Below are positions 1 to 64,000 of a DNA stretch of 64,000 bases, piece after piece. The notes beneath the pieces were generated by a model. That model worked only from the letters and a program-made list of their open reading frames with translations. It was not told the origin of the DNA and did not search any database. Source of the stretch: Syntrophomonas sp. DTU019 (GTDB lineage: Bacteria > Bacillota > Syntrophomonadia > Syntrophomonadales > Syntrophomonadaceae). The DNA is taken from assembly GCA_913757435.1 (NCBI GenBank), contig CAJYDM010000005.1:1-64000 (forward strand), in the 5' to 3' direction. Position numbers and translations under genes: made by a program. Each line of letters begins with the position of its first letter. Within the stretch, counting starts at the first letter, position 1.

Positions 1-142
1 TTCTATAACCCACCAAGCATTAACAGCGACCCAGTGTAATAATTCTAGGCTGGTATGCTTAGTGCTCCTGCTATAGCTCCTGATTTATTCGAGGCTGTAA
101 CCAAATCCCCAAATGCAACTTAGCTACCAGTGTAAAGTGAGT

Positions 143-3100
143 CTACGCCACCCAGTCCTTACACAACGTCTCAGCTTGCTCCAATACCAGCTCCGTGGCC
201 TTAGCCTGCTTATCCGGAGGGTAACCGTATTTGCGCAGTATCCGTTTGATCATGACTCGCATCTGCGCTCTGACGTTCTCACGCACTGACCAATCTATCT
301 TCAGGTTTTTGCGCACCGCCTTGACCAGTTCCTTGGCGATTTCCTTGAGGGTATCGTCACCCAGCACCTTAACTGCACTATCATTGACTTCTAAAGCATC
401 ATAGAAGGCTACCTCATCGTCTGTCAGTCCCAGTTTTTCACCCCGCTGGCTGGCTTCCCTCATTTCCTTAGCCAGTTCAATTAACTCCTGTATGATCATG
501 GTGGCTTCAACTGCCCGGTTCTGGTAGCGGCGGATAGATTTCTCCAGCATCTCGGCAAAGGAGCGGGACTGCACCACATTCTTACGGCTGCGGATGCGAA
601 TTTCACCTTCGATTAGCTTCCTCAGCATCTCTACCGCCAGATTGCGGTGGGGCATGTTCTTTACATCCTCCAGAAACTCGTCCGATAGTATGGAAATATC
701 CGGCTTCTTTAAACCAGCCGCCGCAAAGATATCAATTATCCCTTCTGGAACCACCGACTTGGATAGGATTTGGCGAATGGCATAGTCGATATCATCAGGA
801 CTCTTGCCATTGCCCCCGCTTCCTTTCACCAGTACAGCCTTGACGGCCTGAAAGAATACCAAATCATCACGTATGGCTAAAGCTTCTTCATGAGGGACGG
901 CCAGTGCAAATGCCTGTGATAGCTCTACCACCGCCTTAACAAAGCGGTTCTTGCCATCCTCCTGAGACAGGATATGCTCCTGAGCCCCTGGCAAAACAGT
1001 AACGCGCTCGGTGGGACTGCTGCTAAACCAGGCAGACCAGTTGAAACCTGACATAATTCCAGTGCAGACTTCATATTTGCCCTTCATAACCGCAACGGCC
1101 TCTTCCTGATTTATTGCGGTATCACCTTTACCTCCACTGGTGGTGTAGTTGGCCATAGCCAGGCTTAGTTCATGGGCCAGGCCCAAATAATCAACCACCA
1201 ATCCCCCTGGTTTATCCTTGAATACCCGGTTAACACGGGCAATAGCCTGCATCAGGCCATGCCCCCGCATGGGTTTGTCAAGATACATGGTATGCAGAGA
1301 TGGAGCATCAAATCCAGTCAGCCACATATCCCGCACGATAACTATTTTAAACGGGTCATCCGGGTCCTTGAAACGGTTGGCGAGTTGTTCCCGACGCGGC
1401 TTGTTCCTGATGTGCTGCTGCCAATCGGTGTTGTCACTGGCTGATCCGGTCATAACAACCTTAATAATACCTTTGTCATCATCGGCATGGTGCCAATCAG
1501 GACGGATAGCAGTAATGGCATTGTAGAGATCAACACATATGCGCCGACTCATGCAAACCACCATAGCCTTGCCATCCATGGCCTCCAGGCGTTTTTCAAA
1601 ATGGTTTACCAGGTCTTCAGCAATAAGGCCAAGCCTCTTTTCAGTGCCAACCAGGGCTTCCAGTGCAGCCCACTTGGTTTTGAGTCTCTCTTTACTCTGT
1701 AGCTCCTCGCCTTCGGTAGCTTCTTCAAATTCGGAATCTAATCTGGGCTTCTCTGATTCATCCAATACCAGCTTGGCCAGGCGGCTTTCATAGTAAATGG
1801 GTACAGTAGCCCCATCAGTCACAGCCTGCTGAATGTCGTAGATGCTGATATAGTCACCAAATACTGCTCGGGTGTTTTTATCGGTTAGCTCAATTGGTGT
1901 ACCGGTAAATCCTATGAAGGATGCATTGGGCAATGCCTCCCGCATATAACGGGCATAACCGTCCATAAAATCGTATTGGCTGCGATGGGCTTCATCGGCA
2001 ATTACCACAATATTACGACGGGCAGATAAGAGTGGCTGCCTGTCTTCGCCTTCAATGGGGAAGAATTTGTGCACTGTGGTAAAAACCACCCCGCCTGAAC
2101 CGGTATGGAGCAATTTGCGCAAATGAGTGCGGCTTTCGGCCTGCACTGGTTGCTGGCGCAACAGTTCATGGCAGCGTGAAAAGGTGCCAAATAACTGGTC
2201 ATCCAAATCATTGCGGTCTGTAATAACAACTATGGTGGGATTCTCCATGGCGGGATGGAGGATTACCTTACCGGCATAAAAGGCCATAGTCAGGCTTTTG
2301 CCTGAGCCCTGGGTATGCCAGATGACTCCAACACGCCTGTCTCCAGCCTTACCCCCAAGGTAAAAACCAGGGGGATCGGCAGCCAAGGCCGACTCAACCG
2401 GAATGGCAGCACGAATGGTTTCATTCAGGGCATGATTTACGGCATGGTATTGATGGTAGCCAGCCATCTTCTTGATCAGCACTCCGCCACCGACATCTTC
2501 GAAAACCGTGAAGTGCCTGAACAGGTCCAGAAAACGGCCTTTGTCAAAGAAACCTTGTAATAGCACCTGGATCTGGGTCAGCATATTATCCGCAAGTTCA
2601 TTTCCGTCTATAGTTCTCCAGGGCATAAAGCGCTCTTTGTCTGCGGTCAGCGACCCGATACGGGCTTGCACACCATCGGAGATGATTAAGGCCTCATTAT
2701 AATAAAACATTGAAGGAATCTGCTGCTTATAGGTCTGCAGTTGCTTGAAGGCTTTCCAAATGTCTGCATTGGCATCAGCCGGATTCTTCAGTTCGATTAC
2801 CGCCATGGGCAGTCCATTGATGAAGATAACTATATCCGGGCGCCGTTCAATGCCATTCTCAACAACCGTAAACTGGTTGACAGCCAGGAAATCATTATTA
2901 ATGGGGTTGTCATAGTCAATCACGTGGACAATATCCCCGCCAATCGAGCCATCCGGGCGCTGGTATTCTACAGTTATACCTTCAACCAAATATTTGTGGA
3001 TGACGTAATTATTTACTACCAAAGAAGGCTGATCAGGATGGAGAAGCTTGCGCAAAGCTTCTCCCAGAGCATCAGCCGATATGGTGGGATTGATAAGCCT

Positions 3101-3265
3101 CAACGAATCTCTGAGCCTTCGTTCCAGTATGACCTGGCTGTATGTTTCGCGCTCAGCCAGCAACTCACCGGGAGCAATATCGAGACCGGAATGAACGGTA
3201 TATCCCAACCCCTGCAACCATAAGAGGGCCGCTTCTTCCAGTTCAGATTCATAAAAAGCCGTCAC
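143..3265 (-). CDS. hsdR: Type I restriction enzyme R subunit (HsdR)
   Basis: Motor and nuclease subunit of a type I restriction-modification complex; cuts unmethylated DNA after ATP-driven translocation. The 1040-residue protein has the expected order: an N-terminal PD-(D/E)xK nuclease region (RPDIVIF followed by AVIELKNP near residue 160), a helicase Walker A (HTQGSGKS, about 315-322), a DEAH box ([10 protein letters not shown]), helicase motifs such as GFTGTPIE and a long helical C-terminus. The start is GTG, chosen because GAGGTGA precedes it at good spacing. It is the last gene of the hsdM-hsdS-hsdR operon, 9 bp after hsdS. No frameshift or lost motif is seen, so it is probably active. 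Confidence 0.95.
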
Positions 3266-3274
3266 AATATCACC

Positions 3275-4600
3275 TCACAGATAGCGGCTGGCGATGCGTT
3301 CTGCGTCAGGGACACGGAGTTTACCGGAGACTAATTGGGGGAGAAGGGTGTCGCGAATATCAGCCAATGTCCTTATTTGCTGCATATTATTGGAGATTTT
3401 ATCAAATAGACTATCGACAGCCTTTCCAAACACATCAAATATTTTGTGTTCCTTATTCGGTACACAAACCTTAAACATAGATATACTTTGAGCCTGGACC
3501 CGCTGACGTCCACTAGATCCGCTCATTTGTTGAATCGCATAAGATCTGAAAGAATTGTTACGTGCTAATAGGTATGCGAATACAGGTGGTATTGGATCAT
3601 GAGGTCGAAGTACAAGATATTCCGTGGAGCCCCAACCTGTTTCGTTCTTATTTAAAAAGTCGATAAAGGCAGTTTTACCATTTTCCAAACAAGGTGTTAT
3701 GCGTGCAACCAATGTGTCACCATTAATAAATTTCATGCCAGTACTGAAGTGCCGTTTGGTCCAGAATAAAGGCGATGGACCCTGCGTTGGCATATTTGCC
3801 ATGTCTAAATACGTAGCTAAAGTACCTTTCGGCACCTTGCGAGGTGGATTGACATGCACTATGTCACTGAGATTAGTGCTGTGCCAACCGTCAGGTAACT
3901 CGCCCATATCGGTTTTTCTTAGTTTCTCGGGAAAAAGATCAGTAATGTGAGGAGCCAACCCTGGTGATTGCTGTCCGGAAGCCCTATAGCGCACTGGGTC
4001 GAAGTCAATAAACCAACTCTTGAATATGGCCTGGGCTATTTCCTCCAGGGTCTGGTTCATCTTTTGGTTGAGATCGATTTTGCCGTCCAGAGCACTAAGA
4101 ATAGCGGCAATTGCTTGCTGAATTCTAATTGGTGGAACAGGGACCCGGATTTTCGCCAAATCGCTACCTCGAATGCCAGCAGCAGCTACCTGCTCTACTA
4201 TGGAGTTGATCAAATCACGTCCTACCGAGGACTTAAAAAGGTAATAGTAGAATTCCGGGATAGCAATATCCCTATTACATCGAACCCTAATAATATGCGA
4301 TTCGAAGGTCCTTGGTTCGTGCCATGGTAGTACGATACTGACTTTGCCAGCACCTGCAAGCGTCAATGAAGACCTTGCAAATAATAAATCACCAGCTTCC
4401 AATAAAAATGACTCGCTTTCCTTTGCCGAGACTGGTACCTTTTCCATGTCAGGATTTAATATTCTATCATAGGCGAATAATTCGCCCATATTTACCATCG
4501 GCACACCGGTACCTCTTATAGCTTTTGGACGAGTAAGGCCATTTTTGGATGGAACTGCGTATAGTTCTCCGAACGGCATTTCTGGCCAACTAGTTACCAT
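3275..4600 (-). CDS. hsdS: Type I restriction-modification specificity subunit (HsdS)
   Basis: DNA-recognition subunit of the HsdMSR complex, about 441 residues, the usual length. It shows two target-recognition regions separated by a conserved helical spacer ([20 protein letters not shown] followed by [24 protein letters not shown]) and a second conserved helical region near the C-terminus ending in [13 protein letters not shown]. The ATG at 4600 is preferred over a TTG six bases upstream because GGAGG lies nine bases before the ATG. It overlaps the last codons of hsdM, so translation is probably coupled. The recognition sequence cannot be predicted from sequence. Confidence 0.93.
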
Positions 4601-6137
4601 ACCCAATATCCTCCAGGTTAGCCCAAATTAGTTCATCTAGGCGAACTGCCTCAGCCATCTGCTCTTTCAGTTGAGCAGTCAGCCTAGCCATCTTTTCTTC
4701 AAAAGGCTCTCCATCATCTTCAACCTCTGCAGCACAAACATAGCGTCCCGGGGTTAGAATATAGTCATGCTTGCGTACCTCGTCTAATGAGGCGCTGTAA
4801 CAAAAGCCGGGTACATCCGCATAGGTAGCCTGACAGTTTTTATCCCCACGCCAAGAATGGTAAGTGTCAGCAATCTTCTGAATATCCTTATCAGTCAGCT
4901 CACGGTGTACACGGTCAATCATGGTGCCCATCTTTCTGGCATCAATAAACAGTATCTGCCCTCTACGATCCCGGAAGCGACTATTCTTGCGATCCCTCGC
5001 GACGAACCACAGGCAAACGGGGATTTGAGTGGAGTAAAAAAGTTGCCCAGGCAAAGCCACCATGCAATCCACCAGGTCATCTTGCTCAATGATGTTCTTT
5101 CTAATTTCGCCTTCACCAGACTGATTTGAGGACATAGACCCGTTGGCAAGTACAAATCCAGCTATGCCGGTAGGGTTCAGGTGGTAAATAAAGTGCTGCA
5201 CCCAGGCGAAGTTGGCATTACCGGTGGGAGGGGTGCCATAGACCCACCTTTTATCTTCCTTTAATAAGTCTCCACGCCAATCACTGTCATTAAACGGGGG
5301 ATTGGCCAGGACATAATCGGCCTTTAAATCAGGGTGCAGGTCACGATGGAAGCTGTCTGCGTGTTCTTTACCCAGATTGCCATCAATACCACGGATGGCC
5401 AGGTTCATCTTGGCCAGTCTCCAGGTGGTATGGTTGGACTCCTGCCCGTATACGCTGATATCCCCAATGTGGCCGCCATGAGCCTCTACAAACTTTTCAG
5501 ACTGTACAAACATGCCCCCAGAGCCGCAGCATGGGTCAAATACCCTGCCTTTATAAGGAGCCAGCATTTCAACTAGTAGCTGCACCACACAGCGGGGAGT
5601 ATAAAATTGGCCGCCCTTCTTGCCTTCCGCACTGGCGAACTGAGATAGAAAATACTCATACACCCTCCCCAGGATGTCCTTAGACCGGCTGTCCTGGTCA
5701 CCCAGGCCGATATTGCCAATAAGGTCAATCAACTGCCCCAGGCGCTGCTTATCCAGGCGGGGATGAACATAATCCTTAGGCAATACACCCTTTAATGAAG
5801 GGTTATCCCTCTCAATAGCCAGCATGGCATCGTCAACTATTTTGCCGATGGTTGGCTGTTTGGCATTGGCTACTAGATTAGACCAACGAGCCTCCTTGGG
5901 CACCCAGAAAATGTTTTCCGCCCGGTATTCATCGGGATCTTCAGGGTCAGCCCCATGGACCTGCTCCGCCTCAAGAAGGGCATGCTGCTCTTCAAAAGCG
6001 TCGGATATGTATTTAAGAAAGATCAAACCCAGGACCACATGCTTGTATTCTGCCGCATCCATGTTTGACCTTAATGCGTCTGCAGCACTCCAGAGCTGCT
6101 TTTCGAAGCCCAGATTGGCTCCGTTTCCATTAGCCAT
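4590..6137 (-). CDS. hsdM: Type I DNA methyltransferase (HsdM)
   Basis: N6-adenine methyltransferase subunit, 515 residues. The N-terminal HsdM helical domain ([20 protein letters not shown]) is followed by SAM-binding motif I ([12 protein letters not shown]) and catalytic motif IV NPPF ([14 protein letters not shown]). The start is the ATG at 6137: GGAGGT ends a few bases before it, whereas an in-frame TTG at 6149 would place that ribosome site inside the gene. It is the first gene of the minus-strand hsd operon and overlaps hsdS by 11 bp. Confidence 0.95.
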
Positions 6138-6503
6138 GTGTACCTCCAAAGCAGTGAGTTATCTCCATATAATACTCAGCGACCAGACAATATTTTGTCA
6201 TAATTTACATATTTCCGCACAAAATAGGTAAATCCTGCCTGCGTGGGATTATTGTCCTTCAGTATGTGTTTATAAAAGAGAGGTTTGGTACCTGTGACTA
6301 CCTAACGAGCTGGGGAGAAGCAGTAGCGGGTAGGTAGTTAAGGGTGCCAACACGACTGGGAACAATTATGCCCATGATACTCTGATTATGCAAAAATGGT
6401 AGAGCTATAGCCACTGAAGAGCTGTTCTCTGCAAAATGCAGTCTGCCCCGAAAAATGTGTCATTGGGGTGTCATGAGCCTTTTCTAATAGAAAAAAGCCC
6501 ATA
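6138..6503. other. Intergenic region upstream of hsdM
   Basis: No convincing gene is seen here. Two inverted repeats stand out. One is the palindrome GACAATATTTTGTC at 6186-6199, about 50 bp upstream of the hsdM start and in the expected promoter zone of the minus-strand operon, so it is a candidate operator. The other is ACTACCTA at about 6298 paired with TAGGTAGT at about 6332, around a 25-base purine-rich loop. No good -35/-10 pair for hsd could be fixed. Confidence 0.4.
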
Positions 6504-6504
6504 T

Positions 6505-6540
6505 TCAGAAATATAAAAACCGCGCAATTCGCGCGGTTTC
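6505..6540 (-). terminator. Rho-independent terminator of the tRNA operon
   Basis: A perfect 9-bp stem, AAACCGCGC at 6517-6525 pairing with GCGCGGTTT at 6531-6539, with a five-base loop. Read on the minus strand, the T-rich stretch TTATATTTCT follows. It lies just downstream of tRNA-Lys, the last tRNA of the cluster. Confidence 0.8.
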
Positions 6541-6551
6541 TCGTTTTCTAA

Positions 6552-6627
6552 TGGTGAGCCATGGAGGATTCGAACCTCCGACACCCTGATTAAAAGTCAG
6601 GTGCTCTACCTGCTGAGCTAATGGCCC
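6552..6627 (-). tRNA. tRNA-Lys(TTT)
   Basis: 76-nt cloverleaf with acceptor GGGCCAT/ATGGCTC, anticodon loop CTTTTAA giving anticodon TTT, T-loop GGTTCGAATCC and an encoded CCA. Last of five co-oriented tRNA genes. Confidence 0.97.
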
Positions 6628-6641
6628 TTGTTTTATAAATA

Positions 6642-6716
6642 TGGCTGGGGTGGATGGATTCGAACCAACGCATGACGGAGTCAAAGTCCGTTGCCTTACC
6701 GCTTGGCTACACCCCA
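6642..6716 (-). tRNA. tRNA-Gln(TTG)
   Basis: 75-nt cloverleaf with acceptor TGGGGTG, anticodon loop CTTTGAC giving anticodon TTG, T-arm GTTGGTTCGAATC and an encoded CCA. Fourth gene of the tRNA operon. Confidence 0.95.
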
Positions 6717-6763
6717 ACAGATTAGAGTATACTCAAACCCGGTTAGCAGTGTCAAGGTTAAAT

Positions 6764-6841
6764 TGGGGTGGGTGATGGGACTCGAACCCACGACCCCCAG
6801 AGCCACAATCTGGTACTCTAACCAACTGAGCTACACCCACC
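6764..6841 (-). tRNA. tRNA-His(GTG)
   Basis: Cloverleaf with acceptor GTGGGTG/CACCCAC, anticodon GTG and an encoded CCA. The extra 5' G (G-1, base 6841) opposite discriminator C73 is present, as expected for tRNA-His, and is included in the coordinates. Confidence 0.96.
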
Positions 6842-6862
6842 ACAAACAAGTCAGTTCGAAAG

Positions 6863-6939
6863 TGGCGTCCCCGGAGGGATTCGAACCCCCGACCCACGGC
6901 TTAGAAGGCCGTTGCTCTGTCCAGCTGAGCTACAGGGAC
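6863..6939 (-). tRNA. tRNA-Arg(TCT)
   Basis: 77-nt cloverleaf with acceptor GTCCCTG, anticodon stem CGGCC/GGCCG type with anticodon TCT, T-loop GGTTCGAATCC and an encoded CCA. Second gene of the tRNA operon. Confidence 0.96.
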
Positions 6940-6943
6940 AAAA

Positions 6944-7018
<75 letters not shown>

Positions 7019-7029
7019 CCGCAAAGTGT

Positions 7030-7058
7030 ATTATACCTTTTCTGATAGCCCATTACAA
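7030..7058 (-). promoter_or_regulatory. Sigma-A-type promoter of the tRNA operon
   Basis: On the minus strand TTGTAA (7053-7058) and TATAAT (7030-7035) are 17 bp apart. The predicted transcription start is about 5 bp before tRNA-Gly. The -10 is a perfect match and the -35 matches four of six positions. Confidence 0.8.
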
Positions 7059-7133
7059 GGAATACTTTAATTAGTTTTATTATTACCTTTGTGCCTCTGT
7101 TGTCATTTGGACTAATTACTATTATATGCACGG

Positions 7134-7161
7134 TTGACCGTCTATATACCCTCACTATTAT
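7134..7161 (+). promoter_or_regulatory. Possible promoter upstream of the histidine kinase gene
   Basis: TTGACC (7134-7139) and TATTAT (7156-7161) are separated by 16 bp on the plus strand. This lies within the gap between the tRNA operon and the kinase gene and would give a leader of more than 100 nt. No other structure is recognised in the gap. Confidence 0.35.
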
Positions 7162-7348
7162 GGCGAAGTTGTCTAATACACTTTGAATTTCGGGTTTGAA
7201 AGCGACATAGTATGTCAATATTCCTAAAGGTGTAAGCATGAACAATAGCCAATCTACCGAAATAAGGTAGTGTTAACAGAAAGAGGGAACAGACATAAGT
7301 AAATCAAAACCAGGTAAGCAACCATGTGGCAAAGATGCCTTCCAGCTG

Positions 7349-8395
7349 GTGGAGCCTTACTACCGCGCCATTTTCGAAAACACCGGCACAGCCATGCTCA
7401 TTTATGGAGATGATGGCCGGATTTTGCTGCTCAACTCGGAATTAGAACGGCTGTGTGGTTGCAGTCGGGATAAGATCGAGAAGCTGGACTCATTAAAAGA
7501 AATTTTTCATGATGACAGTTGGGAGCGATTGAAGCACTGCGATCAGATGCTGGCATTGCAGTTGGAAAGGGTTCCATTGCGCATCGAAGGAAAAATACGC
7601 GGCCAGCAGGGGCAGGATAAGTATGTACTGATCACCTTAGCCCCTATACCTGACAATAAGCACCGGGTAGCATCAATGATCGATATCACAGAGAGCAAAA
7701 GGCTGCGAGAGGAGATCATGCGCCTGGACCAACTCAACTTGGTAGGGGAGATAGCTGCCAGCATCGGCCATGAGGTGCGTAATCCCATTACCAGCATTCG
7801 TGGCTTTCTGCAAATCATGCGGGAGAATATACAATACGCGGAAGAATGGGAATATTTCGATCTGATGCTAGAGGAGATTGACCGGGTCAATGCCATAATA
7901 ACGGAATACCTGTTGATGGCCCGGACAAAAAAGCCAGAGCTGCAGCCCAAGAGTATAAATCACATTCTCCAGAGCCTCTTTCCCTTGTTAAATGCCGATG
8001 CGCGCAGACAGGACAAAAACCTCTGTATGGAGTTGGAGGATATCCCCGTGCTGATGCTGGATGAACAGGAAATACGCCAATTGGTATTCAATCTGGTGCG
8101 CAACGGCCTGGAGAGCATGCCGGATAATGAGACCCTGACCATTCGTACTCAGCAGAGCTGTGATCAAGTGATTCTGGAAGTGATCGATAGGGGCGGGGGG
8201 ATCCCCGATGAGATCATAGACCATATCGGGGTGCCCTTTTTCACCACCAAAGAAAACGGCACCGGGCTGGGCCTGCCGGTCTGCTATAACATCGCCGCCC
8301 AACACCAGGCCTCGATCCAAGTGGATTCCAGCCACAACGGGACTTGTTTTAGGGTTTGCTTTGCGGCGGGTGATGGGGCTGCCCCCATTGGCTAA
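7349..8395 (+). CDS. Soluble PAS-domain sensor histidine kinase
   Basis: Autophosphorylating signalling kinase, 348 residues, with no membrane segment and so cytoplasmic. A PAS domain (about 5-115: [17 protein letters not shown]) is followed by a HisKA dimerisation domain with phospho-acceptor His141 ([11 protein letters not shown]) and an HATPase_c domain with N box ([14 protein letters not shown]), G1 (DRGGGIPDE) and G2 (GTGLGLPVC). No response regulator is adjacent. In spore-forming Firmicutes such orphan soluble kinases often feed Spo0A, and that role is inferred here. The GTG start is uncertain: the only strong ribosome site (AAGAGGG at 7281-7287) is placed for an in-frame ATA at 7295, which would add 18 plausible residues. 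Confidence 0.88.
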
Positions 8396-8817
8396 TAATT
8401 CCAAACCTTTTTTATGATCCCGGTATAACTTTGAATGATCTTGATAACCTTGGTGCTGACGCTTTCATCGGCGTAATCGGGGACATTTTCTCCCACATCA
8501 CCATGCTCGGCCATATCCAGGGCCAATTCCATGGCTTGCAGGAATTCAGCTGTAGTGCCGCTGGTGAGAATGAAATTACCCTCATCCATAGCCTCGGGCC
8601 GCTCTGTATTAGTGCGCACATAGACCGCAGGAAACTTGAAATAGTTGGCTTCTTCCGCCAGGGTCCAACTGTCTGAAATCACGCAAAAGGCGTTTAACTG
8701 CAGGTGGTTGAAATCAAAAACGCTGAAAGGCTGAGACCAGCGCACATGAGGATGGAAGGTCAACCCCCTCTCCTCGATGATCTTTGAACTTTGAGGGTGC
8801 AGGCGTGTGATCCGCAA
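8392..8817 (-). pseudogene. C-terminal fragment of UDP-N-acetylglucosamine 2-epimerase
   Basis: The open frame encodes only the last 140 or so residues of a WecB-type epimerase, a family normally of about 370-390 residues. Recognisable parts are LHPQSSK, FDFNHLQLNAFCVISDS, the sugar-nucleotide segment TNTERPEAMDEGNFILTSG and the terminal helices. The N-terminal UDP-binding half is absent; upstream in the same frame (to about 8870) there is unrelated sequence with a CLNC motif. The normally conserved SDSG is SDSW here. The frame converges on and overlaps the histidine kinase stop by 4 bp. Taken as a decaying remnant with no function. Confidence 0.8.
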
Positions 8818-8933
8818 CCGGAACCGCCTGGCATTACAATTTAAACACTGGGGATATCCTCTTACCCGGTGTCTTATTTTTGCATCTTTAGTTACTGCGG
8901 GGAAATACTAAGCAAAAACCTCAGGAGGAAACC

Positions 8934-9698
8934 ATGGAGTTTTCAAACAAGGTAGTGGTTATCACAGGCGGTGCCGGGGGCATTGGCATTGAAACCGCCA
9001 AGATATTTGCCCGGGAAGGCGCATCGATTGTCTTAGTCGATCTGTATATGGGGGCTTTGAAAACTGCGGCTGAAGAGATAAAAGCCGATAATATTGTTGT
9101 TGTACCGGCTGATGTGAGTCAGGAGGCGCAGGTCGAGCATTATGTAAACAAAGCCATAGAAGAATTCGGTAAAATTGATGTTTTTATTAATAATGCAGGG
9201 ATTGAAGGGCAATTCGGTTTTATCACCGATATTACCGGTGAACAACTGGATCGGGTTCTCAATGTTAATATCAAAGGGGTCTTCTATGGCTTAAAACATG
9301 TGGTTGCGGCAATGAAAAGCCAAAACAAGGGATCTATAATCAATATCTCATCAGTAGCAGGTCTGATCGGTTCGGTCGGATTGGGACCATATGTGGCTTC
9401 AAAACATGCGGTTTTAGGACTGACAAAAACAGCAGCCCTCGAATATGCTCAGTGGGGAATAAGAGTAAACGCGGTATGTCCAGGACCGATTAACAATAGG
9501 ATGATGAGATCCATAGAGCAAGGGGCCTTGCCTTCCGACCCGGCATCAGTAAAACAAGGGTTTGAGCAACAGATTGCCCTGAAGCGCTATGGAGAATCTG
9601 AGGAGGTAGGAGAACTTATTGTGTTCCTGGCTTCAGACCGTTCATCATATATAACCGGCAGTTACTACACTATTGACGGTGGGCTGACCGCCGGCTAG
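8934..9698 (+). CDS. Short-chain dehydrogenase/reductase (SDR family)
   Basis: NAD(P)-dependent oxidoreductase of the classical SDR type, 254 residues, with the cofactor motif TGGAGGIGIE (about 11-20), NNAG (about 88-91), catalytic Ser in INISSVAG and YVASK (Tyr/Lys of the YxxxK motif), and a typical GGLTAG C-terminus. An acidic residue after the second strand (VLVDLY) suggests NAD(H) preference. The ATG has AGGAGG eight bases upstream. It stands alone, so the substrate is not indicated; 3-oxoacyl-ACP reductase and alcohol or hydroxyacyl dehydrogenases share this fold. Confidence 0.9.
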   Translation: MEFSNKVVVITGGAGGIGIETAKIFAREGASIVLVDLYMGALKTAAEEIKADNIVVVPADVSQEAQVEHYVNKAIEEFGKIDVFINNAGIEGQFGFITDITGEQLDRVLNVNIKGVFYGLKHVVAAMKSQNKGSIINISSVAGLIGSVGLGPYVASKHAVLGLTKTAALEYAQWGIRVNAVCPGPINNRMMRSIEQGALPSDPASVKQGFEQQIALKRYGESEEVGELIVFLASDRSSYITGSYYTIDGGLTAG

Positions 9699-9727
9699 GT
9701 GCTTATCAGGGAATACGATGAACAACA

Positions 9728-9767
9728 AAGGGTTTGTTTCATTGCGCAAGCCGAGAAACAAACCCTT
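9728..9767. terminator. Stem-loop between the SDR gene and tRNA-Pro
   Basis: A perfect 13-bp inverted repeat (9728-9740 with 9755-9767) sits between two convergent genes and is likely a shared bidirectional terminator. Neither side has a long T-run. Confidence 0.6.
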
Positions 9768-9784
9768 AAGTATGTGCATAATAC

Positions 9785-9861
9785 TGGTCGGGGCGACAGG
9801 ATTTGAACCTGCGGCCTTCTGATCCCAAATCAGACGCGCTACCAAGCTGCGCCACGCCCCG
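9785..9861 (-). tRNA. tRNA-Pro(TGG)
   Basis: 77-nt cloverleaf with acceptor CGGGGCG/CGCCCCG, anticodon loop TTTGGGA giving anticodon TGG, T-loop GGTTCAAATCC and an encoded CCA. It stands alone on the minus strand. Confidence 0.96.
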
Positions 9862-10164
9862 AACTCTTATATCTTATCATCCCCCAGATGAAAGTGTCAA
9901 TTTTACTGCTGCGGCCAGAAACTTCACGTCTTCGTCGGAGAGGGCCAGAAAAGTTGTTTCGGACTCACATTAATCCATCATCACCCCTGTCGGTCCGCTT
10001 TCACAATCCGGTGGCAGGTTTTAGACGGCGCAGATCATTAATACCGTTTATGCACAGTATCGATGAAGGCGGCAGCAGTTACTTACTGACGCCGCCTGTC
10101 AATTGAAGCCCCCCCTCTTTATACCTCTTGGTGATGAACTGTTGTTATATAATGAAGCTCTTGC
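9862..10164. other. Intergenic region, nothing recognised
   Basis: About 300 bp between tRNA-Pro and the L,D-transpeptidase gene. A short open frame at 9888-10106 on the plus strand has no ribosome site and a low-complexity, unconvincing translation. No RNA structure is recognised. Confidence 0.4.
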
Positions 10165-11010
10165 TTATGGGTCAGTATCGTTGCTGCGCACATCCAAGGC
10201 CTTCTGCAAGGCGACATAGGTATTGGGGCCGATTATCCCGTCAGCAGTGATGTTGTTAGCCTGCTGGAAGAGCTTCACCGAATCCTCCATTTTCTTGCCG
10301 AAGACCCCGTCGATCCTGTATTTGTAATATCCCAGGCGGCGCAGCCGGCGCTGCACCCGGGCTACATCGTCTCCCCTGGCTCCTATCCTCAACACCCTTC
10401 CGGTAATGCTCTCACCCATGATATACACCGGTGTGCCTATAGGAACCATCTCATAAAGTGCGATGACATCCTTATTATACATGCGTATGCAGCCGTGGCT
10501 GGCCCTGCGGCCAATGGAGCGAGGGTTATTGGTGCCGTGAATGCCGTAGCCGCCCCAAGGAACCGACAGGCGCATCCAGCGGGATCCGAAGGGTCCTCCG
10601 GGATTGACGGCTTTCTGAACGATGGTCCAATTGCCCGGCGGGCTGGGGGTGCTCTTTTTGCCAATGGCCACCGGGTAGGTGCGGTATGTATCAAGGCTGG
10701 AGTAGAAATGCAGGCGGCGGGTCTGCAGATCGATGGTGATGACCGGATAGCGCTGCAGGACTACAGCCGACTCATATAGGGTGGCACACTGGCCGCCGAT
10801 CATGCACCAGGTATCTGGAGCGACTATACCATCCGGGTTTATTCCGACTTTTTCCTGCCATTCCCGCAAGGCCTGATCGGTCCCAGCATGAAAAATGTCG
10901 TCGACTTCATCGTGCAGATACCCCAGGGTGTGTAAGGACTGATTGACCGCCAGGACGTCGGGACCCTGCATGGAAGGCTTGGTAAGACGCAAAAAACGGG
11001 ACATATACAT
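10165..11010 (-). CDS. L,D-transpeptidase (YkuD domain) with two peptidoglycan-binding domains
   Basis: Cross-links or modifies peptidoglycan through a catalytic cysteine. In the 281-residue form used here, an N-terminal peptidoglycan-binding type-1 domain (GPDVLAVNQSLHTLGYLHDE) is followed by the YkuD domain with its HGTNNP and SHGCIRM motifs (catalytic Cys about 174), then a second binding domain (GDDVARVQRRLRRLGYYKYR). No signal peptide or membrane segment is visible, which recalls the spore-associated YkuD of Bacillus and suggests a spore role by inference. The start is uncertain: the ATG at 11010 lies 13 bases after GAGGAG, and the frame is open up to 11079. Confidence 0.88.
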   Translation of the reverse strand: MYMSRFLRLTKPSMQGPDVLAVNQSLHTLGYLHDEVDDIFHAGTDQALREWQEKVGINPDGIVAPDTWCMIGGQCATLYESAVVLQRYPVITIDLQTRRLHFYSSLDTYRTYPVAIGKKSTPSPPGNWTIVQKAVNPGGPFGSRWMRLSVPWGGYGIHGTNNPRSIGRRASHGCIRMYNKDVIALYEMVPIGTPVYIMGESITGRVLRIGARGDDVARVQRRLRRLGYYKYRIDGVFGKKMEDSVKLFQQANNITADGIIGPNTYVALQKALDVRSNDTDP

Positions 11011-11174
11011 ATATTCGATCACACTCCTCGCGAGCTTATTTAATACATGCTTATTTGTGACGAGCCGGACTGATGACAAATATAAAGCCCGGTTTTTGGG
11101 GGAATTTGACTTACAATTTTTGGAAGGTATTTGCTCGCTTTTGTGGAACTTAGCAGGGAAGGGGGTGGTATTGT

Positions 11175-12371
11175 TTGAACAACAACCATGAAACTACGCA
11201 AGAGCACCTGGAGCTGGCCCTGGCGAAGATGGAAGAACGTGAAATCTCTGCGGCCCTGGCGGTGCTGAATGAACATATGGAAGCTGATGATGTGCGCTGG
11301 CTGGAAGCGGCTGGGGAATGCTGCTATCGCTTGGGGGATTTCAAGCAGGCGGTGTCTTGGTGGGAGCAGGCCCGGGAGACCAAAACGGCCAGCGGCCCGG
11401 TATTAAAGCGCCTGGCGGAGATACGCAAACCATCCTTCCAGTTTTGGATGAAGCGCTTTGAGGAGGCTATCGACCTTATGGAGCGCAAGAATTTCGCGGC
11501 AGCCATGGAAAGGCTGCAGGAGCTCAAGCTGGAAAAGGACGGTTTTGTCAGTCTCTACGAACTCCTGGGACTGTGCTATTTGGCTAACGGAGATCGCAGC
11601 CGGGCGCGGCAGGCCTGGAACAAAGGCCTGGAAATTGATAAGAGTCATCAAAATCTCCTGGGCTACCTGGCCGCCACTACAGCGGCAGGCAAATCAAACC
11701 TTCCTCAGGTCCCGGTTGCAGTTAAGGCCAAAGCCGAAGAACGCAAATACCACAGCAAGTCCTTGCAGCTATTGGCAGGGGCCGCCTGTTTGATGGTAAT
11801 CCTGGGAGTCGCGGCCTGGCAGCAGAATTCGGTTCCGGCGGTAAGCCGGCAGGCCATACAAGCGCCGCTGCAAACAGTAGCCAGGGCTGATTACCCGTCC
11901 CCGGAGACCCCAGCGGCAGTAGAGCAGAAGCCTTTTGAAGAGGGCTTAGGCCAGGATTACGGGGAAGAGCAGATGGGTGGCACATGGTATGATGAAGGCC
12001 AGGCCAAGCATTATTACCAGGCCGGATTCCAGGCTTACCGTAAGGGCGATTTTAAGAATGCCTCCAGCAATTTAGGCATGGTAGTATCGATGGGCCGGCA
12101 GGATTATCTGCACCGCGAGGCTCAGTATTACCTGGCCCGGATCTCGTTCCTGCAAAAGGATTATGTCCGTGCAGAACGGTTGTACAACAGCTATCTGGAC
12201 CTGTTCCCCAACACCAACTATTACGATGACAGTCTGTTCTATCTGGGCTGGGTCTATAATGAACTCGGTCAGACAGATAAGACCCGGGAGTGTTTTAAAC
12301 GCCTTGACGAACAGAGTGAGCCGGGAGGCTATCAGACCACCCCGTTGTATAAGCGGGTCATGAATTCTTAA
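11175..12371 (+). CDS. Membrane-anchored TPR-repeat protein
   Basis: 398 residues. The cytoplasmic half carries tetratricopeptide-like repeats (residues about 10-165, for example WWEQARETK and ARQAWNKGLEIDKSH). One membrane helix follows (about 196-216, LLAGAACLMVILGVAAW), then a proline-rich linker and a second TPR set (about 270-390, AQYYLARISFLQKDYVRAERLYNSYLDL split over two helices) resembling the outer TPR domain of YbgF/CpoB proteins. Start TTG with GGGAAGGGGGTGG upstream. The likely role is a scaffold linking cytoplasm and envelope; no specific partner is known. It is divergent from the L,D-transpeptidase gene, which may share its regulation. Confidence 0.8.
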   Translation: MNNNHETTQEHLELALAKMEEREISAALAVLNEHMEADDVRWLEAAGECCYRLGDFKQAVSWWEQARETKTASGPVLKRLAEIRKPSFQFWMKRFEEAIDLMERKNFAAAMERLQELKLEKDGFVSLYELLGLCYLANGDRSRARQAWNKGLEIDKSHQNLLGYLAATTAAGKSNLPQVPVAVKAKAEERKYHSKSLQLLAGAACLMVILGVAAWQQNSVPAVSRQAIQAPLQTVARADYPSPETPAAVEQKPFEEGLGQDYGEEQMGGTWYDEGQAKHYYQAGFQAYRKGDFKNASSNLGMVVSMGRQDYLHREAQYYLARISFLQKDYVRAERLYNSYLDLFPNTNYYDDSLFYLGWVYNELGQTDKTRECFKRLDEQSEPGGYQTTPLYKRVMNS

Positions 12372-12396
12372 AGAATATAGCTAAGAATGCTTAATC

Positions 12397-12450
12397 AACA
12401 CCTCTTTTGTGACGATATTATATCCAGGATATAATTGCAGGAGAGGTGTT
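12397..12450 (+). promoter_or_regulatory. Promoter embedded in nested inverted repeats
   Basis: TTGTGA (12407-12412) and TATAAT (12430-12435), 17 bp apart, form a good promoter for the lipoprotein gene. The -10 is the right arm of a tight palindrome (12417-12424 with 12428-12435, three-base loop). An outer 9-bp repeat (12397-12405 with 12442-12450) spans the promoter and the AGGAGAGG ribosome site. This could be a regulator-binding site; if transcription began further upstream, the outer arms would mask the ribosome site. Confidence 0.6.
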
Positions 12451-12454
12451 TGGC

Positions 12455-12910
12455 GTGAAATATGAAATGCTGCTGGTTTTGCTGCTGGTTTTATCCTTGT
12501 GCGGATGCGGCGTGCCCAGCAGTTATCCGGATACTGCCAGGGTGCAGTCTTCAGCAATGCCCAATGAAGTGATGCAAGGCTTAGAGAACACTGTTGACAG
12601 TATATTGCGTGAGCAGGCCTCTGCTAATAGTGATTTAAAGGAATTAAAGCATCTTCAAATCAGTACTCAGCAGTACCACCGCAAGTCTGGAGTTGATACG
12701 GCTTACACTGAGGCTAAAATAGAATTCTTGACCGAAGAGGATATAGCCTTTGCTCAGGAATTGCTGGTAGAGCAAGGCTATTGGGACGATAGCAAAGCGC
12801 CTGAAGAGGCCTTTAAGGCTGCTCTGACCGCTTATCAGATGGAAATGGGCCTTTCTGTGAGCGGGCGCCTGGATGGTCCCACAATATGCAAGATGCGTTC
12901 TTTAAGATAA
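12455..12910 (+). CDS. Predicted lipoprotein with peptidoglycan-binding domain
   Basis: 151 residues from the GTG at 12455, which is eight bases after GGAGAGG; an earlier in-frame GTG (12446) is too close. A lipoprotein signal (MLLVLLLVLSLCGC) gives a probable lipid-modified Cys18 (lipobox LCGC, with Cys16 as the alternative). The C-terminus (ITEEDIAF-like region through MRSLR) resembles a peptidoglycan-binding type-1 domain: DIAFAQELLVEQGYWDD, YQMEMGLSVSGRLDGPT. It is an envelope protein of unknown role. It may act with the preceding TPR protein, but it has its own promoter. Confidence 0.78.
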   Translation: MKYEMLLVLLLVLSLCGCGVPSSYPDTARVQSSAMPNEVMQGLENTVDSILREQASANSDLKELKHLQISTQQYHRKSGVDTAYTEAKIEFLTEEDIAFAQELLVEQGYWDDSKAPEEAFKAALTAYQMEMGLSVSGRLDGPTICKMRSLR

Positions 12911-12930
12911 AAAATCTTACTTTACCCGAC

Positions 12931-12958
12931 TTGACTTATGGACAAGTGTGGCTATACT
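12931..12958 (+). promoter_or_regulatory. Sigma-A-type promoter of tRNA-Gly(GCC)
   Basis: TTGACT (12931-12936) and TATACT (12953-12958) are separated by 16 bp. The predicted start is about 15 bp before the tRNA. Confidence 0.7.
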
Positions 12959-12980
12959 GTATATTATAGAAAAAGCGTAT

Positions 12981-13055
12981 GCGGAAGTGGCTCAGTGGTA
13001 GAGCATCGCCTTGCCAAGGCGAGGGTCGCGAGTTCGAATCTCGTCTTCCGCTCCA
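12981..13055 (+). tRNA. tRNA-Gly(GCC)
   Basis: 75-nt cloverleaf with acceptor GCGGAAG/CTTCCGC, anticodon loop TTGCCAA giving anticodon GCC, T-loop AGTTCGAATCT and an encoded CCA. Confidence 0.97.
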
Positions 13056-13068
13056 TATGCATACTATA

Positions 13069-13097
13069 CCTCGGCTGCTGCCGGGGTGTTGTGTTTT
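13069..13097 (+). terminator. Probable terminator of tRNA-Gly(GCC)
   Basis: A 7-bp stem CCTCGGC (13069-13075) with GCCGGGG (13080-13086), including one G-U pair, is followed by TGTTGTGTTTT. Confidence 0.6.
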
Positions 13098-13137
13098 GGT
13101 TATATTTAGGGTAAATTCTTTATCAGGGTAATTGGTA

Positions 13138-13166
13138 TTTACAAACCGCTCAATGAGGGATAATCT
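13138..13166 (+). promoter_or_regulatory. Probable promoter of tig-clpP-clpX
   Basis: TTTACA (13138-13143) and TAATCT (13161-13166) are 17 bp apart, about 55 bp upstream of the trigger factor start. No CIRCE or CtsR-like repeat was seen nearby. Confidence 0.5.
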
Positions 13167-13226
13167 AAAAACATTGTGGCAATGATGAGCAGTGATAAGT
13201 ATTGGATGCAGTTAGGAGGAGCATAA

Positions 13227-14567
13227 ATGGAAGCCAGGTTAGAAAAAATAGAACACAGTGAAGCTTACATAGCAGTAGAGGTCGACGCACAGCGAGTGGA
13301 AGAAGGCCTGCAGCAGGCCTATCATAAAGTCGTAAAAGAGGTATCTTTGCCTGGATTCCGAAAAGGCCGTGTTCCTCGTCAGTTGTTGGAAGCCCGTTTT
13401 GGGCCTGAGATCCTCTATCAGGATGCTATTGAATTCATCGTGCCTTTAGCTTATGAGCAAGCCGTAAAGGAACTGGAAATCACACCCATCGCCCAGCCCA
13501 GCCTTGAAGTCGGAGAGATGCAGAGCGGTCAGGCTTTTACTTTCCAGGCCCGCATTCCGATAAAGCCTGAAGTGGTGCTGGGTGAAATGGAAGGTTTGGA
13601 GATCTCGGTGCCGGTTATGGAGGTCACCGACGAGGATGTTGAGAGAAAGATCGATGAAATGCGTGCCCGCTATGCGGAACTGGTGGTAAAAGCCGAAGAC
13701 GAGCCAGCGGTCAACGGTGACACTGTATTCCATGATTTTGAAGGCTTCGTCGACGGGGTGCCATTTGAAGGCGGCAAGGCTGAGAACTATCCGCTGGAAC
13801 TCGGTTCCAATACCTTCATCCCCGGTTATGAAGAACAGGTAGTGGGGGTGAAAACCGGAGAAGAGAAAGACGTAACCGTTACTTTTCCGGAGAGCTACCA
13901 GTCCGAAGAGTTGGCCGGTAAAGAGGCCGTATTTAAAATCAAGGTCAACAAGATCGAGACCAAGAAGCCCCGCGAACTAGATGCTATGTTCGTTCAGGAA
14001 GTCAGCGAGTTTGAGACCGTTGATGAGCTTATCGAGGGTATCCGGAAAAATCTGACCGGCCAAATGGAAGCCAGGCGCCGCGACATCATGCGCCAGGAGG
14101 TCATAAAAGAAGCCCTCAAGCGCTGTGAAATGGAAATAGCTGAGGCCGTGGTCAAGGAGCACGCTGAGTTTATGTTGAAGCAACTGGAATACCGCATGGC
14201 TTCACAGGGCATGGAACTGCAACAGTATATGCAGTATACCGGGGGAAGTATCGAACAACTGCTGGAATCCCTGTATCCTGAGGCTGAGAATAAGGTCAGG
14301 AGCGACTTCTTCCTGGAAAAACTGGTCGAAGAAAAAGGGATTGAAGTCAGCGACGAAGAAATAAACAAACATATAGAAGATGTAGCCCAAAACACCGGGT
14401 TGTCGATTGAAGATGCCCGGGAACAACTGCAAGAGATGATGGCAGCGGTTACCATGCAGCTTAAGATCGATAAAGCCATAGATTATCTAATAGAAAAGGC
14501 GGTAGTTACTGAAAAGCAGGCTGAGGCCGAAAACGAAGCACCTGCTGCAGACTCTGCTATAGAATAA
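13227..14567 (+). CDS. tig: Trigger factor, ribosome-associated chaperone
   Basis: Folds nascent chains at the ribosome exit tunnel and has peptidyl-prolyl isomerase activity. The 446-residue protein has the normal three-domain plan: an N-terminal ribosome-binding domain with signature GFRKGRVPR (43-51), an FKBP-type isomerase domain (about 160-245, GDTVFHDFEGFVDGVPFEGG) and a helical C-terminal chaperone domain. The acidic tail (AENEAPAADSAIE) is typical. ATG start with TTAGGAGGAGC upstream. It heads the tig-clpP-clpX cluster, common in Firmicutes. Confidence 0.97.
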   Translation: MEARLEKIEHSEAYIAVEVDAQRVEEGLQQAYHKVVKEVSLPGFRKGRVPRQLLEARFGPEILYQDAIEFIVPLAYEQAVKELEITPIAQPSLEVGEMQSGQAFTFQARIPIKPEVVLGEMEGLEISVPVMEVTDEDVERKIDEMRARYAELVVKAEDEPAVNGDTVFHDFEGFVDGVPFEGGKAENYPLELGSNTFIPGYEEQVVGVKTGEEKDVTVTFPESYQSEELAGKEAVFKIKVNKIETKKPRELDAMFVQEVSEFETVDELIEGIRKNLTGQMEARRRDIMRQEVIKEALKRCEMEIAEAVVKEHAEFMLKQLEYRMASQGMELQQYMQYTGGSIEQLLESLYPEAENKVRSDFFLEKLVEEKGIEVSDEEINKHIEDVAQNTGLSIEDAREQLQEMMAAVTMQLKIDKAIDYLIEKAVVTEKQAEAENEAPAADSAIE

Positions 14568-14620
14568 ACGCACCGTAAATATCCGATTTGAATAATCTTT
14601 GTACTAAGAGGTGAATAATC

Positions 14621-15217
14621 ATGTCATATCTGGTTCCCATGGTAGTAGAACAGACTAATCGGGGTGAGAGGTCATACGACATTTACTCCCGTTTATTAAA
14701 GGACCGTATCATCTTTTTGGGCAGTGCCGTAGATGACACTGTGGCTAACCTGGTGATAGCGCAGCTTTTATTCCTGGAAGCGGAAGCCCCCGACAAGGAC
14801 ATATCGCTGTATATCAACAGCCCTGGCGGGTCTATCACCGCCGGCATGGCCATATATGACACCATGCAGCATGTGCGCCCGGATGTTTCCACCATTTGTG
14901 TCGGTTTGGCCGCCAGCATGGGAGCATTTCTATTGGCTGCAGGGGCCAAAGGCAAGCGTTTTGCCCTTCCCAATGCGGAGATAATGATTCACCAGCCCTG
15001 GGGAGGCACACAAGGTCAGGCCACCGATATCGAAATCCGCACCCGGCAGATCTTGAAGGCCAAAGCTACCTTGAACCGTATCCTGTCGGAACGAACCGGT
15101 CAGGATCTGGAGAAGGTGCAAAGGGATACCGAACGAGACTATTATATGACTGCTGTCGAAGCTAAGGAGTACGGCCTCATAGACGAGGTTTTCAACAGAG
15201 AATCCCAAAAGAAATAG
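14621..15217 (+). CDS. clpP: ATP-dependent Clp protease proteolytic subunit
   Basis: Serine peptidase that assembles as a tetradecamer and degrades proteins fed by Clp ATPases. 198 residues with the complete catalytic triad: Ser99 in GLAASMGAF, His124 in MIHQP and Asp173 in [11 protein letters not shown] start with AAGAGGTG upstream. It sits 53 bp after tig and 27 bp before clpX, its unfoldase partner. Confidence 0.98.
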
Positions 15218-15244
15218 GGGAAGCTCGCCAAGAGGGGTGAACTT

Positions 15245-16495
15245 ATGCACAAGTACGGGGACGAAAAAGGCCAGCTGAAATGTTCGTTTTGCGGCAAGAC
15301 TCAGGACCAGGTCAAGAAGCTGGTGGCTGGGCCAGGTGTGTACATCTGTGATGAATGCATCGAGCTGTGTAATGAGATCATTGAAGAGGAACTGGCCGAT
15401 GATCTGGGTTTTGAAATGGGGGATATCCCCAAACCAAACGAGATCAGGGAAATCCTTGATGACTATGTGATTGGTCAGGAGAAGGCCAAGAAATCATTGG
15501 CAGTGGCTGTTTACAACCATTACAAGCGCATCAACCTGGGAATGAAACTGGACGATGTGGAACTACAGAAGAGCAATATTATGATGCTGGGGCCGACCGG
15601 CAGCGGAAAAACCTTACTGGCCCAGACTTTGGCACGCATTCTCAATGTGCCTTTTGCCATTGCAGACGCCACCTCTCTTACCGAAGCGGGGTATGTGGGT
15701 GAAGACGTGGAGAACATTCTCCTCAAGCTAATACAGGCGGCTGATTATGATATTGAAAAAGCTGAAAAAGGCATCGTCTATATTGACGAGATCGATAAAA
15801 TAGCCAGGAAGACCGACAACCCCAGCATAACTCGTGACGTATCCGGGGAAGGGGTGCAGCAGGCTCTGTTGAAGATACTGGAGGGAACGGTGGCTTCTGT
15901 TCCGCCTCAGGGCGGACGCAAGCATCCCCATCAGGAATTCATACAGATCGATACCAGCAACATCCTGTTCATCTGCGGGGGAGCCTTTGAAGGCATCGAC
16001 AAGATCATTCAAAACCGCATCGGTCAGCAGGTAATGGGCTTCGGCGCCGACATCAAGATCCGTCAGGAGAAAAAAATCGGCGAGATCCTGGAGATGATAC
16101 TGCCGCAAGACCTGTTGAAATATGGCCTCATTCCAGAATTTGTAGGCCGGGTTCCCATAATCGTTACCCTGGAAGCCCTGGATGCCCCTGTTCTGATCAG
16201 GATCCTCAAAGAACCCAAAAACGCCCTGGTCAAACAGTATAAGAAACTTCTGGAACTAGACGGGGTGGATCTGGAATTCATGGAAGACGCCATGGAGGCG
16301 ATCGCACAGGAAGCCCTGCGCCGCAACACTGGCGCCCGGGGACTTCGGGCCATTATTGAAGACATCATGTTGGATGTGATGTATGAAGTACCTTCCCGTA
16401 TCGATATCACCAAAGTGGTTGTTACCAAGGATGTTATTGAAAAAAGGGAGAAGCCCCTGTTGGTAACTGTGGAGGCTAAACGCAAGGTGCAATAA
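15245..16495 (+). CDS. clpX: ATP-dependent Clp protease ATP-binding subunit ClpX
   Basis: Hexameric AAA+ unfoldase that delivers substrates to ClpP. 416 residues. An N-terminal zinc-binding domain (CSFCGKT ... CDECIELC, four cysteines) is followed by Walker A GPTGSGKT (about 119-126), Walker [11 protein letters not shown], the RKxDN-type segment and an IGF-like ClpP-docking loop ([11 protein letters not shown] region). ATG start with AGAGGGGTGA upstream. The gene ends just before a strong terminator, closing the tig-clpP-clpX unit. Confidence 0.98.
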
Positions 16496-16516
16496 AACCA
16501 TACTGGGCAATAAGGA

Positions 16517-16542
16517 AAAGGCAGCGAAAGCTGCCTTTTTTT
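16517..16542 (+). terminator. Rho-independent terminator after clpX
   Basis: Perfect 9-bp stem AAAGGCAGC (16517-16525) with GCTGCCTTT (16530-16538), GAAA loop and a run of seven T. Confidence 0.93.
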
Positions 16543-16618
16543 ACTTGCTGGTTTTCCTTATACCGATGATAAGCCTTCGGGAATAATAGCTTAAAACGAG
16601 AGAGAGGAAAAACAGCAA

Positions 16619-18262
16619 TTGAACGAATTCTTTGTAAAATACGGCGCAGTACTATACCTGATTCAATTGACATTTGCGGTGATCATAGGTTTATACTTCT
16701 GGAACCTGTTGAAGAGTCAGCAGAGTCGCAGGAGCGTGGTGGTCAGGGAAGCGGAAAAAGAGACCCATAAATTGAAGCAGATGCGCAAGGTCAAACTAAG
16801 TGAACCGCTCTCCAGCCTGACCCGACCGAATCAGCTCTCCGACGTGGTGGGCCAGGAAGAGGGGATAGACCTTTTAAGGTCGGCCTTGTGCGGCCCCAAC
16901 CCGCAGCACGTCATTATATATGGTCCTCCGGGGGTCGGTAAAACGGCGGCGGCCCGCCTGGTTCTGGAGGAAGCTAAGAATAATCCATCCTCGCCATTTG
17001 GCCCTGACGCCAAATTCGTGGAGGTGGATGCCACCATAACCAGGTTCGATGAAAGAAATATCGCCGACCCGTTGATCGGTTCCGTACACGATCCTATCTA
17101 TCAGGGAGCCGGATCCCTGGGTACTGCAGGGGTGCCTCAGCCCAAGCCCGGGGCCTGCACTAAGGCCCATGGCGGTATGTTGTTTATTGATGAGATCGGG
17201 GAGCTGCACCCCACCCAGATGAACAAATTGTTGAAGGTTCTGGAGGACCGCATCGTACTTCTGGAAAGCGCCTATTTTACCGAGAACGACCCCAATATAC
17301 CTCAGCATATCCATGATATTTTTGTTAACGGCCTGCCGGCTGATTTCCGTCTGGTGGGAGCTACCACACGCATGCCGGGCGAGATAGCTCCGGCCTTGCG
17401 TTCCCGCTGTATGGAGGTTTTTTTCAAGCCTTTGGATAAAGAAGACATTCGCCAGATAGCTTTAGGCGCGGTGCAGAAGATAAAATTTGAAATTGATGAG
17501 GCCGCTTTGAACGAGATCATCCGCTACGCCGGCAACGGCCGTGAGGCAGTCAACATCGTACAACTGGCCGCAGGCATAGCCCAGATGGAAAGCAACTGCA
17601 GCATCACTTTGAACACGGTGGAAAAGGTATTAAATAACGGTCGCTTCTCGCCGCGGCCGGAGGTCAAAGTAAAAGAGTTTCCCACCGTGGGAATGGTCAA
17701 CGGCCTGGCGGTGTATGGTGCCAATGTGGGGACATTGATCGAGGTGGAATGCAACTGTGTACCGGTAGACGATGGCCTGGGCACCTGGAATGTCACTGGG
17801 GTGGTGGAACAGGAGGAAATGGGAGGTCCTGACCGCAAATACAGCCGTAAGAGCATGGCCAGAGGCGCGGTGGAAAATGTGCTCACCGTGCTTCAAGCCC
17901 GGTATGGGTTGAAATTGCGCAATTTTAATATTCATCTCAATTTCCCCGGGGGGGTACCGGTAGACGGACCTTCGGCCGGAGTGAGTATAGCCACAGCAAT
18001 TTACTCGGCTTATAAAGGGCTGCCGGTGGATCATCTCCTGGCCATGACCGGCGAGGTGTCGGTGCATGGCAAAATCAAACCGGTGGGCGGGGTGATGAGC
18101 AAGATCGAAGCGGCCCGCAAGGCGGGCATCAAACGCGCCATTATCCCCCATGAGAACTGGCTTAATATCTTCACCAGCTTCACGGATATGGAGATCATCG
18201 CGGTGAATGATCTTCAACAAGTCTTTGATAACGCTTTTATCTCTGAAGATATAAACATATAA
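16619..18262 (+). CDS. lonB: Membrane-anchored Lon-type protease LonB
   Basis: AAA+ serine protease of the Bacillus LonB type, 547 residues. It has an N-terminal membrane helix (about 9-28, AVLYLIQLTFAVIIGLYFW) in place of the long LonA N-domain. Walker A GPPGVGKTAAARLV (about 102-115) and a LonB-type insertion (VEVDATITRFDERN) follow. The Lon peptidase domain carries the Ser/Lys dyad (DGPSAGVS, and the Lys of GGVMSKIEAARKAGI). Start TTG with GAGAGAGGAAAAA upstream. In Bacillus, LonB is linked to sporulation (forespore, SigF); the same role here is inferred. It lies between clpX and lon. Confidence 0.93.
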   Translation: MNEFFVKYGAVLYLIQLTFAVIIGLYFWNLLKSQQSRRSVVVREAEKETHKLKQMRKVKLSEPLSSLTRPNQLSDVVGQEEGIDLLRSALCGPNPQHVIIYGPPGVGKTAAARLVLEEAKNNPSSPFGPDAKFVEVDATITRFDERNIADPLIGSVHDPIYQGAGSLGTAGVPQPKPGACTKAHGGMLFIDEIGELHPTQMNKLLKVLEDRIVLLESAYFTENDPNIPQHIHDIFVNGLPADFRLVGATTRMPGEIAPALRSRCMEVFFKPLDKEDIRQIALGAVQKIKFEIDEAALNEIIRYAGNGREAVNIVQLAAGIAQMESNCSITLNTVEKVLNNGRFSPRPEVKVKEFPTVGMVNGLAVYGANVGTLIEVECNCVPVDDGLGTWNVTGVVEQEEMGGPDRKYSRKSMARGAVENVLTVLQARYGLKLRNFNIHLNFPGGVPVDGPSAGVSIATAIYSAYKGLPVDHLLAMTGEVSVHGKIKPVGGVMSKIEAARKAGIKRAIIPHENWLNIFTSFTDMEIIAVNDLQQVFDNAFISEDINI

Positions 18263-18311
18263 TGGACTTATAGGCATATTGAAGTCATTGATATGCAAAT
18301 CCTATGCAATA

Positions 18312-18340
18312 TTGTCCCATTAGAACACATATAGTAGAAT
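18312..18340 (+). promoter_or_regulatory. Sigma-A-type promoter of lon
   Basis: TTGTCC (18312-18317) and TAGAAT (18335-18340), 17 bp apart, lie about 40 bp before the lon start. Confidence 0.65.
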
Positions 18341-18380
18341 AAATGGCTGATAGTAATAATTGGCCTGGAGGTGTGTTAAT

Positions 18381-20729
18381 ATGCAACAAGACCAAGAATA
18401 CCGGCAAATAGCCATGCTACCCCTGCGCGGCGTACTGGTTTTTCCATATACTGTGATACATTTGGATGTGGGACGAAAAAAGTCAATCAAGGCTATTGAA
18501 GAGGCCATGTTGGACAATAAAGAGATATTTCTGGCCACGCAGAAAGAAGCCCAGACCGACGAACCAGAAGAAGGGGACATCTTCGCCATCGGTACTGTAG
18601 CGGAAATCAGGCAGATCCTCAAGATGCCCGGAGGAACCATGCGGGTCCTGGTGGAAGGGCTGCACCGGGCGGAGATCAAAGGTTACGCTGGCCACGATCC
18701 ATATATCAAGGTGGAGATAGAAGAGCATCATGACCACACTCAGGAAAAAGACCCCCAGGTGGAAGCCCTGATGCGCACCTTGATAGCGCAATTTGAGCAG
18801 TATGTGCGCATGAGCAAGAAGATCCCCCCGGAGACGGTGGTATCGGTAGTGGCTATCGATGAACCGGGGCGTCTGGCTGATGTGATAGCTTCACATCTCA
18901 CCCTGCGCATCCAGGAAAAACAGCACATTCTGGAAGCATTGCAGGTAGGGACCCGCCTGGAATACTTGTGCGAGATCCTAGCCAAAGAAATGGAAGTCCT
19001 GGAATTGGAGAGAAAGATCAATATTCGGGTGCGCAAACAGATGGAAAAGACCCAGAAGGAATACTATCTGCGCGAGCAGATGAAAGCTATACAGAAGGAA
19101 CTGGGCGAAAAGGACGACCGTACCAGCGAAGTGGAGGAATTGAAAGAGCGCATTGAAGCCGCCAATATGCCTAAAGATGCACGGGAGAAGGCCTACAAAG
19201 AACTGGAGCGGTTGGAAAAGATGCCTCCCATGGTGGCGGAAGCGGTAGTAGTGAGGAATTATTTGGACTGGATCCTATCCCTGCCGTGGTCGGTGGAAAC
19301 CCGCGACCGGTTGGATCTGAAAGCTGCTGCGGGCATATTGGAAGCGGACCATTACGGTTTGGAAAAACCCAAGGAGAGGATTTTGGAATATCTGGCCATC
19401 CGCAAGCTGGCCAAGAAGATGAAAGGCCCCATTTTATGCCTGGTAGGGCCCCCCGGAGTGGGGAAAACTTCTCTGGGCAAATCGGTGGCGCGCTCCTTAG
19501 GACGCAAATTCGTGCGCATGTCTCTGGGCGGCATACGTGATGAAGCCGAGATTAGAGGTCACCGCCGCACCTATGTGGGCTCCATGCCAGGAAGAGTCTT
19601 GCAGGGCATCAAGCAGGCCGGTTCGAAAAATCCGGTCTTCCTCTTAGACGAGATCGACAAGATGACCATGGATTTCAGGGGTGACCCGGCCTCCGCGCTC
19701 TTAGAGGTGCTGGACCCGGAACAAAACTTCAGCTTCAGCGACCATTATCTGGAAATACCGTTTGATCTCTCTAAGGTGATGTTCATAACCACCGCCAATT
19801 CGGCTTATAATATTCCCCGGCCGTTATTAGACCGCATGGAGATCATCGAAATAAGCAGCTACACTGAGGAGGACAAGGTGCACATCGCACTCGGCTATCT
19901 GATTCCCAAACAGGTCAAGGAACACGGCCTCAAACCGAAGCATATTGACTTCTCGGAGGGAGCAGTGCGCAAGATCATACGCGAATATACCCGTGAAGCC
20001 GGGGTGCGCAACTTGGAACGGCAAATCGCTTCGATATGCCGCAAGGTGGCCCGCATGGTAGTGGAAGACTCCAAATCCTTTGTCAATGTCACCGGCAGCA
20101 ATGTGAGCAAATTCCTGGGCAAAGAGAAGTACCGCTTCGGGGTGGCGGAAAAAGAGGATCAGGTCGGGGTGGCCACAGGTCTGGCCTGGACCGAGACCGG
20201 GGGAGATATTCTATCGGTTGAGGTGGCCTTGCTCAAGGGCAAAGGCAAGCTGATTTTAACCGGCAAACTCGGTGATGTTATGAAAGAATCGGCACAGGCG
20301 GCGTTGACCTACGTAAAATCCCGCGCCCGGGAACTCGGTATCAAGCCGGAACTGCAGGCTGAGTATGATCTGCATCTGCACGTCCCCGAAGGCGCCATTC
20401 CCAAAGATGGTCCATCTGCAGGTATAACCATCGCCACCGCCCTGGCCTCGGCCTTATCAGGCAATGCCGCCCGCAGTGATATCGCCATGACCGGGGAAAT
20501 AACCTTAAGAGGGCGGGTCTTGCCCATCGGGGGTGTGAAGGAGAAGGTATTGGCGGCTCACCGGGCCGGCATCCGCACTGTCATCCTGCCGGTGGAGAAT
20601 AAGAAAGACCTGGAAGACATCCCCGGCAACGTGCGCCGCAAGTTGAATTTCGTCACTGTTGCTCATATGGACGATGTATTGGCGCAGACCTTGATCAGGC
20701 CTGAGCCTGAACAGCTCCCGCCGTCATAA
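18381..20729 (+). CDS. lon: ATP-dependent Lon protease (LonA type)
   Basis: Soluble hexameric AAA+ protease removing damaged and regulatory proteins, 782 residues. A LonN substrate-binding domain (about 10-200, PLRGVLVFPYTVIHLDV) and coiled coil precede Walker A GPPGVGKTSLGKS (about 355), Walker B PVFLLDEIDKM and the peptidase domain with catalytic Ser in DGPSAGIT and Lys in GVKEKVLAAHRAGI. The ATG at 18381 is chosen over a TTG seven codons upstream because GGAGGTG lies just before it. LonA and LonB in tandem is usual for this group of Firmicutes. Confidence 0.97.
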   Translation: MQQDQEYRQIAMLPLRGVLVFPYTVIHLDVGRKKSIKAIEEAMLDNKEIFLATQKEAQTDEPEEGDIFAIGTVAEIRQILKMPGGTMRVLVEGLHRAEIKGYAGHDPYIKVEIEEHHDHTQEKDPQVEALMRTLIAQFEQYVRMSKKIPPETVVSVVAIDEPGRLADVIASHLTLRIQEKQHILEALQVGTRLEYLCEILAKEMEVLELERKINIRVRKQMEKTQKEYYLREQMKAIQKELGEKDDRTSEVEELKERIEAANMPKDAREKAYKELERLEKMPPMVAEAVVVRNYLDWILSLPWSVETRDRLDLKAAAGILEADHYGLEKPKERILEYLAIRKLAKKMKGPILCLVGPPGVGKTSLGKSVARSLGRKFVRMSLGGIRDEAEIRGHRRTYVGSMPGRVLQGIKQAGSKNPVFLLDEIDKMTMDFRGDPASALLEVLDPEQNFSFSDHYLEIPFDLSKVMFITTANSAYNIPRPLLDRMEIIEISSYTEEDKVHIALGYLIPKQVKEHGLKPKHIDFSEGAVRKIIREYTREAGVRNLERQIASICRKVARMVVEDSKSFVNVTGSNVSKFLGKEKYRFGVAEKEDQVGVATGLAWTETGGDILSVEVALLKGKGKLILTGKLGDVMKESAQAALTYVKSRARELGIKPELQAEYDLHLHVPEGAIPKDGPSAGITIATALASALSGNAARSDIAMTGEITLRGRVLPIGGVKEKVLAAHRAGIRTVILPVENKKDLEDIPGNVRRKLNFVTVAHMDDVLAQTLIRPEPEQLPPS

Positions 20730-20757
20730 TAGTTCAGTGTATAATGGCAGACGTCAA

Positions 20758-20783
20758 GGAGAGGGAAAAACAATTCCCTCTCC
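20758..20783. repeat. Perfect stem-loop between lon and engB
   Basis: 10-bp inverted repeat GGAGAGGGAA (20758-20767) and TTCCCTCTCC (20774-20783) with a six-base loop. No T-run follows, so it is more likely an mRNA processing or stability element than a terminator. A lone TATAAT lies at 20740-20745. Confidence 0.6.
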
Positions 20784-20802
20784 TCATGTTAAGGATGTTG
20801 AT

Positions 20803-21417
20803 ATGAAAATCAAAAAGGCCGAGTTGCAGGGTATATATGTACATATTAAAGATCTGCCCCAGGGTGAATTACCCGAAATCGCCATTGTAGGTCGTTCTAA
20901 TGTTGGTAAATCATCATTGATAAACAAACTGGTCAACCGTAAAAACCTGGCCCGCTCCAGCTCCACACCCGGCAAGACCCGCACCATAAACTATTATTTG
21001 ATCAATGATAGTTGGTATTTAGTAGACCTGCCCGGGTACGGCTATGCCCGGGTCAGTAAGCAGGAACAGGCCAAATGGGGAAAATTCACCGAGTCTTATC
21101 TTACCCAGCGCCAGCAATTAAGGGGGATACTGCATTTGGTCGACATCAGGCATCCCCCCAGCAAAGACGATATTCAAGTGCAGAGCTGGCTGATCCACAA
21201 CCAGTTGCCCATACTGTGCGTGGCTACCAAAGCTGATAAAATATCCCGCGGAGCACAGGGCAAACACCTGGCGGTAATAAAAAAAGACCTTAGCCTGCCT
21301 CCCGGGGTAGAGCCATTGTGTTTCTCCGCCGTGACTGGTTCCGGGGTGGAGGAACTGCGCCAGGCCTTGCAGGAGATCCTGGAGCCAGAAGAAGGACCTG
21401 TCAGCCCTGAGAGCTGA
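20803..21417 (+). CDS. engB: Ribosome biogenesis GTPase EngB (YsxC/YihA)
   Basis: Small essential GTPase needed for late 50S assembly, 204 residues from the ATG at 20803 (AAGGA upstream; an earlier in-frame start would add 22 residues reading through the hairpin). All G motifs are present: G1 [10 protein letters not shown]2 Thr within [12 protein letters not shown]3 DLPGYGYA, G4 ATKADK and G5 FSAVTG. It follows lon closely, as in many Firmicutes, and its end overlaps the convergent SEC-C gene by 17 bp. Confidence 0.95.
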
Positions 21418-22666
21418 TCTCGGACTGCAAGCGTTCCCGCATATAAGCGGCCAGCTCCTTTTCCTCCTGGCCTTCCCGGCTCTCCTCGAACCGGGCCAAT
21501 AGAGCATCCAAGGACTGTCTGCCCTCGGCTTGCTGCATTATCTGCCGCGGGGTCGTTTCATCTTTCGGATGGGGTGTATCCAGCCACCGTTCGGTTTCCT
21601 TATCTTTCACTACCATAAACCATACGGGCATCATGTCTACACCTGGCGGCTGTGGATATAGCACGCTGCTCATCAGCCTGAGCGGTTGATTGGCCCATAT
21701 CTGGCTTAGCTGTGCTTGCTGGCTATTTATCTCGTCCAAAAGGTCGGCACAGCTTAATACCAGCTCCGGGCCGACCACCAGGCGGGCATACGGGCCTAAA
21801 CCTCCGTCTGCCGCCAGCCAGGTCCAGCCTTGAGTGTGATGCAGCGGTTCATAGCCAATATTGGCAGCGATGATGCGCTCTACCGCTTCTTCTTGAGTGC
21901 CGTGGTGATAGAGGAACCTTATATCGTTGAGTTTCAATAAGGTCTTGTGCTGGGCATGATTGAAAATACCGAAAACCATCTCTCCGTTGTGTTTTAACAC
22001 TTCCTCGGCAGACTCGTCTGACATAAGGCGTAGAAGGTATGTCATATGGTCTGACAGGAAGGCCTTCTCCAGAGACTGGTCCTGAATCATCAACACCATA
22101 CCCGAAAAGATATTGTCTTCAGGCAGCTCCACCAGGCGACCCATGAGTAGGATGATGTCGCTGTTGTCGAATTGCAGGGTCTCTTTCAAGAGCACCCGTT
22201 TCTGAGCACCGGTGGCCAGGTCTTTTAGATAGAGATGCATGCCGGAAGAGCCGATGGCTTCGTACAAACCAAGTCTCGATTGGTTCAACGCCTCCAGGCA
22301 GCTGCGGGAGGCCTGGTCCAGGTAAGGGCCGTTTTCCAACAGATAGGCCTGGCCGATGCTGTGGCCGCTATCCCCCAGCACATCGAACCACAGCCAGTCG
22401 GAAAAAATGGTGTCATGCTCAGGGGGCAGTGATTTCTCGGCGGCAAAGCGCACGAAACGGCTTTGCAGGATGCGTCGGTGTTTGCGGATATCCTTAGCAT
22501 TGACCTGTTCCAGCTTGAGCTTCAAAGCGGTCATGATGTTGCTGTAGCGGATAAATGGGTCCACGGTTATGTCGGTGATTTCAGCCAAGGGGCCGCAGCA
22601 ATGTTTGTATTTCTTGCCGCTGCCGCAAGGGCAGGGATCATTGCGGCCAATCTTCTGTCTTGCCAA
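21401..22666 (-). CDS. SEC-C zinc-motif protein of unknown function
   Basis: 421 residues from the TTG at 22666, which has AAGGGGGA seven bases upstream; a TTG ten codons earlier lacks a ribosome site. The N-terminus carries a SEC-C zinc motif ([15 protein letters not shown], Cys12, Cys14, Cys23 and Cys24 with His22), the same motif as the SecA C-terminus, which binds zinc and SecB or ribosomes in other proteins. The remaining 390 residues are mixed alpha/beta, rich in Leu and acidic residues, and match no family I can name. The 3' end is convergent with engB. The cellular role is unknown. Confidence 0.75.
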
Positions 22667-22696
22667 TTTGGCTTCCCCCTTAAGAATTTTGCTCAA

Positions 22697-22721
22697 TTTA
22701 GATTAGCATAACCTGGTTTGC
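22697..22721 (+). repeat. Left copy of a 25-bp direct repeat
   Basis: Begins TTTAGATTAGCATAACC and ends CTGGTTTGC. A copy differing at one base lies in the same orientation at 42514-42538. The two copies bracket the accessory metabolic block between the SEC-C gene and valS. Confidence 0.8.
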
Positions 22722-22761
22722 TTAACAATAATGTGAAGAAGTCACAAGGTACACCAGGGCT

Positions 22762-22797
22762 TAAGAAGATGGGCGCAGCTTGGCGCCCATTTTCTTA
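22762..22797. repeat. 15-bp inverted repeat upstream of the DUF35 operon
   Basis: Arms 22762-22776 and 22783-22797 pair at all positions apart from one G-U, around a six-base loop; the GC-rich core is ATGGGCGC/GCGCCCAT. No plus-strand gene precedes it, so it does not look like an ordinary terminator. It lies about 125-155 bp upstream of a sigma-54 promoter, where activator sites are usually found. Confidence 0.6.
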
Positions 22798-22918
22798 GCT
22801 TGCGCCCTTGATAAGTAGGGGCTTCAATTTACTGTATGGAGAGAAGATTTCGCTGCCCTTCCCTTAGCAAGGGGAGTAAGCTTAAGCTCATTTAGTCATT
22901 TAATTAGCCCGAAATACC

Positions 22919-22934
22919 TGGCATGGATTTTGCA
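22919..22934 (+). promoter_or_regulatory. Sigma-54 promoter of the DUF35-thiolase-ligase operon
   Basis: TGGCATGGATTTTGCA matches the -24/-12 pattern TGGCACG-N4-TTGCA, with exactly ten bases between the GG and GC dinucleotides. Predicted transcription start is near 22946, about 65 bp before the first gene. Confidence 0.8.
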
Positions 22935-23009
22935 ATCCATACATGTCAAGAGCTCTTAGAATGTGGTTACTTGGTTATCCGTGTAAACGTTAGAAAGGGA
23001 GAGACAAAA

Positions 23010-23438
23010 ATGGATGCAAAAAAACCTAGGGCAGCGGTCGATGGCCTGTTTACCATGGATCCGGAAGAACCCAGGCTGATTGGGGGGAAATGCAGTTCCT
23101 GCGGGTCTTACTTTTTCCCCAAATTTTATCAAACCCACAAGCCAACCTGCTCAAACCGAGGGGTTGAGGAAGTGCTGCTTAGCCGCAGAGGCACGTTGGA
23201 GAGTTTCACCGTTCAGCATTATCCCCCCCCACCCCCATTCGTTTCACCGAGGCCTTTCGTACCATACGGCTTGGGTTTAGTAGCCTTACCGGAAGGAATT
23301 AACATTATAGGCATAATGACTGGAATAGCCGTCGAAGATCTCAAAACAGGCATAGAGGTGGAACTGGTACTAGAAACACTCCACCAGGATGAAAAAGGAA
23401 ATGATCTTTTAAGCTGGAAGTTCAAGCCTGTTGACTAG
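23010..23438 (+). CDS. DUF35 OB-fold/zinc-ribbon acyl-CoA-associated protein
   Basis: Small partner protein of thiolase-like enzymes, 142 residues. The ATG at 23010 is preceded by AAAGGGAGA; earlier in-frame starts would overlap the sigma-54 promoter. An N-terminal rubredoxin-like zinc ribbon (Cys28-Ser-Ser-Cys31 ... Cys47-Ser-Asn-Arg50) is followed by an OB-fold (GTLESFTVQHYPPPPPFV, YGLGLVALPEGINIIGIMTG). The fourth zinc ligand, normally Cys, is Arg50 here. Family members pair with thiolases such as BbsA with BbsB in toluene degradation. The thiolase gene follows by 31 bp. Confidence 0.88.
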   Translation: MDAKKPRAAVDGLFTMDPEEPRLIGGKCSSCGSYFFPKFYQTHKPTCSNRGVEEVLLSRRGTLESFTVQHYPPPPPFVSPRPFVPYGLGLVALPEGINIIGIMTGIAVEDLKTGIEVELVLETLHQDEKGNDLLSWKFKPVD

Positions 23439-23469
23439 GTACGAATAGGTGAAAGGAAGGTCAAAGACA

Positions 23470-24651
23470 ATGAGAGATGTCGCAGTTATTGGAGTAGGTA
23501 TGCACCCCTGGGGCAAGTTCCCCAGGAAAAGCTTTGTTGATCTGGGTGTTGAAGCGATTATAAATGCCCTTAACGATGCCGGAATGCAATGGACAGATAT
23601 ACAAGCCATGGTTTCTGGATGCTTTATATGGGATGGAGTGGGAGGCCTTTTGTCCGGACATTCTATTGCGGCTGTAATGGGTGAAACCGGAATACCCATA
23701 ACCAATGTTTTTAATGTGTGCGCTACCGCTACCTCGACGTTTAGGGCAGCTTACCAGACAGTCGCCAGCGGCGAACAGGATATTTGTCTGGCGCTAGGTA
23801 CAGATATATCTCCGGCTGGTTTCTTACCTATAGTCGGAGGAGAGAACCCAGAAGATTGCGATTACCTGAGGTGGAAAATGCTGGGGATAACCAATCCAGG
23901 TTATTGGGCCTTGGAATGCCGACAACGGATGGAACGTTATGGCACCACTGAAGTTGATCTGGCCAGGGCCAAGGTGGCTTGCAGTAAGAACGGTGCCTTA
24001 AACCCTAATGCGCTTTATCGTAAGGTGTATACAGTGGATGAAGTACTGAACTCACCTATGGTAGCCGATCCTTTGCGGCTTCTGATGATCTGTGCCACCC
24101 GGGATGGAGCGGTAGCCACCATACTATGCAGCGCCGAGATAGCTAAAAGGTTTACTTCAAAGCCGGTAATGATAGCTGGGGTTGGTCTGGGAAGCGCCCT
24201 TTATGGCGATCCGACAGCACGCCTGGGCCTTTTAGCTGCTCCTCCGAAGACCGATGTTCCAATGCTTAGTGAGAGTTATATGAGTTCGCAGATGGCATAT
24301 CGTACCTCAGGTATTGGCCCGGAAGAAATGGATCTGGTTGAACTTCCCGACAATAGTTCGTGGCATTATTTACAGTATTTAGAGACTCTTGGTTTTTGTG
24401 GGCCAGGCGAGGCCGAACAATTACTGGCCAGCGGCGAAACGGAGCTTGCTGGCAAAATACCGGTTAATCCCAGTGGAGGGATGGCATGTTTTGGCGAAGC
24501 AGTATCAGCCCAGGGTCTACTGCAAATCCATGAAGTTGTTAAGCAGCTCCGAGGCGAATGTGGTGAAAGGCAGGTGCAAGGCGCAAAAGTAGGTATGGCT
24601 CAGACTTACGGGATGTTAGGCAACAGTGCCGCAGCAGTATTTAAGGTGTGA
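23470..24651 (+). CDS. Thiolase-like protein (SCP-x/lipid-transfer type)
   Basis: 393 residues, ATG with GAAAGGAAGG upstream. The thiolase fold is clear: nucleophile-position Cys84 (FNVCATATST), SGEQDICLALGTD and NPSGGMACFGEA near the C-terminus. The HPxGATG box that carries the general-base His in ordinary thiolases is replaced by GEAVSAQG, which has no His. Together with an adjacent DUF35 protein, this is the arrangement of BbsAB-type thiolases acting on unusual beta-keto acyl-CoAs. The substrate is unknown; the gene lies between DUF35 and an acyl-CoA ligase in a sigma-54-driven operon. Confidence 0.87.
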   Translation: MRDVAVIGVGMHPWGKFPRKSFVDLGVEAIINALNDAGMQWTDIQAMVSGCFIWDGVGGLLSGHSIAAVMGETGIPITNVFNVCATATSTFRAAYQTVASGEQDICLALGTDISPAGFLPIVGGENPEDCDYLRWKMLGITNPGYWALECRQRMERYGTTEVDLARAKVACSKNGALNPNALYRKVYTVDEVLNSPMVADPLRLLMICATRDGAVATILCSAEIAKRFTSKPVMIAGVGLGSALYGDPTARLGLLAAPPKTDVPMLSESYMSSQMAYRTSGIGPEEMDLVELPDNSSWHYLQYLETLGFCGPGEAEQLLASGETELAGKIPVNPSGGMACFGEAVSAQGLLQIHEVVKQLRGECGERQVQGAKVGMAQTYGMLGNSAAAVFKV

Positions 24652-24708
24652 TTTGGCGGGTACATCAATAATTACCAGTTAAGTTTATAATTAACGGAGG
24701 TGACCAGT

Positions 24709-26361
24709 ATGAAAAGACTCTACAACATTGATTTACCGAACTGGGAGAAGTATTTTGGCCCCCCGGAATCTCTGCCGGAAAAGGTCTATACCTTGCCTGA
24801 GTTATTATCCTATCCTTACAAGATCAACGCTGCAGAATACCTGGTGGGTAGATGGGCCAAAAAGAATCCTGACAAAGTGGCCATGTATTTTTACGATGAA
24901 AAGATCACCTATGGAGAATTCTATGCCAAAATCAACCGGGTGGGCAATGGTCTGAAAAGTCTAGGAGTAAAACAGTATGACCGAGTCATGATAATGGGCC
25001 ATAATCGACCCGAGTGGCTGATGAGCTTTTTTGGGATTTTAAAAATTGGTGCTATTCCGGTATTTGTGAATCACTTGGTAAAAAGGGAGGAACTTGCTTT
25101 CAGATGGGAAGATTCTGAGGCGGTGGCGATTATCTGCCATGTTCCCTGTTTGGAGGAAATTGAAAAAGCCAACACTGAGATGATTAAAATCGTCTACTGT
25201 GGCAATAACGAACCAGGAACCGTTTCATGGGAAGACCTCGTTGAGTCCCAAAGCGAAGAGTGCCAGCCCGCAGATACCTGCCTTGACAGTCTGTTCCGGA
25301 TAATTTATAGTTCTGGGACAACCGGCAATCCCAAGGGAGGAGCTACCACCATACTGGACAATCTGTGTGTTGCCGAGACTCATGGCAAACATACTCTGGG
25401 AATAACCGAAAATGATATCCTGGGAGGCCACCCTTTATTCAGTTTTGCCTTTGGGGTAGCCTGCTTTGTGCTTTATCCCTGGTATTTTGGCGCTGCTATC
25501 TCCATCACTGAAAGATTCCATCCTGAAGAAATGTTCGCCACCGTGAAAAAACACGGTGTCACTGTCCTGTTCTGTGTTCCTACCGCCTTTAATATTATGT
25601 TGGATTCCCCTCACGACCATGTGGATGATTTAAAAACTGTCCGCCTGTTCCAAAGCGCGGGCGAACCGTTGATGGCCAGTACTTGTAAAGAATGGAAGAG
25701 AAGATATGGCCGCCCTATCATCGATAGTATGGGCTCAGGTGACAATTGCTACTGGTTGTCGGCGTACGAGGGAATGCCCGAAGATAAAATTGGCTCGACC
25801 GGCAGAACCATTCCGGGTATTGAGAATATAGTAGTTGACGAGAACTTCCAGGAAGTGCCCAGGGGTACTGCCGGGGAACTGCTGGTCAGGGGTCCTTCTG
25901 GGCATCAGTTCTGGAAAAGACCTGATAAGCAGGCCACTGGAGTGCAAGATGGATGGAATCGGCCGGGAGTATTCGGTACTATGGATCAAGATGGATATTT
26001 CTGGTATCACAGCAGAACCGATGACATTATTGTAACCGCTGGATATAAAATTCCTTGCTTTGAAGTAGAATCCGCCATAAACAACTGTGAAGGTGTGCTT
26101 GAATCCGCATGTGTGCCCAGTCCGGATCCCGTCCGGGGTTCAGTAATTAAGGCCTTTGTGGTACTCAAGGACGGATACCAGCCCACAGAAGATATGAAAA
26201 TTAAGATTAAAGAGCATGTCAAAGGACTTATTGAGGATTATAAATATCCTAAGAAGATCGAGTTCATCCCCCAGGAGGAAATGCCTCGCACCAATACTGA
26301 TAAGATTGTTAGAAGCAAGTTGAGAGAACGTGAAGAGGCCCAGGTTACTGAAGCAAGTTAA
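24709..26361 (+). CDS. AMP-forming acyl-CoA ligase
   Basis: Activates a carboxylic acid to its CoA ester using ATP and releasing AMP and PPi. 550 residues; ATG with GGAGGTGACC upstream. The phosphate-binding loop IIYSSGTTGNPKGG spans about 198-211. Further adenylation motifs are SMGSGDNCYW, GYFWYHSRTDDII and the C-terminal catalytic-lysine segment PRTNTDKIVR, which has Asp where most have Gly. It resembles benzoate- and short-chain-acyl ligases, but substrate specificity cannot be assigned. It closes the DUF35-thiolase-ligase operon and precedes a strong hairpin. Confidence 0.9.
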   Translation: MKRLYNIDLPNWEKYFGPPESLPEKVYTLPELLSYPYKINAAEYLVGRWAKKNPDKVAMYFYDEKITYGEFYAKINRVGNGLKSLGVKQYDRVMIMGHNRPEWLMSFFGILKIGAIPVFVNHLVKREELAFRWEDSEAVAIICHVPCLEEIEKANTEMIKIVYCGNNEPGTVSWEDLVESQSEECQPADTCLDSLFRIIYSSGTTGNPKGGATTILDNLCVAETHGKHTLGITENDILGGHPLFSFAFGVACFVLYPWYFGAAISITERFHPEEMFATVKKHGVTVLFCVPTAFNIMLDSPHDHVDDLKTVRLFQSAGEPLMASTCKEWKRRYGRPIIDSMGSGDNCYWLSAYEGMPEDKIGSTGRTIPGIENIVVDENFQEVPRGTAGELLVRGPSGHQFWKRPDKQATGVQDGWNRPGVFGTMDQDGYFWYHSRTDDIIVTAGYKIPCFEVESAINNCEGVLESACVPSPDPVRGSVIKAFVVLKDGYQPTEDMKIKIKEHVKGLIEDYKYPKKIEFIPQEEMPRTNTDKIVRSKLREREEAQVTEAS

Positions 26362-26399
26362 CTGCAGCAAATAGGCCCTCGGCCAGCACATTAAATGGA

Positions 26400-26447
26400 G
26401 CAGACTGGCGTATCGCCCTTGGATCAGGCGATATGCCAGTCTGCTTT
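26400..26447 (+). terminator. Terminator-like hairpin after the ligase gene
   Basis: 18-bp arms (26400-26417 and 26427-26444) pair throughout with a single G-U, nine-base loop, followed by TTTG. Long and stable, but the T-tail is short. Confidence 0.7.
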
Positions 26448-26467
26448 GACTGGAAAGGACGGAGTAT

Positions 26468-27277
26468 ATGAAAGCGATTAAAGATTGGATACGCGATTAT
26501 GCATTAAAACTGGGGGCAGATGATGTCGGCTTTGCCAGCATCACCGATTACAACAGCCCGCAGTCTCCAGATATTCTAGGATTATTCCCCACCGCCAAGT
26601 CCCTTGTGGTTATGGCCTTCAAAGAAGCCGCACATTGCGTAAGTCCCTCCAATAGTATAGCTATGAATGGGCGATTGGAGATAACGGAATTTATCCGCTA
26701 TTGTAGTTTCAAGTTGACCAGATTTTTAGAAAGAGAGTTCCACATTCACGCCATGTCGGTACCGTCTTCGTACCCCTTGGATATGAATTCTACAGCTAAA
26801 GGATTAATTGGAGAGGTTTCCCTGCGGCATGCGGCATTAGCTGCTGGGTTGGGGAGTTTCGGCCGCCATAACCTGATTATTCATCCCCGTCTCGGAACTC
26901 AGGTAGTCTACCAGGCGGTTATCAATGAGCTGGATTTGCCGTCTGACCCACCTTTTACCGAGGATCTGTGCACCTATTGCGATGTTTGTGTAGAGAACTG
27001 CCCGGCGGGCGCTCTGGATATACCGGGAAAGACCGATGCTCTGAAATGTCTGCGTTATTCACAACCATACGGTATGGGGGGCTTAATGGCATTTGGCAGG
27101 AAGTTATTGGACAGCCCCACGGATACCCGTAAGAAGATGTTGACCAGCCCAGATCTGATGAAACTTTATCAAGCGCAAATGGTCGGGATGCATTATTATT
27201 GTTTCAAATGCTATACCTCGTGCCCTATCGGAAACGACAGCATTATATCTCCCATGGGTATAAATGGCAATAAATGA
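26468..27277 (+). CDS. QueG-like iron-sulfur protein
   Basis: 269 residues with ATG preceded by GGACGGAG. It has the SLRHAALAAGLGSFGRHNLI segment typical of the epoxyqueuosine-reductase/reductive-dehalogenase-like family, then a four-cysteine cluster CTYCDVCVENCP (about 164-175) and a second set around YYCFKCYTSCPIG. It is shorter than QueG (about 310-380 residues), so a queuosine role is doubtful. Located between the ligase operon and the sigma-54 activator, it may be an electron-transfer or cobamide-linked protein of the same pathway. Function is not established. Confidence 0.75.
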   Translation: MKAIKDWIRDYALKLGADDVGFASITDYNSPQSPDILGLFPTAKSLVVMAFKEAAHCVSPSNSIAMNGRLEITEFIRYCSFKLTRFLEREFHIHAMSVPSSYPLDMNSTAKGLIGEVSLRHAALAAGLGSFGRHNLIIHPRLGTQVVYQAVINELDLPSDPPFTEDLCTYCDVCVENCPAGALDIPGKTDALKCLRYSQPYGMGGLMAFGRKLLDSPTDTRKKMLTSPDLMKLYQAQMVGMHYYCFKCYTSCPIGNDSIISPMGINGNK

Positions 27278-27405
27278 GCTGACCGGCCATGTTATAATTA
27301 ATAGTAAATGGGCTTGTACTGCATCTCACAATTAAGGGGGTGGTTTTTTACATCAGACATAGAGAACGGATACCGGTTATGGAAGGGTTCAAGGAGGTGT
27401 GTGGC

Positions 27406-28848
27406 TTGACCGATTGTAATGCAAGAGATGGAAGATCGGATATTGAGTATGAGAAGTTGCTTTACCAATACCTTGACCAAAACAATATCTCCCATATTAA
27501 AGATTTACTCCAGATTTTCGATTATTCATATGATGGCATAGCCTTAAGCGATAAAAATGGAGTAGTTTTTTATGTAAACCAGGCTGTGGAAAGAATTACC
27601 GGAGTTGATAGAACCAAAATCATGGGAAAAAGCCCGCATGATTTTAAGAAAGTGGGCCCTTTCCTCCGAGCAGTGAAGGAAACGGAAAAGAGCAATATTG
27701 TTCATTCGGTACAGCAGTTTAAGACCGGACATATTTATCTGATTACCACTTTGCCATTTATTTTTAAGGGTGAACCATTATATTTTTCCAACTACCGTGA
27801 AATCAATGATTTAAATTATATTCAGGGCTCACTGTTAAGTAAGTTGGAAAAGAAAAAATATGGCTACCGGGAACAATTCCAGCATAATATAAACGTATTC
27901 GCGGACGATGAGATTATCATAAAAAGCCCGCAGATGATCAATATAATGAGGATCGTGGGCAAAATATGCAACACTGATGTCACGGTTAACATAACCGGGG
28001 AATCTGGTGTGGGCAAGGATGTGTTGGCCAGGCTTATTCATGATCTCAGTGACAGAAAAGATCAGCCTTTTATGGAAATAAACTGCAGTCTGATTCCAGA
28101 ACATCTTCTGGAGTCGGAATTATTTGGCTATACGGAGGGCTCATTTACCGGAGCCAAGAAGGCTGGCAAGCCCGGTTTATTTGAATTGGCTAACGGTGGC
28201 ACAGTGTTCTTGGATGAAATAGGGGATATACCCTACAACTTGCAGGTTAAGCTGCTTAAAGTTCTCCAAGACCAAGAAATCATGAGGATAGGCGGAACCA
28301 GCCCGGTGAAATTGGATCTGCGAATAATATGCGCCACCAACCAGGATCTGGAACAAAGAATCCGCGATGGGCGGTTCAGGGAAGATCTATTCTTTAGAAT
28401 AAACACCATGCCTATATATATACCCCCATTAAGGGAGAGACAGGAGGACATTCTTCATCTCGCCAACCTCTTTTTGCAGAAATTTAATAAGCAATACGGG
28501 ACCAGGCATGTCTTTTCTTCTGAGGTATGCGATTGTTTGGAAACTTATCACTGGCCGGGCAATATTCGAGAACTTAAAAGCCTCATCGAGAGATTGGTAT
28601 TAATAGCAGATGGCCCCAAAATCACAGTAAACGACCTTCCGGTTGCAGCCCAAAAGGGTCAGGGCAGCCAGGTACAACAGCAGAATATGACCAACTTAAA
28701 GGATATGCTGGATCAGTATGAAATGGATATTATCGCTAAAGCCGTTAATGAATACGGAGCTCGGAAAGCAGCCGATATGCTAGGGATAGACTACTCCACT
28801 CTTAAACGAAAAAGGCAAAAACTAAAAGTATCTAACGGCAATGAGTAA
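27406..28848 (+). CDS. Sigma-54-dependent transcriptional activator (PAS/AAA+/Fis)
   Basis: Enhancer-binding protein that opens sigma-54 promoters, 480 residues. The TTG at 27406 is chosen because AAGGAGG ends nine bases upstream; a GTG at 27340 has a poorer site. An N-terminal PAS sensor domain (IFDYSYDGIALSDKNGVVFY) replaces a receiver domain, so control is by a ligand or redox cue. The AAA+ domain has Walker A GESGVGKD, the sigma-54 contact loop GSFTGA (a variant of GAFTGA) and Walker B GGTVFLDEIGDI. A Fis-type HTH ends it (YGARKAADMLGIDYSTLKRK). It lies between two sigma-54-driven units and probably controls both. Confidence 0.93.
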   Translation: MTDCNARDGRSDIEYEKLLYQYLDQNNISHIKDLLQIFDYSYDGIALSDKNGVVFYVNQAVERITGVDRTKIMGKSPHDFKKVGPFLRAVKETEKSNIVHSVQQFKTGHIYLITTLPFIFKGEPLYFSNYREINDLNYIQGSLLSKLEKKKYGYREQFQHNINVFADDEIIIKSPQMINIMRIVGKICNTDVTVNITGESGVGKDVLARLIHDLSDRKDQPFMEINCSLIPEHLLESELFGYTEGSFTGAKKAGKPGLFELANGGTVFLDEIGDIPYNLQVKLLKVLQDQEIMRIGGTSPVKLDLRIICATNQDLEQRIRDGRFREDLFFRINTMPIYIPPLRERQEDILHLANLFLQKFNKQYGTRHVFSSEVCDCLETYHWPGNIRELKSLIERLVLIADGPKITVNDLPVAAQKGQGSQVQQQNMTNLKDMLDQYEMDIIAKAVNEYGARKAADMLGIDYSTLKRKRQKLKVSNGNE

Positions 28849-29141
28849 TTGGTCGGATGCTTACGACTCAGCCTGCAGCCTTTGATGATAAAGCGCCCGG
28901 GTGCAAAGATGCACCGAAAAATAGAATATATATCAGGAAATAGGTCTTTACATTGATGAACCTTAATGTTTGGGATAGGGTGCGTATATGCGCCCTATCC
29001 CATTCTTTGTTAAACAATAAATTCCTATAATTTAATTCCTGCAGGTATTTGAAGATTCTAAGTATGCCCAAAAAGGCTATTTATCGGGGCCAGTTTTTCA
29101 TCCTTCAATCAGTAGGGTATGAGAAACTGGTCTATATATTT
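28849..29141. other. Intergenic control region upstream of the Mo-enzyme operon
   Basis: No gene is seen. It holds a small palindrome GGTGCA-AAGA-TGCACC (28900-28915), about 240 bp upstream of the sigma-54 promoter and so a candidate activator site, and the terminator at 28971-29011. Confidence 0.5.
28971..29011 (+). terminator. Terminator after the sigma-54 activator gene
   Basis: 13-bp stem TGGGATAGGGTGC (28971-28983) with GCGCCCTATCCCA (28990-29002), one G-U pair, followed by TTCTTTGTT. Confidence 0.75.
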
Positions 29142-29157
29142 TGGCACATATGTTGCA
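29142..29157 (+). promoter_or_regulatory. Sigma-54 promoter of the molybdoenzyme operon
   Basis: TTGGCACATATGTTGC matches the -24/-12 consensus: TGGCAC, exactly ten bases between GG and GC, then TTGCA. It gives a leader of about 120 nt before the first gene. Confidence 0.85.
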
Positions 29158-29286
29158 AGTTTATATTTATACTCTATCTCCGCGTGGATAAAGTTTCTAA
29201 ATAAGATCTTTGAAGCTCATGATGTACGCAATTTATGGGAGCGGATGCAGATTTTTTATAACGGTAAAATAAGGAGGCGATAGATT

Positions 29287-31431
29287 ATGGCCACGCGCAA
29301 AGAGCATATTACGTTTTGCCATATTTGTGGCAATCACTGTGCTCTAACTGCTGTCGTTGAAAACGGTAAGCTTGTTGAAGTCAAGGCTGGTGCCGGGTAT
29401 CCCGCCAATATGTGCTCCATTCAGAAAGGGGCTGACCATTTAATTGGCACCGTTAACAGTCCAGACCGTCTTACCAAGCCACTGAGAAGAGTCGGCGAAA
29501 AGGGGTCCGGCAAATGGGAGGAAATATCCTGGGATGAGGCCCTGGATACTATTGCTGAAAAGCTAATTGATGTAAAAGAAAAATTTGGGCCTGAGTATGT
29601 GATCATGGTGCTGGGAGAACCCAAAGGCATGGAATTCCCCTTTGCTCAGCGGTTTGCCACCGCTTTCGGTACTCCCAACACCATTACCCCGGGTAATTAT
29701 TGCGGAGTGCAGTCCACCGAAGCGTTGCGGTATACCTTCGGGTCCAGATATATTCGCGCCAGGATGGAAGGCAACCCCGGACTGGTCACCATTTGGGGCA
29801 GCAACATCGCTCATACTGGCGGAACCTTCTCTCAGATCGGGCGCAATGACCTCAACCGTCTTATAGTTGGCGGCGATACCAAACTGGTTGTGATTGATCC
29901 CAAGAACATCGAATTATGGCCGGAAAAGGGCATGCACGCAGCTGATGCCGATTATTGGCTAAGACCCAGGCCTAGTAGTGATGGAATACTAGCCATGGGA
30001 TTTATCAAGGTGATCATCGATGAAAAGCTTTACGACCCTGATTACATCGAGAAATGGACAGTTGGCTTTGAGGAATTACGCCAGGAAGTCGCGACCTTTA
30101 CATTGGAAGAAGTTGAGAAACTCACCTGGGTTCCTAAAAAAGACATTCAGGAAGTAGCCCGGCTGATGGCAACGGTTAAACCGGCATTGATTGGCAATGG
30201 CAACTCCTTGGAAGGCAACATAGAAGCTTTTCAAATGGCCCGGGCCTTAGCGGTGTTAAGAGGGCTTATTGGCAGCGTCAATACACCTTATGGCGGTCTG
30301 GTGGATCAAATCCCTCCGAATTATTATCCACCGGGTGCATTTATGATGAGCGACTTAAAGGAAAAACTCAAAGAGTATCCGCGCACACCGGAGAGAACCA
30401 TTGGTGGTTCCGATTTTTCCATAGCTGCCAAATTCGGGTACGTACCCACCCAGGCTCTAGTAGACGCTTTGCTGACCGAAAAGCCTTATCTTCCCAAGGT
30501 CGGCCTGACATTTGTTAATAACCCCCTGCTCACCTACGCCGACTCCATCGCAACCGAAGAGGCCTTTAAGAAGTTCGAGCTTTTGGTGGTTTCCGAGCTG
30601 TTCCATACCGCTACTACCAGAATTGCTGATATTGTCCTTCCCGCAGCGGTTCTAAGCGAATACGATGGCATTGCTTACTGGCCGGCCTGGTTTGGAAATC
30701 TTCGGGCCAATGTTAAAGTAGTTGATCCTCCCGGAGAAGCCTGGCCGGATCATAAAATGGTCAATGAACTGGCGAAGCGGGTCGGTTTGGGACAATATTT
30801 CTGGGAAGACGAAATCATGGCCATGGATTATATGCTGGAACCTTTGGGAATGACCTGGGAGTACTTCCGTGATAATGTTAGGTATTTGCATGGGGAAAGC
30901 CTATACGATCCAGAAAAAGTAATTGGCTATAACACCCGCTCTGGCAAAGTGCAGTTATACTGCGAGGAACTGGCCAAATCCAAGGTCGATCCGTTGCCCC
31001 GATTTAAAGACCTGGTTAAACCGCTTATGGGCCCATGTGAAATAACTGAGTCATATCCATTCATAATGACCAACTACAAGAGCGAGGTCTTCATGTTGTC
31101 AGGATACCGTGGGGTCAAGGAATTGAGGATAAAATCGCCGACCCCTACAGTATATATGAATCCCGATGCTGCCAAAGAACAGGGTTTTAAAGATGGCGAC
31201 TGGATATATATCGAAACCTTCAAGGGACGGATAAGGCAGAAGTTGGCCCTTCAGCCCGGCATGCATCCCAAGGTTGTCAATGTTGAATTCGGGTGGGGTG
31301 ACTATGGCTATGAAGATGCCAATAATAATCTTCTCACCGAGTACTCTCGTCCCTGGGACACTGCCACTGGTTGTTTGACTTTAAGGGGACTGGCCTGCAA
31401 AGTGTACCTGGCACCAGATGAGGGGGAGTAG
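29287..31431 (+). CDS. Molybdopterin (bis-MGD) oxidoreductase catalytic subunit
   Basis: Mo- or W-dependent oxidoreductase of the DMSO-reductase superfamily, 714 residues, ATG with AAGGAGGCG upstream. The N-terminal [4Fe-4S] motif is Cys11-x2-Cys14-x3-Cys18 ... Cys43. The probable metal ligand is Cys139 in PGNYCGVQS, as in Cys-type formate dehydrogenases and acetylene hydratase. WGSNIAHTGG, the MGD-binding ADIVLPAAVLSEYDG segment and a C-terminal molydopterin-dinucleotide domain follow. No Tat signal is seen, so the enzyme is cytoplasmic. It is co-transcribed with two electron-transfer subunits. It is not clearly a formate dehydrogenase; the substrate is unknown. Confidence 0.9.
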   Translation: MATRKEHITFCHICGNHCALTAVVENGKLVEVKAGAGYPANMCSIQKGADHLIGTVNSPDRLTKPLRRVGEKGSGKWEEISWDEALDTIAEKLIDVKEKFGPEYVIMVLGEPKGMEFPFAQRFATAFGTPNTITPGNYCGVQSTEALRYTFGSRYIRARMEGNPGLVTIWGSNIAHTGGTFSQIGRNDLNRLIVGGDTKLVVIDPKNIELWPEKGMHAADADYWLRPRPSSDGILAMGFIKVIIDEKLYDPDYIEKWTVGFEELRQEVATFTLEEVEKLTWVPKKDIQEVARLMATVKPALIGNGNSLEGNIEAFQMARALAVLRGLIGSVNTPYGGLVDQIPPNYYPPGAFMMSDLKEKLKEYPRTPERTIGGSDFSIAAKFGYVPTQALVDALLTEKPYLPKVGLTFVNNPLLTYADSIATEEAFKKFELLVVSELFHTATTRIADIVLPAAVLSEYDGIAYWPAWFGNLRANVKVVDPPGEAWPDHKMVNELAKRVGLGQYFWEDEIMAMDYMLEPLGMTWEYFRDNVRYLHGESLYDPEKVIGYNTRSGKVQLYCEELAKSKVDPLPRFKDLVKPLMGPCEITESYPFIMTNYKSEVFMLSGYRGVKELRIKSPTPTVYMNPDAAKEQGFKDGDWIYIETFKGRIRQKLALQPGMHPKVVNVEFGWGDYGYEDANNNLLTEYSRPWDTATGCLTLRGLACKVYLAPDEGE

Positions 31432-31451
31432 ACAGATGAGGGGGAGTAGAC
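31416..31451 (+). repeat. 18-bp perfect tandem duplication at a gene junction
   Basis: AGATGAGGGGGAGTAGAC occurs at 31416-31433 and again at 31434-31451. The first copy supplies the stop codon of the molybdoenzyme gene; the second repeats that stop in frame and provides the GAGGGGGA ribosome site of the next gene, whose ATG begins at 31452. Confidence 0.95.
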
Positions 31452-32477
31452 ATGGATAAAGTCATTAGAAAGCACGATTTTCTCAAACTACTTTTTGCTG
31501 ATCTCAAAGAAAAATATCATATTATCGGCCCGACCCGTAAGGGAGGGGGCACATCAACCTATGCCTACCCCACCTTCGACGACATCGATCGGGCGATCGA
31601 TTTGGAAATGGGTTATACCACTACCATGGGCTCGCTAAAGAAATTGTATTTTCCTGATAACGAAGCCCTTTATCAGTATCAAAGGGTGGGCACCGAGGTG
31701 GAACTTGTAAACCTGCGCCAGGCTTGGGACAAAGAAAAGGTGATACTTGGCCTGCACCCCTGTGACATCTCCGCCCTGGCGGTTTTGGACAAGGTATTTG
31801 GCCTTGATCAGTATTACACCGACAAACGAAACAAAAGCCTCATAATCGGGTTGACCTGTGATTCGGCATGCTCGCGGGGATTTTGCAGCAGTGTCAACTC
31901 CGGACCTGATGCCCAAAGTGGTTTTGATTTGCTGCTAACTGACATCGGGGACGGCTACTTCTGCAGATCGGGTTCAGAGCGGGGCGAAAGACTGTTAAGC
32001 TTGGAATATTTTAAGGCCGCTGCTCCCGAAGACATCCAGGCTAGAGCTAAAAAGCTGCAAAAGACTGAGGATGAGCTAAAGGGGCGTTTCTCGCTGGATG
32101 AAGTAACATCGGCGTTAGCAGAGAAGTACAATGATTCGTTGTGGGATGAATTTGCCGATAAATGCTATACTTGCGGCGCTTGTAATATGGTCTGTCCCAC
32201 CTGTACTTGCTTCACCATCAATGAGAAAGCCAAGGGCGATCACAGCCAGGGTAAAAGGGTAGTGGTATGGGATTCATGCCATTTTGAAAGATTTGCCCAA
32301 ATGGCCGGCAATTTTAATCTAAGAGAGGAAAAGAAGTCCAGGTTCAAGCACCGCATTTATGACAAATTCCATTTCAGCCTGGTGCGACAAGGCAAGGTAT
32401 CATGCGTGGGCTGCGGAAGATGCGCTGACTTCTGCCCATCTCACATTGATATCCGTGAAGCTATGAGCAGACTGTAG
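31452..32477 (+). CDS. Iron-sulfur electron-transfer subunit (sulfhydrogenase beta/AsrA-like)
   Basis: 341 residues. The N-terminal domain (LGLHPCDISALAVLDKVFG, LTCDSACSRGFCSSVNSG) and two C-terminal [4Fe-4S] motifs (Cys238-x2-Cys241-x2-Cys244-x3-Cys248, and Cys318-x2-Cys321-x2-Cys324-x3-Cys328-Pro) are those of the AsrA/HydB family. Members pass electrons between a flavoprotein partner and a catalytic subunit. Here it sits between a molybdoenzyme gene and an AsrB/HydG-like gene, so it probably wires them together in one soluble complex. Confidence 0.9.
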   Translation: MDKVIRKHDFLKLLFADLKEKYHIIGPTRKGGGTSTYAYPTFDDIDRAIDLEMGYTTTMGSLKKLYFPDNEALYQYQRVGTEVELVNLRQAWDKEKVILGLHPCDISALAVLDKVFGLDQYYTDKRNKSLIIGLTCDSACSRGFCSSVNSGPDAQSGFDLLLTDIGDGYFCRSGSERGERLLSLEYFKAAAPEDIQARAKKLQKTEDELKGRFSLDEVTSALAEKYNDSLWDEFADKCYTCGACNMVCPTCTCFTINEKAKGDHSQGKRVVVWDSCHFERFAQMAGNFNLREEKKSRFKHRIYDKFHFSLVRQGKVSCVGCGRCADFCPSHIDIREAMSRL

Positions 32478-32489
32478 GAGGGAATTACA

Positions 32490-33320
32490 TTGGAAAATAT
32501 TTATTTGCCTGAAATGGCTGTGGTACAGGAGATTAAAGAGGAAACTCCTCAGATCAGAACCCTGACGATTAAAATGGCAAAAAAGCAAGCCAGGAGTGTC
32601 CTTCCGGGTCAGTTTATGGAATTGACTATTTTCGGTTCCGGTGAATTTCCGGTAAGCGTTGCTGCGGTGCTCAATCCGGAAGCAACCCTCATTCAGACCA
32701 CCATTCAACAGGTGGGGAAAGCCACCCGGGAAACCGCCCGGCTGACCCCGGGATCTAAAATTGGCATAAGGGGACCGTTCGGTAACGGATACCCATTAGA
32801 AGCCATGCAAGGCCGGAATATCTGCCTGGTTACCGGCGGGGTTGGATTAGCTGCCGCCCGGCAGCTTATCAACTACATCGTCGCCAATAGAAATCGATTC
32901 GGGGAGGTCATATTGCTTCACGGCGCCAGGACCCCCGGCGACCTGATCTATAAGGACTTTCTTTTCAATGCTGAGGATGCCCACCGAAATAATATCAGCA
33001 TAAGTGTTACTGTAGATCAGCCAGACCAGAATTGGAATCAGACCATTGGACCAGTAACTGAACTATTTAAAAAAGTCAGGGTTGAGGCGGATAATACTGT
33101 AGCCATAGTCTGCGGGCCGGGCAAAATGATGAATAATGTCTGTGCAGGCCTGGCGCAAATGGGCTTACCTGATGATCAAATCTTGCTGGCCCTGGAAAGC
33201 AGAATGCATTGTGGCATGGGAGTATGCGGTCATTGTGCGGTGGGCTATAAAAAGGTCTGTGTAGATGGCCCGATATTCGCCTACGGAGAGGTCAAGAACA
33301 ACTTGGAGAAGTTGATTTAG
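32490..33320 (+). CDS. FAD/NAD(P)-binding subunit (sulfhydrogenase gamma/AsrB-like)
   Basis: Ferredoxin-NADP reductase-type flavoprotein, 276 residues, TTG start with GTAGGAGGG upstream. A FAD-binding barrel (LPGQFMELTIFG), nucleotide-binding domain (CLVTGGVGLAAARQLI and VAIVCGPGKMM) and C-terminal [2Fe-2S] motif (CGMGVCGHC ... Cys) are all present. It would couple NAD(P)H to the neighbouring iron-sulfur subunit and the molybdoenzyme. It ends the three-gene unit, just before a perfect hairpin. Confidence 0.92.
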   Translation: MENIYLPEMAVVQEIKEETPQIRTLTIKMAKKQARSVLPGQFMELTIFGSGEFPVSVAAVLNPEATLIQTTIQQVGKATRETARLTPGSKIGIRGPFGNGYPLEAMQGRNICLVTGGVGLAAARQLINYIVANRNRFGEVILLHGARTPGDLIYKDFLFNAEDAHRNNISISVTVDQPDQNWNQTIGPVTELFKKVRVEADNTVAIVCGPGKMMNNVCAGLAQMGLPDDQILLALESRMHCGMGVCGHCAVGYKKVCVDGPIFAYGEVKNNLEKLI

Positions 33321-33328
33321 CGATTCAG

Positions 33329-33357
33329 CCTGGGGCATATCCCAGACATGCCCCAGG
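33329..33357 (+). terminator. Terminator-like hairpin after the Mo/FeS/flavin operon
   Basis: Perfect 10-bp stem CCTGGGGCAT (33329-33338) with ATGCCCCAGG (33348-33357), nine-base loop, followed only by TTAAGTT. Confidence 0.65.
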
Positions 33358-33460
33358 TTAAGTTGGCCCCACCATCCTGTAGGAAGATGGCTGTAAAAGG
33401 GGGGGTAGAGCTAGAAGCAGGTTAGTCATCTAGTTGGTATTATTAAGGGAGGGATATCAT

Positions 33461-34867
33461 TTGTTTAAGGATTCTAAGATAACAGGTACAATTGTAGTCA
33501 CATTGATTGCCATTGTCATCGGACTCCTAAAACCCTTTACCGGACTTGGCCCTCAAGGACACTATATCCTGGCTTCGGTAGTTGTCGCCCTGGGCTTATG
33601 GATTTTTAAACCTGGGGGAGTCCCCTTTATGGCTGGATCTACCTTCCTGGTGGCCAGCGGCCTCTTATTCGGACTTAAGTATACGACTGTTGTATCAGGC
33701 TTTGTTAATTCTGCCCTCTGGATATTAATCCCCGCCCTATATTTTGGTTTTGTATTACAGAAAACTGGCCTGGGCAAAAGGATTGCCTACCTGGTATTAA
33801 AGAGCTTTAAACCCAGTTGGATGAGCATAGCCTTGAGCTGGTTCATTATCGGTGTGGTGCTTTCGGCTCTCACTCCATCCACGACGGTTAGGGTGGCTAT
33901 CGTAATGCCCATTGCTCTGGGGGTCATTGATGCCTGCAAGTTGGAGTATCGTTCCAAAGGCTCTGCTTATATCGCCATAATTGCTTTTGCAATGTGCCTC
34001 ATACCAGGTTCCGGCTGGCTGACAGGAGGTCTTGCTGGCCCTATTCTGCTCGGATTTACTCCTGCAGATCTTAAACACTTAGTTAACTTCAACTCCTGGT
34101 TTCAAGTATTATTCGTACCCTGGTTTATAGCAACCGTGGTCTTTGCCATCCTGGTCTATGTTTTAATGAAGCCCAAGGAAGCTATTGGGATAACCAGCGA
34201 CACTTTTAAACAGCAATATGCGCAATTAGGCCCCATTACTAAGCCTGAGATCATTACCGCATTGGTTTTAACAGTGACATTAATATTGTTTGCCACAGAA
34301 AAATTCACGGGAATACCCTCAGCATCAACAGCTTTGTTAGCCCTAGCCATCCTGCTTTTGTGTGGCATAATAAAGGCACCCGAAGTCGGCACTGGAGCCA
34401 ACTGGGACATAATCGTATTTTTCGGGGTAACCATAAGCTTAGTGACCATCTTTGCCGAGGCCAAGGTGGCTGCCTGGATTAATCCTATTCTACAGCCCAC
34501 CCTGTTTGGTCTGGCTCCGTCGCCGCTTCTGTTCATGCTGGTAATCACCCTGGGGATATTGCTAATACGTTTTATTGACGTTCCCTGGGGGTTATCGACT
34601 ATTGCCTTGACTATTGCATTAATGGTTCCTCTGTTCAATAACTTTGGCATTCATCCGCTGGTGATTATGTTTGCTTATCTGGCAGGGGTTAACTTCTTCT
34701 TTCTATCCTATCAACAGCCCTGGATGCTAATGGCGGAAGGGATTATATCCGGCAAAGGTTGGGCTTCCAACCATGTTTTAATTGCCGGCTTGTGCTATGT
34801 GGCGGCAGTGGTAATTGCGTTGATAGTGAGCATTCCCTACTGGCGGATGCTTGGCGTTATCAACTGA
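33461..34867 (+). CDS. DASS/SLC13-type carboxylate transporter
   Basis: Polytopic membrane protein, 468 residues, TTG start with AGGGAGG seven bases upstream. About 12 hydrophobic helices are visible, with the duplicated Ser/Thr-rich loops of the divalent-anion:sodium symporter family (LSALTPSTTVRVAIVMPIA, where the first Thr/Ser cluster lies, and the DIIVFFGVTISL and FIDVPWGLSTIALTIALMVP segments). Such transporters import di- or monocarboxylates or sulfate with Na+. Its place next to CoA-activating genes suggests it imports the pathway's acid. Confidence 0.85.
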   Translation: MFKDSKITGTIVVTLIAIVIGLLKPFTGLGPQGHYILASVVVALGLWIFKPGGVPFMAGSTFLVASGLLFGLKYTTVVSGFVNSALWILIPALYFGFVLQKTGLGKRIAYLVLKSFKPSWMSIALSWFIIGVVLSALTPSTTVRVAIVMPIALGVIDACKLEYRSKGSAYIAIIAFAMCLIPGSGWLTGGLAGPILLGFTPADLKHLVNFNSWFQVLFVPWFIATVVFAILVYVLMKPKEAIGITSDTFKQQYAQLGPITKPEIITALVLTVTLILFATEKFTGIPSASTALLALAILLLCGIIKAPEVGTGANWDIIVFFGVTISLVTIFAEAKVAAWINPILQPTLFGLAPSPLLFMLVITLGILLIRFIDVPWGLSTIALTIALMVPLFNNFGIHPLVIMFAYLAGVNFFFLSYQQPWMLMAEGIISGKGWASNHVLIAGLCYVAAVVIALIVSIPYWRMLGVIN

Positions 34868-34885
34868 TCGGTTCCATTCTAACCG

Positions 34886-34926
34886 GGGCAGCCTATAAGG
34901 CTTCTTAGCCTATTAGGTTGCCCTAT
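34886..34926 (+). terminator. Imperfect hairpin after the transporter gene
   Basis: 16-base arms (34886-34901 and 34908-34923) pair at 14 positions including one G-U. The T-tail is weak. A second small repeat, GGAATCT-A10-GG-AGATTCC (34951-34976), follows before the CoA-transferase ribosome site. Confidence 0.45.
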
Positions 34927-35007
34927 TGCCGACATCAATCAATAAGTGGGGGAATCTAAAAAAAAAAGGAGATTCCTGCCAGACCATACCAAAGGAGCGG
35001 ACGATAC

Positions 35008-36351
35008 ATGAATTTTGCCCAGGAATATACGAATAAATTGAGGAATGCCCAAGAAGCCGTAAAAATTGTTAAGTCAGGTGATAATGTTCATTATGGAGAA
35101 TTTGTAATGAACTCACAGCTACTTGATGCTGCTCTTGCGGATCGCAAAGAAGACTTATGTAATGTTATAGTACGAACCAACTGCTGTCCTTTTGTACCGC
35201 AAGTTGTACAGGTGGATCCCAAAAGAGAGCATTTTACCTTAATTGACACTCACTTTAGCAGCGTCAGCCGTCATTTACACGATAATGACTTGTGTTATTA
35301 CGAGCCATTAACCTATCATGAAGTTCCTTCCTGGTATTACCGCGGCTATGTGCCGGTTGATGTAGCCATGATTAAGGTAGGCCCCATGGATGAACACGGT
35401 TTTTTCAATCTCGGCACTGCCAATTCGTATACTACGGCTTTTGTCTCCGCAGCTAAAATTGTCATAGCCGAAGTAAACAATTCCATACCCCGTTGTTTGG
35501 GCGGCAATAAGGAAGCTTTGCACATCTCGGAAATTGACTATCTGGTAGAAGGAGATAGTGAGCCATTAATTCAATTGCCGCAGGTACCAATCAACGACAT
35601 TGATCAAAAGGTTGCTGAGCTTGTCGTCAATGCCATCCCTAATGGCGGCTGCCTGCAATTAGGGATTGGAGCTATGCCCAATGCTATTGGAGCTATGATA
35701 GCCAGGTCAGATTTAAAAGACCTGGGTGTGCATACCGAAATGCTAGTAGACTCCTACGTTGACATGTATGAGGCGGGGCGCATTACTGGTAAGCTCAAAC
35801 AAATTGACAAGGGGAAGATGGTCTATACTTTCGCTATGGGGACCGATAAACTATACAATTTTCTTGATAACAATCCGGTATGTGCCAGTTACCCGGTAGA
35901 ATACACTAACGACCCCTATGTTATTGCGCAGAACCAGCGGGTCATGGCCATTAACAATGCTATCGAAGTTGACCTTTATGGTCAGGTTTGTTCGGAATCA
36001 TCCGGCATTCGTCAGATTACTGGAACCGGTGGACAGCTTGACTATATATTCGGTTCATACAAGTCCGAGGCGGGAAAGGGTTTTATCTGCCTGAGTTCGA
36101 GCATCATCGGCAAGAACGGTGAAATGATCTCCAGAATTGTTCCCACCTTGCCTACCGGCGCGACCGTCACCGTACCCCGTAGTATTACTTACTACGTGGT
36201 CACTGAATACGGTATGGTCAATCTAAAAGGTAAATCTACCTATCAAAGAGCTGAAGCCCTTATCAGTATTGCCCATCCGCAGTTTAGGGATGAATTAATA
36301 AAACGTGCCGCAGAAATGAAAATATGGCGGCGGAGTAACAAAATAGCATAG
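35008..36351 (+). CDS. Acetyl-CoA hydrolase/CoA-transferase family protein
   Basis: Family I CoA-transferase resembling butyryl-CoA:acetate or 4-hydroxybutyrate CoA-transferase, 447 residues. The ATG is preceded by AAAGGAGCGG. The probable catalytic Glu lies in GVHTEMLVDSYVDMYE, and the glycine-rich C-terminal CoA-site pattern is GTGGQLDYIFGSYKSEAGKG. QLGIGAMPNAIG is also typical. It would swap CoA between the pathway acid and acetate, sparing ATP compared with the AMP-forming ligase. The acyl specificity cannot be assigned. The pyrophosphatase gene starts 98 bp downstream with no visible terminator between. Confidence 0.9.
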   Translation: MNFAQEYTNKLRNAQEAVKIVKSGDNVHYGEFVMNSQLLDAALADRKEDLCNVIVRTNCCPFVPQVVQVDPKREHFTLIDTHFSSVSRHLHDNDLCYYEPLTYHEVPSWYYRGYVPVDVAMIKVGPMDEHGFFNLGTANSYTTAFVSAAKIVIAEVNNSIPRCLGGNKEALHISEIDYLVEGDSEPLIQLPQVPINDIDQKVAELVVNAIPNGGCLQLGIGAMPNAIGAMIARSDLKDLGVHTEMLVDSYVDMYEAGRITGKLKQIDKGKMVYTFAMGTDKLYNFLDNNPVCASYPVEYTNDPYVIAQNQRVMAINNAIEVDLYGQVCSESSGIRQITGTGGQLDYIFGSYKSEAGKGFICLSSSIIGKNGEMISRIVPTLPTGATVTVPRSITYYVVTEYGMVNLKGKSTYQRAEALISIAHPQFRDELIKRAAEMKIWRRSNKIA

Positions 36352-36449
36352 TGGTTTATTATCACGCCACAACTCATTACCTAAATATTAGATGTTGCGC
36401 CTTATTAAGGCCAGTAATACGCTCTTCATTAGAAAGAAGGTTTGAAAAA

Positions 36450-38900
36450 GTGCACGGTAATCTAACCCAAACAGTAAAACAATTATTCCTTACGGGCTTT
36501 TTGAGCCTGGTCGCAGTATTGCTGGTGCCAGTCATGGCCCTAGCCAGTGAAGCCGACCTGATCCTGCCAGAATTCGCAGCCAACCATCACAACTTGCTGG
36601 TTTATGGCATACTTATCTGCGTTTTAGGTATGGCCTTCGGCTACTATCAATTCGTCAAAGTCAAAAAGCTTAATGCCCATCAGTCCATGCTCGATGTGGC
36701 TAGCATCATCTATGAGACCTGCAAGACCTACCTTTTGCAGCAGGGCAAACTACTTTTCATACTGTTCCTGTTCATCGCCTTCTGCATAGCCTTCTATTTC
36801 GGCTATCTGGGCGAGATGCCCCTCGGTTCAGTGCTGATAATCTTAAGTTGGACGGTTATAGGCATCTTAGGTTCGTACAGTGTATCCTGGTACGGCATTC
36901 GTATGAACACCCTGGCCAACAGCCGAACCGCCTTTTCCTCTTTGGAGAGGAAACCGCTTAAAATTTTGAACATAGCTATGGATGCCGGTATGAGCATCGG
37001 GGTACTCTTGGTATGCGTAGAATTGATCATGATGCTGATTATCCTCTTGTGGGTTCCCAAAGACCTGGCCGGAGCCAGCCTGATAGGCTTTGCCATCGGT
37101 GAATCACTGGGGGCCAGCGCCTTGCGTATCGCCGGGGGCATATTCACCAAGATCGCTGACATCGGCTCAGACCTGATGAAGATCGTCTTCGGCATCAAAG
37201 AAGACGACCCCCGAAATCCCGGCGTTATCGCCGACTGCACCGGAGACAATGCCGGTGACAGCGTAGGACCGACAGCCGACGGCTTCGAGACCTACGGGGT
37301 AACCGGTGTGGCCCTGGTAACCTTCATCGTGCTGGCGGTGCAACCGGCCCTGGCAGCAACCCTGATCGCCTGGATATTCATCCTGCGCGTGTTGATGATA
37401 ATCACCTCCATAACTGCTTTCTATATCAACCGGGCCTTCAGCCAGAGCCGCTTTGGCTCTAAAGACGACTTCGACTTTGAACAGCCCTTGGGCAGCCTGG
37501 TATGGATCACCTCCATACTGTCCATCGCAGCTACCTTCGTAGCCAGCTACTTCCTGTTAGGCCCGAATTCAGGTGTTCCCGAAGAATTGTCACAGCTGTG
37601 GGTGGTGCTATCTGCCATCATCAGCATAGGCACCCTGGGAGCAGCCTTGATCCCCGAATTCACCAAGATATTCACCAGCCCCAACTCCAGCCATGTGGCT
37701 GAAGTAGTAAAAGCCTCCCGTGAGGGCGGGCCGTCTTTAAACATCCTCTCCGGACTGGTAGCTGGTAATTTCAGTGCCTTCTGGATTGGTATGGTATTCT
37801 TCGCTATGATGTTTGCAGCTTATTATGCCAGTGGATTTGGTTTGAACAATATAATGATCTATCCCTCCATCTTCGCCTTCGGTCTGGTAGCCTTCGGTAT
37901 GTTGGGGATGGGGCCGGTCACCATCGCCGTTGACAGCTACGGCCCGGTTACTGACAATGCCCAGTCGATCTATGAACTGTCCCTGATCGAGGAAATCCAA
38001 GATGTAGACAAAGAGATTGAGAGCAAATTTGGATTCAAACCCGACTTTGAGAAAGCCAAGCATTACCTGGAAGCCAATGACGGAGCCGGCAACACCTTTA
38101 AAGCCACTGCCAAACCGGTGTTGATCGGTACTGCCGTAGTCGGTGCCACCACCATGATCTTCTCCTTGATATTGGTCATCAAGAACGTATTAGGGGTAGA
38201 ACCGGAACAGATTCTGACCTTACTCAACCCCTTCACCATCTTCGGCTTTATTGCCGGCGGATGTATTATCTACTGGTTCACCGGCGCCTCCACCCAGGCG
38301 GTCACCACCGGGGCTTATCGGGCTGTGGAATACATCAAGCAGAACATCCGTTTAGATGAAGACGCTGATCAGAAGGCTTCCATAGAGAAATCCAAAGAAG
38401 TCGTCAAGATCTGCACTCAGTATGCCCAGCAGGGCATGTTCAACATCTTCATCGCCATTTTCTCCTTCACCATCGCCTTCGCCTGCTTGGCAGCGCCGCG
38501 GGCAGGTGAGAACGGCAACTTTGCGGTATCGCTGTTCGTGTCCTATCTGATTTCCATCGCCATATTCGGCCTGTTCCAGGCGGTATTCATGGCCAATGCG
38601 GGCGGATGCTGGGACAACGCCAAAAAGGTAGTGGAAGTTGACCTGCAGGAAAAAGGCACCCCCTTGCATGAAGCCACCGTGGTAGGGGACACTGTGGGCG
38701 ACCCCTTTAAAGACACCTCCTCAGTGGCCATGAACCCGATCATCAAATTCACCACCCTGTTCGGACTCTTAGCCATGGAGATCGCCATCACCGAAGCCTT
38801 CAGGGATATCGCTCCTTCAGTAGGCCTGGTCTTCCTGTTAGTGGCGTTATTCTTCGTGTGGCGTTCTTTTTATGGGATGAGAATACCGGTCAAGGAATAA
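36450..38900 (+). CDS. hppA: Membrane-bound ion-translocating pyrophosphatase (divergent)
   Basis: Hydrolyses PPi and pumps H+ (or Na+) across the membrane, 816 residues versus about 650-770 for most. GTG start with AGAAGG upstream. About 16 membrane helices. Substrate-binding Asp-rich segments are kept (ADIGSDLMK, KEDDPRNPGVIAD, GDNAGDSVG, GPVTDNAQSIYEL, NAGGCWDNAKKVVE, GDTVGDPFKDTSSVAMN) but differ from the usual wording, placing it in a divergent subgroup. GNTFKATAK has the Lys that marks K+-independent pumps, although the following signature Thr is Ala. An extra N-terminal hydrophobic segment ends in ALASEAD. Adjacent adk suggests recycling of ligase-derived PPi and AMP. Confidence 0.92.
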   Translation: MHGNLTQTVKQLFLTGFLSLVAVLLVPVMALASEADLILPEFAANHHNLLVYGILICVLGMAFGYYQFVKVKKLNAHQSMLDVASIIYETCKTYLLQQGKLLFILFLFIAFCIAFYFGYLGEMPLGSVLIILSWTVIGILGSYSVSWYGIRMNTLANSRTAFSSLERKPLKILNIAMDAGMSIGVLLVCVELIMMLIILLWVPKDLAGASLIGFAIGESLGASALRIAGGIFTKIADIGSDLMKIVFGIKEDDPRNPGVIADCTGDNAGDSVGPTADGFETYGVTGVALVTFIVLAVQPALAATLIAWIFILRVLMIITSITAFYINRAFSQSRFGSKDDFDFEQPLGSLVWITSILSIAATFVASYFLLGPNSGVPEELSQLWVVLSAIISIGTLGAALIPEFTKIFTSPNSSHVAEVVKASREGGPSLNILSGLVAGNFSAFWIGMVFFAMMFAAYYASGFGLNNIMIYPSIFAFGLVAFGMLGMGPVTIAVDSYGPVTDNAQSIYELSLIEEIQDVDKEIESKFGFKPDFEKAKHYLEANDGAGNTFKATAKPVLIGTAVVGATTMIFSLILVIKNVLGVEPEQILTLLNPFTIFGFIAGGCIIYWFTGASTQAVTTGAYRAVEYIKQNIRLDEDADQKASIEKSKEVVKICTQYAQQGMFNIFIAIFSFTIAFACLAAPRAGENGNFAVSLFVSYLISIAIFGLFQAVFMANAGGCWDNAKKVVEVDLQEKGTPLHEATVVGDTVGDPFKDTSSVAMNPIIKFTTLFGLLAMEIAITEAFRDIAPSVGLVFLLVALFFVWRSFYGMRIPVKE

Positions 38901-38918
38901 CAAGGGAGATGAAAGACA

Positions 38919-39566
38919 ATGAACATTATCCTTTTGGGCCCCCCTGGGGCAGGTAAAGGGACTCAGGCCGCAATGCTGGTAGAGAAGTTTGGCATTACGC
39001 ATATTTCTACCGGTGACATGTTCAGGGAAGCGATCAAACAGGGCCGGGAACTGGGACTGCAAGTAAAGGCCATAATGGAAAAAGGCCAGTTAGTGCCCGA
39101 TGAGTTAACCGTTGCGGTGGTTCGGGAACGTCTGGCCCGGCCTGACTGTGAGAACGGCTTTCTATTGGATGGTTTTCCCCGCACCATCCCCCAAGCGGAT
39201 GCGTTAGGCGGTATATTGGCGGGTTTAAATCGTAGTCTCGATACGGTGATTAATATCGAAATCCCGGATGACGTCCTGCAGTCCCGCATGACCGGGCGCA
39301 GGATATGCAGGCAATGTCAGGCAACCTACCATACACTGTCCAATCCTCCTAAGCATACTGGAAAATGTAATAAATGCGGAGGGGAATTGTATCAGCGCAG
39401 TGATGACAGCGAAGCGACAGTAGCCAACCGACTGGTAGTATATGAGCAGCAGACCGCACCCTTAGTGGCCTATTATTGTCATAAGGGCGTTCTGAAGACA
39501 ATTAACGGCAATCGAGAGTTGCAGGAGGTCTTCAACAATATTTGTCGCGCTGTGAGCGGGGTGTAG
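38919..39566 (+). CDS. adk: Adenylate kinase
   Basis: Interconverts ATP + AMP and 2 ADP in the cytoplasm, 215 residues. P-loop GPPGAGKGT (7-15), AMP-binding STGDMFR and DGFPRT, and a zinc-type LID with Cys130, Cys133, Cys150 and Cys153. ATG with AAGGGAG upstream, 18 bp after hppA, so co-transcribed with it. In most Firmicutes adk lies in the ribosomal protein operon next to secY, so this is either a relocated or a second copy. The location fits recovery of AMP made by the acyl-CoA ligase. Confidence 0.96.
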
Positions 39567-39584
39567 CGATAAAGAAATGGCCTG

Positions 39585-39609
39585 TAAAGTATTGCATTTT
39601 GATACTTTA
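39585..39609. repeat. Inverted repeat after adk
   Basis: Perfect 8-bp arms TAAAGTAT (39585-39592) and ATACTTTA (39602-39609) with a nine-base loop and no T-run. Either a weak terminator or an operator for the next gene. Confidence 0.5.
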
Positions 39610-39681
39610 TGGGTCAGTCATTGTATTCGGGTGCGATGATTGAAGGCTCTAAATAACCTGAGTGAAAAAAGGGGGATGCTC

Positions 39682-40512
39682 ATGAAGAACGTGCTGGGGT
39701 TGATAATCTCTGAAAGAAGACTGGGTAATACTGAGGTTTTAGTCAAAGAAATCATGGCAAGCATACCTGAAAAGTGTAATTATGAACTTATACGTCTCAC
39801 TAATTTGCAGATTAAGCCCTGCAAAGCGTGTTACAGGTGCCTTTCGGCAGACACAGTATGCAGTATAAATGATGACTTTAATTCTATATTTAATAAGATC
39901 ATAAGAGCTGATGCCATTATAATCGGGTTTCCTGTCTATTCCTTAGGGCCGCATGGATATTATAAAATGTTGACGGACCGCTTGATCGGTGCCTTTAATC
40001 ATGCAGAATTCACATCGGGAAAACCCTGTATTCTAGTGTCCCCTTTTGGCCGTGAAGGATGGGAAGGGTATACCAAGACCGCAGCCCTGGTCTTACCCCG
40101 AATTCTACAATTAAAGGTAGTTGACTACTGGCAGGTTCAAGCCGCATTGCCGGGAGAGTCTTTGCTCAGCCCAACTAACCTGGAATATGCGCACAGCCTT
40201 GGAAAACGTTTGTTAAATGGCCCTGCCTATAAACCCGGAGCCTGGGAATGTCCGCGTTGCGGATCCGACCTTTTCCGTTTATGCAAAGATAACGGGGCTG
40301 AATGTGCACTGTGCAAAACCAAAGGGGTTTTGCGGGCTGGAGGCCCCCCCGTTTTTCCAGAATCCCAAGAATATAGGTTTTCACCAGCACATATAAAGGC
40401 CCATTTTGGTGATTGGTTGGTAGGCATGAAACAGGATTTCAAGAAGCAAAGGGAGCGATTAAAGACAGTGCAAAATGCCTACCGGGATATGAACTGGTGG
40501 GTAAAACTTTAG
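39682..40512 (+). CDS. Iron-sulfur flavoprotein (NADPH-dependent FMN reductase fold)
   Basis: 276 residues. The ATG at 39682 follows AGGGGG by six bases. A flavodoxin-like FMN domain (NVLGLIISERRLGNTEVLV, GFPVYSLGPHGYYKMLTDR) contains the compact cysteine motif Cys47-x2-Cys50-x2-Cys53-x6-Cys60 that holds a [4Fe-4S] cluster in iron-sulfur flavoproteins. The C-terminus adds a second zinc-ribbon-like set (CPRCGSDLF ... CALCKTKG), not usual in short members. Likely an electron carrier or oxidative-stress reductase of anaerobes; its role in this block is not known. Confidence 0.85.
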   Translation: MKNVLGLIISERRLGNTEVLVKEIMASIPEKCNYELIRLTNLQIKPCKACYRCLSADTVCSINDDFNSIFNKIIRADAIIIGFPVYSLGPHGYYKMLTDRLIGAFNHAEFTSGKPCILVSPFGREGWEGYTKTAALVLPRILQLKVVDYWQVQAALPGESLLSPTNLEYAHSLGKRLLNGPAYKPGAWECPRCGSDLFRLCKDNGAECALCKTKGVLRAGGPPVFPESQEYRFSPAHIKAHFGDWLVGMKQDFKKQRERLKTVQNAYRDMNWWVKL

Positions 40513-40627
40513 GTTTCATTAAGGATCAGGTCGAATCCCTTTAGGGCAAGTGACAATCCCCTATCTTTAATAATTTATGATCGCTCAGGTTGATGGAGCA
40601 ATTTTCAACCGACCAAAGGAGGTTATG

Positions 40628-42430
40628 ATGGGAAGAGGAAGATTAAGGTCGTGGAACACAACTATCATGCAGAATCTGCTAGATGTATCACGCGGATTAT
40701 CAGAGGCTGACTATTACTTTACCAACGGCATGATGCTGGATGTATATAATGGAAGAATTATAGAGACTAATCTTGCTGTTAAGGGGCAGCGAATCGCTTA
40801 TCAAGGTTCGTCTCACGATATGGTCGGGAGCAATACCATCGTAATTGACCTAGAGGGGAGAATCATGGTTCCGGGCTATATAGAGGCCCACGCCCACCCT
40901 TTTCAATTGTTTAACCCCTTGGCTTATGCTGATTATGTAATTTCTCTGGGTACCACCTGCTCAATAAATGACGATGTCTTGTTTATGCGTTTTTTACCTT
41001 ATGATAAAATTATTGCCATAATCGAGAAGTTCGGCGAGCACCCGGTTAAGATGCTTTGGAGTGCCCGATTTGACCCTCAGACCTTCAGCTTGCATGAACC
41101 CACGATATTTCCCCAAGAAACCGTCAGCCAGTTGATACGACATCCTTGGTTTGCTCAGGTGGGAGAAATAACTGATTGGCCTGCGTTGCTTGAAGGTAAT
41201 CAAGCCATGCAGCAATGGATGGTAGAGGCTGGCTGGCTAGGTAAAAAGGCCGAAGGCCATGCCCCCGGGGCTTCAGACCGCACCCTTAATCCGTTGGCAG
41301 CAGCTGGTATTACAGCCTGCCATGAATCGATAACCTCTGAAGATGTTCTGCTAAGGCTGCAGATGGGAATGTATGCCACCTTAAGGAATTCATCAACACG
41401 GCTTGACCTTGCCAGTATAGTGAAAGGCTTAATGAAACATCAAAACATAGCCTGGGAAAGAATAATGATGACCACCGACGGCCCTACCGCACCAGCGTTT
41501 AAAGATGGCTTTAATGATGCCTTGATTAAAATTGCCATCGAAAATGGTATGCCTGCTATTCACGCTTATCAACTCATGAGCAGAAATGCAGCTGTATATT
41601 TAGGCCTGGATAATGAGATCGGCGGACTTGCACCAGGGAGGATTGCAGATATCCTGGTTCTTGATGATCTTGAACATCCGACCCCCAGGCAGGTCTTTGC
41701 TGATGGCAGGTTGGTTGCTGAAAGGACCGATGAGGAGGTAATAGTTCATTATCCATCATTGAGTATAGACTGGGCTGAAATGAAGAACCAGGCTGTTAAA
41801 AGACCAAAAGAGAATTTTGATGCCATCTGGCTACAGCCTCTGGTTGATGACAATAAAACCTTCCCGGTAATGAAATTGATCGATCCTGTGATTACTAAAC
41901 GCATTGACTATGAGCTGGGAAAAGAAATTCAGGTAAGTGGCAACCGACTATGCATTTCGCGTGAATCGGGGCTTTGTTATGTCGCCCTTCTCGCTCGTAA
42001 TTTCCGCCAAATTACCCATGGTTTTATTGAAGGTTTTGCTACGAAACTGGATGCTATAGCAACATCTTACACCGGTTCGTTGGATATACTTACAGTCGGT
42101 CAAAATCCAAGCGCAATGCTTCAAGCTTTACGACGCGTGCAGGAATTGGGAGGTGGAATCGCGGTAGTAAACGAAGGAAAAATAGTTGCGGAAATATCAC
42201 TGCCACTGGTTGGCTTTATGTCAGAACAACCAATGCAGCATGTTATTCACGATGCGATTAAAATCGAAAACGCTATGCTGGACATGGGTTATCCCTTCCA
42301 TGACCTATTCTATACCCTGCTTTTTATAACTTCCACACACCTACCTGAGATACGTCTTACTCCAGAGGGAATTATTGATGTGAAGAGAAGGCAATTATTA
42401 AGGCCCTCGCACCCCTTTACAGTGGATTAA
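40628..42430 (+). CDS. Adenine deaminase-family amidohydrolase
   Basis: 600 residues from the ATG at 40628 (AAAGGAGG five bases upstream; another ATG lies one codon earlier). The amidohydrolase metal site EAHAHPFQ is present, as are the family segments HESITSEDVLLRLQMGMYA, MTTDGPTAPAFKDGF and the C-terminal half YPFHDLFYTLLFITSTHLPEIR, the last written here beyond one helix. The overall layout matches adenine deaminase/YerA proteins (about 580 residues), which convert adenine to hypoxanthine. Because HAH replaces the common GHIH context and the sequence is diverged, a different amide substrate is possible. Confidence 0.82.
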   Translation: MGRGRLRSWNTTIMQNLLDVSRGLSEADYYFTNGMMLDVYNGRIIETNLAVKGQRIAYQGSSHDMVGSNTIVIDLEGRIMVPGYIEAHAHPFQLFNPLAYADYVISLGTTCSINDDVLFMRFLPYDKIIAIIEKFGEHPVKMLWSARFDPQTFSLHEPTIFPQETVSQLIRHPWFAQVGEITDWPALLEGNQAMQQWMVEAGWLGKKAEGHAPGASDRTLNPLAAAGITACHESITSEDVLLRLQMGMYATLRNSSTRLDLASIVKGLMKHQNIAWERIMMTTDGPTAPAFKDGFNDALIKIAIENGMPAIHAYQLMSRNAAVYLGLDNEIGGLAPGRIADILVLDDLEHPTPRQVFADGRLVAERTDEEVIVHYPSLSIDWAEMKNQAVKRPKENFDAIWLQPLVDDNKTFPVMKLIDPVITKRIDYELGKEIQVSGNRLCISRESGLCYVALLARNFRQITHGFIEGFATKLDAIATSYTGSLDILTVGQNPSAMLQALRRVQELGGGIAVVNEGKIVAEISLPLVGFMSEQPMQHVIHDAIKIENAMLDMGYPFHDLFYTLLFITSTHLPEIRLTPEGIIDVKRRQLLRPSHPFTVD

Positions 42431-42488
42431 AACTGGTAATCTATTAGTATTGATATCTAGAAGTAAAGAAGAGTTTGGTAAGAAAGTG

Positions 42489-42516
42489 CAAACCATCGGT
42501 AGCGGTGGTTTGTTTT
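42489..42516 (+). terminator. Rho-independent terminator after the amidohydrolase gene
   Basis: 10-bp stem CAAACCATCG (42489-42498) with CGGTGGTTTG (42503-42512), one G-U pair, GTAG loop, then TTTT. Confidence 0.85.
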
Positions 42517-42538
42517 AGATTATCATAACCTGGTTTGC
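42514..42538 (+). repeat. Right copy of a 25-bp direct repeat
   Basis: Same orientation as the copy at 22697-22721 and identical at 24 of 25 positions (T instead of G at the tenth base). It overlaps the T-run of the preceding terminator and marks the valS side of the accessory block. Confidence 0.8.
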
Positions 42539-42744
42539 AAGTCGTCCTTGGCACCACCCTATAGGAGCTATGTCTGGGTTGACCCCAGTAAGGCAATAAT
42601 CCCTGATACGGAAGTCATGTACTGCTCTGCCATGATTTTGGCCTTATCAGTTGCGCTGTAGGGATGATATTCAGTAAAATTGACATTATACAGTCAGAAA
42701 TTAAAAAATTCGAGCCTGGTGATTAGAACGGAGGAGGTTATCAT
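42539..42744 (+). other. Leader region upstream of valS
   Basis: Contains a small hairpin CTGGG-TTGAC-CCCAG near 42570 and a possible promoter TTGACA (42680-42685) with TAAAAA 16 bp further on. A T-box was looked for and not found. No gene is seen. Confidence 0.4.
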
Positions 42745-45390
42745 ATGTCAGAGGGACATGATATGCCCAGTGTGTACAACCCCGGGGCGGTGGAAAAGAA
42801 GTGGTATTCATATTGGGAAGAGAAAGGTTATTTCACCCCTTTCCCTGATTACAGCAAAAAGCACTTTTCAATCGTTATGCCGCCTCCCAATGTCACTGGT
42901 GCTCTTCATCTCGGCCATGCCATGGATATCACTCCACAGGACATCCTCACCCGCTGGCGGCGTATGCAGGGGTACAATGCTCTCTGGGTCCCCGGAACCG
43001 ACCACGCTGGCATCGCCACACAGGCCCGGGTGGAGGAGTCATTGGCTAAGCAGGGTATATCCAAACATGATCTGGGGCGTGAGGGATTTCTGGAAAAGGT
43101 GTGGGAATGGAAACACCTGTACGGCAACCGTATAACCAGCCAGTTGAGGCTGATGGGGGCTTCCTGCGACTGGAGCAGGGAACGCTTCACCATGGATGAA
43201 GGCTGCTCCCGGGCAGTGCGTGAGGTGTTTGTGAGCCTTTTTGAGAAAGGCCTGATCTATAAAGGGGATTATATAGTAAACTGGTGTCCCCGCTGCCATA
43301 CCGCCATTTCAGATATTGAAGTCGAGCATGAAGACACCGTCGGCAAGCTGTGGTACATTAAATATCCCGTAAAGGACAGTGACGATTATATCGTGGTAGC
43401 AACTACCCGACCGGAGACCATGCTGGGTGACAGCGGGGTGGCAGTGCATCCCGAGGACAGCCGTTATCAGCATATGGTAGGGCGTCAGGTGGTTTTGCCG
43501 CTTATGGACAGGTTGATTCCCGTAGTTGCGGATAGTTACGTTGATCGTGAGTTTGGGACCGGTGCGGTGAAGGTCACTCCGGCTCATGATCCCAACGATT
43601 TCGAAATGGGCCTGCGCCATGACCTGGCCCAGATCGCGGTTATGGATGATTATGGCGTTATGAATGAGAATGCCGGGGTCTACCAGGGATTGAGCCGTGA
43701 TGAATGCCGCCAGCGGGTGGTGGAAGACCTGACCCGGGGAGGTTATCTCTTAAAAATTGAAGAACATCAGCATGCGGTGGGGCATTGCCAGCGCTGTGAC
43801 ACCGTCATAGAGCCGCTCATTTCCACGCAGTGGTTCGTTAAAATGAAGCCCCTGGCCGAACCGGCCATTGAGCGCGTTCTAGCCGGTGAGATCCGCTTCG
43901 TCCCGGAACGATTCACCCGCATTTACACCAACTGGATGGAGAATATCCGCGATTGGTGCATCAGCCGGCAGTTGTGGTGGGGCCACCGCATTCCGGTATG
44001 GTACTGCCAGGATTGCGGTGAAGTGATCTGCAGCCGTACTGATCCCTCTGCCTGCACGCAGTGTCAATCATCTAGCCTGGTGCAGGACGAAGACGTCCTG
44101 GATACCTGGTTTTCCAGCGCCCTGTGGCCCTTCTCCACCCTGGGCTGGCCTGATGACACCCAGGATTTGCGCTACTACTATCCCACCAGCGTTCTGGTCA
44201 GCGGGCGCGATATCATATTCTTCTGGGTGGCCCGGATGATCTTCTCCGGCATCGAACAGACCGGCAAAGCTCCCTTCTCGGTGGTCAATATCCACGGACT
44301 GGTATTGGATGGGCTGGGAAGGAAAATGAGCAAGTCTCTGGACAACGGCATCGATCCCATCGAGGTGATTGAGAAATACGGGGCCGATACCCTGCGCTTC
44401 TCCCTGACTACCGGGGTAACCCCGGGAAACGATGTGCGTTTCAACTGGGAGAAGGTGGAGAATACCCGGAACTTCGCCAACAAGATCTGGAATGCCTCCC
44501 GCTTCGTAATGATGAATTTGGATGGTTATAAGCCGATGGATATAGATGAGAATGATCTCACCTTGGCGGACCGTTGGATCATTTCAGAACTTACTGCCCG
44601 GTTGGGGGACATAACCGCTCACCTGGAAAAATTTGACCTGGGTGAGGCCGCCCGTGAACTGTATGAGTTTATCTGGGATGAGTTCTGCGACTGGTACATC
44701 GAACTGGTCAAACCGCGCCTGTTTGATCGCAGTCAGGAACAGAGCCGCCTGGTAGCGCAGAATGTGCTGGTCAAGGTGTTGCTGGATATACTGCGTGCTC
44801 TGCATCCCTTCATGCCCTTTATCACCGAAGAGATCTACCAGCATCTTCCCGGCCACCATGAGACTATTATGCTGGATGCCTGGCCAGCGGGCACTACAGT
44901 TTGGCCAGACGACGTCAGGGATATGCAGTTGCTTATGCAGATGATTCGTTCCATCCGCAACATCAGGGCGGAGTTTTCGGTCAACCCGGGGACCCCGCTG
45001 CAGGTTGTGGCGGTGGTTGCCGACGAGGGAGTCAGGAACATGCTGACTGCTAATCGTGGTCTGATGGAAGACATGGCCAACCTGCAGGAAGTGCAGGTCG
45101 TAGCCCAATTGGAGCACAAGCCCCGGCAGGCTGCGGCCAGTCTGATGGCTGAAGCCGAGTTGTATGTTCCCCTGGGTGGGGCTATCGATGTGGATAAAGA
45201 GATGCAGCGCCTGCAAAAAGAGCTGAAGACCGCACAGGCTGAAATTGATAAGGCTGATGCTAAACTGAACAATCCCCAGTTCGTGGCCAAGGCTCCGGCA
45301 GGGGTCATCGCCAAAGAACAGGGCAAATTGCAGGAAGCTGAGGCTAAAAGAGAGGGGATTATACAACGTCTGCAGATTTTGAAGGGATAA
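42745..45390 (+). CDS. valS: Valyl-tRNA synthetase
   Basis: Class I aminoacyl-tRNA synthetase charging tRNA-Val, with an editing domain. 881 residues, ATG with GGAGGAGG upstream. HIGH-type signature HLGHAMD (about 52-58), editing-domain TTRPETMLGD, zinc-like cysteine pairs (CPRCHTA, CQDCGEV) and KMSKS in GRKMSKSLDNG. The C-terminal coiled coil (IDVDKEMQRLQKELKTAQAE) is intact. folC follows by 29 bp, the usual Firmicute order. Confidence 0.98.
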   Translation: MSEGHDMPSVYNPGAVEKKWYSYWEEKGYFTPFPDYSKKHFSIVMPPPNVTGALHLGHAMDITPQDILTRWRRMQGYNALWVPGTDHAGIATQARVEESLAKQGISKHDLGREGFLEKVWEWKHLYGNRITSQLRLMGASCDWSRERFTMDEGCSRAVREVFVSLFEKGLIYKGDYIVNWCPRCHTAISDIEVEHEDTVGKLWYIKYPVKDSDDYIVVATTRPETMLGDSGVAVHPEDSRYQHMVGRQVVLPLMDRLIPVVADSYVDREFGTGAVKVTPAHDPNDFEMGLRHDLAQIAVMDDYGVMNENAGVYQGLSRDECRQRVVEDLTRGGYLLKIEEHQHAVGHCQRCDTVIEPLISTQWFVKMKPLAEPAIERVLAGEIRFVPERFTRIYTNWMENIRDWCISRQLWWGHRIPVWYCQDCGEVICSRTDPSACTQCQSSSLVQDEDVLDTWFSSALWPFSTLGWPDDTQDLRYYYPTSVLVSGRDIIFFWVARMIFSGIEQTGKAPFSVVNIHGLVLDGLGRKMSKSLDNGIDPIEVIEKYGADTLRFSLTTGVTPGNDVRFNWEKVENTRNFANKIWNASRFVMMNLDGYKPMDIDENDLTLADRWIISELTARLGDITAHLEKFDLGEAARELYEFIWDEFCDWYIELVKPRLFDRSQEQSRLVAQNVLVKVLLDILRALHPFMPFITEEIYQHLPGHHETIMLDAWPAGTTVWPDDVRDMQLLMQMIRSIRNIRAEFSVNPGTPLQVVAVVADEGVRNMLTANRGLMEDMANLQEVQVVAQLEHKPRQAAASLMAEAELYVPLGGAIDVDKEMQRLQKELKTAQAEIDKADAKLNNPQFVAKAPAGVIAKEQGKLQEAEAKREGIIQRLQILKG

Positions 45391-45419
45391 TAGCAGCCAA
45401 ACTGCAGGAATCATGCCAG

Positions 45420-46679
45420 TTGGGTATAAAGCCAGGACTGGAGAGGATTACTCTGCTGTTAGAGGCTCTGGGTAATCCCCAGCAAGATATTAAGGTGGTT
45501 CAGGTAGCCGGCACTAATGGCAAGGGTTCTACCGCACTGATTATTGCCAGGGTATTAACGGCCGCAGGATATCGCACCGGGCGATACAGCTCCCCGCACC
45601 TGCACTCCTATTGCGAACGATTTGAGATCGATGACCGGGCTATTTCGCCCGGTCAACTACATGTTTACCTGGAAAAAGTGTTAAAGGCAGCCCGGAGCCT
45701 TTCTACGCATGATTTTCCCAGCGAGTTTGAAATATTGACCGCCATCGCCTTTCTCTTCTTCAAAGAAGAGGGAGTTGATATCGCGGTCTTGGAAACCGGC
45801 ATGGGCGGAAGCTATGATGCCACTACAGCCGCCTTGCCTTGTCTGTGCGTAATCACCTCGATAGACTATGATCACATGGCCTTTTTGGGAGAAACCCTGG
45901 CGGAGATCGCTGTTAACAAGGCCGGGATCATAAAGCCGGGTGTTCCGGTGGTAGTAGGCAAAATGGAGGCTGAAGCCCGGCAGGTCATCGAAGCTCGGGC
46001 CGGTGAGCTAAACAGTCCGGTGAGGGAATGCTGCCGGACCCGAATTGCTGTCGCTGGTCCTCAGGACCTCAGCGGGCAATGGGTGGATATAAAGGCCGGC
46101 CAACATCAACTGGAAAAGGTTTGGTTGTCGCTCCCAGGCCGTTTTCAGCTGGGTAATTTAAGCTGTGCCTTGACCGCTCTGACTGAATTGGAAAAGATAT
46201 CGTTTGTTGTAACCGACGAATATATTAAATCAGCACTGGGTAAATTGCATTCAACAGGGCGCTTAGAAGTGCTCAGCCACGATCCCCTGATAATATGTGA
46301 TGTGGCTCACAACCCTCAGGCAGCCCGGGCGCTCGATCAAGCTCTTAAAGAACTCCTGCCCGGCAGGGAAAAAGTGCTTCTGGTTGGCATGCTAGACGAC
46401 AAAGATGCCGCGCAAGTATTGAATATTTTGGGTAATGGCAGTGCCGCGTGCGTAGTCACCAGACCGGCGGGACCGCGCAGCCAAAACTGGAGGCGCTGTG
46501 GTGATATTATGCAGCAGTTGTTTCCTGCGGTTCCCTGCACAGTCGAACCAGACATCGCCAGGGCCGCGGAGTTAAGCCGCTCAATACTAGGCAAGGCTGA
46601 ATATTTGCTGGTGACCGGCTCCTTTTTTGTAATAGACCAGGCCCGACAGTATCTGTTATCTGGACCGCGGGTAATGTAA
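45420..46679 (+). CDS. folC: Folylpolyglutamate synthase/dihydrofolate synthase
   Basis: Adds glutamate to folates. The Mur-ligase-type P-loop is VAGTNGKGST, with DYDHMAFLG and AHNPQAARALD further on, giving 419 residues from the TTG at 45420. This start begins at GIKPGLERI, so the short helix that usually precedes it is missing. The reading frame is open back to 45348 and encodes a plausible helix (FEGIIAAKLQESCQLG), but there is no ATG, GTG or TTG upstream. The true start may therefore be non-canonical and overlap the end of valS. Confidence 0.92.
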   Translation: MGIKPGLERITLLLEALGNPQQDIKVVQVAGTNGKGSTALIIARVLTAAGYRTGRYSSPHLHSYCERFEIDDRAISPGQLHVYLEKVLKAARSLSTHDFPSEFEILTAIAFLFFKEEGVDIAVLETGMGGSYDATTAALPCLCVITSIDYDHMAFLGETLAEIAVNKAGIIKPGVPVVVGKMEAEARQVIEARAGELNSPVRECCRTRIAVAGPQDLSGQWVDIKAGQHQLEKVWLSLPGRFQLGNLSCALTALTELEKISFVVTDEYIKSALGKLHSTGRLEVLSHDPLIICDVAHNPQAARALDQALKELLPGREKVLLVGMLDDKDAAQVLNILGNGSAACVVTRPAGPRSQNWRRCGDIMQQLFPAVPCTVEPDIARAAELSRSILGKAEYLLVTGSFFVIDQARQYLLSGPRVM

Positions 46680-46706
46680 AACTTTTGTTAAAACCGGCAA
46701 CTTACC

Positions 46707-46750
46707 TTAACACATTGTTAACAAAGTTCTATGCGACTAATTGTTATAAT
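46707..46750 (+). promoter_or_regulatory. Promoter with Pho-box-like repeats before the phosphate genes
   Basis: TTAACA repeats at 46707-46712 and 46718-46723 have an 11-bp period, matching the Bacillus PhoP pattern of TT(A/T/C)ACA units, upstream of a perfect TATAAT (46745-46750). The start codon is 33 bp after the -10. No standard -35 is present, as expected for an activated promoter. Confidence 0.6.
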
Positions 46751-46782
46751 TAAACCAGAATTGTATACGGGGAGGTATACAG

Positions 46783-47415
46783 GTGGTAATAAAATTGAAA
46801 CCGCGGGAAGAAAAATTCTTTAACTATTTTGATGAAATCGCTGAAGCCATCTGGGAAGCAGCTGACATATTAAAGGATTATCTCGAGCATCAAAGCGATC
46901 CCGTAAGCAAACTGGAAATGATCAGCGCAGTCGAAGAACGCGGCAATGATACCATGAGCAAAGTCATGCAACAGATCAACAACTCCTTTGTGACTCCTTT
47001 TGACCGGGAGGATATTTTGGCTCTGACGCGGGAACTTACCAATGTATTAGACCACATTCAGGGGACCATGGAGAAAATAGTGATTTACAAAGCAGTCAAG
47101 CCGAAGGAATCCTATGTCCTAAAACTAGCTTATGTACTACAGGAAGCGGCTCAGGAGATTAAATCCGCAGTAGCGAAGTTGCCCGATGTAAGAACCAATC
47201 ACAATGGCATCATCGAGTCCAGTGAGAGGATAAGATCATATGAACACGAGGGCGATTACCTGTATCGCGCAGGCATTGCCCTTCTTTTTGAGAACACCAC
47301 CAATGTAGTGGACATAATAAAATGGAAAGAGATTTACGAGCATCTTGAAACCACCTTGGACTACTGTGAAAATGTAGGTAATATTCTTAAGGGAATAGCG
47401 GTCAAGTATGTCTAG
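46783..47415 (+). CDS. DUF47 PhoU-like phosphate transport regulator
   Basis: 210 residues, all-helical, with GTG start preceded by GGGAGG. Contains typical DUF47 text: EAADILKDYLEHQ, VEERGNDTMSKVMQQINNSF, TPFDREDILALTRELTNVLD and the C-terminal EHLETTLDYCENVGNILKG. Family members pair with PiT transporters and act as an accessory or regulator. Its stop overlaps the start of the PiT gene by 8 bp, so translation is coupled. Confidence 0.93.
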   Translation: MVIKLKPREEKFFNYFDEIAEAIWEAADILKDYLEHQSDPVSKLEMISAVEERGNDTMSKVMQQINNSFVTPFDREDILALTRELTNVLDHIQGTMEKIVIYKAVKPKESYVLKLAYVLQEAAQEIKSAVAKLPDVRTNHNGIIESSERIRSYEHEGDYLYRAGIALLFENTTNVVDIIKWKEIYEHLETTLDYCENVGNILKGIAVKYV

Positions 47416-48397
47416 TTTGATATTAATCGGCCTGGTGGTAATCCTGGCTCTGATCTTTGACTTTATCAACGGTTTTCATGACACTGCCAACGCCATCGCA
47501 ACTTCAGTATCTACAAAAGCCCTTTCTCCGCGGGCGGCTATTGTTGTGGCCGCTACCCTCAATTTTGCTGGTGCCCTAAGCGGCACCGCGGTCGCCAACA
47601 CCATTGGCAAGAGCATCGTACCACCCGATCTGATCACCCCCTTGGTGTTAATATGCGCACTCATCGGGGCTATTTTTTGGAATCTGTTCACCTGGTACTT
47701 CGGCATCCCCAGCAGCTCTTCACATGCATTGATAGGAGGCCTGTTGGGAGCGGTCATCGGTGCTGTAGGTGCGCAGCAGGTACTATGGGGTGGTTTTGGC
47801 AGAATTGTGGTGGGACTATTGGCTTCCCCGATAATAGGGCTGGTGGCCGGCAGTGTGGTGATGACAATACTTTTTTGGGTCTTTAAAAACGCTGCTCCGG
47901 CAAGAGTTAACAACCAATTCCGCAAACTGCAGATCGTTTCCGCCTGTATGGCCTCTTTTGCCCATGGCAGCAATGACGCTCAGAAGTCCATGGGCATTAT
48001 CGCTATGGTACTAGTCAGTGCCAGTTTAATACCGGAATTTTATGTGCCGCTGTGGGTCAAAGTATGCTGCGCCCTGGCCATGTCGGCGGGAACCGCCTTC
48101 GGGGGGTGGAAGATCATCCGCACCATGGGCGGCAAAATTTTTCGCATTGAACCCATCAATGGTTTTGCCGCTGATGCTACCTCCGCTGCAGTCATATATG
48201 GAGCCAGCTTGCTGGGTGCTCCGGTCAGCACCACCCATGTGGTGTCATCTTCCATCATGGGGGTGGGGGCCGCCAAACGCCTTAAAGGAGTGCGCTGGAA
48301 TATTGCCCGGCAAATCGTCCTGGCCTGGTTTGTGACCATTCCTTCTTCCGCTCTGGTGGCGATAGTGGTGTACAACATTATCAAGATTTTGCTATAA
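47408..48397 (+). CDS. pit: PiT-family inorganic phosphate transporter
   Basis: Low-affinity phosphate symporter of the inner membrane, 329 residues, about ten helices. Duplicated PiT signatures are visible: DFINGFHDTANAIATSVST at the N-terminus, GIPSSSSHALIGG, the second copy SFAHGSNDAQKSMGI and GAPVSTTHVVSSSIMG. The overlap with the DUF47 gene and the Pho-box-like promoter upstream suggest phosphate control. The -10 of the rex gene overlaps its 3' end. Confidence 0.95.
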   Translation: MSSLILIGLVVILALIFDFINGFHDTANAIATSVSTKALSPRAAIVVAATLNFAGALSGTAVANTIGKSIVPPDLITPLVLICALIGAIFWNLFTWYFGIPSSSSHALIGGLLGAVIGAVGAQQVLWGGFGRIVVGLLASPIIGLVAGSVVMTILFWVFKNAAPARVNNQFRKLQIVSACMASFAHGSNDAQKSMGIIAMVLVSASLIPEFYVPLWVKVCCALAMSAGTAFGGWKIIRTMGGKIFRIEPINGFAADATSAAVIYGASLLGAPVSTTHVVSSSIMGVGAAKRLKGVRWNIARQIVLAWFVTIPSSALVAIVVYNIIKILL

Positions 48398-48437
48398 TGA
48401 GGCTAATCCTGTCTGGAGTTAGTGAAAAAATTCATTA
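48393..48437 (+). promoter_or_regulatory. rex promoter with candidate Rex operator
   Basis: TATAAT lies at 48393-48398. At 48420-48437 TAGTGAA-AAAA-TTCATTA matches the Rex site TTGTGAA-N4-TTCACAA at 11 of 14 positions. It sits downstream of the predicted start and upstream of the rex ribosome site, as for autorepression. Confidence 0.5.
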
Positions 48438-48493
48438 TCGCTGGTTATTTTTTGTTAATGGAACACCACAGCCAGCCAAAGGAGTTGGAGTTC

Positions 48494-49123
48494 TTGAAGG
48501 CGTTTAAAATACCTGAAGCCACTGTCATGAGATTGTCGATCTATTCCCGCTATCTGCACCAACTCATGGAAGAAGGCGAGGACACCATTTCTTCCGGGGA
48601 GATTGCCAATGGTGTAGGGGTCAGCTCAGCTCAGGTAAGAAAAGACCTGGCCTATTTCGGGGAGTTTGGAACCCGTGGAGTGGGATACAAGGTTTCCGAA
48701 TTATACTGTCAGTTAATGAAGATCCTGGGTTTGGACCACCGCTGGAATACTATTATAGTCGGAGCCGGCAAACTCGGATCAGCCCTGGCCTTGTATCAGG
48801 GATTTTCAGATCGCGGTTTCAATATTTGCGCGATACTGGATGTAAATCCTGACATAATAGGCAATACCCTGGGCGAATTGGAAATCAAATCCCTGCAAGA
48901 ACTGGCTGCCCTGGTCCTTCAGCATGAGATACAGATCGGGGTCATCGCGGTACCGGCAGCTCATGCCCAGGACGTCACCGATCAGCTTCTGGAGGCTGGG
49001 GTCAAAGCCATACTGAACTTTTCCCCACGAGTCTTGAAGGTGCCCCCGGACATCGTTTTACGCAATGTCGACCTGTCGGTCAATTTAGAAATCTTGAGCT
49101 TTAATCTGGCCTTGAACCGCTAA
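48494..49123 (+). CDS. rex: Redox-sensing transcriptional repressor Rex
   Basis: NADH/NAD+-sensing repressor of fermentation and reductant-disposal genes, 209 residues. The TTG at 48494 is chosen because AAAGGAG ends nine bases upstream and the protein then starts MKAFKIPEATVMRL, the usual Rex N-terminus; a GTG at 48422 would place the candidate operator inside the gene. A winged-helix domain (SSAQVRKDLAYFGEFGTRGVGY) is followed by a Rossmann domain (IIVGAGKLGSALA) and a domain-swapped C-terminal helix. Central in a syntroph that must handle excess NADH. Confidence 0.93.
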   Translation: MKAFKIPEATVMRLSIYSRYLHQLMEEGEDTISSGEIANGVGVSSAQVRKDLAYFGEFGTRGVGYKVSELYCQLMKILGLDHRWNTIIVGAGKLGSALALYQGFSDRGFNICAILDVNPDIIGNTLGELEIKSLQELAALVLQHEIQIGVIAVPAAHAQDVTDQLLEAGVKAILNFSPRVLKVPPDIVLRNVDLSVNLEILSFNLALNR

Positions 49124-49165
49124 TAGCTGTCAAAATGGCCAGGGCTGTAAATCATCACAATTGGC

Positions 49166-49202
49166 GGAGAATGCTCGGAATAAAGAGGCATTCTCCTTTT
49201 TT
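49166..49202 (+). terminator. Rho-independent terminator after rex
   Basis: Perfect 9-bp stem GGAGAATGC (49166-49174) with GCATTCTCC (49188-49196), then six T. Confidence 0.92.
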
Positions 49203-49263
49203 GCTTACCTTGTTTTTGATCAAGGGTAATGCTAAACTTGTAAAGAAGTTATAGGAGGATACA

Positions 49264-49530
49264 GTGGCTGGTCGCGGCAGATTACAAACTGGATGGCAGA
49301 TCCTGGCCCTCCTCTTGATACTGGGGGGTATCATCGGGAGTTTTATAGGGGACGCTATAGTCAAAACATGGCCCGCCGGGCAGGTTCTGGGGAGGATGCA
49401 AAACCTGGGATTTGCCCCTTTTACGCTTGATTTGAAAATCTTTTCGCTGACCCTGGGGTTGATGTTTAATGTTAGCATTTTCACCCTGTTGGGAATTCTA
49501 ATCGCCTATGTGTTGTTTAGAAAGTTATAG
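49264..49530 (+). CDS. Small membrane protein, DUF4321 type
   Basis: 88 residues with two hydrophobic segments (ILALLLILGGIIGSFIGDAI and SIFTLLGILIAYVLFRKL) around a polar stretch. GTG start with ATAGGAGG upstream. Small proteins of this kind lie just before maf in many Clostridia, hence the DUF4321 label. Function is unknown; its position before the cell-shape genes may be meaningful. Confidence 0.78.
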   Translation: MAGRGRLQTGWQILALLLILGGIIGSFIGDAIVKTWPAGQVLGRMQNLGFAPFTLDLKIFSLTLGLMFNVSIFTLLGILIAYVLFRKL

Positions 49531-49547
49531 ATGAGAGGATAAAGACC

Positions 49548-50159
49548 ATGCGTGTCGTCCTGGCTTCACAATCCCCCCGACGTAAAACTCTGCTTTCTCT
49601 AATTGGCCTGCGGTTCACCTGCAATCCTGCCGATGTAGATGAGAGCCTTAATGATATTCAGGGGGACCCGGTTCAGGCTTGTGCCGACTTAGCCGCCTCC
49701 AAAGCCAGGGCGGTGGCCGGTATGGAACCTGATGCCCTTATAATTGCGGCTGATACTATTGTGGTAGTCGACGGACGGGTTCTGGGAAAGCCCGGCGATA
49801 GCTCAGAAGCCTTTGCGATGCTGTCATTGCTCAGCGGGCGGGAACATCAGGTGATGACCGGGGTGTGCGTCTTAAACACTGCCACTGGAAGTATACAAAC
49901 CCGAAGTGAAATAACCCGGGTGCGTTTTCGTAATATTCAGGAAGATGAAATCTGGGCTTATATCGCTAGTGGTGAGCCCATGGACAAGGCTGGCGCTTAT
50001 GGGGCGCAGGGCTTGGGCGCTGTATTTGTAGAGCAAATCGAGGGCTGTTTTTATAATGTAGTAGGATTGCCACTTCATACCCTGTATTTAATGCTGCAAG
50101 AACAAGGCTTACATTTACTGGGGGTGAAAGTGGATGAGCTACAATGCGGTAGGCATTAA
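49548..50159 (+). CDS. maf: Maf family nucleotide pyrophosphatase
   Basis: House-cleaning dTTP/UTP pyrophosphatase-type protein, 203 residues. LASQSPRRKTLLSLIGL at the start is the Maf signature, ADTIVVVDGRVLGKP carries the catalytic Asp, and SGEPMDKAGAYGAQG is conserved. ATG with GAGAGGAT upstream. The Bacillus homologue is linked to septum control. Its end overlaps the radC start by 26 bp, so the two are translationally coupled. Confidence 0.94.
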   Translation: MRVVLASQSPRRKTLLSLIGLRFTCNPADVDESLNDIQGDPVQACADLAASKARAVAGMEPDALIIAADTIVVVDGRVLGKPGDSSEAFAMLSLLSGREHQVMTGVCVLNTATGSIQTRSEITRVRFRNIQEDEIWAYIASGEPMDKAGAYGAQGLGAVFVEQIEGCFYNVVGLPLHTLYLMLQEQGLHLLGVKVDELQCGRH

Positions 50160-50820
50160 GGATCTGCCCGAGGACATGCGGCCCCGGGAGAAACTGGCCC
50201 GGTTGGGCGAAGGGCGCCTAGACGACCACGAGTTGCTGGCCATCATCCTGGGCATGGGCACTGCCAGGATGAATGCTTTGGATCTAGCCGAACAGCTAAT
50301 GATCAAATACAGAACCCTGCGCAAGCTAAAAGAGGCCAGTCTGGAAGAGTTGATGAGCGAGCGTGGTATTGGTCTGGCCAAAGCGGTCAGCATCAAAGCC
50401 GCTATCGAAATGGGGCGTCGCCTGGCGTTGTGTCAGGAAAACAAGGCGGTAATAACTTCGCCCGAGGATGTTAAGACATTGGTTATGGAGGATATGCGCT
50501 ACCTGGACCGGGAACATTTTAAAGTCATTTACCTGGACCGGAAAGGCGGCATCATCGTAGCCGAGGATATATCGGTGGGGGGACTGCACAGTTCCATCGC
50601 CCATCCCCGAGAGGTTTTTAAAAACGCCATCAAGCGCAGCGCCGCTGCTATTATTCTGGTTCATAATCACCCTAGCGGCGATCCCAGCCCCAGCAACGAA
50701 GATATGGAGACTACCCGGAGACTGGTTGAAGCCGGGCAGATTGTGGGTATAGAAGTCTTGGACCATGTGATAATTGGTGATAATAATTATTGCAGCATGA
50801 AATCCCGAGGACTGATATAG
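50134..50820 (+). CDS. radC: RadC/UPF0758 JAB-domain protein
   Basis: 228 residues. An N-terminal helix-hairpin-helix region (LARLGEGRLDDHELLAIIL, LMSERGIGLAKAVSI) precedes a JAMM metal motif, HNHPSGDPSPSNED, with the expected His-x-His ... Asp ligands. Despite the name, a DNA-repair role is not established. It sits before mreB, as in Bacillus and Clostridia. Confidence 0.94.
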   Translation: MSYNAVGIKDLPEDMRPREKLARLGEGRLDDHELLAIILGMGTARMNALDLAEQLMIKYRTLRKLKEASLEELMSERGIGLAKAVSIKAAIEMGRRLALCQENKAVITSPEDVKTLVMEDMRYLDREHFKVIYLDRKGGIIVAEDISVGGLHSSIAHPREVFKNAIKRSAAAIILVHNHPSGDPSPSNEDMETTRRLVEAGQIVGIEVLDHVIIGDNNYCSMKSRGLI

Positions 50821-50841
50821 CATTATAAGGAGGAAACACAT

Positions 50842-51864
50842 TTGGTTTTCGCTAGAGATATGGGAATAGATTTGGGCACCGCCAATACTCTTGTACATGT
50901 CAAGGGTAAAGGTATTGTGTTGACCGAGCCATCAGTGGTGGCTATTCAGAATGACAATGGGCGAGTCCTGGCTGTGGGCGAAGAGGCCAAGCAGATGATA
51001 GGCCGCACCCCGGGCAATATCGTGGCCATTCGTCCCATGAAAGATGGGGTTATTGCCGATTTTGACGTTACCCAGGCGATGTTGAAGTATTTTATCAGCA
51101 AAGCATTAGGGCAAAAGACGCCTTTTATCAGGCCGAGAGTGATCGTTTCCATACCCACCGGTTGCACCACGGTAGAAGAGCGGGCGGTCCGCGAAGCCGC
51201 GTTGGCAGGTGGTGCGAAAGAGGCTTATTTGATTGAAGAGCCCATGGCTGCTGCTATCGGAGCAGGTATGCCGGTGCATGAGCCTACCGGCAACATGGTG
51301 GTAGACATAGGTGGGGGTACTACTGAGGTAGCTGTCATTTCTCTGGGGGGCATCGTGACCGCCAGATCGGTGCGGATTGCCGGGGATAACATGGATGAAG
51401 CCATCATCCAGCACCTGCGTAAGAATTACAACCTGCTGATCGGAGAACGCACTGCCGAGGACATCAAAATATCGATTGGTTCTGCCCTGTGGGAGGGCGA
51501 AGAAGAGAACTACGAGGTGCGGGGCCGAGACCTGGTCACAGGGCTTCCTAAGACCATAAGCATCACTTCCACGGAGATCCAACAAGCGCTGAAGGAGACT
51601 GTACAGCATATTGTCGACGGAATCAAGGTCTGCCTGGAGAAGACTCCGCCGGAGCTGGCCGCCGACATTATGGACCGTGGCATCATCTTGGCCGGGGGAG
51701 GCAGTTTACTCAAGGGATTGGATAAATTGATCAGCCAGGAAACCAATATGCCGGTATATGTCTGTGAGAACCCGCTTTTAGCAGTCGGTCTGGGGACGGG
51801 CAAGGTGTTGGAGAACATAGAAGTATTAAAGAGGGTGCTGGTATCACATAAACGCACCTTATAA
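50842..51864 (+). CDS. mreB: Rod shape-determining protein MreB
   Basis: Actin-like filament protein that guides lateral wall synthesis, 340 residues, TTG start with AAGGAGGAAAC upstream. The actin-fold phosphate motifs [17 protein letters not shown] and [16 protein letters not shown] are present, and the adenosine motif [15 protein letters not shown]. It heads the mreBCD-mrdA block. Confidence 0.97.
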
Positions 51865-51869
51865 GTTGG

Positions 51870-52727
51870 GTGAGTGGATTGCTTGCAATTTTGCGCAATA
51901 AATACCTGTGGCTACTGTTGGCGGCATTTACGGTAGCTTTTCTTGCTATGCACGCCAGCGCTGCAGAGCGGGAGAACATAACCTACCCGGAAAGCGCTAT
52001 CCGCGAAGGGTTTGCGTTTTTTCAGGGCGGCTTCACCGGGTTTAACCTGAATTTTGCCGATGTGACCGCGGTTTTTTCCAACAAGCGAGAACTGCTGCAA
52101 GAAATAGAGACTTTAAAACAACATAATCAGACCTTGACACTGGAAAATCAGGCTCTGACCGAATACCGCGCCGAGGCTCTGCGGCTGCAGAACCTGATCG
52201 GCTTCCAGAACGATAACCTGGAGATCTACCGGCTGACTCCGGCCCGGGTCATCGCCCGCAGCCCTAGCACATGGTATCAGTACCTGGTGTTGGATAAGGG
52301 CGAAACCGATGGAGTCAGGCGTAATATGGCCGTTATCAGCCCTCAGGGGTTGGTCGGAAGGGTAGCTAGCACCAGCCCTCACACCGCCCAGGTAAATCTC
52401 TTAACAGACCGCGAGATGGCGGTGGGGGTGGTTTCCCAGGACAGCCGAGAGACTCGGGGCATCGTTGCCGGGGTGGGCGATGATAATCTCCTGGAGATGG
52501 CAAACATCCCCTATTATTCCACCATTAATATCGGAGAGCGAGTGGTGACCTCAGGTTTGTCGGAGATCTATCCCCCGGGCATCGTTATTGGGACCATTCA
52601 GGATATAACCGAAGAACCAGGAGGTTTGTTGAAATCAGCAACTGTCAAGCCGGTGGTATCCTTTGACCAGTTGGAAGAAGTCTTACTGATCACCTCGTAC
52701 CAGGGCGCTCCAGGCGCGAAGGAGTAA
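51870..52727 (+). CDS. mreC: Rod shape-determining protein MreC
   Basis: Membrane-anchored scaffold of the elongasome, 285 residues. One N-terminal helix (YLWLLLAAFTVAFLAMHA) is followed by a coiled coil (ELLQEIETLKQHNQTLTLEN) and the beta-rich MreC core (VIARSPSTWYQYLVLDKG, GLVGRVASTSPHTAQVNLLTD). GTG start at 51870 with only a weak ribosome site, five bases after mreB; internal TTG codons are alternatives. Confidence 0.94.
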   Translation: MSGLLAILRNKYLWLLLAAFTVAFLAMHASAAERENITYPESAIREGFAFFQGGFTGFNLNFADVTAVFSNKRELLQEIETLKQHNQTLTLENQALTEYRAEALRLQNLIGFQNDNLEIYRLTPARVIARSPSTWYQYLVLDKGETDGVRRNMAVISPQGLVGRVASTSPHTAQVNLLTDREMAVGVVSQDSRETRGIVAGVGDDNLLEMANIPYYSTINIGERVVTSGLSEIYPPGIVIGTIQDITEEPGGLLKSATVKPVVSFDQLEEVLLITSYQGAPGAKE

Positions 52728-52730
52728 AGC

Positions 52731-53234
52731 GTGCGCTACCTGATGCTGTGCTTGCTGCCAGTTCTGTCATTATTTTTACAGTCGACACTGTTTTCCGCCT
52801 ATAGTATAAAGAACACATTACCGGACCTGGTCCTGGTATTTGTGATCTTTTATGCGCTTTTAAACGACGCCCGCAAAGCCGCACAATATGGATTCTGGTG
52901 TGGACTCTTAGAAGACCTGCTATTGGGTCGGTTTATCGGCATGAACGCGCTGGCCAAAGGACTAACGGGCTATCTCATCGGTGCTTTGCAGGGCAATGTT
53001 TTCAAAGAGAATCTGGCTGTAGGCATTCTGTCGGTGCTGATCGGCACGGTGTTGAATTATCTTTTTTTATTTTTTACCAGCCTGGTACTTGGGGTGATGA
53101 CAGAAGCCGACCGGCAAGTCTTGATCACTCTGTTCTTTCAGGCCAGCTATAATCTTTTATTAGCCACGCCTTTATATGTATGGTACTATAATTCTTCACG
53201 GCACGGCTTGCTGCGTCACAATAGGGAGAGGTAA
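52731..53234 (+). CDS. mreD: Rod shape-determining protein MreD
   Basis: Small polytopic membrane protein of the elongasome, 167 residues, with about five hydrophobic helices (YLMLCLLPVLSLFLQSTLF, GLLEDLLLGRFIGMNALAKG). GTG start with GGAG six bases upstream. It lies 3 bp after mreC and ends directly against mrdA. Confidence 0.93.
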   Translation: MRYLMLCLLPVLSLFLQSTLFSAYSIKNTLPDLVLVFVIFYALLNDARKAAQYGFWCGLLEDLLLGRFIGMNALAKGLTGYLIGALQGNVFKENLAVGILSVLIGTVLNYLFLFFTSLVLGVMTEADRQVLITLFFQASYNLLLATPLYVWYYNSSRHGLLRHNRER

Positions 53235-55310
53235 ATGAAAACCGAAGAAGTAAGGCCCAGGTTGAAATCATATTCCTACCTGGTGATTGCGTTGCTGACG
53301 GTGCTCTTAGTCAGGTTGGCGGTAGTGCAGCTCTTACACAATACCGAATATCAGGCTAAGGCCAAGGAAAACCGGGTGCGCCTGGTGCCCATCAAAGCGG
53401 CCCGGGGAGAAATATACGACCGCAACGGCAATGTTATGGCCGCCAGCGAGCTGGTGTATACTCTGAGTTTGAACTACCCGGCTATGACTGATCAGACCGA
53501 GGTGGTTTCGCGCCTGGTTTCTCTGCTTCAGCCTGCCTACCCGGAGACCACAGCAGAAATGATAAATGAAAAGATCAACCTGCAAAAAAACCGCCTCTAT
53601 GAGCCGGTGGTATTGTTGCGCGATATTCCCTGGGAGTTGGTGGTTCAATTGGAGGAACACCGTCAGGAGCTGCCCGGAGTGGAGATCGCGGTGGAACCCC
53701 TGCGCAATTATCCCCAGGGGGCTCTGGCCGGCCATGTGTTAGGCTATATGCACTCCATAACCCCCGAGGAAATCGACCAGCAGCAGGATTATAAGTATGG
53801 GTTGAGCAGTCTGATCGGCAAATCGGGAGTTGAAAAGCAATACGAGAAGGAACTGCGCGGTCAGGATGGAGCGCGTAATGTGGAGGTCGACTCGCGCGGG
53901 CGTCCGGTGCGGGAACTGGTGACTTTAGAGCCCCGCCGGGGCAATAACCTGTATCTCACTTTGGATCAGGACCTGCAGCGAGTAATGGAACAGAGCATGG
54001 ATAACATGCTGGCCGGATTGCAGCCCAGGCATCCGCGCGCCCGGGTAGCCTCGGCGGTCTTGCTCAATGTCAAGACCGGGCAAATCTTGGCCATGTGCAG
54101 TGTACCTGCCATGGTGCCTGATGATTGGAAGGGAAATATCAGCTCACAGCGTGCGGCTTACTATTTTCCCCAGGGTGAGGTATACGACCCCATGAATCCT
54201 GGAGCCTTCCTAAACCGAGCCATTCAGGTCAGCTATGCGCCTGGCTCTACCTTTAAGCCGATTACAGGTATGGCCGCATTAGAGACCGGCTTGATGGACC
54301 CTGACAAGGAATATGTTAACTGCAAGGGGGCCTATTGGGTAGCACCGTATATTAAGTGCTGGGGGGTGCACGGCAATGTCAATTACTACTCCGGCATGGC
54401 GGGTTCCTGTAATGTGTATTTCCAAGAGATGGGCCGCCGTGTAGGCCAGGAGAACATCGTTAAAATCGCCCGGGAGCTCGGTCTGGGGAGCAAGACCGGC
54501 GTCGACCTGCCTTATGAAACCGCTGGGCTTTTGCCCACCGCAGAGTGGAAGCGGGAACTGAACGCGGTCCTTACAGATCGTAAATACCAGGCTTTGAAAA
54601 CGCAAATTGAAGAAAAGTATCAAAATCTATTGGATCAGGCTGCTGATGAGGATTCACGTCGTAAGCTGGAGTCACAAAAAAAGAATGAAATCGCCAAATG
54701 GGAAGCTCAGTACCAGATTGACTATAATTTCAACACCAAGTGGCAGGCCTATGACACTTTTAATATGTCGATAGGAGAAGGATATAACGAATACACCGTC
54801 TTGCAACTGGCAAATTTCGCTGCTGCGCTAGCCAACGGCGGGCGGCTGATGCAGCCTTACGTGGTGGACCGCATAGTGGCCTCCGACGGGCGGGTCATAC
54901 AACAGTTCAGCCCCACCCTGCTGCACCAAGTGGCGGTGTCCAGCCGCACCCTGGCTCAGACCAGGCAGGCCATGCTGGCCGTCACCGAACCCGGAGGCAC
55001 CGGTCACTTTCTCTTCAATAGTTTCCCGGCTCACATCCGGGTGGCTGCTAAAACCGGTACGGCTCAGAATCGGCGTGCTCCTGACGGCTCCTCGCAGAAT
55101 TACAATGGGGTATTCCTGGCTTTTGCGCCGTATGACGATCCGGAGATCGCCTTCGCCGGGGTGGTGGAGTATGGATACCACGGCAGTGAGTCGGCAGGGT
55201 TAGTGGCCCGGGATGTTTTCGAGCAATACTTTGGCATAAAGGACCACCGCCAGTATAATATGAATCAGGAACAAGTTTCCCACAACATGTCGAATATCGC
55301 TGTAGACTAA
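53235..55310 (+). CDS. mrdA: Penicillin-binding protein 2 (elongation transpeptidase)
   Basis: Class B transpeptidase that cross-links lateral wall peptidoglycan with RodA, 691 residues. One N-terminal helix (YLVIALLTVLLVRLAVVQLL) is followed by the dimerisation domain (RGEIYDRNGNVMAASEL). The transpeptidase domain has the three active-site motifs STFK (in APGSTFKPITG), SCN and KTG (in AAKTGTAQN). A charged insertion of about 60 residues (DRKYQALKTQIEEKYQNLLD and following) lies between SCN and KTG. The ATG abuts the mreD stop, so translation is coupled. Confidence 0.96.
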   Translation: MKTEEVRPRLKSYSYLVIALLTVLLVRLAVVQLLHNTEYQAKAKENRVRLVPIKAARGEIYDRNGNVMAASELVYTLSLNYPAMTDQTEVVSRLVSLLQPAYPETTAEMINEKINLQKNRLYEPVVLLRDIPWELVVQLEEHRQELPGVEIAVEPLRNYPQGALAGHVLGYMHSITPEEIDQQQDYKYGLSSLIGKSGVEKQYEKELRGQDGARNVEVDSRGRPVRELVTLEPRRGNNLYLTLDQDLQRVMEQSMDNMLAGLQPRHPRARVASAVLLNVKTGQILAMCSVPAMVPDDWKGNISSQRAAYYFPQGEVYDPMNPGAFLNRAIQVSYAPGSTFKPITGMAALETGLMDPDKEYVNCKGAYWVAPYIKCWGVHGNVNYYSGMAGSCNVYFQEMGRRVGQENIVKIARELGLGSKTGVDLPYETAGLLPTAEWKRELNAVLTDRKYQALKTQIEEKYQNLLDQAADEDSRRKLESQKKNEIAKWEAQYQIDYNFNTKWQAYDTFNMSIGEGYNEYTVLQLANFAAALANGGRLMQPYVVDRIVASDGRVIQQFSPTLLHQVAVSSRTLAQTRQAMLAVTEPGGTGHFLFNSFPAHIRVAAKTGTAQNRRAPDGSSQNYNGVFLAFAPYDDPEIAFAGVVEYGYHGSESAGLVARDVFEQYFGIKDHRQYNMNQEQVSHNMSNIAVD

Positions 55311-55339
55311 TGGCGTAATTTAATGGTGATCAACCGACT

Positions 55340-55386
55340 AAGATAGGGGTTTTTAGCGCGAAAAACCCCTATCTTGTGTTTTTTCG
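55340..55386 (+). terminator. Strong terminator after mrdA
   Basis: Perfect 15-bp stem (55340-55354 with 55361-55375) and six-base loop, followed by GTGTTTTTTC. It separates the mre and min units. Confidence 0.9.
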
Positions 55387-55458
55387 CTAAAGGAATAAAA
55401 TGCCACTCATAGAATGATTAGGGAGTAGGACCTGCAACACTGTTAAGGGGGTGGTTGA

Positions 55459-56073
55459 ATGTTGACCGCAGCAAAAGAGATGTTTGTGCAGGATACCATT
55501 GATTTAAGCCCCTACCAGCGCTTTAGTGATATGAAACACGGCCTGGACCAGCAGCTGACCCTATTGAAATGCCCTCATGGAACGCAGATTGCGTTGGCTA
55601 TGGGTAAGCGGCGCCTGACCAACCGTGAACTGAAAGAACTGGAATTGGTGATGTTGTCTCATGGAGTATATCTAAAGGATATAGTCGGCGATGATGGGGA
55701 GTCTGCCCGGGATAAGCCGCTCATTGACAATATGCCGCATTACCAGGAAACCATGCTTTTATGTAAAAATGTGCGTTCCGGGCAGAAACTTGCCAGCAGC
55801 GGCAATATCGTTATACTGGGTGATGTCAACCCGGGTGCAGAGATTGTGGCTGGTGGCAACATCGTGGTGATGGGGTGCCTGCGAGGCATGGCCCATGCCG
55901 GGGCATTGGGTGACCAGAGCGCAGTGATCTCAGCATATCGCCTGAGACCGACTCAATTGCGAATAGCTGACCATATTACCAGACCGCCGGACAACGAAGT
56001 AGTATCGGTCAAAAACCCTGAAGTGGCCCGTATAAGAGATGATAAGGTGGTTATTGAAAAGTTAAAAATATGA
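55459..56073 (+). CDS. minC: Septum site-determining protein MinC
   Basis: Inhibitor of FtsZ assembly away from midcell, 204 residues. A short N-terminal FtsZ-binding domain is followed by the conserved C-terminal beta-helix (NIVILGDVNPGAEIVAGGNI, VVMGCLRGMAHAG) that binds MinD. ATG with AAGGGGGTGG upstream. First of minCDE. Confidence 0.95.
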   Translation: MLTAAKEMFVQDTIDLSPYQRFSDMKHGLDQQLTLLKCPHGTQIALAMGKRRLTNRELKELELVMLSHGVYLKDIVGDDGESARDKPLIDNMPHYQETMLLCKNVRSGQKLASSGNIVILGDVNPGAEIVAGGNIVVMGCLRGMAHAGALGDQSAVISAYRLRPTQLRIADHITRPPDNEVVSVKNPEVARIRDDKVVIEKLKI

Positions 56074-56087
56074 TTGGAGGCTTGGGG

Positions 56088-56885
56088 ATGAAGAGTAGGG
56101 TTCTGGTTGTAACTTCCGGAAAAGGCGGGGTGGGCAAGACTACTACTACCGCTAACTTAGGGACAGCTCTGGCTATGATGGGCAAAAAGGTAGTCATGCT
56201 GGATACCGATATTGGATTAAGAAACCTGGATGTGGTCCTGGGGTTGGAAAACCGTATCGTGTTCGATATTGTTGATGTGGTCAACGGCAACTGCAAGCTA
56301 AAACAGGGTTTGATCAAGGACAAACGCTATGAGGCTCTGTTTCTTCTGCCGGCTGCCCAGACCAAGGATAAGACTGCAGTCACTCCGCATCAGATGAAGA
56401 ATTTGACCAATGAATTGCGTAATGAATTTGACTTTATCCTGGTGGACTGCCCGGCTGGTATCGAGCAAGGCTTTCGCAATGCAATAGCCGGTGCTGACGA
56501 TGCTATCGTAGTGGCTACTCCAGAAGTATCCTCGGTCAGGGATGCCGATCGTATCATCGGTCTGCTGGAAGCGGCGGGACTGGGCAAAAGCAAACTGATC
56601 ATTAACCGCCTGCGCAGTAAGATGGTGAAGCGCGGCGACATGATGGATATTGAAGACATCATGGATATTCTGGCCATTGATCTGTTGGGAGTGGTTCCTG
56701 AAGACGAAACCATCGTGGTTTCCACCAATCGCGGCGAACCAGCCGTATTGGAGACTGCTTCCCGTGCCGGGGGGGCTTATCGGCGTATTGCACGACGGGT
56801 CATGGGAGAGACCGTACCCATAGAAACCGAGAATACTGACAACCTGGTCGATAAATTCAAGAGAATGCTGAAACTGGCTAGATAG
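56088..56885 (+). CDS. minD: Septum site-determining ATPase MinD
   Basis: Membrane-cycling ParA-type ATPase, 265 residues from the ATG at 56088; GGAGG precedes it, and an ATG six codons earlier would put that site inside the gene. Deviant Walker A KGGVGKTT, Walker B ILVDCPAGIE and a C-terminal amphipathic membrane-targeting helix (LVDKFKRMLKLAR). Confidence 0.96.
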   Translation: MKSRVLVVTSGKGGVGKTTTTANLGTALAMMGKKVVMLDTDIGLRNLDVVLGLENRIVFDIVDVVNGNCKLKQGLIKDKRYEALFLLPAAQTKDKTAVTPHQMKNLTNELRNEFDFILVDCPAGIEQGFRNAIAGADDAIVVATPEVSSVRDADRIIGLLEAAGLGKSKLIINRLRSKMVKRGDMMDIEDIMDILAIDLLGVVPEDETIVVSTNRGEPAVLETASRAGGAYRRIARRVMGETVPIETENTDNLVDKFKRMLKLAR

Positions 56886-56896
56886 GGGGGAAGGGC

Positions 56897-57199
56897 ATGG
56901 CATTACTAGATGTATTAGGCAGAATCTTCTCCAAGGACAACACCTCCAGCAAGGAAGTAGCCAAAGAACGCCTGCGTCTGGTGCTGGTGCATGATCGCAA
57001 TACGATTTCTCCTGAATATCTCAACCTAATTAAGGAAGATTTACTTAAGGTCATCCGCGAGTATTTGGAGATAGATGAAGAAGCTCTGCAGGTCAATCTG
57101 GCCAATGAGGACTCAGCCTTCGCCCTGGTAGCCAATATACCGGTGAAGGGATTTAAACGCACCCGCATGGCTGAGGTGCAGGGTTCATCAATGACATAA
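56897..57199 (+). CDS. minE: Cell division topological specificity factor MinE
   Basis: Displaces MinC and stimulates MinD ATPase, 100 residues. The MinD-binding helix region KERLRLVLVHDRNTISPEYL and the dimer domain are recognisable. ATG with GGGGGGAAGG upstream. Having minE rather than DivIVA-only control suggests Min oscillation. Confidence 0.93.
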   Translation: MALLDVLGRIFSKDNTSSKEVAKERLRLVLVHDRNTISPEYLNLIKEDLLKVIREYLEIDEEALQVNLANEDSAFALVANIPVKGFKRTRMAEVQGSSMT

Positions 57200-57236
57200 T
57201 TCCTCCTTAAAGTAAGTCCTTGAGCTTCTAACGTCC

Positions 57237-57274
57237 GACAAGGCCCGGGCCGCCCACCCCGGGCTTTGTCATTT
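57237..57274 (+). terminator. Terminator after minCDE
   Basis: 13-bp stem (57237-57249 with 57258-57270), GC-rich with one G-U pair and an eight-base loop, followed by ATTT. Confidence 0.75.
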
Positions 57275-57384
57275 CTGCAGATATGGGCTGTTTGTAATCG
57301 GGCGCAATGGGGGGAGTGCCGCCTTGATTTGAGGGTGGACAGTAGTTTTTGCTGCATTCTATAATGGTCAGGGAGGGTTTAAAT

Positions 57385-58521
57385 GTGGACCAAAAAAGGT
57401 TGAAATTTGTGGATCGCCCTTTCCTGCTGAGTTTGGCCGCCATCCTGGTGATGGGGATGGTCATTCAGGTAAGTGCCAGCAGCGGGATATCCAGCGATCC
57501 TTATTATTTCATAAAGAAACAACTGGTGATGGTCGCTATCGGCCTGGTGGGGATAATAGTCATCGTCCGCTACGATTACCTGGAACTGAAGAGCATAAGC
57601 TTTTTGTTGTATGGTCTCTCCGTGCTTATGCTGGTAGTGGTATTGCTATTTGGTGAAGAAGTGCGGGGCACTACCGGATGGATCTCTATTGGCCCCTTGC
57701 CGCCGCTGCAGCCCGCCGAGTTCACCAAAGTGCTTTTAGTGCTGGCATTTGCCGACTTTTTACAGCGCCGTCGCCAAGATTTGAACAACCTGGCTGGGAT
57801 GCTGCCCTGTTTTGCATTCATGGGGGTGCCATTTGTATTGATCATGCTCCAGCCCGACCTTGGAACGGCCCTGGTTTACATTGCTATTACTTTTATCATG
57901 ATGTATGTGGCCGGCGCCAATCAGCGCATTTTGCTATTTATCTTTTTTGGTGCGCTGGCTTTGATTGGGTTAGTCTTGTTCTTGCACTTTCAGTTTGACA
58001 TGTGGATTCCGTTAAAGGACTATCAATTAAAGCGCCTGATCGTGTTCATAGATCCATACAACGACGGCATGGGAGGGCGCGATGCCGGCTGGAACACCAT
58101 TCAGTCACTAGTGGCCATCGGGTCGGGAGGCTTCAGCGGACAGGGGCTTTTTCAAGGCAGTCAGGTACAGCTCAATTTTTTACCTGAACATCATACTGAC
58201 TTCATCTATGCGGTCATCGGTGAAGAATTGGGCTTTATAGGTGCAGGTCTAGTCTTGTTGTTGTTTGGACTGCTTCTTACTCGGGCGGTGTATATAGCTT
58301 ACACTTCCCGCGAACTGTACGGAGCGTTACTAGTAACCGGGATTTCTGCCATGTGGCTGTTCCACATATTTGAGAATATCGGCATGTGCATCGGTATAAT
58401 GCCGGTGACCGGGATACCACTGCCTTTCATCAGCTATGGGGGTAGTTCCATGCTGACCAATCTGCTGGCGGTGGCACTTATACTGTCAGTGAATGTGCGG
58501 GGTAAGAAAATTGTATTCTGA
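57385..58521 (+). CDS. rodA: Rod shape-determining glycosyltransferase RodA
   Basis: SEDS-family peptidoglycan polymerase, about ten membrane helices, 378 residues from the GTG at 57385 (GGGAGGG seven bases upstream). The SEDS catalytic region (LQPDLGTALVY) and C-terminal motif (GIPLPFISYGGSSMLTNLLA) are present. Partner of the upstream MrdA; both act in the MreB elongasome. Confidence 0.95.
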   Translation: MDQKRLKFVDRPFLLSLAAILVMGMVIQVSASSGISSDPYYFIKKQLVMVAIGLVGIIVIVRYDYLELKSISFLLYGLSVLMLVVVLLFGEEVRGTTGWISIGPLPPLQPAEFTKVLLVLAFADFLQRRRQDLNNLAGMLPCFAFMGVPFVLIMLQPDLGTALVYIAITFIMMYVAGANQRILLFIFFGALALIGLVLFLHFQFDMWIPLKDYQLKRLIVFIDPYNDGMGGRDAGWNTIQSLVAIGSGGFSGQGLFQGSQVQLNFLPEHHTDFIYAVIGEELGFIGAGLVLLLFGLLLTRAVYIAYTSRELYGALLVTGISAMWLFHIFENIGMCIGIMPVTGIPLPFISYGGSSMLTNLLAVALILSVNVRGKKIVF

Positions 58522-58551
58522 GCATGACACGAATAAAAAGGAGGGACTGCT

Positions 58552-58962
58552 ATGGCTTATGAAAATCTGGATGCCCAAACGATGGGGCGGGAGCGGCATA
58601 GTAACGCGGCGCAGGAAATCATACATTTTGTGCCCAACCTCTTAAAAATGGTATATCGGCTGCTAAAAGACGAAGGGGTGAGCCATGCCGACCGCCTCAT
58701 GCTCTTGGGCACAGCCGCCTATGTGCTGTCTCCCATGGATTTTTTGCCTGATATGATCCCGGCCCTCGGTCAAGTTGATGATGTCCTGCTCTTAGCACTG
58801 GTTTTGAAGAGACTGATGAACAGCGTATCTTACAATCGCCTGGAATCCTACTGGGACGGCAGTGAACCTTTACTGAGAATGCTGGACCGGGTCCTCGACC
58901 TGTCGCGACACCTCATACCCTCCAACGTATACAATAAAGTGGTAAAAAGATCCCGCCGCTAA
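58552..58962 (+). CDS. DUF1232 (YkvA-like) membrane protein
   Basis: 136 residues, ATG with AAAGGAGGG upstream. The DUF1232 core YVLSPMDFLPDMIPALGQVDD is clear, with a hydrophobic stretch after it. Function unknown. It lies 30 bp after rodA and is probably in the same unit. The stop is immediately followed by CAGGCATG repeats. Confidence 0.88.
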   Translation: MAYENLDAQTMGRERHSNAAQEIIHFVPNLLKMVYRLLKDEGVSHADRLMLLGTAAYVLSPMDFLPDMIPALGQVDDVLLLALVLKRLMNSVSYNRLESYWDGSEPLLRMLDRVLDLSRHLIPSNVYNKVVKRSRR

Positions 58963-58964
58963 AA

Positions 58965-59004
58965 CAGGCATGAACAGGCATGGGCACAGGCATGGGCAGG
59001 CATG
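58965..59004 (+). repeat. Cluster of four CAGGCATG units
   Basis: CAGGCATG occurs at 58965, 58975, 58987 and 58997, and the last is followed by GGGACGG. These are degenerate relatives of the REP-like repeat at 59600-59626 and mark the left edge of the mobile-element scar. Confidence 0.8.
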
Positions 59005-59103
59005 GGGACGGCAGACCGTGTGAGAACTTTCGATGAGATCCCAAAACTACGTGATAGGTTTTACTGGTCATTTAGTATTACTAGTGATATTTTGATAAAA
59101 AAC

Positions 59104-59138
59104 AGGCTGGTGCAGTTTATGCTGAGGCCAGCCTTTTT
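59104..59138 (+). terminator. Possible terminator at the IS remnant edge
   Basis: AGGCTGG (59104-59110) pairs with CCAGCCT (59128-59134), followed by TTTTT. It overlaps the 3' end of the transposase remnant and would stop plus-strand transcripts from the rodA side. Confidence 0.4.
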
Positions 59139-59599
59139 ACTATTTCTTCAACTCCCAGAATATTGATTACTCTTCGCATGTTGTAGGCCAACATATGTAA
59201 CTTGTTTTCCGTATTTACAGACACTAATCCCCTGGTTAAAAAGTAACTATAACCCAAGCCCCTTTTTACGGTTCCATATGGGTGTTCTACGATCATTTGC
59301 CTTTGTACATACAGTTTTCGATTTTCCTTGGTCCGGCGGTCTATTTCATCCAGTAATGGCTGGGCTAGGTTGCGGCTAATTGTTCGGCCCTTCTGGGCTT
59401 TGGTGCATTGATCCTTTAAGGGGCAGCCCTTACAGGCCCGGTAGTTTTTGTAGGTTCGATATTTTACTCCGTTGACTTCTCTTATTCTGCCTGGATAGAG
59501 AATCTCTTTTGCGGGGCATAGGTAAACGTCTTGCTCTTGGTCATATTGGAATTTGTCAGCTTGAAAGTCGGTGTTGGCTATATTACCGGTAAATCTCGA
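59117..59599 (-). pseudogene. Truncated IS1182-type DDE transposase
   Basis: An open frame of about 160 codons with no start codon near its 5' end encodes only the C-terminal part of an IS1182-family transposase. It includes YLCPAKEILYPGR, the cysteine-rich YRACKGCPLKDQC segment, the catalytic Glu in IVEHPYGTVKRGLGY and the closing RGLVSVNTENKLHMLAYNMR. The N-terminal half with the two catalytic Asp residues is missing; the frame stops making sense where the REP-like repeat begins at 59600. Not functional. Confidence 0.85.
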
Positions 59600-59626
59600 C
59601 AGGCATGGGGACGGTTCTTTTGCCTG
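59600..59626 (+). repeat. Left REP-like inverted repeat of the RAYT element
   Basis: 27 bp starting CAGGCATGGGGACGG and ending TTTTGCCTG. Its ends CAGGCA and TGCCTG pair to form a hairpin. It is the exact reverse complement of 60472-60498. Confidence 0.92.
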
Positions 59627-59677
59627 CTAAACCATAAACCATATTAAGATACAATAAGTGTATCGGAGGTGGGAATG

Positions 59678-60466
59678 ATGCCAAGGCAGTCAAGGCAATT
59701 AAGTGGCACAGGTGTTTATCACGTGATGCTTCGGGGGAATGAGCGTAAGAACGTATTCCAAGACGAAGAGTATAAACAGCGGTTTTTGGATGGCATAGAG
59801 GCAAAAGGAAAAGAAGCCGAATTCGCAGTCTATGCTTACTGTATAATGGACAATCACGTTCATCTGCTAATAAATGTCAAAGGCCAAGAATTGGCATCAA
59901 TTATGAAAGGCATAGCAGTTCGCTATGCTACTTTTTATAACTGGAAACAAAGTCGGGTCGGGCATGTCTTTCAGGATCGTTTCAAGAGTGAACCTATTCA
60001 AGATGATCGGTACTTGCTATCGGCTGTGAGGTACATCCACAACAACCCGGTCAAGGCCAGGATGGTAGACAAACCGTCTGATTATCGCTGGAGCAGCTAT
60101 TCTGAATATTTCAAGCCGCAAGGTCGAGCTTGGTTAGAAACAGAATTTGTATTAAGTATCATTACCGATAATAGGAACATAGCGCTCAAGGAATTTGAAC
60201 GTTTCTCGTTACTGGTTGATAATTCAACGTTTATTGATATTGAAGATGAAAAGGCTATCCGAACAATTGAGGAAGGACGGGCTCATCTTACGGATTATTT
60301 GGGAGAGCAATACAACGGTTTGGCAATTGATCAGATAAAAAAGGATAGACAAAAACAAACTGAGATAATCCGATACCTGCGAACTAATACAAGATTATCA
60401 CAACGGGTGATTGCTTCACTTCTCGGTATCGACAAAAGTGTTGTAGAGAAAGTCAAAACTGACTAG
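59678..60466 (+). CDS. REP-associated tyrosine transposase (RAYT, Y1/HUH family)
   Basis: Single-strand transposase-like nuclease related to IS200/IS605 TnpA, 262 residues. The ATG at 59678 gives the usual start MPRQSRQLSGTGVYHVMLRG; CGGAGG lies eight bases upstream. HUH-type motif MDNHVHLLI, the catalytic-Tyr region (VRYATFYNWKQ), the conserved HVFQDRFKSEPI and YIHNNPVKARMV are present. The C-terminus adds a helix-turn-helix (LSQRVIASLLGIDKSVV). Flanked by inverted REP-like repeats, as expected for elements that disperse REP sequences. Confidence 0.93.
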   Translation: MPRQSRQLSGTGVYHVMLRGNERKNVFQDEEYKQRFLDGIEAKGKEAEFAVYAYCIMDNHVHLLINVKGQELASIMKGIAVRYATFYNWKQSRVGHVFQDRFKSEPIQDDRYLLSAVRYIHNNPVKARMVDKPSDYRWSSYSEYFKPQGRAWLETEFVLSIITDNRNIALKEFERFSLLVDNSTFIDIEDEKAIRTIEEGRAHLTDYLGEQYNGLAIDQIKKDRQKQTEIIRYLRTNTRLSQRVIASLLGIDKSVVEKVKTD

Positions 60467-60471
60467 CAGAA

Positions 60472-60539
60472 CAGGCAAAAGAACCGTCCCCATGCCTGAA
60501 AGAACCGTCCCCATGCCTGAAGAACCGTCCCCATGCCTG
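60472..60539 (+). repeat. Right REP-like repeat array of the RAYT element
   Basis: A 27-bp unit (60472-60498) is the perfect inverted complement of 59600-59626. Two further partial units follow (60499-60519 and 60520-60539), so GAACCGTCCCCATGCCTG occurs three times in tandem. Confidence 0.92.
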
Positions 60540-60631
60540 TGCCGGTATACAGATGGCATACATTTCGGTTGGCTTTTATATAATGTAGCATTACTGTTTG
60601 GTCTAGGTCAGGCAAAAAGGGGGTCAAGCCG

Positions 60632-61201
60632 GTGCTGGGGAGTTTTAAAGTAAGATTATTAGTAGTTATAGCTATTGTTGCCCTGGTGGGGTACTCACTG
60701 CAGTCTGGGAATTGGAGCAGGAACTTGGTGGAACCAGTCCTGCGGGTGATCCTCTACGAAGATCAGCTGGCCAATCAGGTTCTGGCCACCATCAACGAGC
60801 GTTTATCCGGCCATCAGGTAAGTCCTGCGGCTTCAGATCAAGTGCTACAGTTGCCCAGTGCTTATACCGGTGTAGTGCGCTCTTTTGGTAATAGTTGGGA
60901 TGCCAGCCAGAATAAAGCGGTATTGTTCCCGGGTGTGCTCCTGAGGGTTAATAACAATTCGCCGGTGAAACCGGTGCTGCCTGGCAAGGTCGACATGGTG
61001 CAGGGGGAGGCCGGGCAGTATAAGGTGCGAATTGAACACGAACAGGGGCTCATTTCTGAATATGGGCAGCTGGATCGGGTTTTAGTGCGCGCCGGGCAGA
61101 TGGTTTCCAAAGATACCGTCATCGGGCGCAGCGGCAGTCAGCTTTATTTCGCCATCGATTCCCCGCAGGGACCGCTGGATCCAGGCCATCTGTTTCCATA
61201 A
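60632..61201 (+). CDS. SpoIVFA-like M23-fold membrane protein
   Basis: 189 residues, GTG start with AAGGGGG upstream. One N-terminal membrane helix (VRLLVVIAIVALVGYSL) and a C-terminal lysostaphin/M23-like domain (GVLLRVNNNSPVKPVLPGKV, HEQGLISEYGQLDRVLVRAG, LYFAIDSPQGPLDPG) that lacks the zinc-binding HxH and Asp ligands, so it is not a peptidase. An inactive M23 domain directly before an M50 protease is the SpoIVFA-SpoIVFB arrangement, in which SpoIVFA regulates pro-sigma-K processing. Confidence 0.82.
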   Translation: MLGSFKVRLLVVIAIVALVGYSLQSGNWSRNLVEPVLRVILYEDQLANQVLATINERLSGHQVSPAASDQVLQLPSAYTGVVRSFGNSWDASQNKAVLFPGVLLRVNNNSPVKPVLPGKVDMVQGEAGQYKVRIEHEQGLISEYGQLDRVLVRAGQMVSKDTVIGRSGSQLYFAIDSPQGPLDPGHLFP

Positions 61202-62071
61202 ATGATTCCGCTAGCGAGGCTTGCCGGCACCATTTATCGCATCCACTGGCTGGTATTGGCCTTGATCGGCCTGGGGGTATACCTGGGCCAGGGGAGGCTT
61301 TTACTCCTGCTTATGGCAGCGCTTTTTCTTCATGAAATGGCCCATGTGATAGCTGCCCGGGCCTTGGGTATTAAGATGACGGCGGTTGAATTGACCCCTT
61401 TTGGCGGGCAGGCCTACATCGAGGATTTTACCGGGCTGGAGCCAGATAAGGAATTCTTCATGTCCTTGGCCGGCCCGCTAGCCAGTCTTAGCCTGGCTGC
61501 TTTTTTTTATTCTGTACCTACCGGAATGGATACTGAGACCAGTCTGTGGCTGGTGCGCTGCAATCTTTTCCTGGGCCTTTTCAACTTACTGCCGGCGCTC
61601 CCCATGGACGGGGGCCGGGTCTTGCGTTCCTGGCTGTCCCCCTTGATGGGATTTAAGCGCGCCACTCGCCTGGCTGCTTTCATGGGTATGGCATGTGCTC
61701 TGGCTATCATTGGGCATGGATTTTACTACGCCCAGGAGACTGTCCTCATGGCCCAGGAAATAATGGCCGGGCTGATTCTGTTCTGGTTTGCGGTGCGGGA
61801 GAGCCGTTTTCTGGCTTACTCCTTCATGCGTTACCTGATTCATAAGAAATCGGAGTTAAACCGCCTGGGGCTGCTGGAATCCAGGCAGTTGGTGAGCTCC
61901 TGGAACACTCCGCTCAGCAGCCTGCTCAAAGACACCCGGCCCAAACACTATTTGATCGTGGTGGTACTGGATGATTCCCATCATGTGGACGGGGTGTATA
62001 CCGAAGCCGAAATAATCGAATGCTTTATGGAAAGAGGACCTGCCGCAACCTTGCGGGAATGCAGATTTTGA
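61202..62071 (+). CDS. SpoIVFB-like site-2 protease (M50 family)
   Basis: Intramembrane metalloprotease, 289 residues. Zinc motif HEMAH in LFLHEMAHVIAARALG and the third ligand in NLLPALPMDGGRVL lie within about five hydrophobic helices, with a C-terminal CBS-like region (KDTRPKHYLIVVVLDD). It begins directly after the stop of the SpoIVFA-like gene, so they are co-translated. By analogy it cleaves pro-sigma-K in the mother cell; this is the best sign that the organism sporulates. Confidence 0.9.
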   Translation: MIPLARLAGTIYRIHWLVLALIGLGVYLGQGRLLLLLMAALFLHEMAHVIAARALGIKMTAVELTPFGGQAYIEDFTGLEPDKEFFMSLAGPLASLSLAAFFYSVPTGMDTETSLWLVRCNLFLGLFNLLPALPMDGGRVLRSWLSPLMGFKRATRLAAFMGMACALAIIGHGFYYAQETVLMAQEIMAGLILFWFAVRESRFLAYSFMRYLIHKKSELNRLGLLESRQLVSSWNTPLSSLLKDTRPKHYLIVVVLDDSHHVDGVYTEAEIIECFMERGPAATLRECRF

Positions 62072-62339
62072 ATTCTGGAGAGGTTCTCATGCGATAGTGC
62101 TATTGATGCACATTGCTTTTTAAAGATGAAAACCCTATCATAAAAAGATAAGCATTTTAAACGGCATATCTTTATGGCCGATGATCGCTTTTTAGAACCG
62201 GGCATTTCGAATGGTCAGCTTTTGAAAACGGCGGCTGCACCATGAATCTGCCCGTTCTCTATCAATCAGGCCGGTAAGTATTTAGTAATCGATAAGCCAA
62301 TTGCGGACGCCTTATACAATAAAGTGGGAGGTTGTCGTA
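62072..62339. other. Intergenic region before the radical-SAM gene
   Basis: About 270 bp with no gene and no recognised riboswitch. A TACAAT at about 62314 could be a -10 element for the next gene, but no -35 matches well. Confidence 0.35.
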
Positions 62340-64000
62340 TTGCAGCAAAAAATCATTCGTGACATACTACCCCGAGTCAGTAAACCTGCCCGCTACAGCG
62401 GCGATGAATTAAACAGTATAAAGAAAGATTGGGATTTCGGCGGGGTCAAAATGCTGCTGGCATTCCCCGATGTGTACGAAGTGGGAATGTCGCATCTGGG
62501 AAGCAAGATTTTATACGGTCTGGTAAATGAACAGACCCACCATTTGTTGGAGCGCTGCTTCGCGCCCTGGCCCGATATGGAGGCCATCATGCGCGAAGAG
62601 GGTATCCCGCTTTACTCCTTGGAGAATTTTCAGCCCATTGAGAATTTTAATGTGATCGGTTTCAGCTTGCAGTACGAGTTGTCCCTCACCAATGTTTTAA
62701 ATATGCTCGACCTGGGGCGTATACCCGTGCTGACTGAAGACCGCGAACCGCAGCACCCCATAGTGATCGGGGGCGGACCAGTTTGTGCCAACCCCGAGCC
62801 CTTCGCGGATTTCTTCGATGCCCTGGTGATAGGTGACGGCGAAGAAGTGATACTGGAGATACTGAATCTGGTAGAAGGCTATCGTGGGGCTCCGCGCCAG
62901 GACATATTGATGCAGCTGGCCAGGCTTGAAGGGGTGTATGTCCCTTCTTTGTATAAAGTGGAATACGACTCAGAAGGACATTACCAATCCATCAAACCTT
63001 TGGATAAGGAGACTCCCCGCCGGGTGCGGCGGCGGGTGGTGAAAAGTCTCGATTCGGCTTATTTCCCGGAAAAGCCCGTGGTACCATATTTATCCGTAGT
63101 GCATGACCGCGCCGTTCTGGAGGTAATGCGCGGCTGCCAACGGGGCTGCCGCTTTTGTCATGCCGGCATGGTTTACCGGCCGGTACGCGAACGTGCCCTG
63201 CAAACCCTGCTGGAGCAGGCCGAAGCGCAAATCCGCAACACCGGATATGATGAGTTATCCCTGGTCTCACTCAGCACCCTGGACTTTTCACAGGTGAAGC
63301 CCCTGGTCTTCGAGTTAGTGCAGAGATATGGAGCAGAGGGCATCGGAGTGGCCTTGCCCTCGCTGCGGGTGGATCAATTCTCAGTGGAACTGGCCAATGA
63401 AGTTCAGAAGGTGAGAAAGACCACCCTGACCCTGGCGCCAGAGGCGGGTACGCAGAGGATGCGCGATGTGATAAATAAGAATGTCAGCGAAGAGCAATTG
63501 CTGGAGGCGGTGTCGGCAGCTTTCTCCTCGGGCTGGAACGCGCTCAAGCTCTATTTCATGATAGGCCTGCCTGGTGAAAGAGATGAGGATCTGGATGGGA
63601 TAATCGACCTTTTGATCAAAGTCAAGCAACGCGGTGATGAACTCGCCCGTCGAAAGGTGGAAATCCGGGCCAGCCTGGCCTGTTTCGTGCCCAAAGCCCA
63701 TACCCCGTTTCAATGGAGGCCTCAGGATTCGATGGCTGAACTTAAGGAAAAAAGGCATTACCTGAGCCGGCGCCGCTTGAAAGGTATTAAACTGAGTTTC
63801 CATGATGAGGCAACCACTTACCTGGAAGGCGCCATTGCTCGCGGAGACCGCAGGATGGCACAGGTGATCCACCGGGCCTGGCAGAAGGGCTGCCGCTTCG
63901 ACGGGTGGAGTGAACATTTCCGTTTTTCGGCCTGGATGGAGGCCTTTGAGGAATGTGGAGTCGATCCGGACATATATGTGACCCGCAGACGGAGTTATGA
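62340..64000 (+). CDS. B12-binding/radical-SAM protein, partial (TIGR03960-like)
   Basis: At least 553 residues; the gene runs off the window. TTG start with GTGGGAGG upstream. An N-terminal cobalamin-binding-like domain (LAFPDVYEVGMSHLG, VIGGGPVCANPEPFADFFDA) is followed by the radical-SAM cluster motif GCQRGCRFCHAG (CxxxCxxC). Proteins of this kind lie near ribonuclease G and rplU in Clostridia, and the order rodA/min - spoIVF - this gene agrees. Biological role not established. Confidence 0.93.
   Translation, partial: MQQKIIRDILPRVSKPARYSGDELNSIKKDWDFGGVKMLLAFPDVYEVGMSHLGSKILYGLVNEQTHHLLERCFAPWPDMEAIMREEGIPLYSLENFQPIENFNVIGFSLQYELSLTNVLNMLDLGRIPVLTEDREPQHPIVIGGGPVCANPEPFADFFDALVIGDGEEVILEILNLVEGYRGAPRQDILMQLARLEGVYVPSLYKVEYDSEGHYQSIKPLDKETPRRVRRRVVKSLDSAYFPEKPVVPYLSVVHDRAVLEVMRGCQRGCRFCHAGMVYRPVRERALQTLLEQAEAQIRNTGYDELSLVSLSTLDFSQVKPLVFELVQRYGAEGIGVALPSLRVDQFSVELANEVQKVRKTTLTLAPEAGTQRMRDVINKNVSEEQLLEAVSAAFSSGWNALKLYFMIGLPGERDEDLDGIIDLLIKVKQRGDELARRKVEIRASLACFVPKAHTPFQWRPQDSMAELKEKRHYLSRRRLKGIKLSFHDEATTYLEGAIARGDRRMAQVIHRAWQKGCRFDGWSEHFRFSAWMEAFEECGVDPDIYVTRRRSY

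Follow-up and report, generated by a model that had tools for sequence, protein, structure and literature searches.

Enzymes of the DMSO reductase family that are linked to pyridine nucleotides are few and comprise formate dehydrogenases and assimilatory nitrate reductases. A DMSO-reductase-family operon with an AsrB-like flavoprotein has been described in Clostridium ljungdahlii (PMC5640608), and from Thermococcus onnurineus a tungsten formate dehydrogenase (FDH) complex has been purified that contains Fe-S proteins and an NAD(P)-binding subunit (PMC8965080). Acetylene hydratase, a further member of the family, needs its residue Asp13 (PMC12096430). The locus analysed here lies in a 64,000-nucleotide stretch of Syntrophomonas DNA (the window), which lies on contig C5 of a 3.2-Mb genome. 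A sequence-only reading of this DNA had identified a molybdoenzyme gene followed by two genes for sulfhydrogenase-type electron-transfer subunits, and the open reading frame (ORF) list, Pfam and alignments bear out both the coordinates and the families. All three ORFs, which together span 29287-33320, are complete and lie on the + strand:

29287..31431, + strand, catalytic subunit, 714 aa: cytoplasmic bis-MGD (DMSO-reductase family) oxidoreductase with one [4Fe-4S] cluster (Pfam, alignment, fold, tree)
31452..32477, + strand, AsrA/HydB-like subunit, 341 aa, with two [4Fe-4S] clusters (Pfam, NCBIfam, 9nez alignment)
32490..33320, + strand, AsrB/HydG-like subunit, 276 aa: FAD, NAD(P) site and C-terminal [2Fe-2S] (Pfam, NCBIfam, 9nez alignment)

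Genes for a DASS symporter and a CoA-transferase follow on the same strand, and the successive intervals between the five genes are 20, 12, 113 and 140 bases. Gene order and homology predict that the products of the first three genes form one cytoplasmic complex. The ORFs inspected from 21.4 to 46.7 kb yielded no hydrogenase or sulfite reductase gene, in agreement with the earlier statement that the locus carries neither a hydrogenase nor a siroheme subunit. Elsewhere in the window, the − strand encodes a Type I restriction-modification system (HsdR, HsdS, HsdM; 146-6149).

The catalytic subunit belongs to the DMSO-reductase (bis-MGD) family by its domains (Molybdopterin PF00384, 131 bits; Molydop_binding PF01568, 56 bits), by a complete [4Fe-4S] motif C11-x2-C14-x3-C18...C43, by its fold and by Cys139. 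This cysteine, which had been proposed to ligate the metal, aligns at the metal-ligand position, occupied by Cys in 104 of the 105 aligned family members. The sequence carries no twin-arginine leader. By PDB sequence search, its best match is acetylene hydratase (263 bits), compared to 153 bits for FdhF and 85-98 bits for FdsA-type NAD-FDHs, and the predicted model (pLDDT 82.7) is also closest to acetylene hydratase (TM 0.88, versus 0.74-0.78 for formate dehydrogenases). The top-scoring NCBIfam model is thiosulfate reductase PhsA at 257 bits (cut-off 694), and TIGR01591 Fdh-alpha scores 244 bits (cut-off 666).

Two trees, both quick searches with SH-aLRT support only, place the catalytic subunit in the acetylene hydratase / catechol dehydroxylase superclade. 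In the 105-row tree, it falls in a 75-row clade with acetylene hydratase and Gordonibacter/Eggerthellaceae proteins (SH-aLRT 98), outside the Gordonibacter/Eggerthellaceae clade itself but inside the same superclade; the second tree supports the superclade placement with a value of 96, and the inner branches are less certain. The Mo enzyme of Syntrophomonas locus L036 is identical to that of family member G021. The phylogeny against formate dehydrogenases that the sequence-only reading had called for rejects an FDH grouping. The penalty for holding the window protein with five formate dehydrogenases, of which two are selenocysteine FDHs (Sec-FDHs) next to AsrAB fusions, is 171 log units (AU p 5e-60); FdsA-type NAD-FDHs, absent from this tree, were compared by the bit scores given above. 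Furthermore, where FDH has an active-site (Se)Cys-His and Arg333, the window protein has Cys139-Gly140 and no Arg at the Arg333 position. An FDH identity was rejected on the tree and on the missing His and Arg.

Among the 105 aligned sequences, a glycine after the ligand cysteine occurs only in the window protein and in its closest relative, from genome G171; most of the others have Tyr, His, Phe or Trp at this position. Where most homologues carry the pocket motif C-[YHFW]-x-P-R, the window protein reads C-G-V-Q-S, with no P-R. The position of Asp13 of acetylene hydratase is occupied by Gly15 in the window protein and by Ala in G171, which separates the window protein from acetylene hydratase proper. 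By Gly140, the lack of P-R and the lack of a His behind the second cluster Cys, the pocket also departs from that of the catechol dehydroxylases, which counts against the reductase reading favoured below. With Gly140 in place and both the FDH His/Arg pair and Asp13 missing, the pocket is thus unlike those of the reference enzymes compared. A clade of Syntrophomonadaceae Mo-enzyme paralogues (L108-L112, L115-L120, L123, L124), which includes the copy at G000:C1:2045-4123 in the window's own genome, displays the cluster motif C-x2-M-D-H-G-G-C, in which Met replaces the second cluster Cys and is followed by Asp-His; its [4Fe-4S] cluster may have a non-Cys ligand. Several of these paralogues lie close to a sigma-54 regulator gene.

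The second protein of the operon matches Pfam Fer4_22 and the third NAD_binding_1 and DHODB_Fe-S_bind. Both align over most of their length to the β and γ subunits of Pyrococcus sulfhydrogenase I (PDB 9nez) with the cluster cysteines kept, and comparison with PyrK as well as with 9nez chains B and C identifies the nucleotide sites and cluster cysteines of an NAD(P)/FAD/[2Fe-2S] plus two-[4Fe-4S] module. The labels AsrA/HydB-like and AsrB/HydG-like given to them earlier hold at the family level but not as NCBIfam equivalog assignments, all scores being under the curated cut-offs: ShyB 186, HydB 184 and AsrA 140 bits for the AsrA/HydB-like protein, and PRK08345 196, AsrB 182 and ShyC 163 bits for the AsrB/HydG-like one. 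By score against cut-off, the pair is neither AsrA/AsrB (140/323 and 182/289 bits, the inspected ORFs having yielded no siroheme gene) nor sulfhydrogenase HydB/HydG (184/750 and 156/650 bits, these ORFs having yielded no NiFe genes). Alignments and trees do support the soluble chain proposed by the sequence-only reading, which would lead from NAD(P) through flavin, [2Fe-2S], two [4Fe-4S] and one further [4Fe-4S] cluster to Mo/W in a non-FDH catalytic subunit. Targeted searches recovered one further AsrAB-like pair in the genome, beside Hdr-like genes on another contig. This set (L125, G000:C2:440001-460000, positions 4522-11514) is a probable Flx/Hdr-type NADH complex.

The frequency of the pairing was examined in regions taken around nearly every AsrA homologue listed for 398 phylum genomes with E <= 1e-50. 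In the 76 regions counted (one place in G259 was entered twice), the partner within 5 kb is HdrA in 42, a NiFe large subunit in 19 and a DMSO-reductase-family enzyme in two; the remaining 13 have none, a count that is inflated because six of them had no AsrA ORF left after the ORF filter. Both Mo/W cases are Sec-FDHs adjoining a fused AsrA-AsrB protein. The genes concerned, each next to a single fusion gene, are found at L233 (G192) 3059-7116 and L241 (G136) 4699-8652, and apparently encode an NAD(P)-linked FDH that differs in type from FdsABG. Other AsrA-AsrB fusions (L167, L168, L171, L172, L203, L204, L206-L208, L210, L221), several of which adjoin NiFe hydrogenase subunits, lie apart from the FDH-linked ones in the tree.

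In the AsrA+AsrB tree, likewise a quick search, which did not include a genuine AsrABC pair, the window pair is on the NiFe-hydrogenase side (SH-aLRT 97), on a long branch (1.72) and with support of 87 inside that side, whereas the FDH-linked pairs group with the Hdr-linked ones. This separation suggests that recruitment took place independently at least twice. No close orthologue with an adjoining AsrAB was found in 63 class-level genomes, in the 398 phylum genomes, in a plasmid collection or among the 80 loci listed in a contig scan that sampled relatives; other phyla were covered unevenly. The uniqueness implied for the pairing does not stand, given the two Sec-FDH regions and the published C. 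ljungdahlii and T. onnurineus cases: the architecture is already known, and the catalytic partner is new. More precisely, what is new, as judged from sequence, is the combination of a non-FDH partner with an AsrAB module that groups on the hydrogenase side.

The region 5′ of the catalytic gene contains the following elements:

27340..28848, + strand, PAS-domain sigma-54-dependent activator, PrdR-like (Pfam Sigma54_activat, NCBIfam)
28900..28915, no strand assigned, palindrome GGTGCA-AAGA-TGCACC, candidate upstream activator site (seen in sequence)
28971..29002, + strand, strong intrinsic terminator with a 14-bp stem, probable end of the upstream transcript
29090..29130, no strand assigned, inverted repeat with 12-nt arms (92%) directly 5′ of the −24 element, candidate regulator site (sequence)
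29142..29157, + strand, sigma-54 type promoter TGGCACATATGTTGCA, about 130 bases 5′ of the catalytic gene (strict −24/−12 motif scan)

The match at 29142 is the sole strict −24/−12 match in 64 kb. Shuffling expects 0.64 matches per window and, by arithmetic, about 0.004 in the 438-base gap that holds it. Together with the Sigma54_activat gene at 27340, it marks the operon as probably sigma-54-controlled, and the upstream transcript probably ends at the 28971-29002 terminator. Conservation of such a promoter before relatives was considered and rejected: 16 of 17 scanned regions have no match, and the sole loose one (G171, L113) is no better than background (5/154).

The operon and its flanks carry further genes, several of a catabolic character:

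22923..23438, + strand, ChsH2/BbsA-like OB-fold protein, probable thiolase partner (sequence search)
23449..24651, + strand, thiolase of the BbsB/SCP2-like kind (NCBIfam and follow-up search)
24700..26361, + strand, AMP-forming CoA ligase, benzoate-CoA-ligase-like (NCBIfam; an orthologue, 51% identical, occurs solely in the Mo-enzyme cluster of G171)
26468..27277, + strand, QueG-like ferredoxin-domain Fe-S protein (Pfam, NCBIfam)
33434..34867, + strand, DASS-family sodium/anion symporter, predicted to take up an organic or inorganic anion (Pfam, NCBIfam)
35008..36351, + strand, butyryl-CoA:acetate CoA-transferase-like protein (NCBIfam 573 bits, under the equivalog cut-off)
36351..38900, + strand, membrane pyrophosphatase, true start probably near 36447

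The pyrophosphatase is one of two copies in the genome, and an adenylate kinase gene also lies 3′ of the CoA-transferase; recycling of PPi and AMP beside the AMP-forming ligase may plausibly be provided for in this way. In two congeners, a CoA-transferase homologue (55% identical) is found just upstream of a 36% Mo-enzyme paralogue. Among the 398 phylum genomes, only one other, G171, has a Mo-enzyme relative above 45% (it is 46% identical), and the same genome is the only other one with a CoA-ligase relative at 51%. Both are in one cluster:

L113 759-18916 (G171): CoA ligase, HGD-D, CCG Fe-S protein, Mo enzyme, thiolases, Amidohydro_2 and pyrophosphatase

This cluster, in which genes with no Pfam match were named by eye, further holds a BenE benzoate-type transporter, MobA, a 3-hydroxyacyl-CoA dehydrogenase and a crotonase, and is a candidate uncharacterised aromatic-acid pathway. 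Its BenE-type gene (L113 14295-17188) is apparently split by an IS110-like transposase insertion. AsrAB is absent from the cluster, where a CCG Fe-S protein adjoins the Mo enzyme instead, so the electron partner is not conserved and appears to differ between the two lineages.

The neighbourhood common to the window and G171 over this large distance is the strongest functional clue. We conclude from it that the enzyme has its place in organic-acid/CoA-thioester catabolism and is most likely a reductase dependent on NAD(P)H; the neighbouring genes indicate that an imported organic acid, perhaps an aromatic one, is broken down. That the complex is an NAD(P)H-dependent reductase of such an acid, handled as its CoA thioester, has in our estimate an even chance of being right; the sequence supports the cofactor chain, and we infer substrate and direction. 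NAD(P)H would reduce FAD in the AsrB/HydG-like subunit, and electrons would travel singly along the clusters to the Mo or W that Cys139 ligates. The metal would then reduce the organic substrate, most likely by removal of an oxygen function or reduction of an unsaturated or aromatic bond, much as the related catechol dehydroxylases do. An organic anion imported by the DASS symporter of the operon is the probable substrate and is probably handled as a CoA thioester, with a CoA-transferase in the operon and the CoA ligase, OB-fold/thiolase pair and pyrophosphatase alongside. The adjacent sigma-54 activator would probably turn the operon on in the presence of the substrate, and in a syntroph the proposed reaction would additionally consume NAD(P)H.

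The same complex could be oxidative, with Mo/W adding water-derived oxygen to the substrate or dehydrogenating it and electrons passing to NAD(P)+. AsrB/HydG-type modules run in both directions in hydrogenases, and bis-MGD enzymes of other clades hydroxylate hydrocarbons; direction is fixed by no result of our analysis. Most hydroxylations, however, are poorly served by NAD(P)+ as acceptor, and the nearest characterised redox enzymes in the tree are reductive dehydroxylases (PMC7028382), which makes oxidation unlikely. The CoA-ester catabolic genes around both the window enzyme and its nearest relative also weigh against an NAD(P)H-dependent reductase of an S, N or metalloid oxyanion (thiosulfate, polysulfide, nitrate, selenate), as does the position of the Psr and Nap references outside its clade. 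We regard such a reductase as improbable, even though PhsA, far under its cut-off, is the top NCBIfam model and the DASS symporter, from the DASS/Na_sulph_symp family to which sulfate symporters belong, could serve as importer of an inorganic anion.

Acetylene hydratase is the nearest solved structure and is active only when reduced (PMC12096430), which would suit a non-redox hydratase whose AsrAB module merely holds the metal reduced and active. With the catalytic Asp13 replaced by Gly15, and a dedicated multi-cluster NAD(P)H chain being excessive for mere priming, we consider this very improbable. An NAD(P)-linked formate dehydrogenase or CO2 reductase is scarcely tenable: the Fdh-alpha score and the AsrAB fusions next to Sec-FDHs in two genomes are outweighed by the rejected FDH clade, by the missing active-site His and Arg and by the position of the window AsrAB on the hydrogenase side of the tree, apart from the FDH-linked modules.

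For the reductase of a CoA-linked organic acid, an aromatic substrate deserves separate comment. No benzoyl-CoA reductase was recognised in the genome by targeted queries. The single full-length HGD-D protein adjoins an activator-ATPase-type gene and is not in a Bcr-like cluster (the remaining HGD-D matches are weak or incomplete), and AFOR here is a genuine aldehyde oxidoreductase (835 bits, versus 231 for BamB). The classical benzoyl-CoA pathway was rejected for this genome on these grounds, and aromatic ring metabolism is possible but unproven. It is distinctly unlikely that the enzyme represents a class of its own, in which Mo/W reductases dependent on NAD(P)H act on an aromatic or alicyclic acid or its CoA thioester in syntrophs with no recognised benzoyl-CoA reductases; if it does, anaerobic ring metabolism would have an entry step not described before, and the Gly140 pocket would be the signature of that step. 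More generally, an NAD(P)H-driven, soluble, three-subunit enzyme of this superclade could be assayed with no artificial dyes and would reveal use of Mo/W chemistry beyond formate by syntrophs, and the gene neighbourhood leaves a small set of organic acids as candidate substrates.

Acetylene hydratase of Pelobacter acetylenicus (PDB 2e7z), like the window enzyme, has bis-MGD, one [4Fe-4S] cluster and a Cys ligand; the two are 27% identical in the fold alignment, the window enzyme does not have Asp13 and, unlike acetylene hydratase, its operon carries an NAD(P)H electron module. The catechol dehydroxylases of Gordonibacter and Eggerthella belong to the same superclade, as judged by Gordonibacter/Eggerthellaceae homologues and not by the named enzymes (PMC7028382). 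The E. lenta enzymes, which are exported, work with a 4Fe-4S ferredoxin and with a membrane anchor (PMC7028382), from which the window enzyme differs, as it does in having C-G-V-Q-S where most homologues have C-[YHFW]-x-P-R.

The Sec-FDHs with fused AsrAB (G192, G136) and Thermococcus Fdh3 (PMC8965080) likewise pair a soluble enzyme of the DMSO reductase family with an NAD(P)/flavin/Fe-S module, but there the catalytic subunit is a formate dehydrogenase, and in G192 and G136 AsrA and AsrB are fused and come from another branch of the tree than the window pair. CLJU_RS12535-12555 of C. ljungdahlii (PMC5640608), likened here by description only, also joins a DMSO-reductase-family enzyme to an AsrB-like flavoprotein but has five genes. 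The closest solved relatives of both electron-transfer subunits are HydBG of the NADP(H)-linked NiFe hydrogenase / sulfhydrogenase (9nez); compared to these, the window set has no NiFe subunits, its branch is long and the catalytic partner has been replaced.
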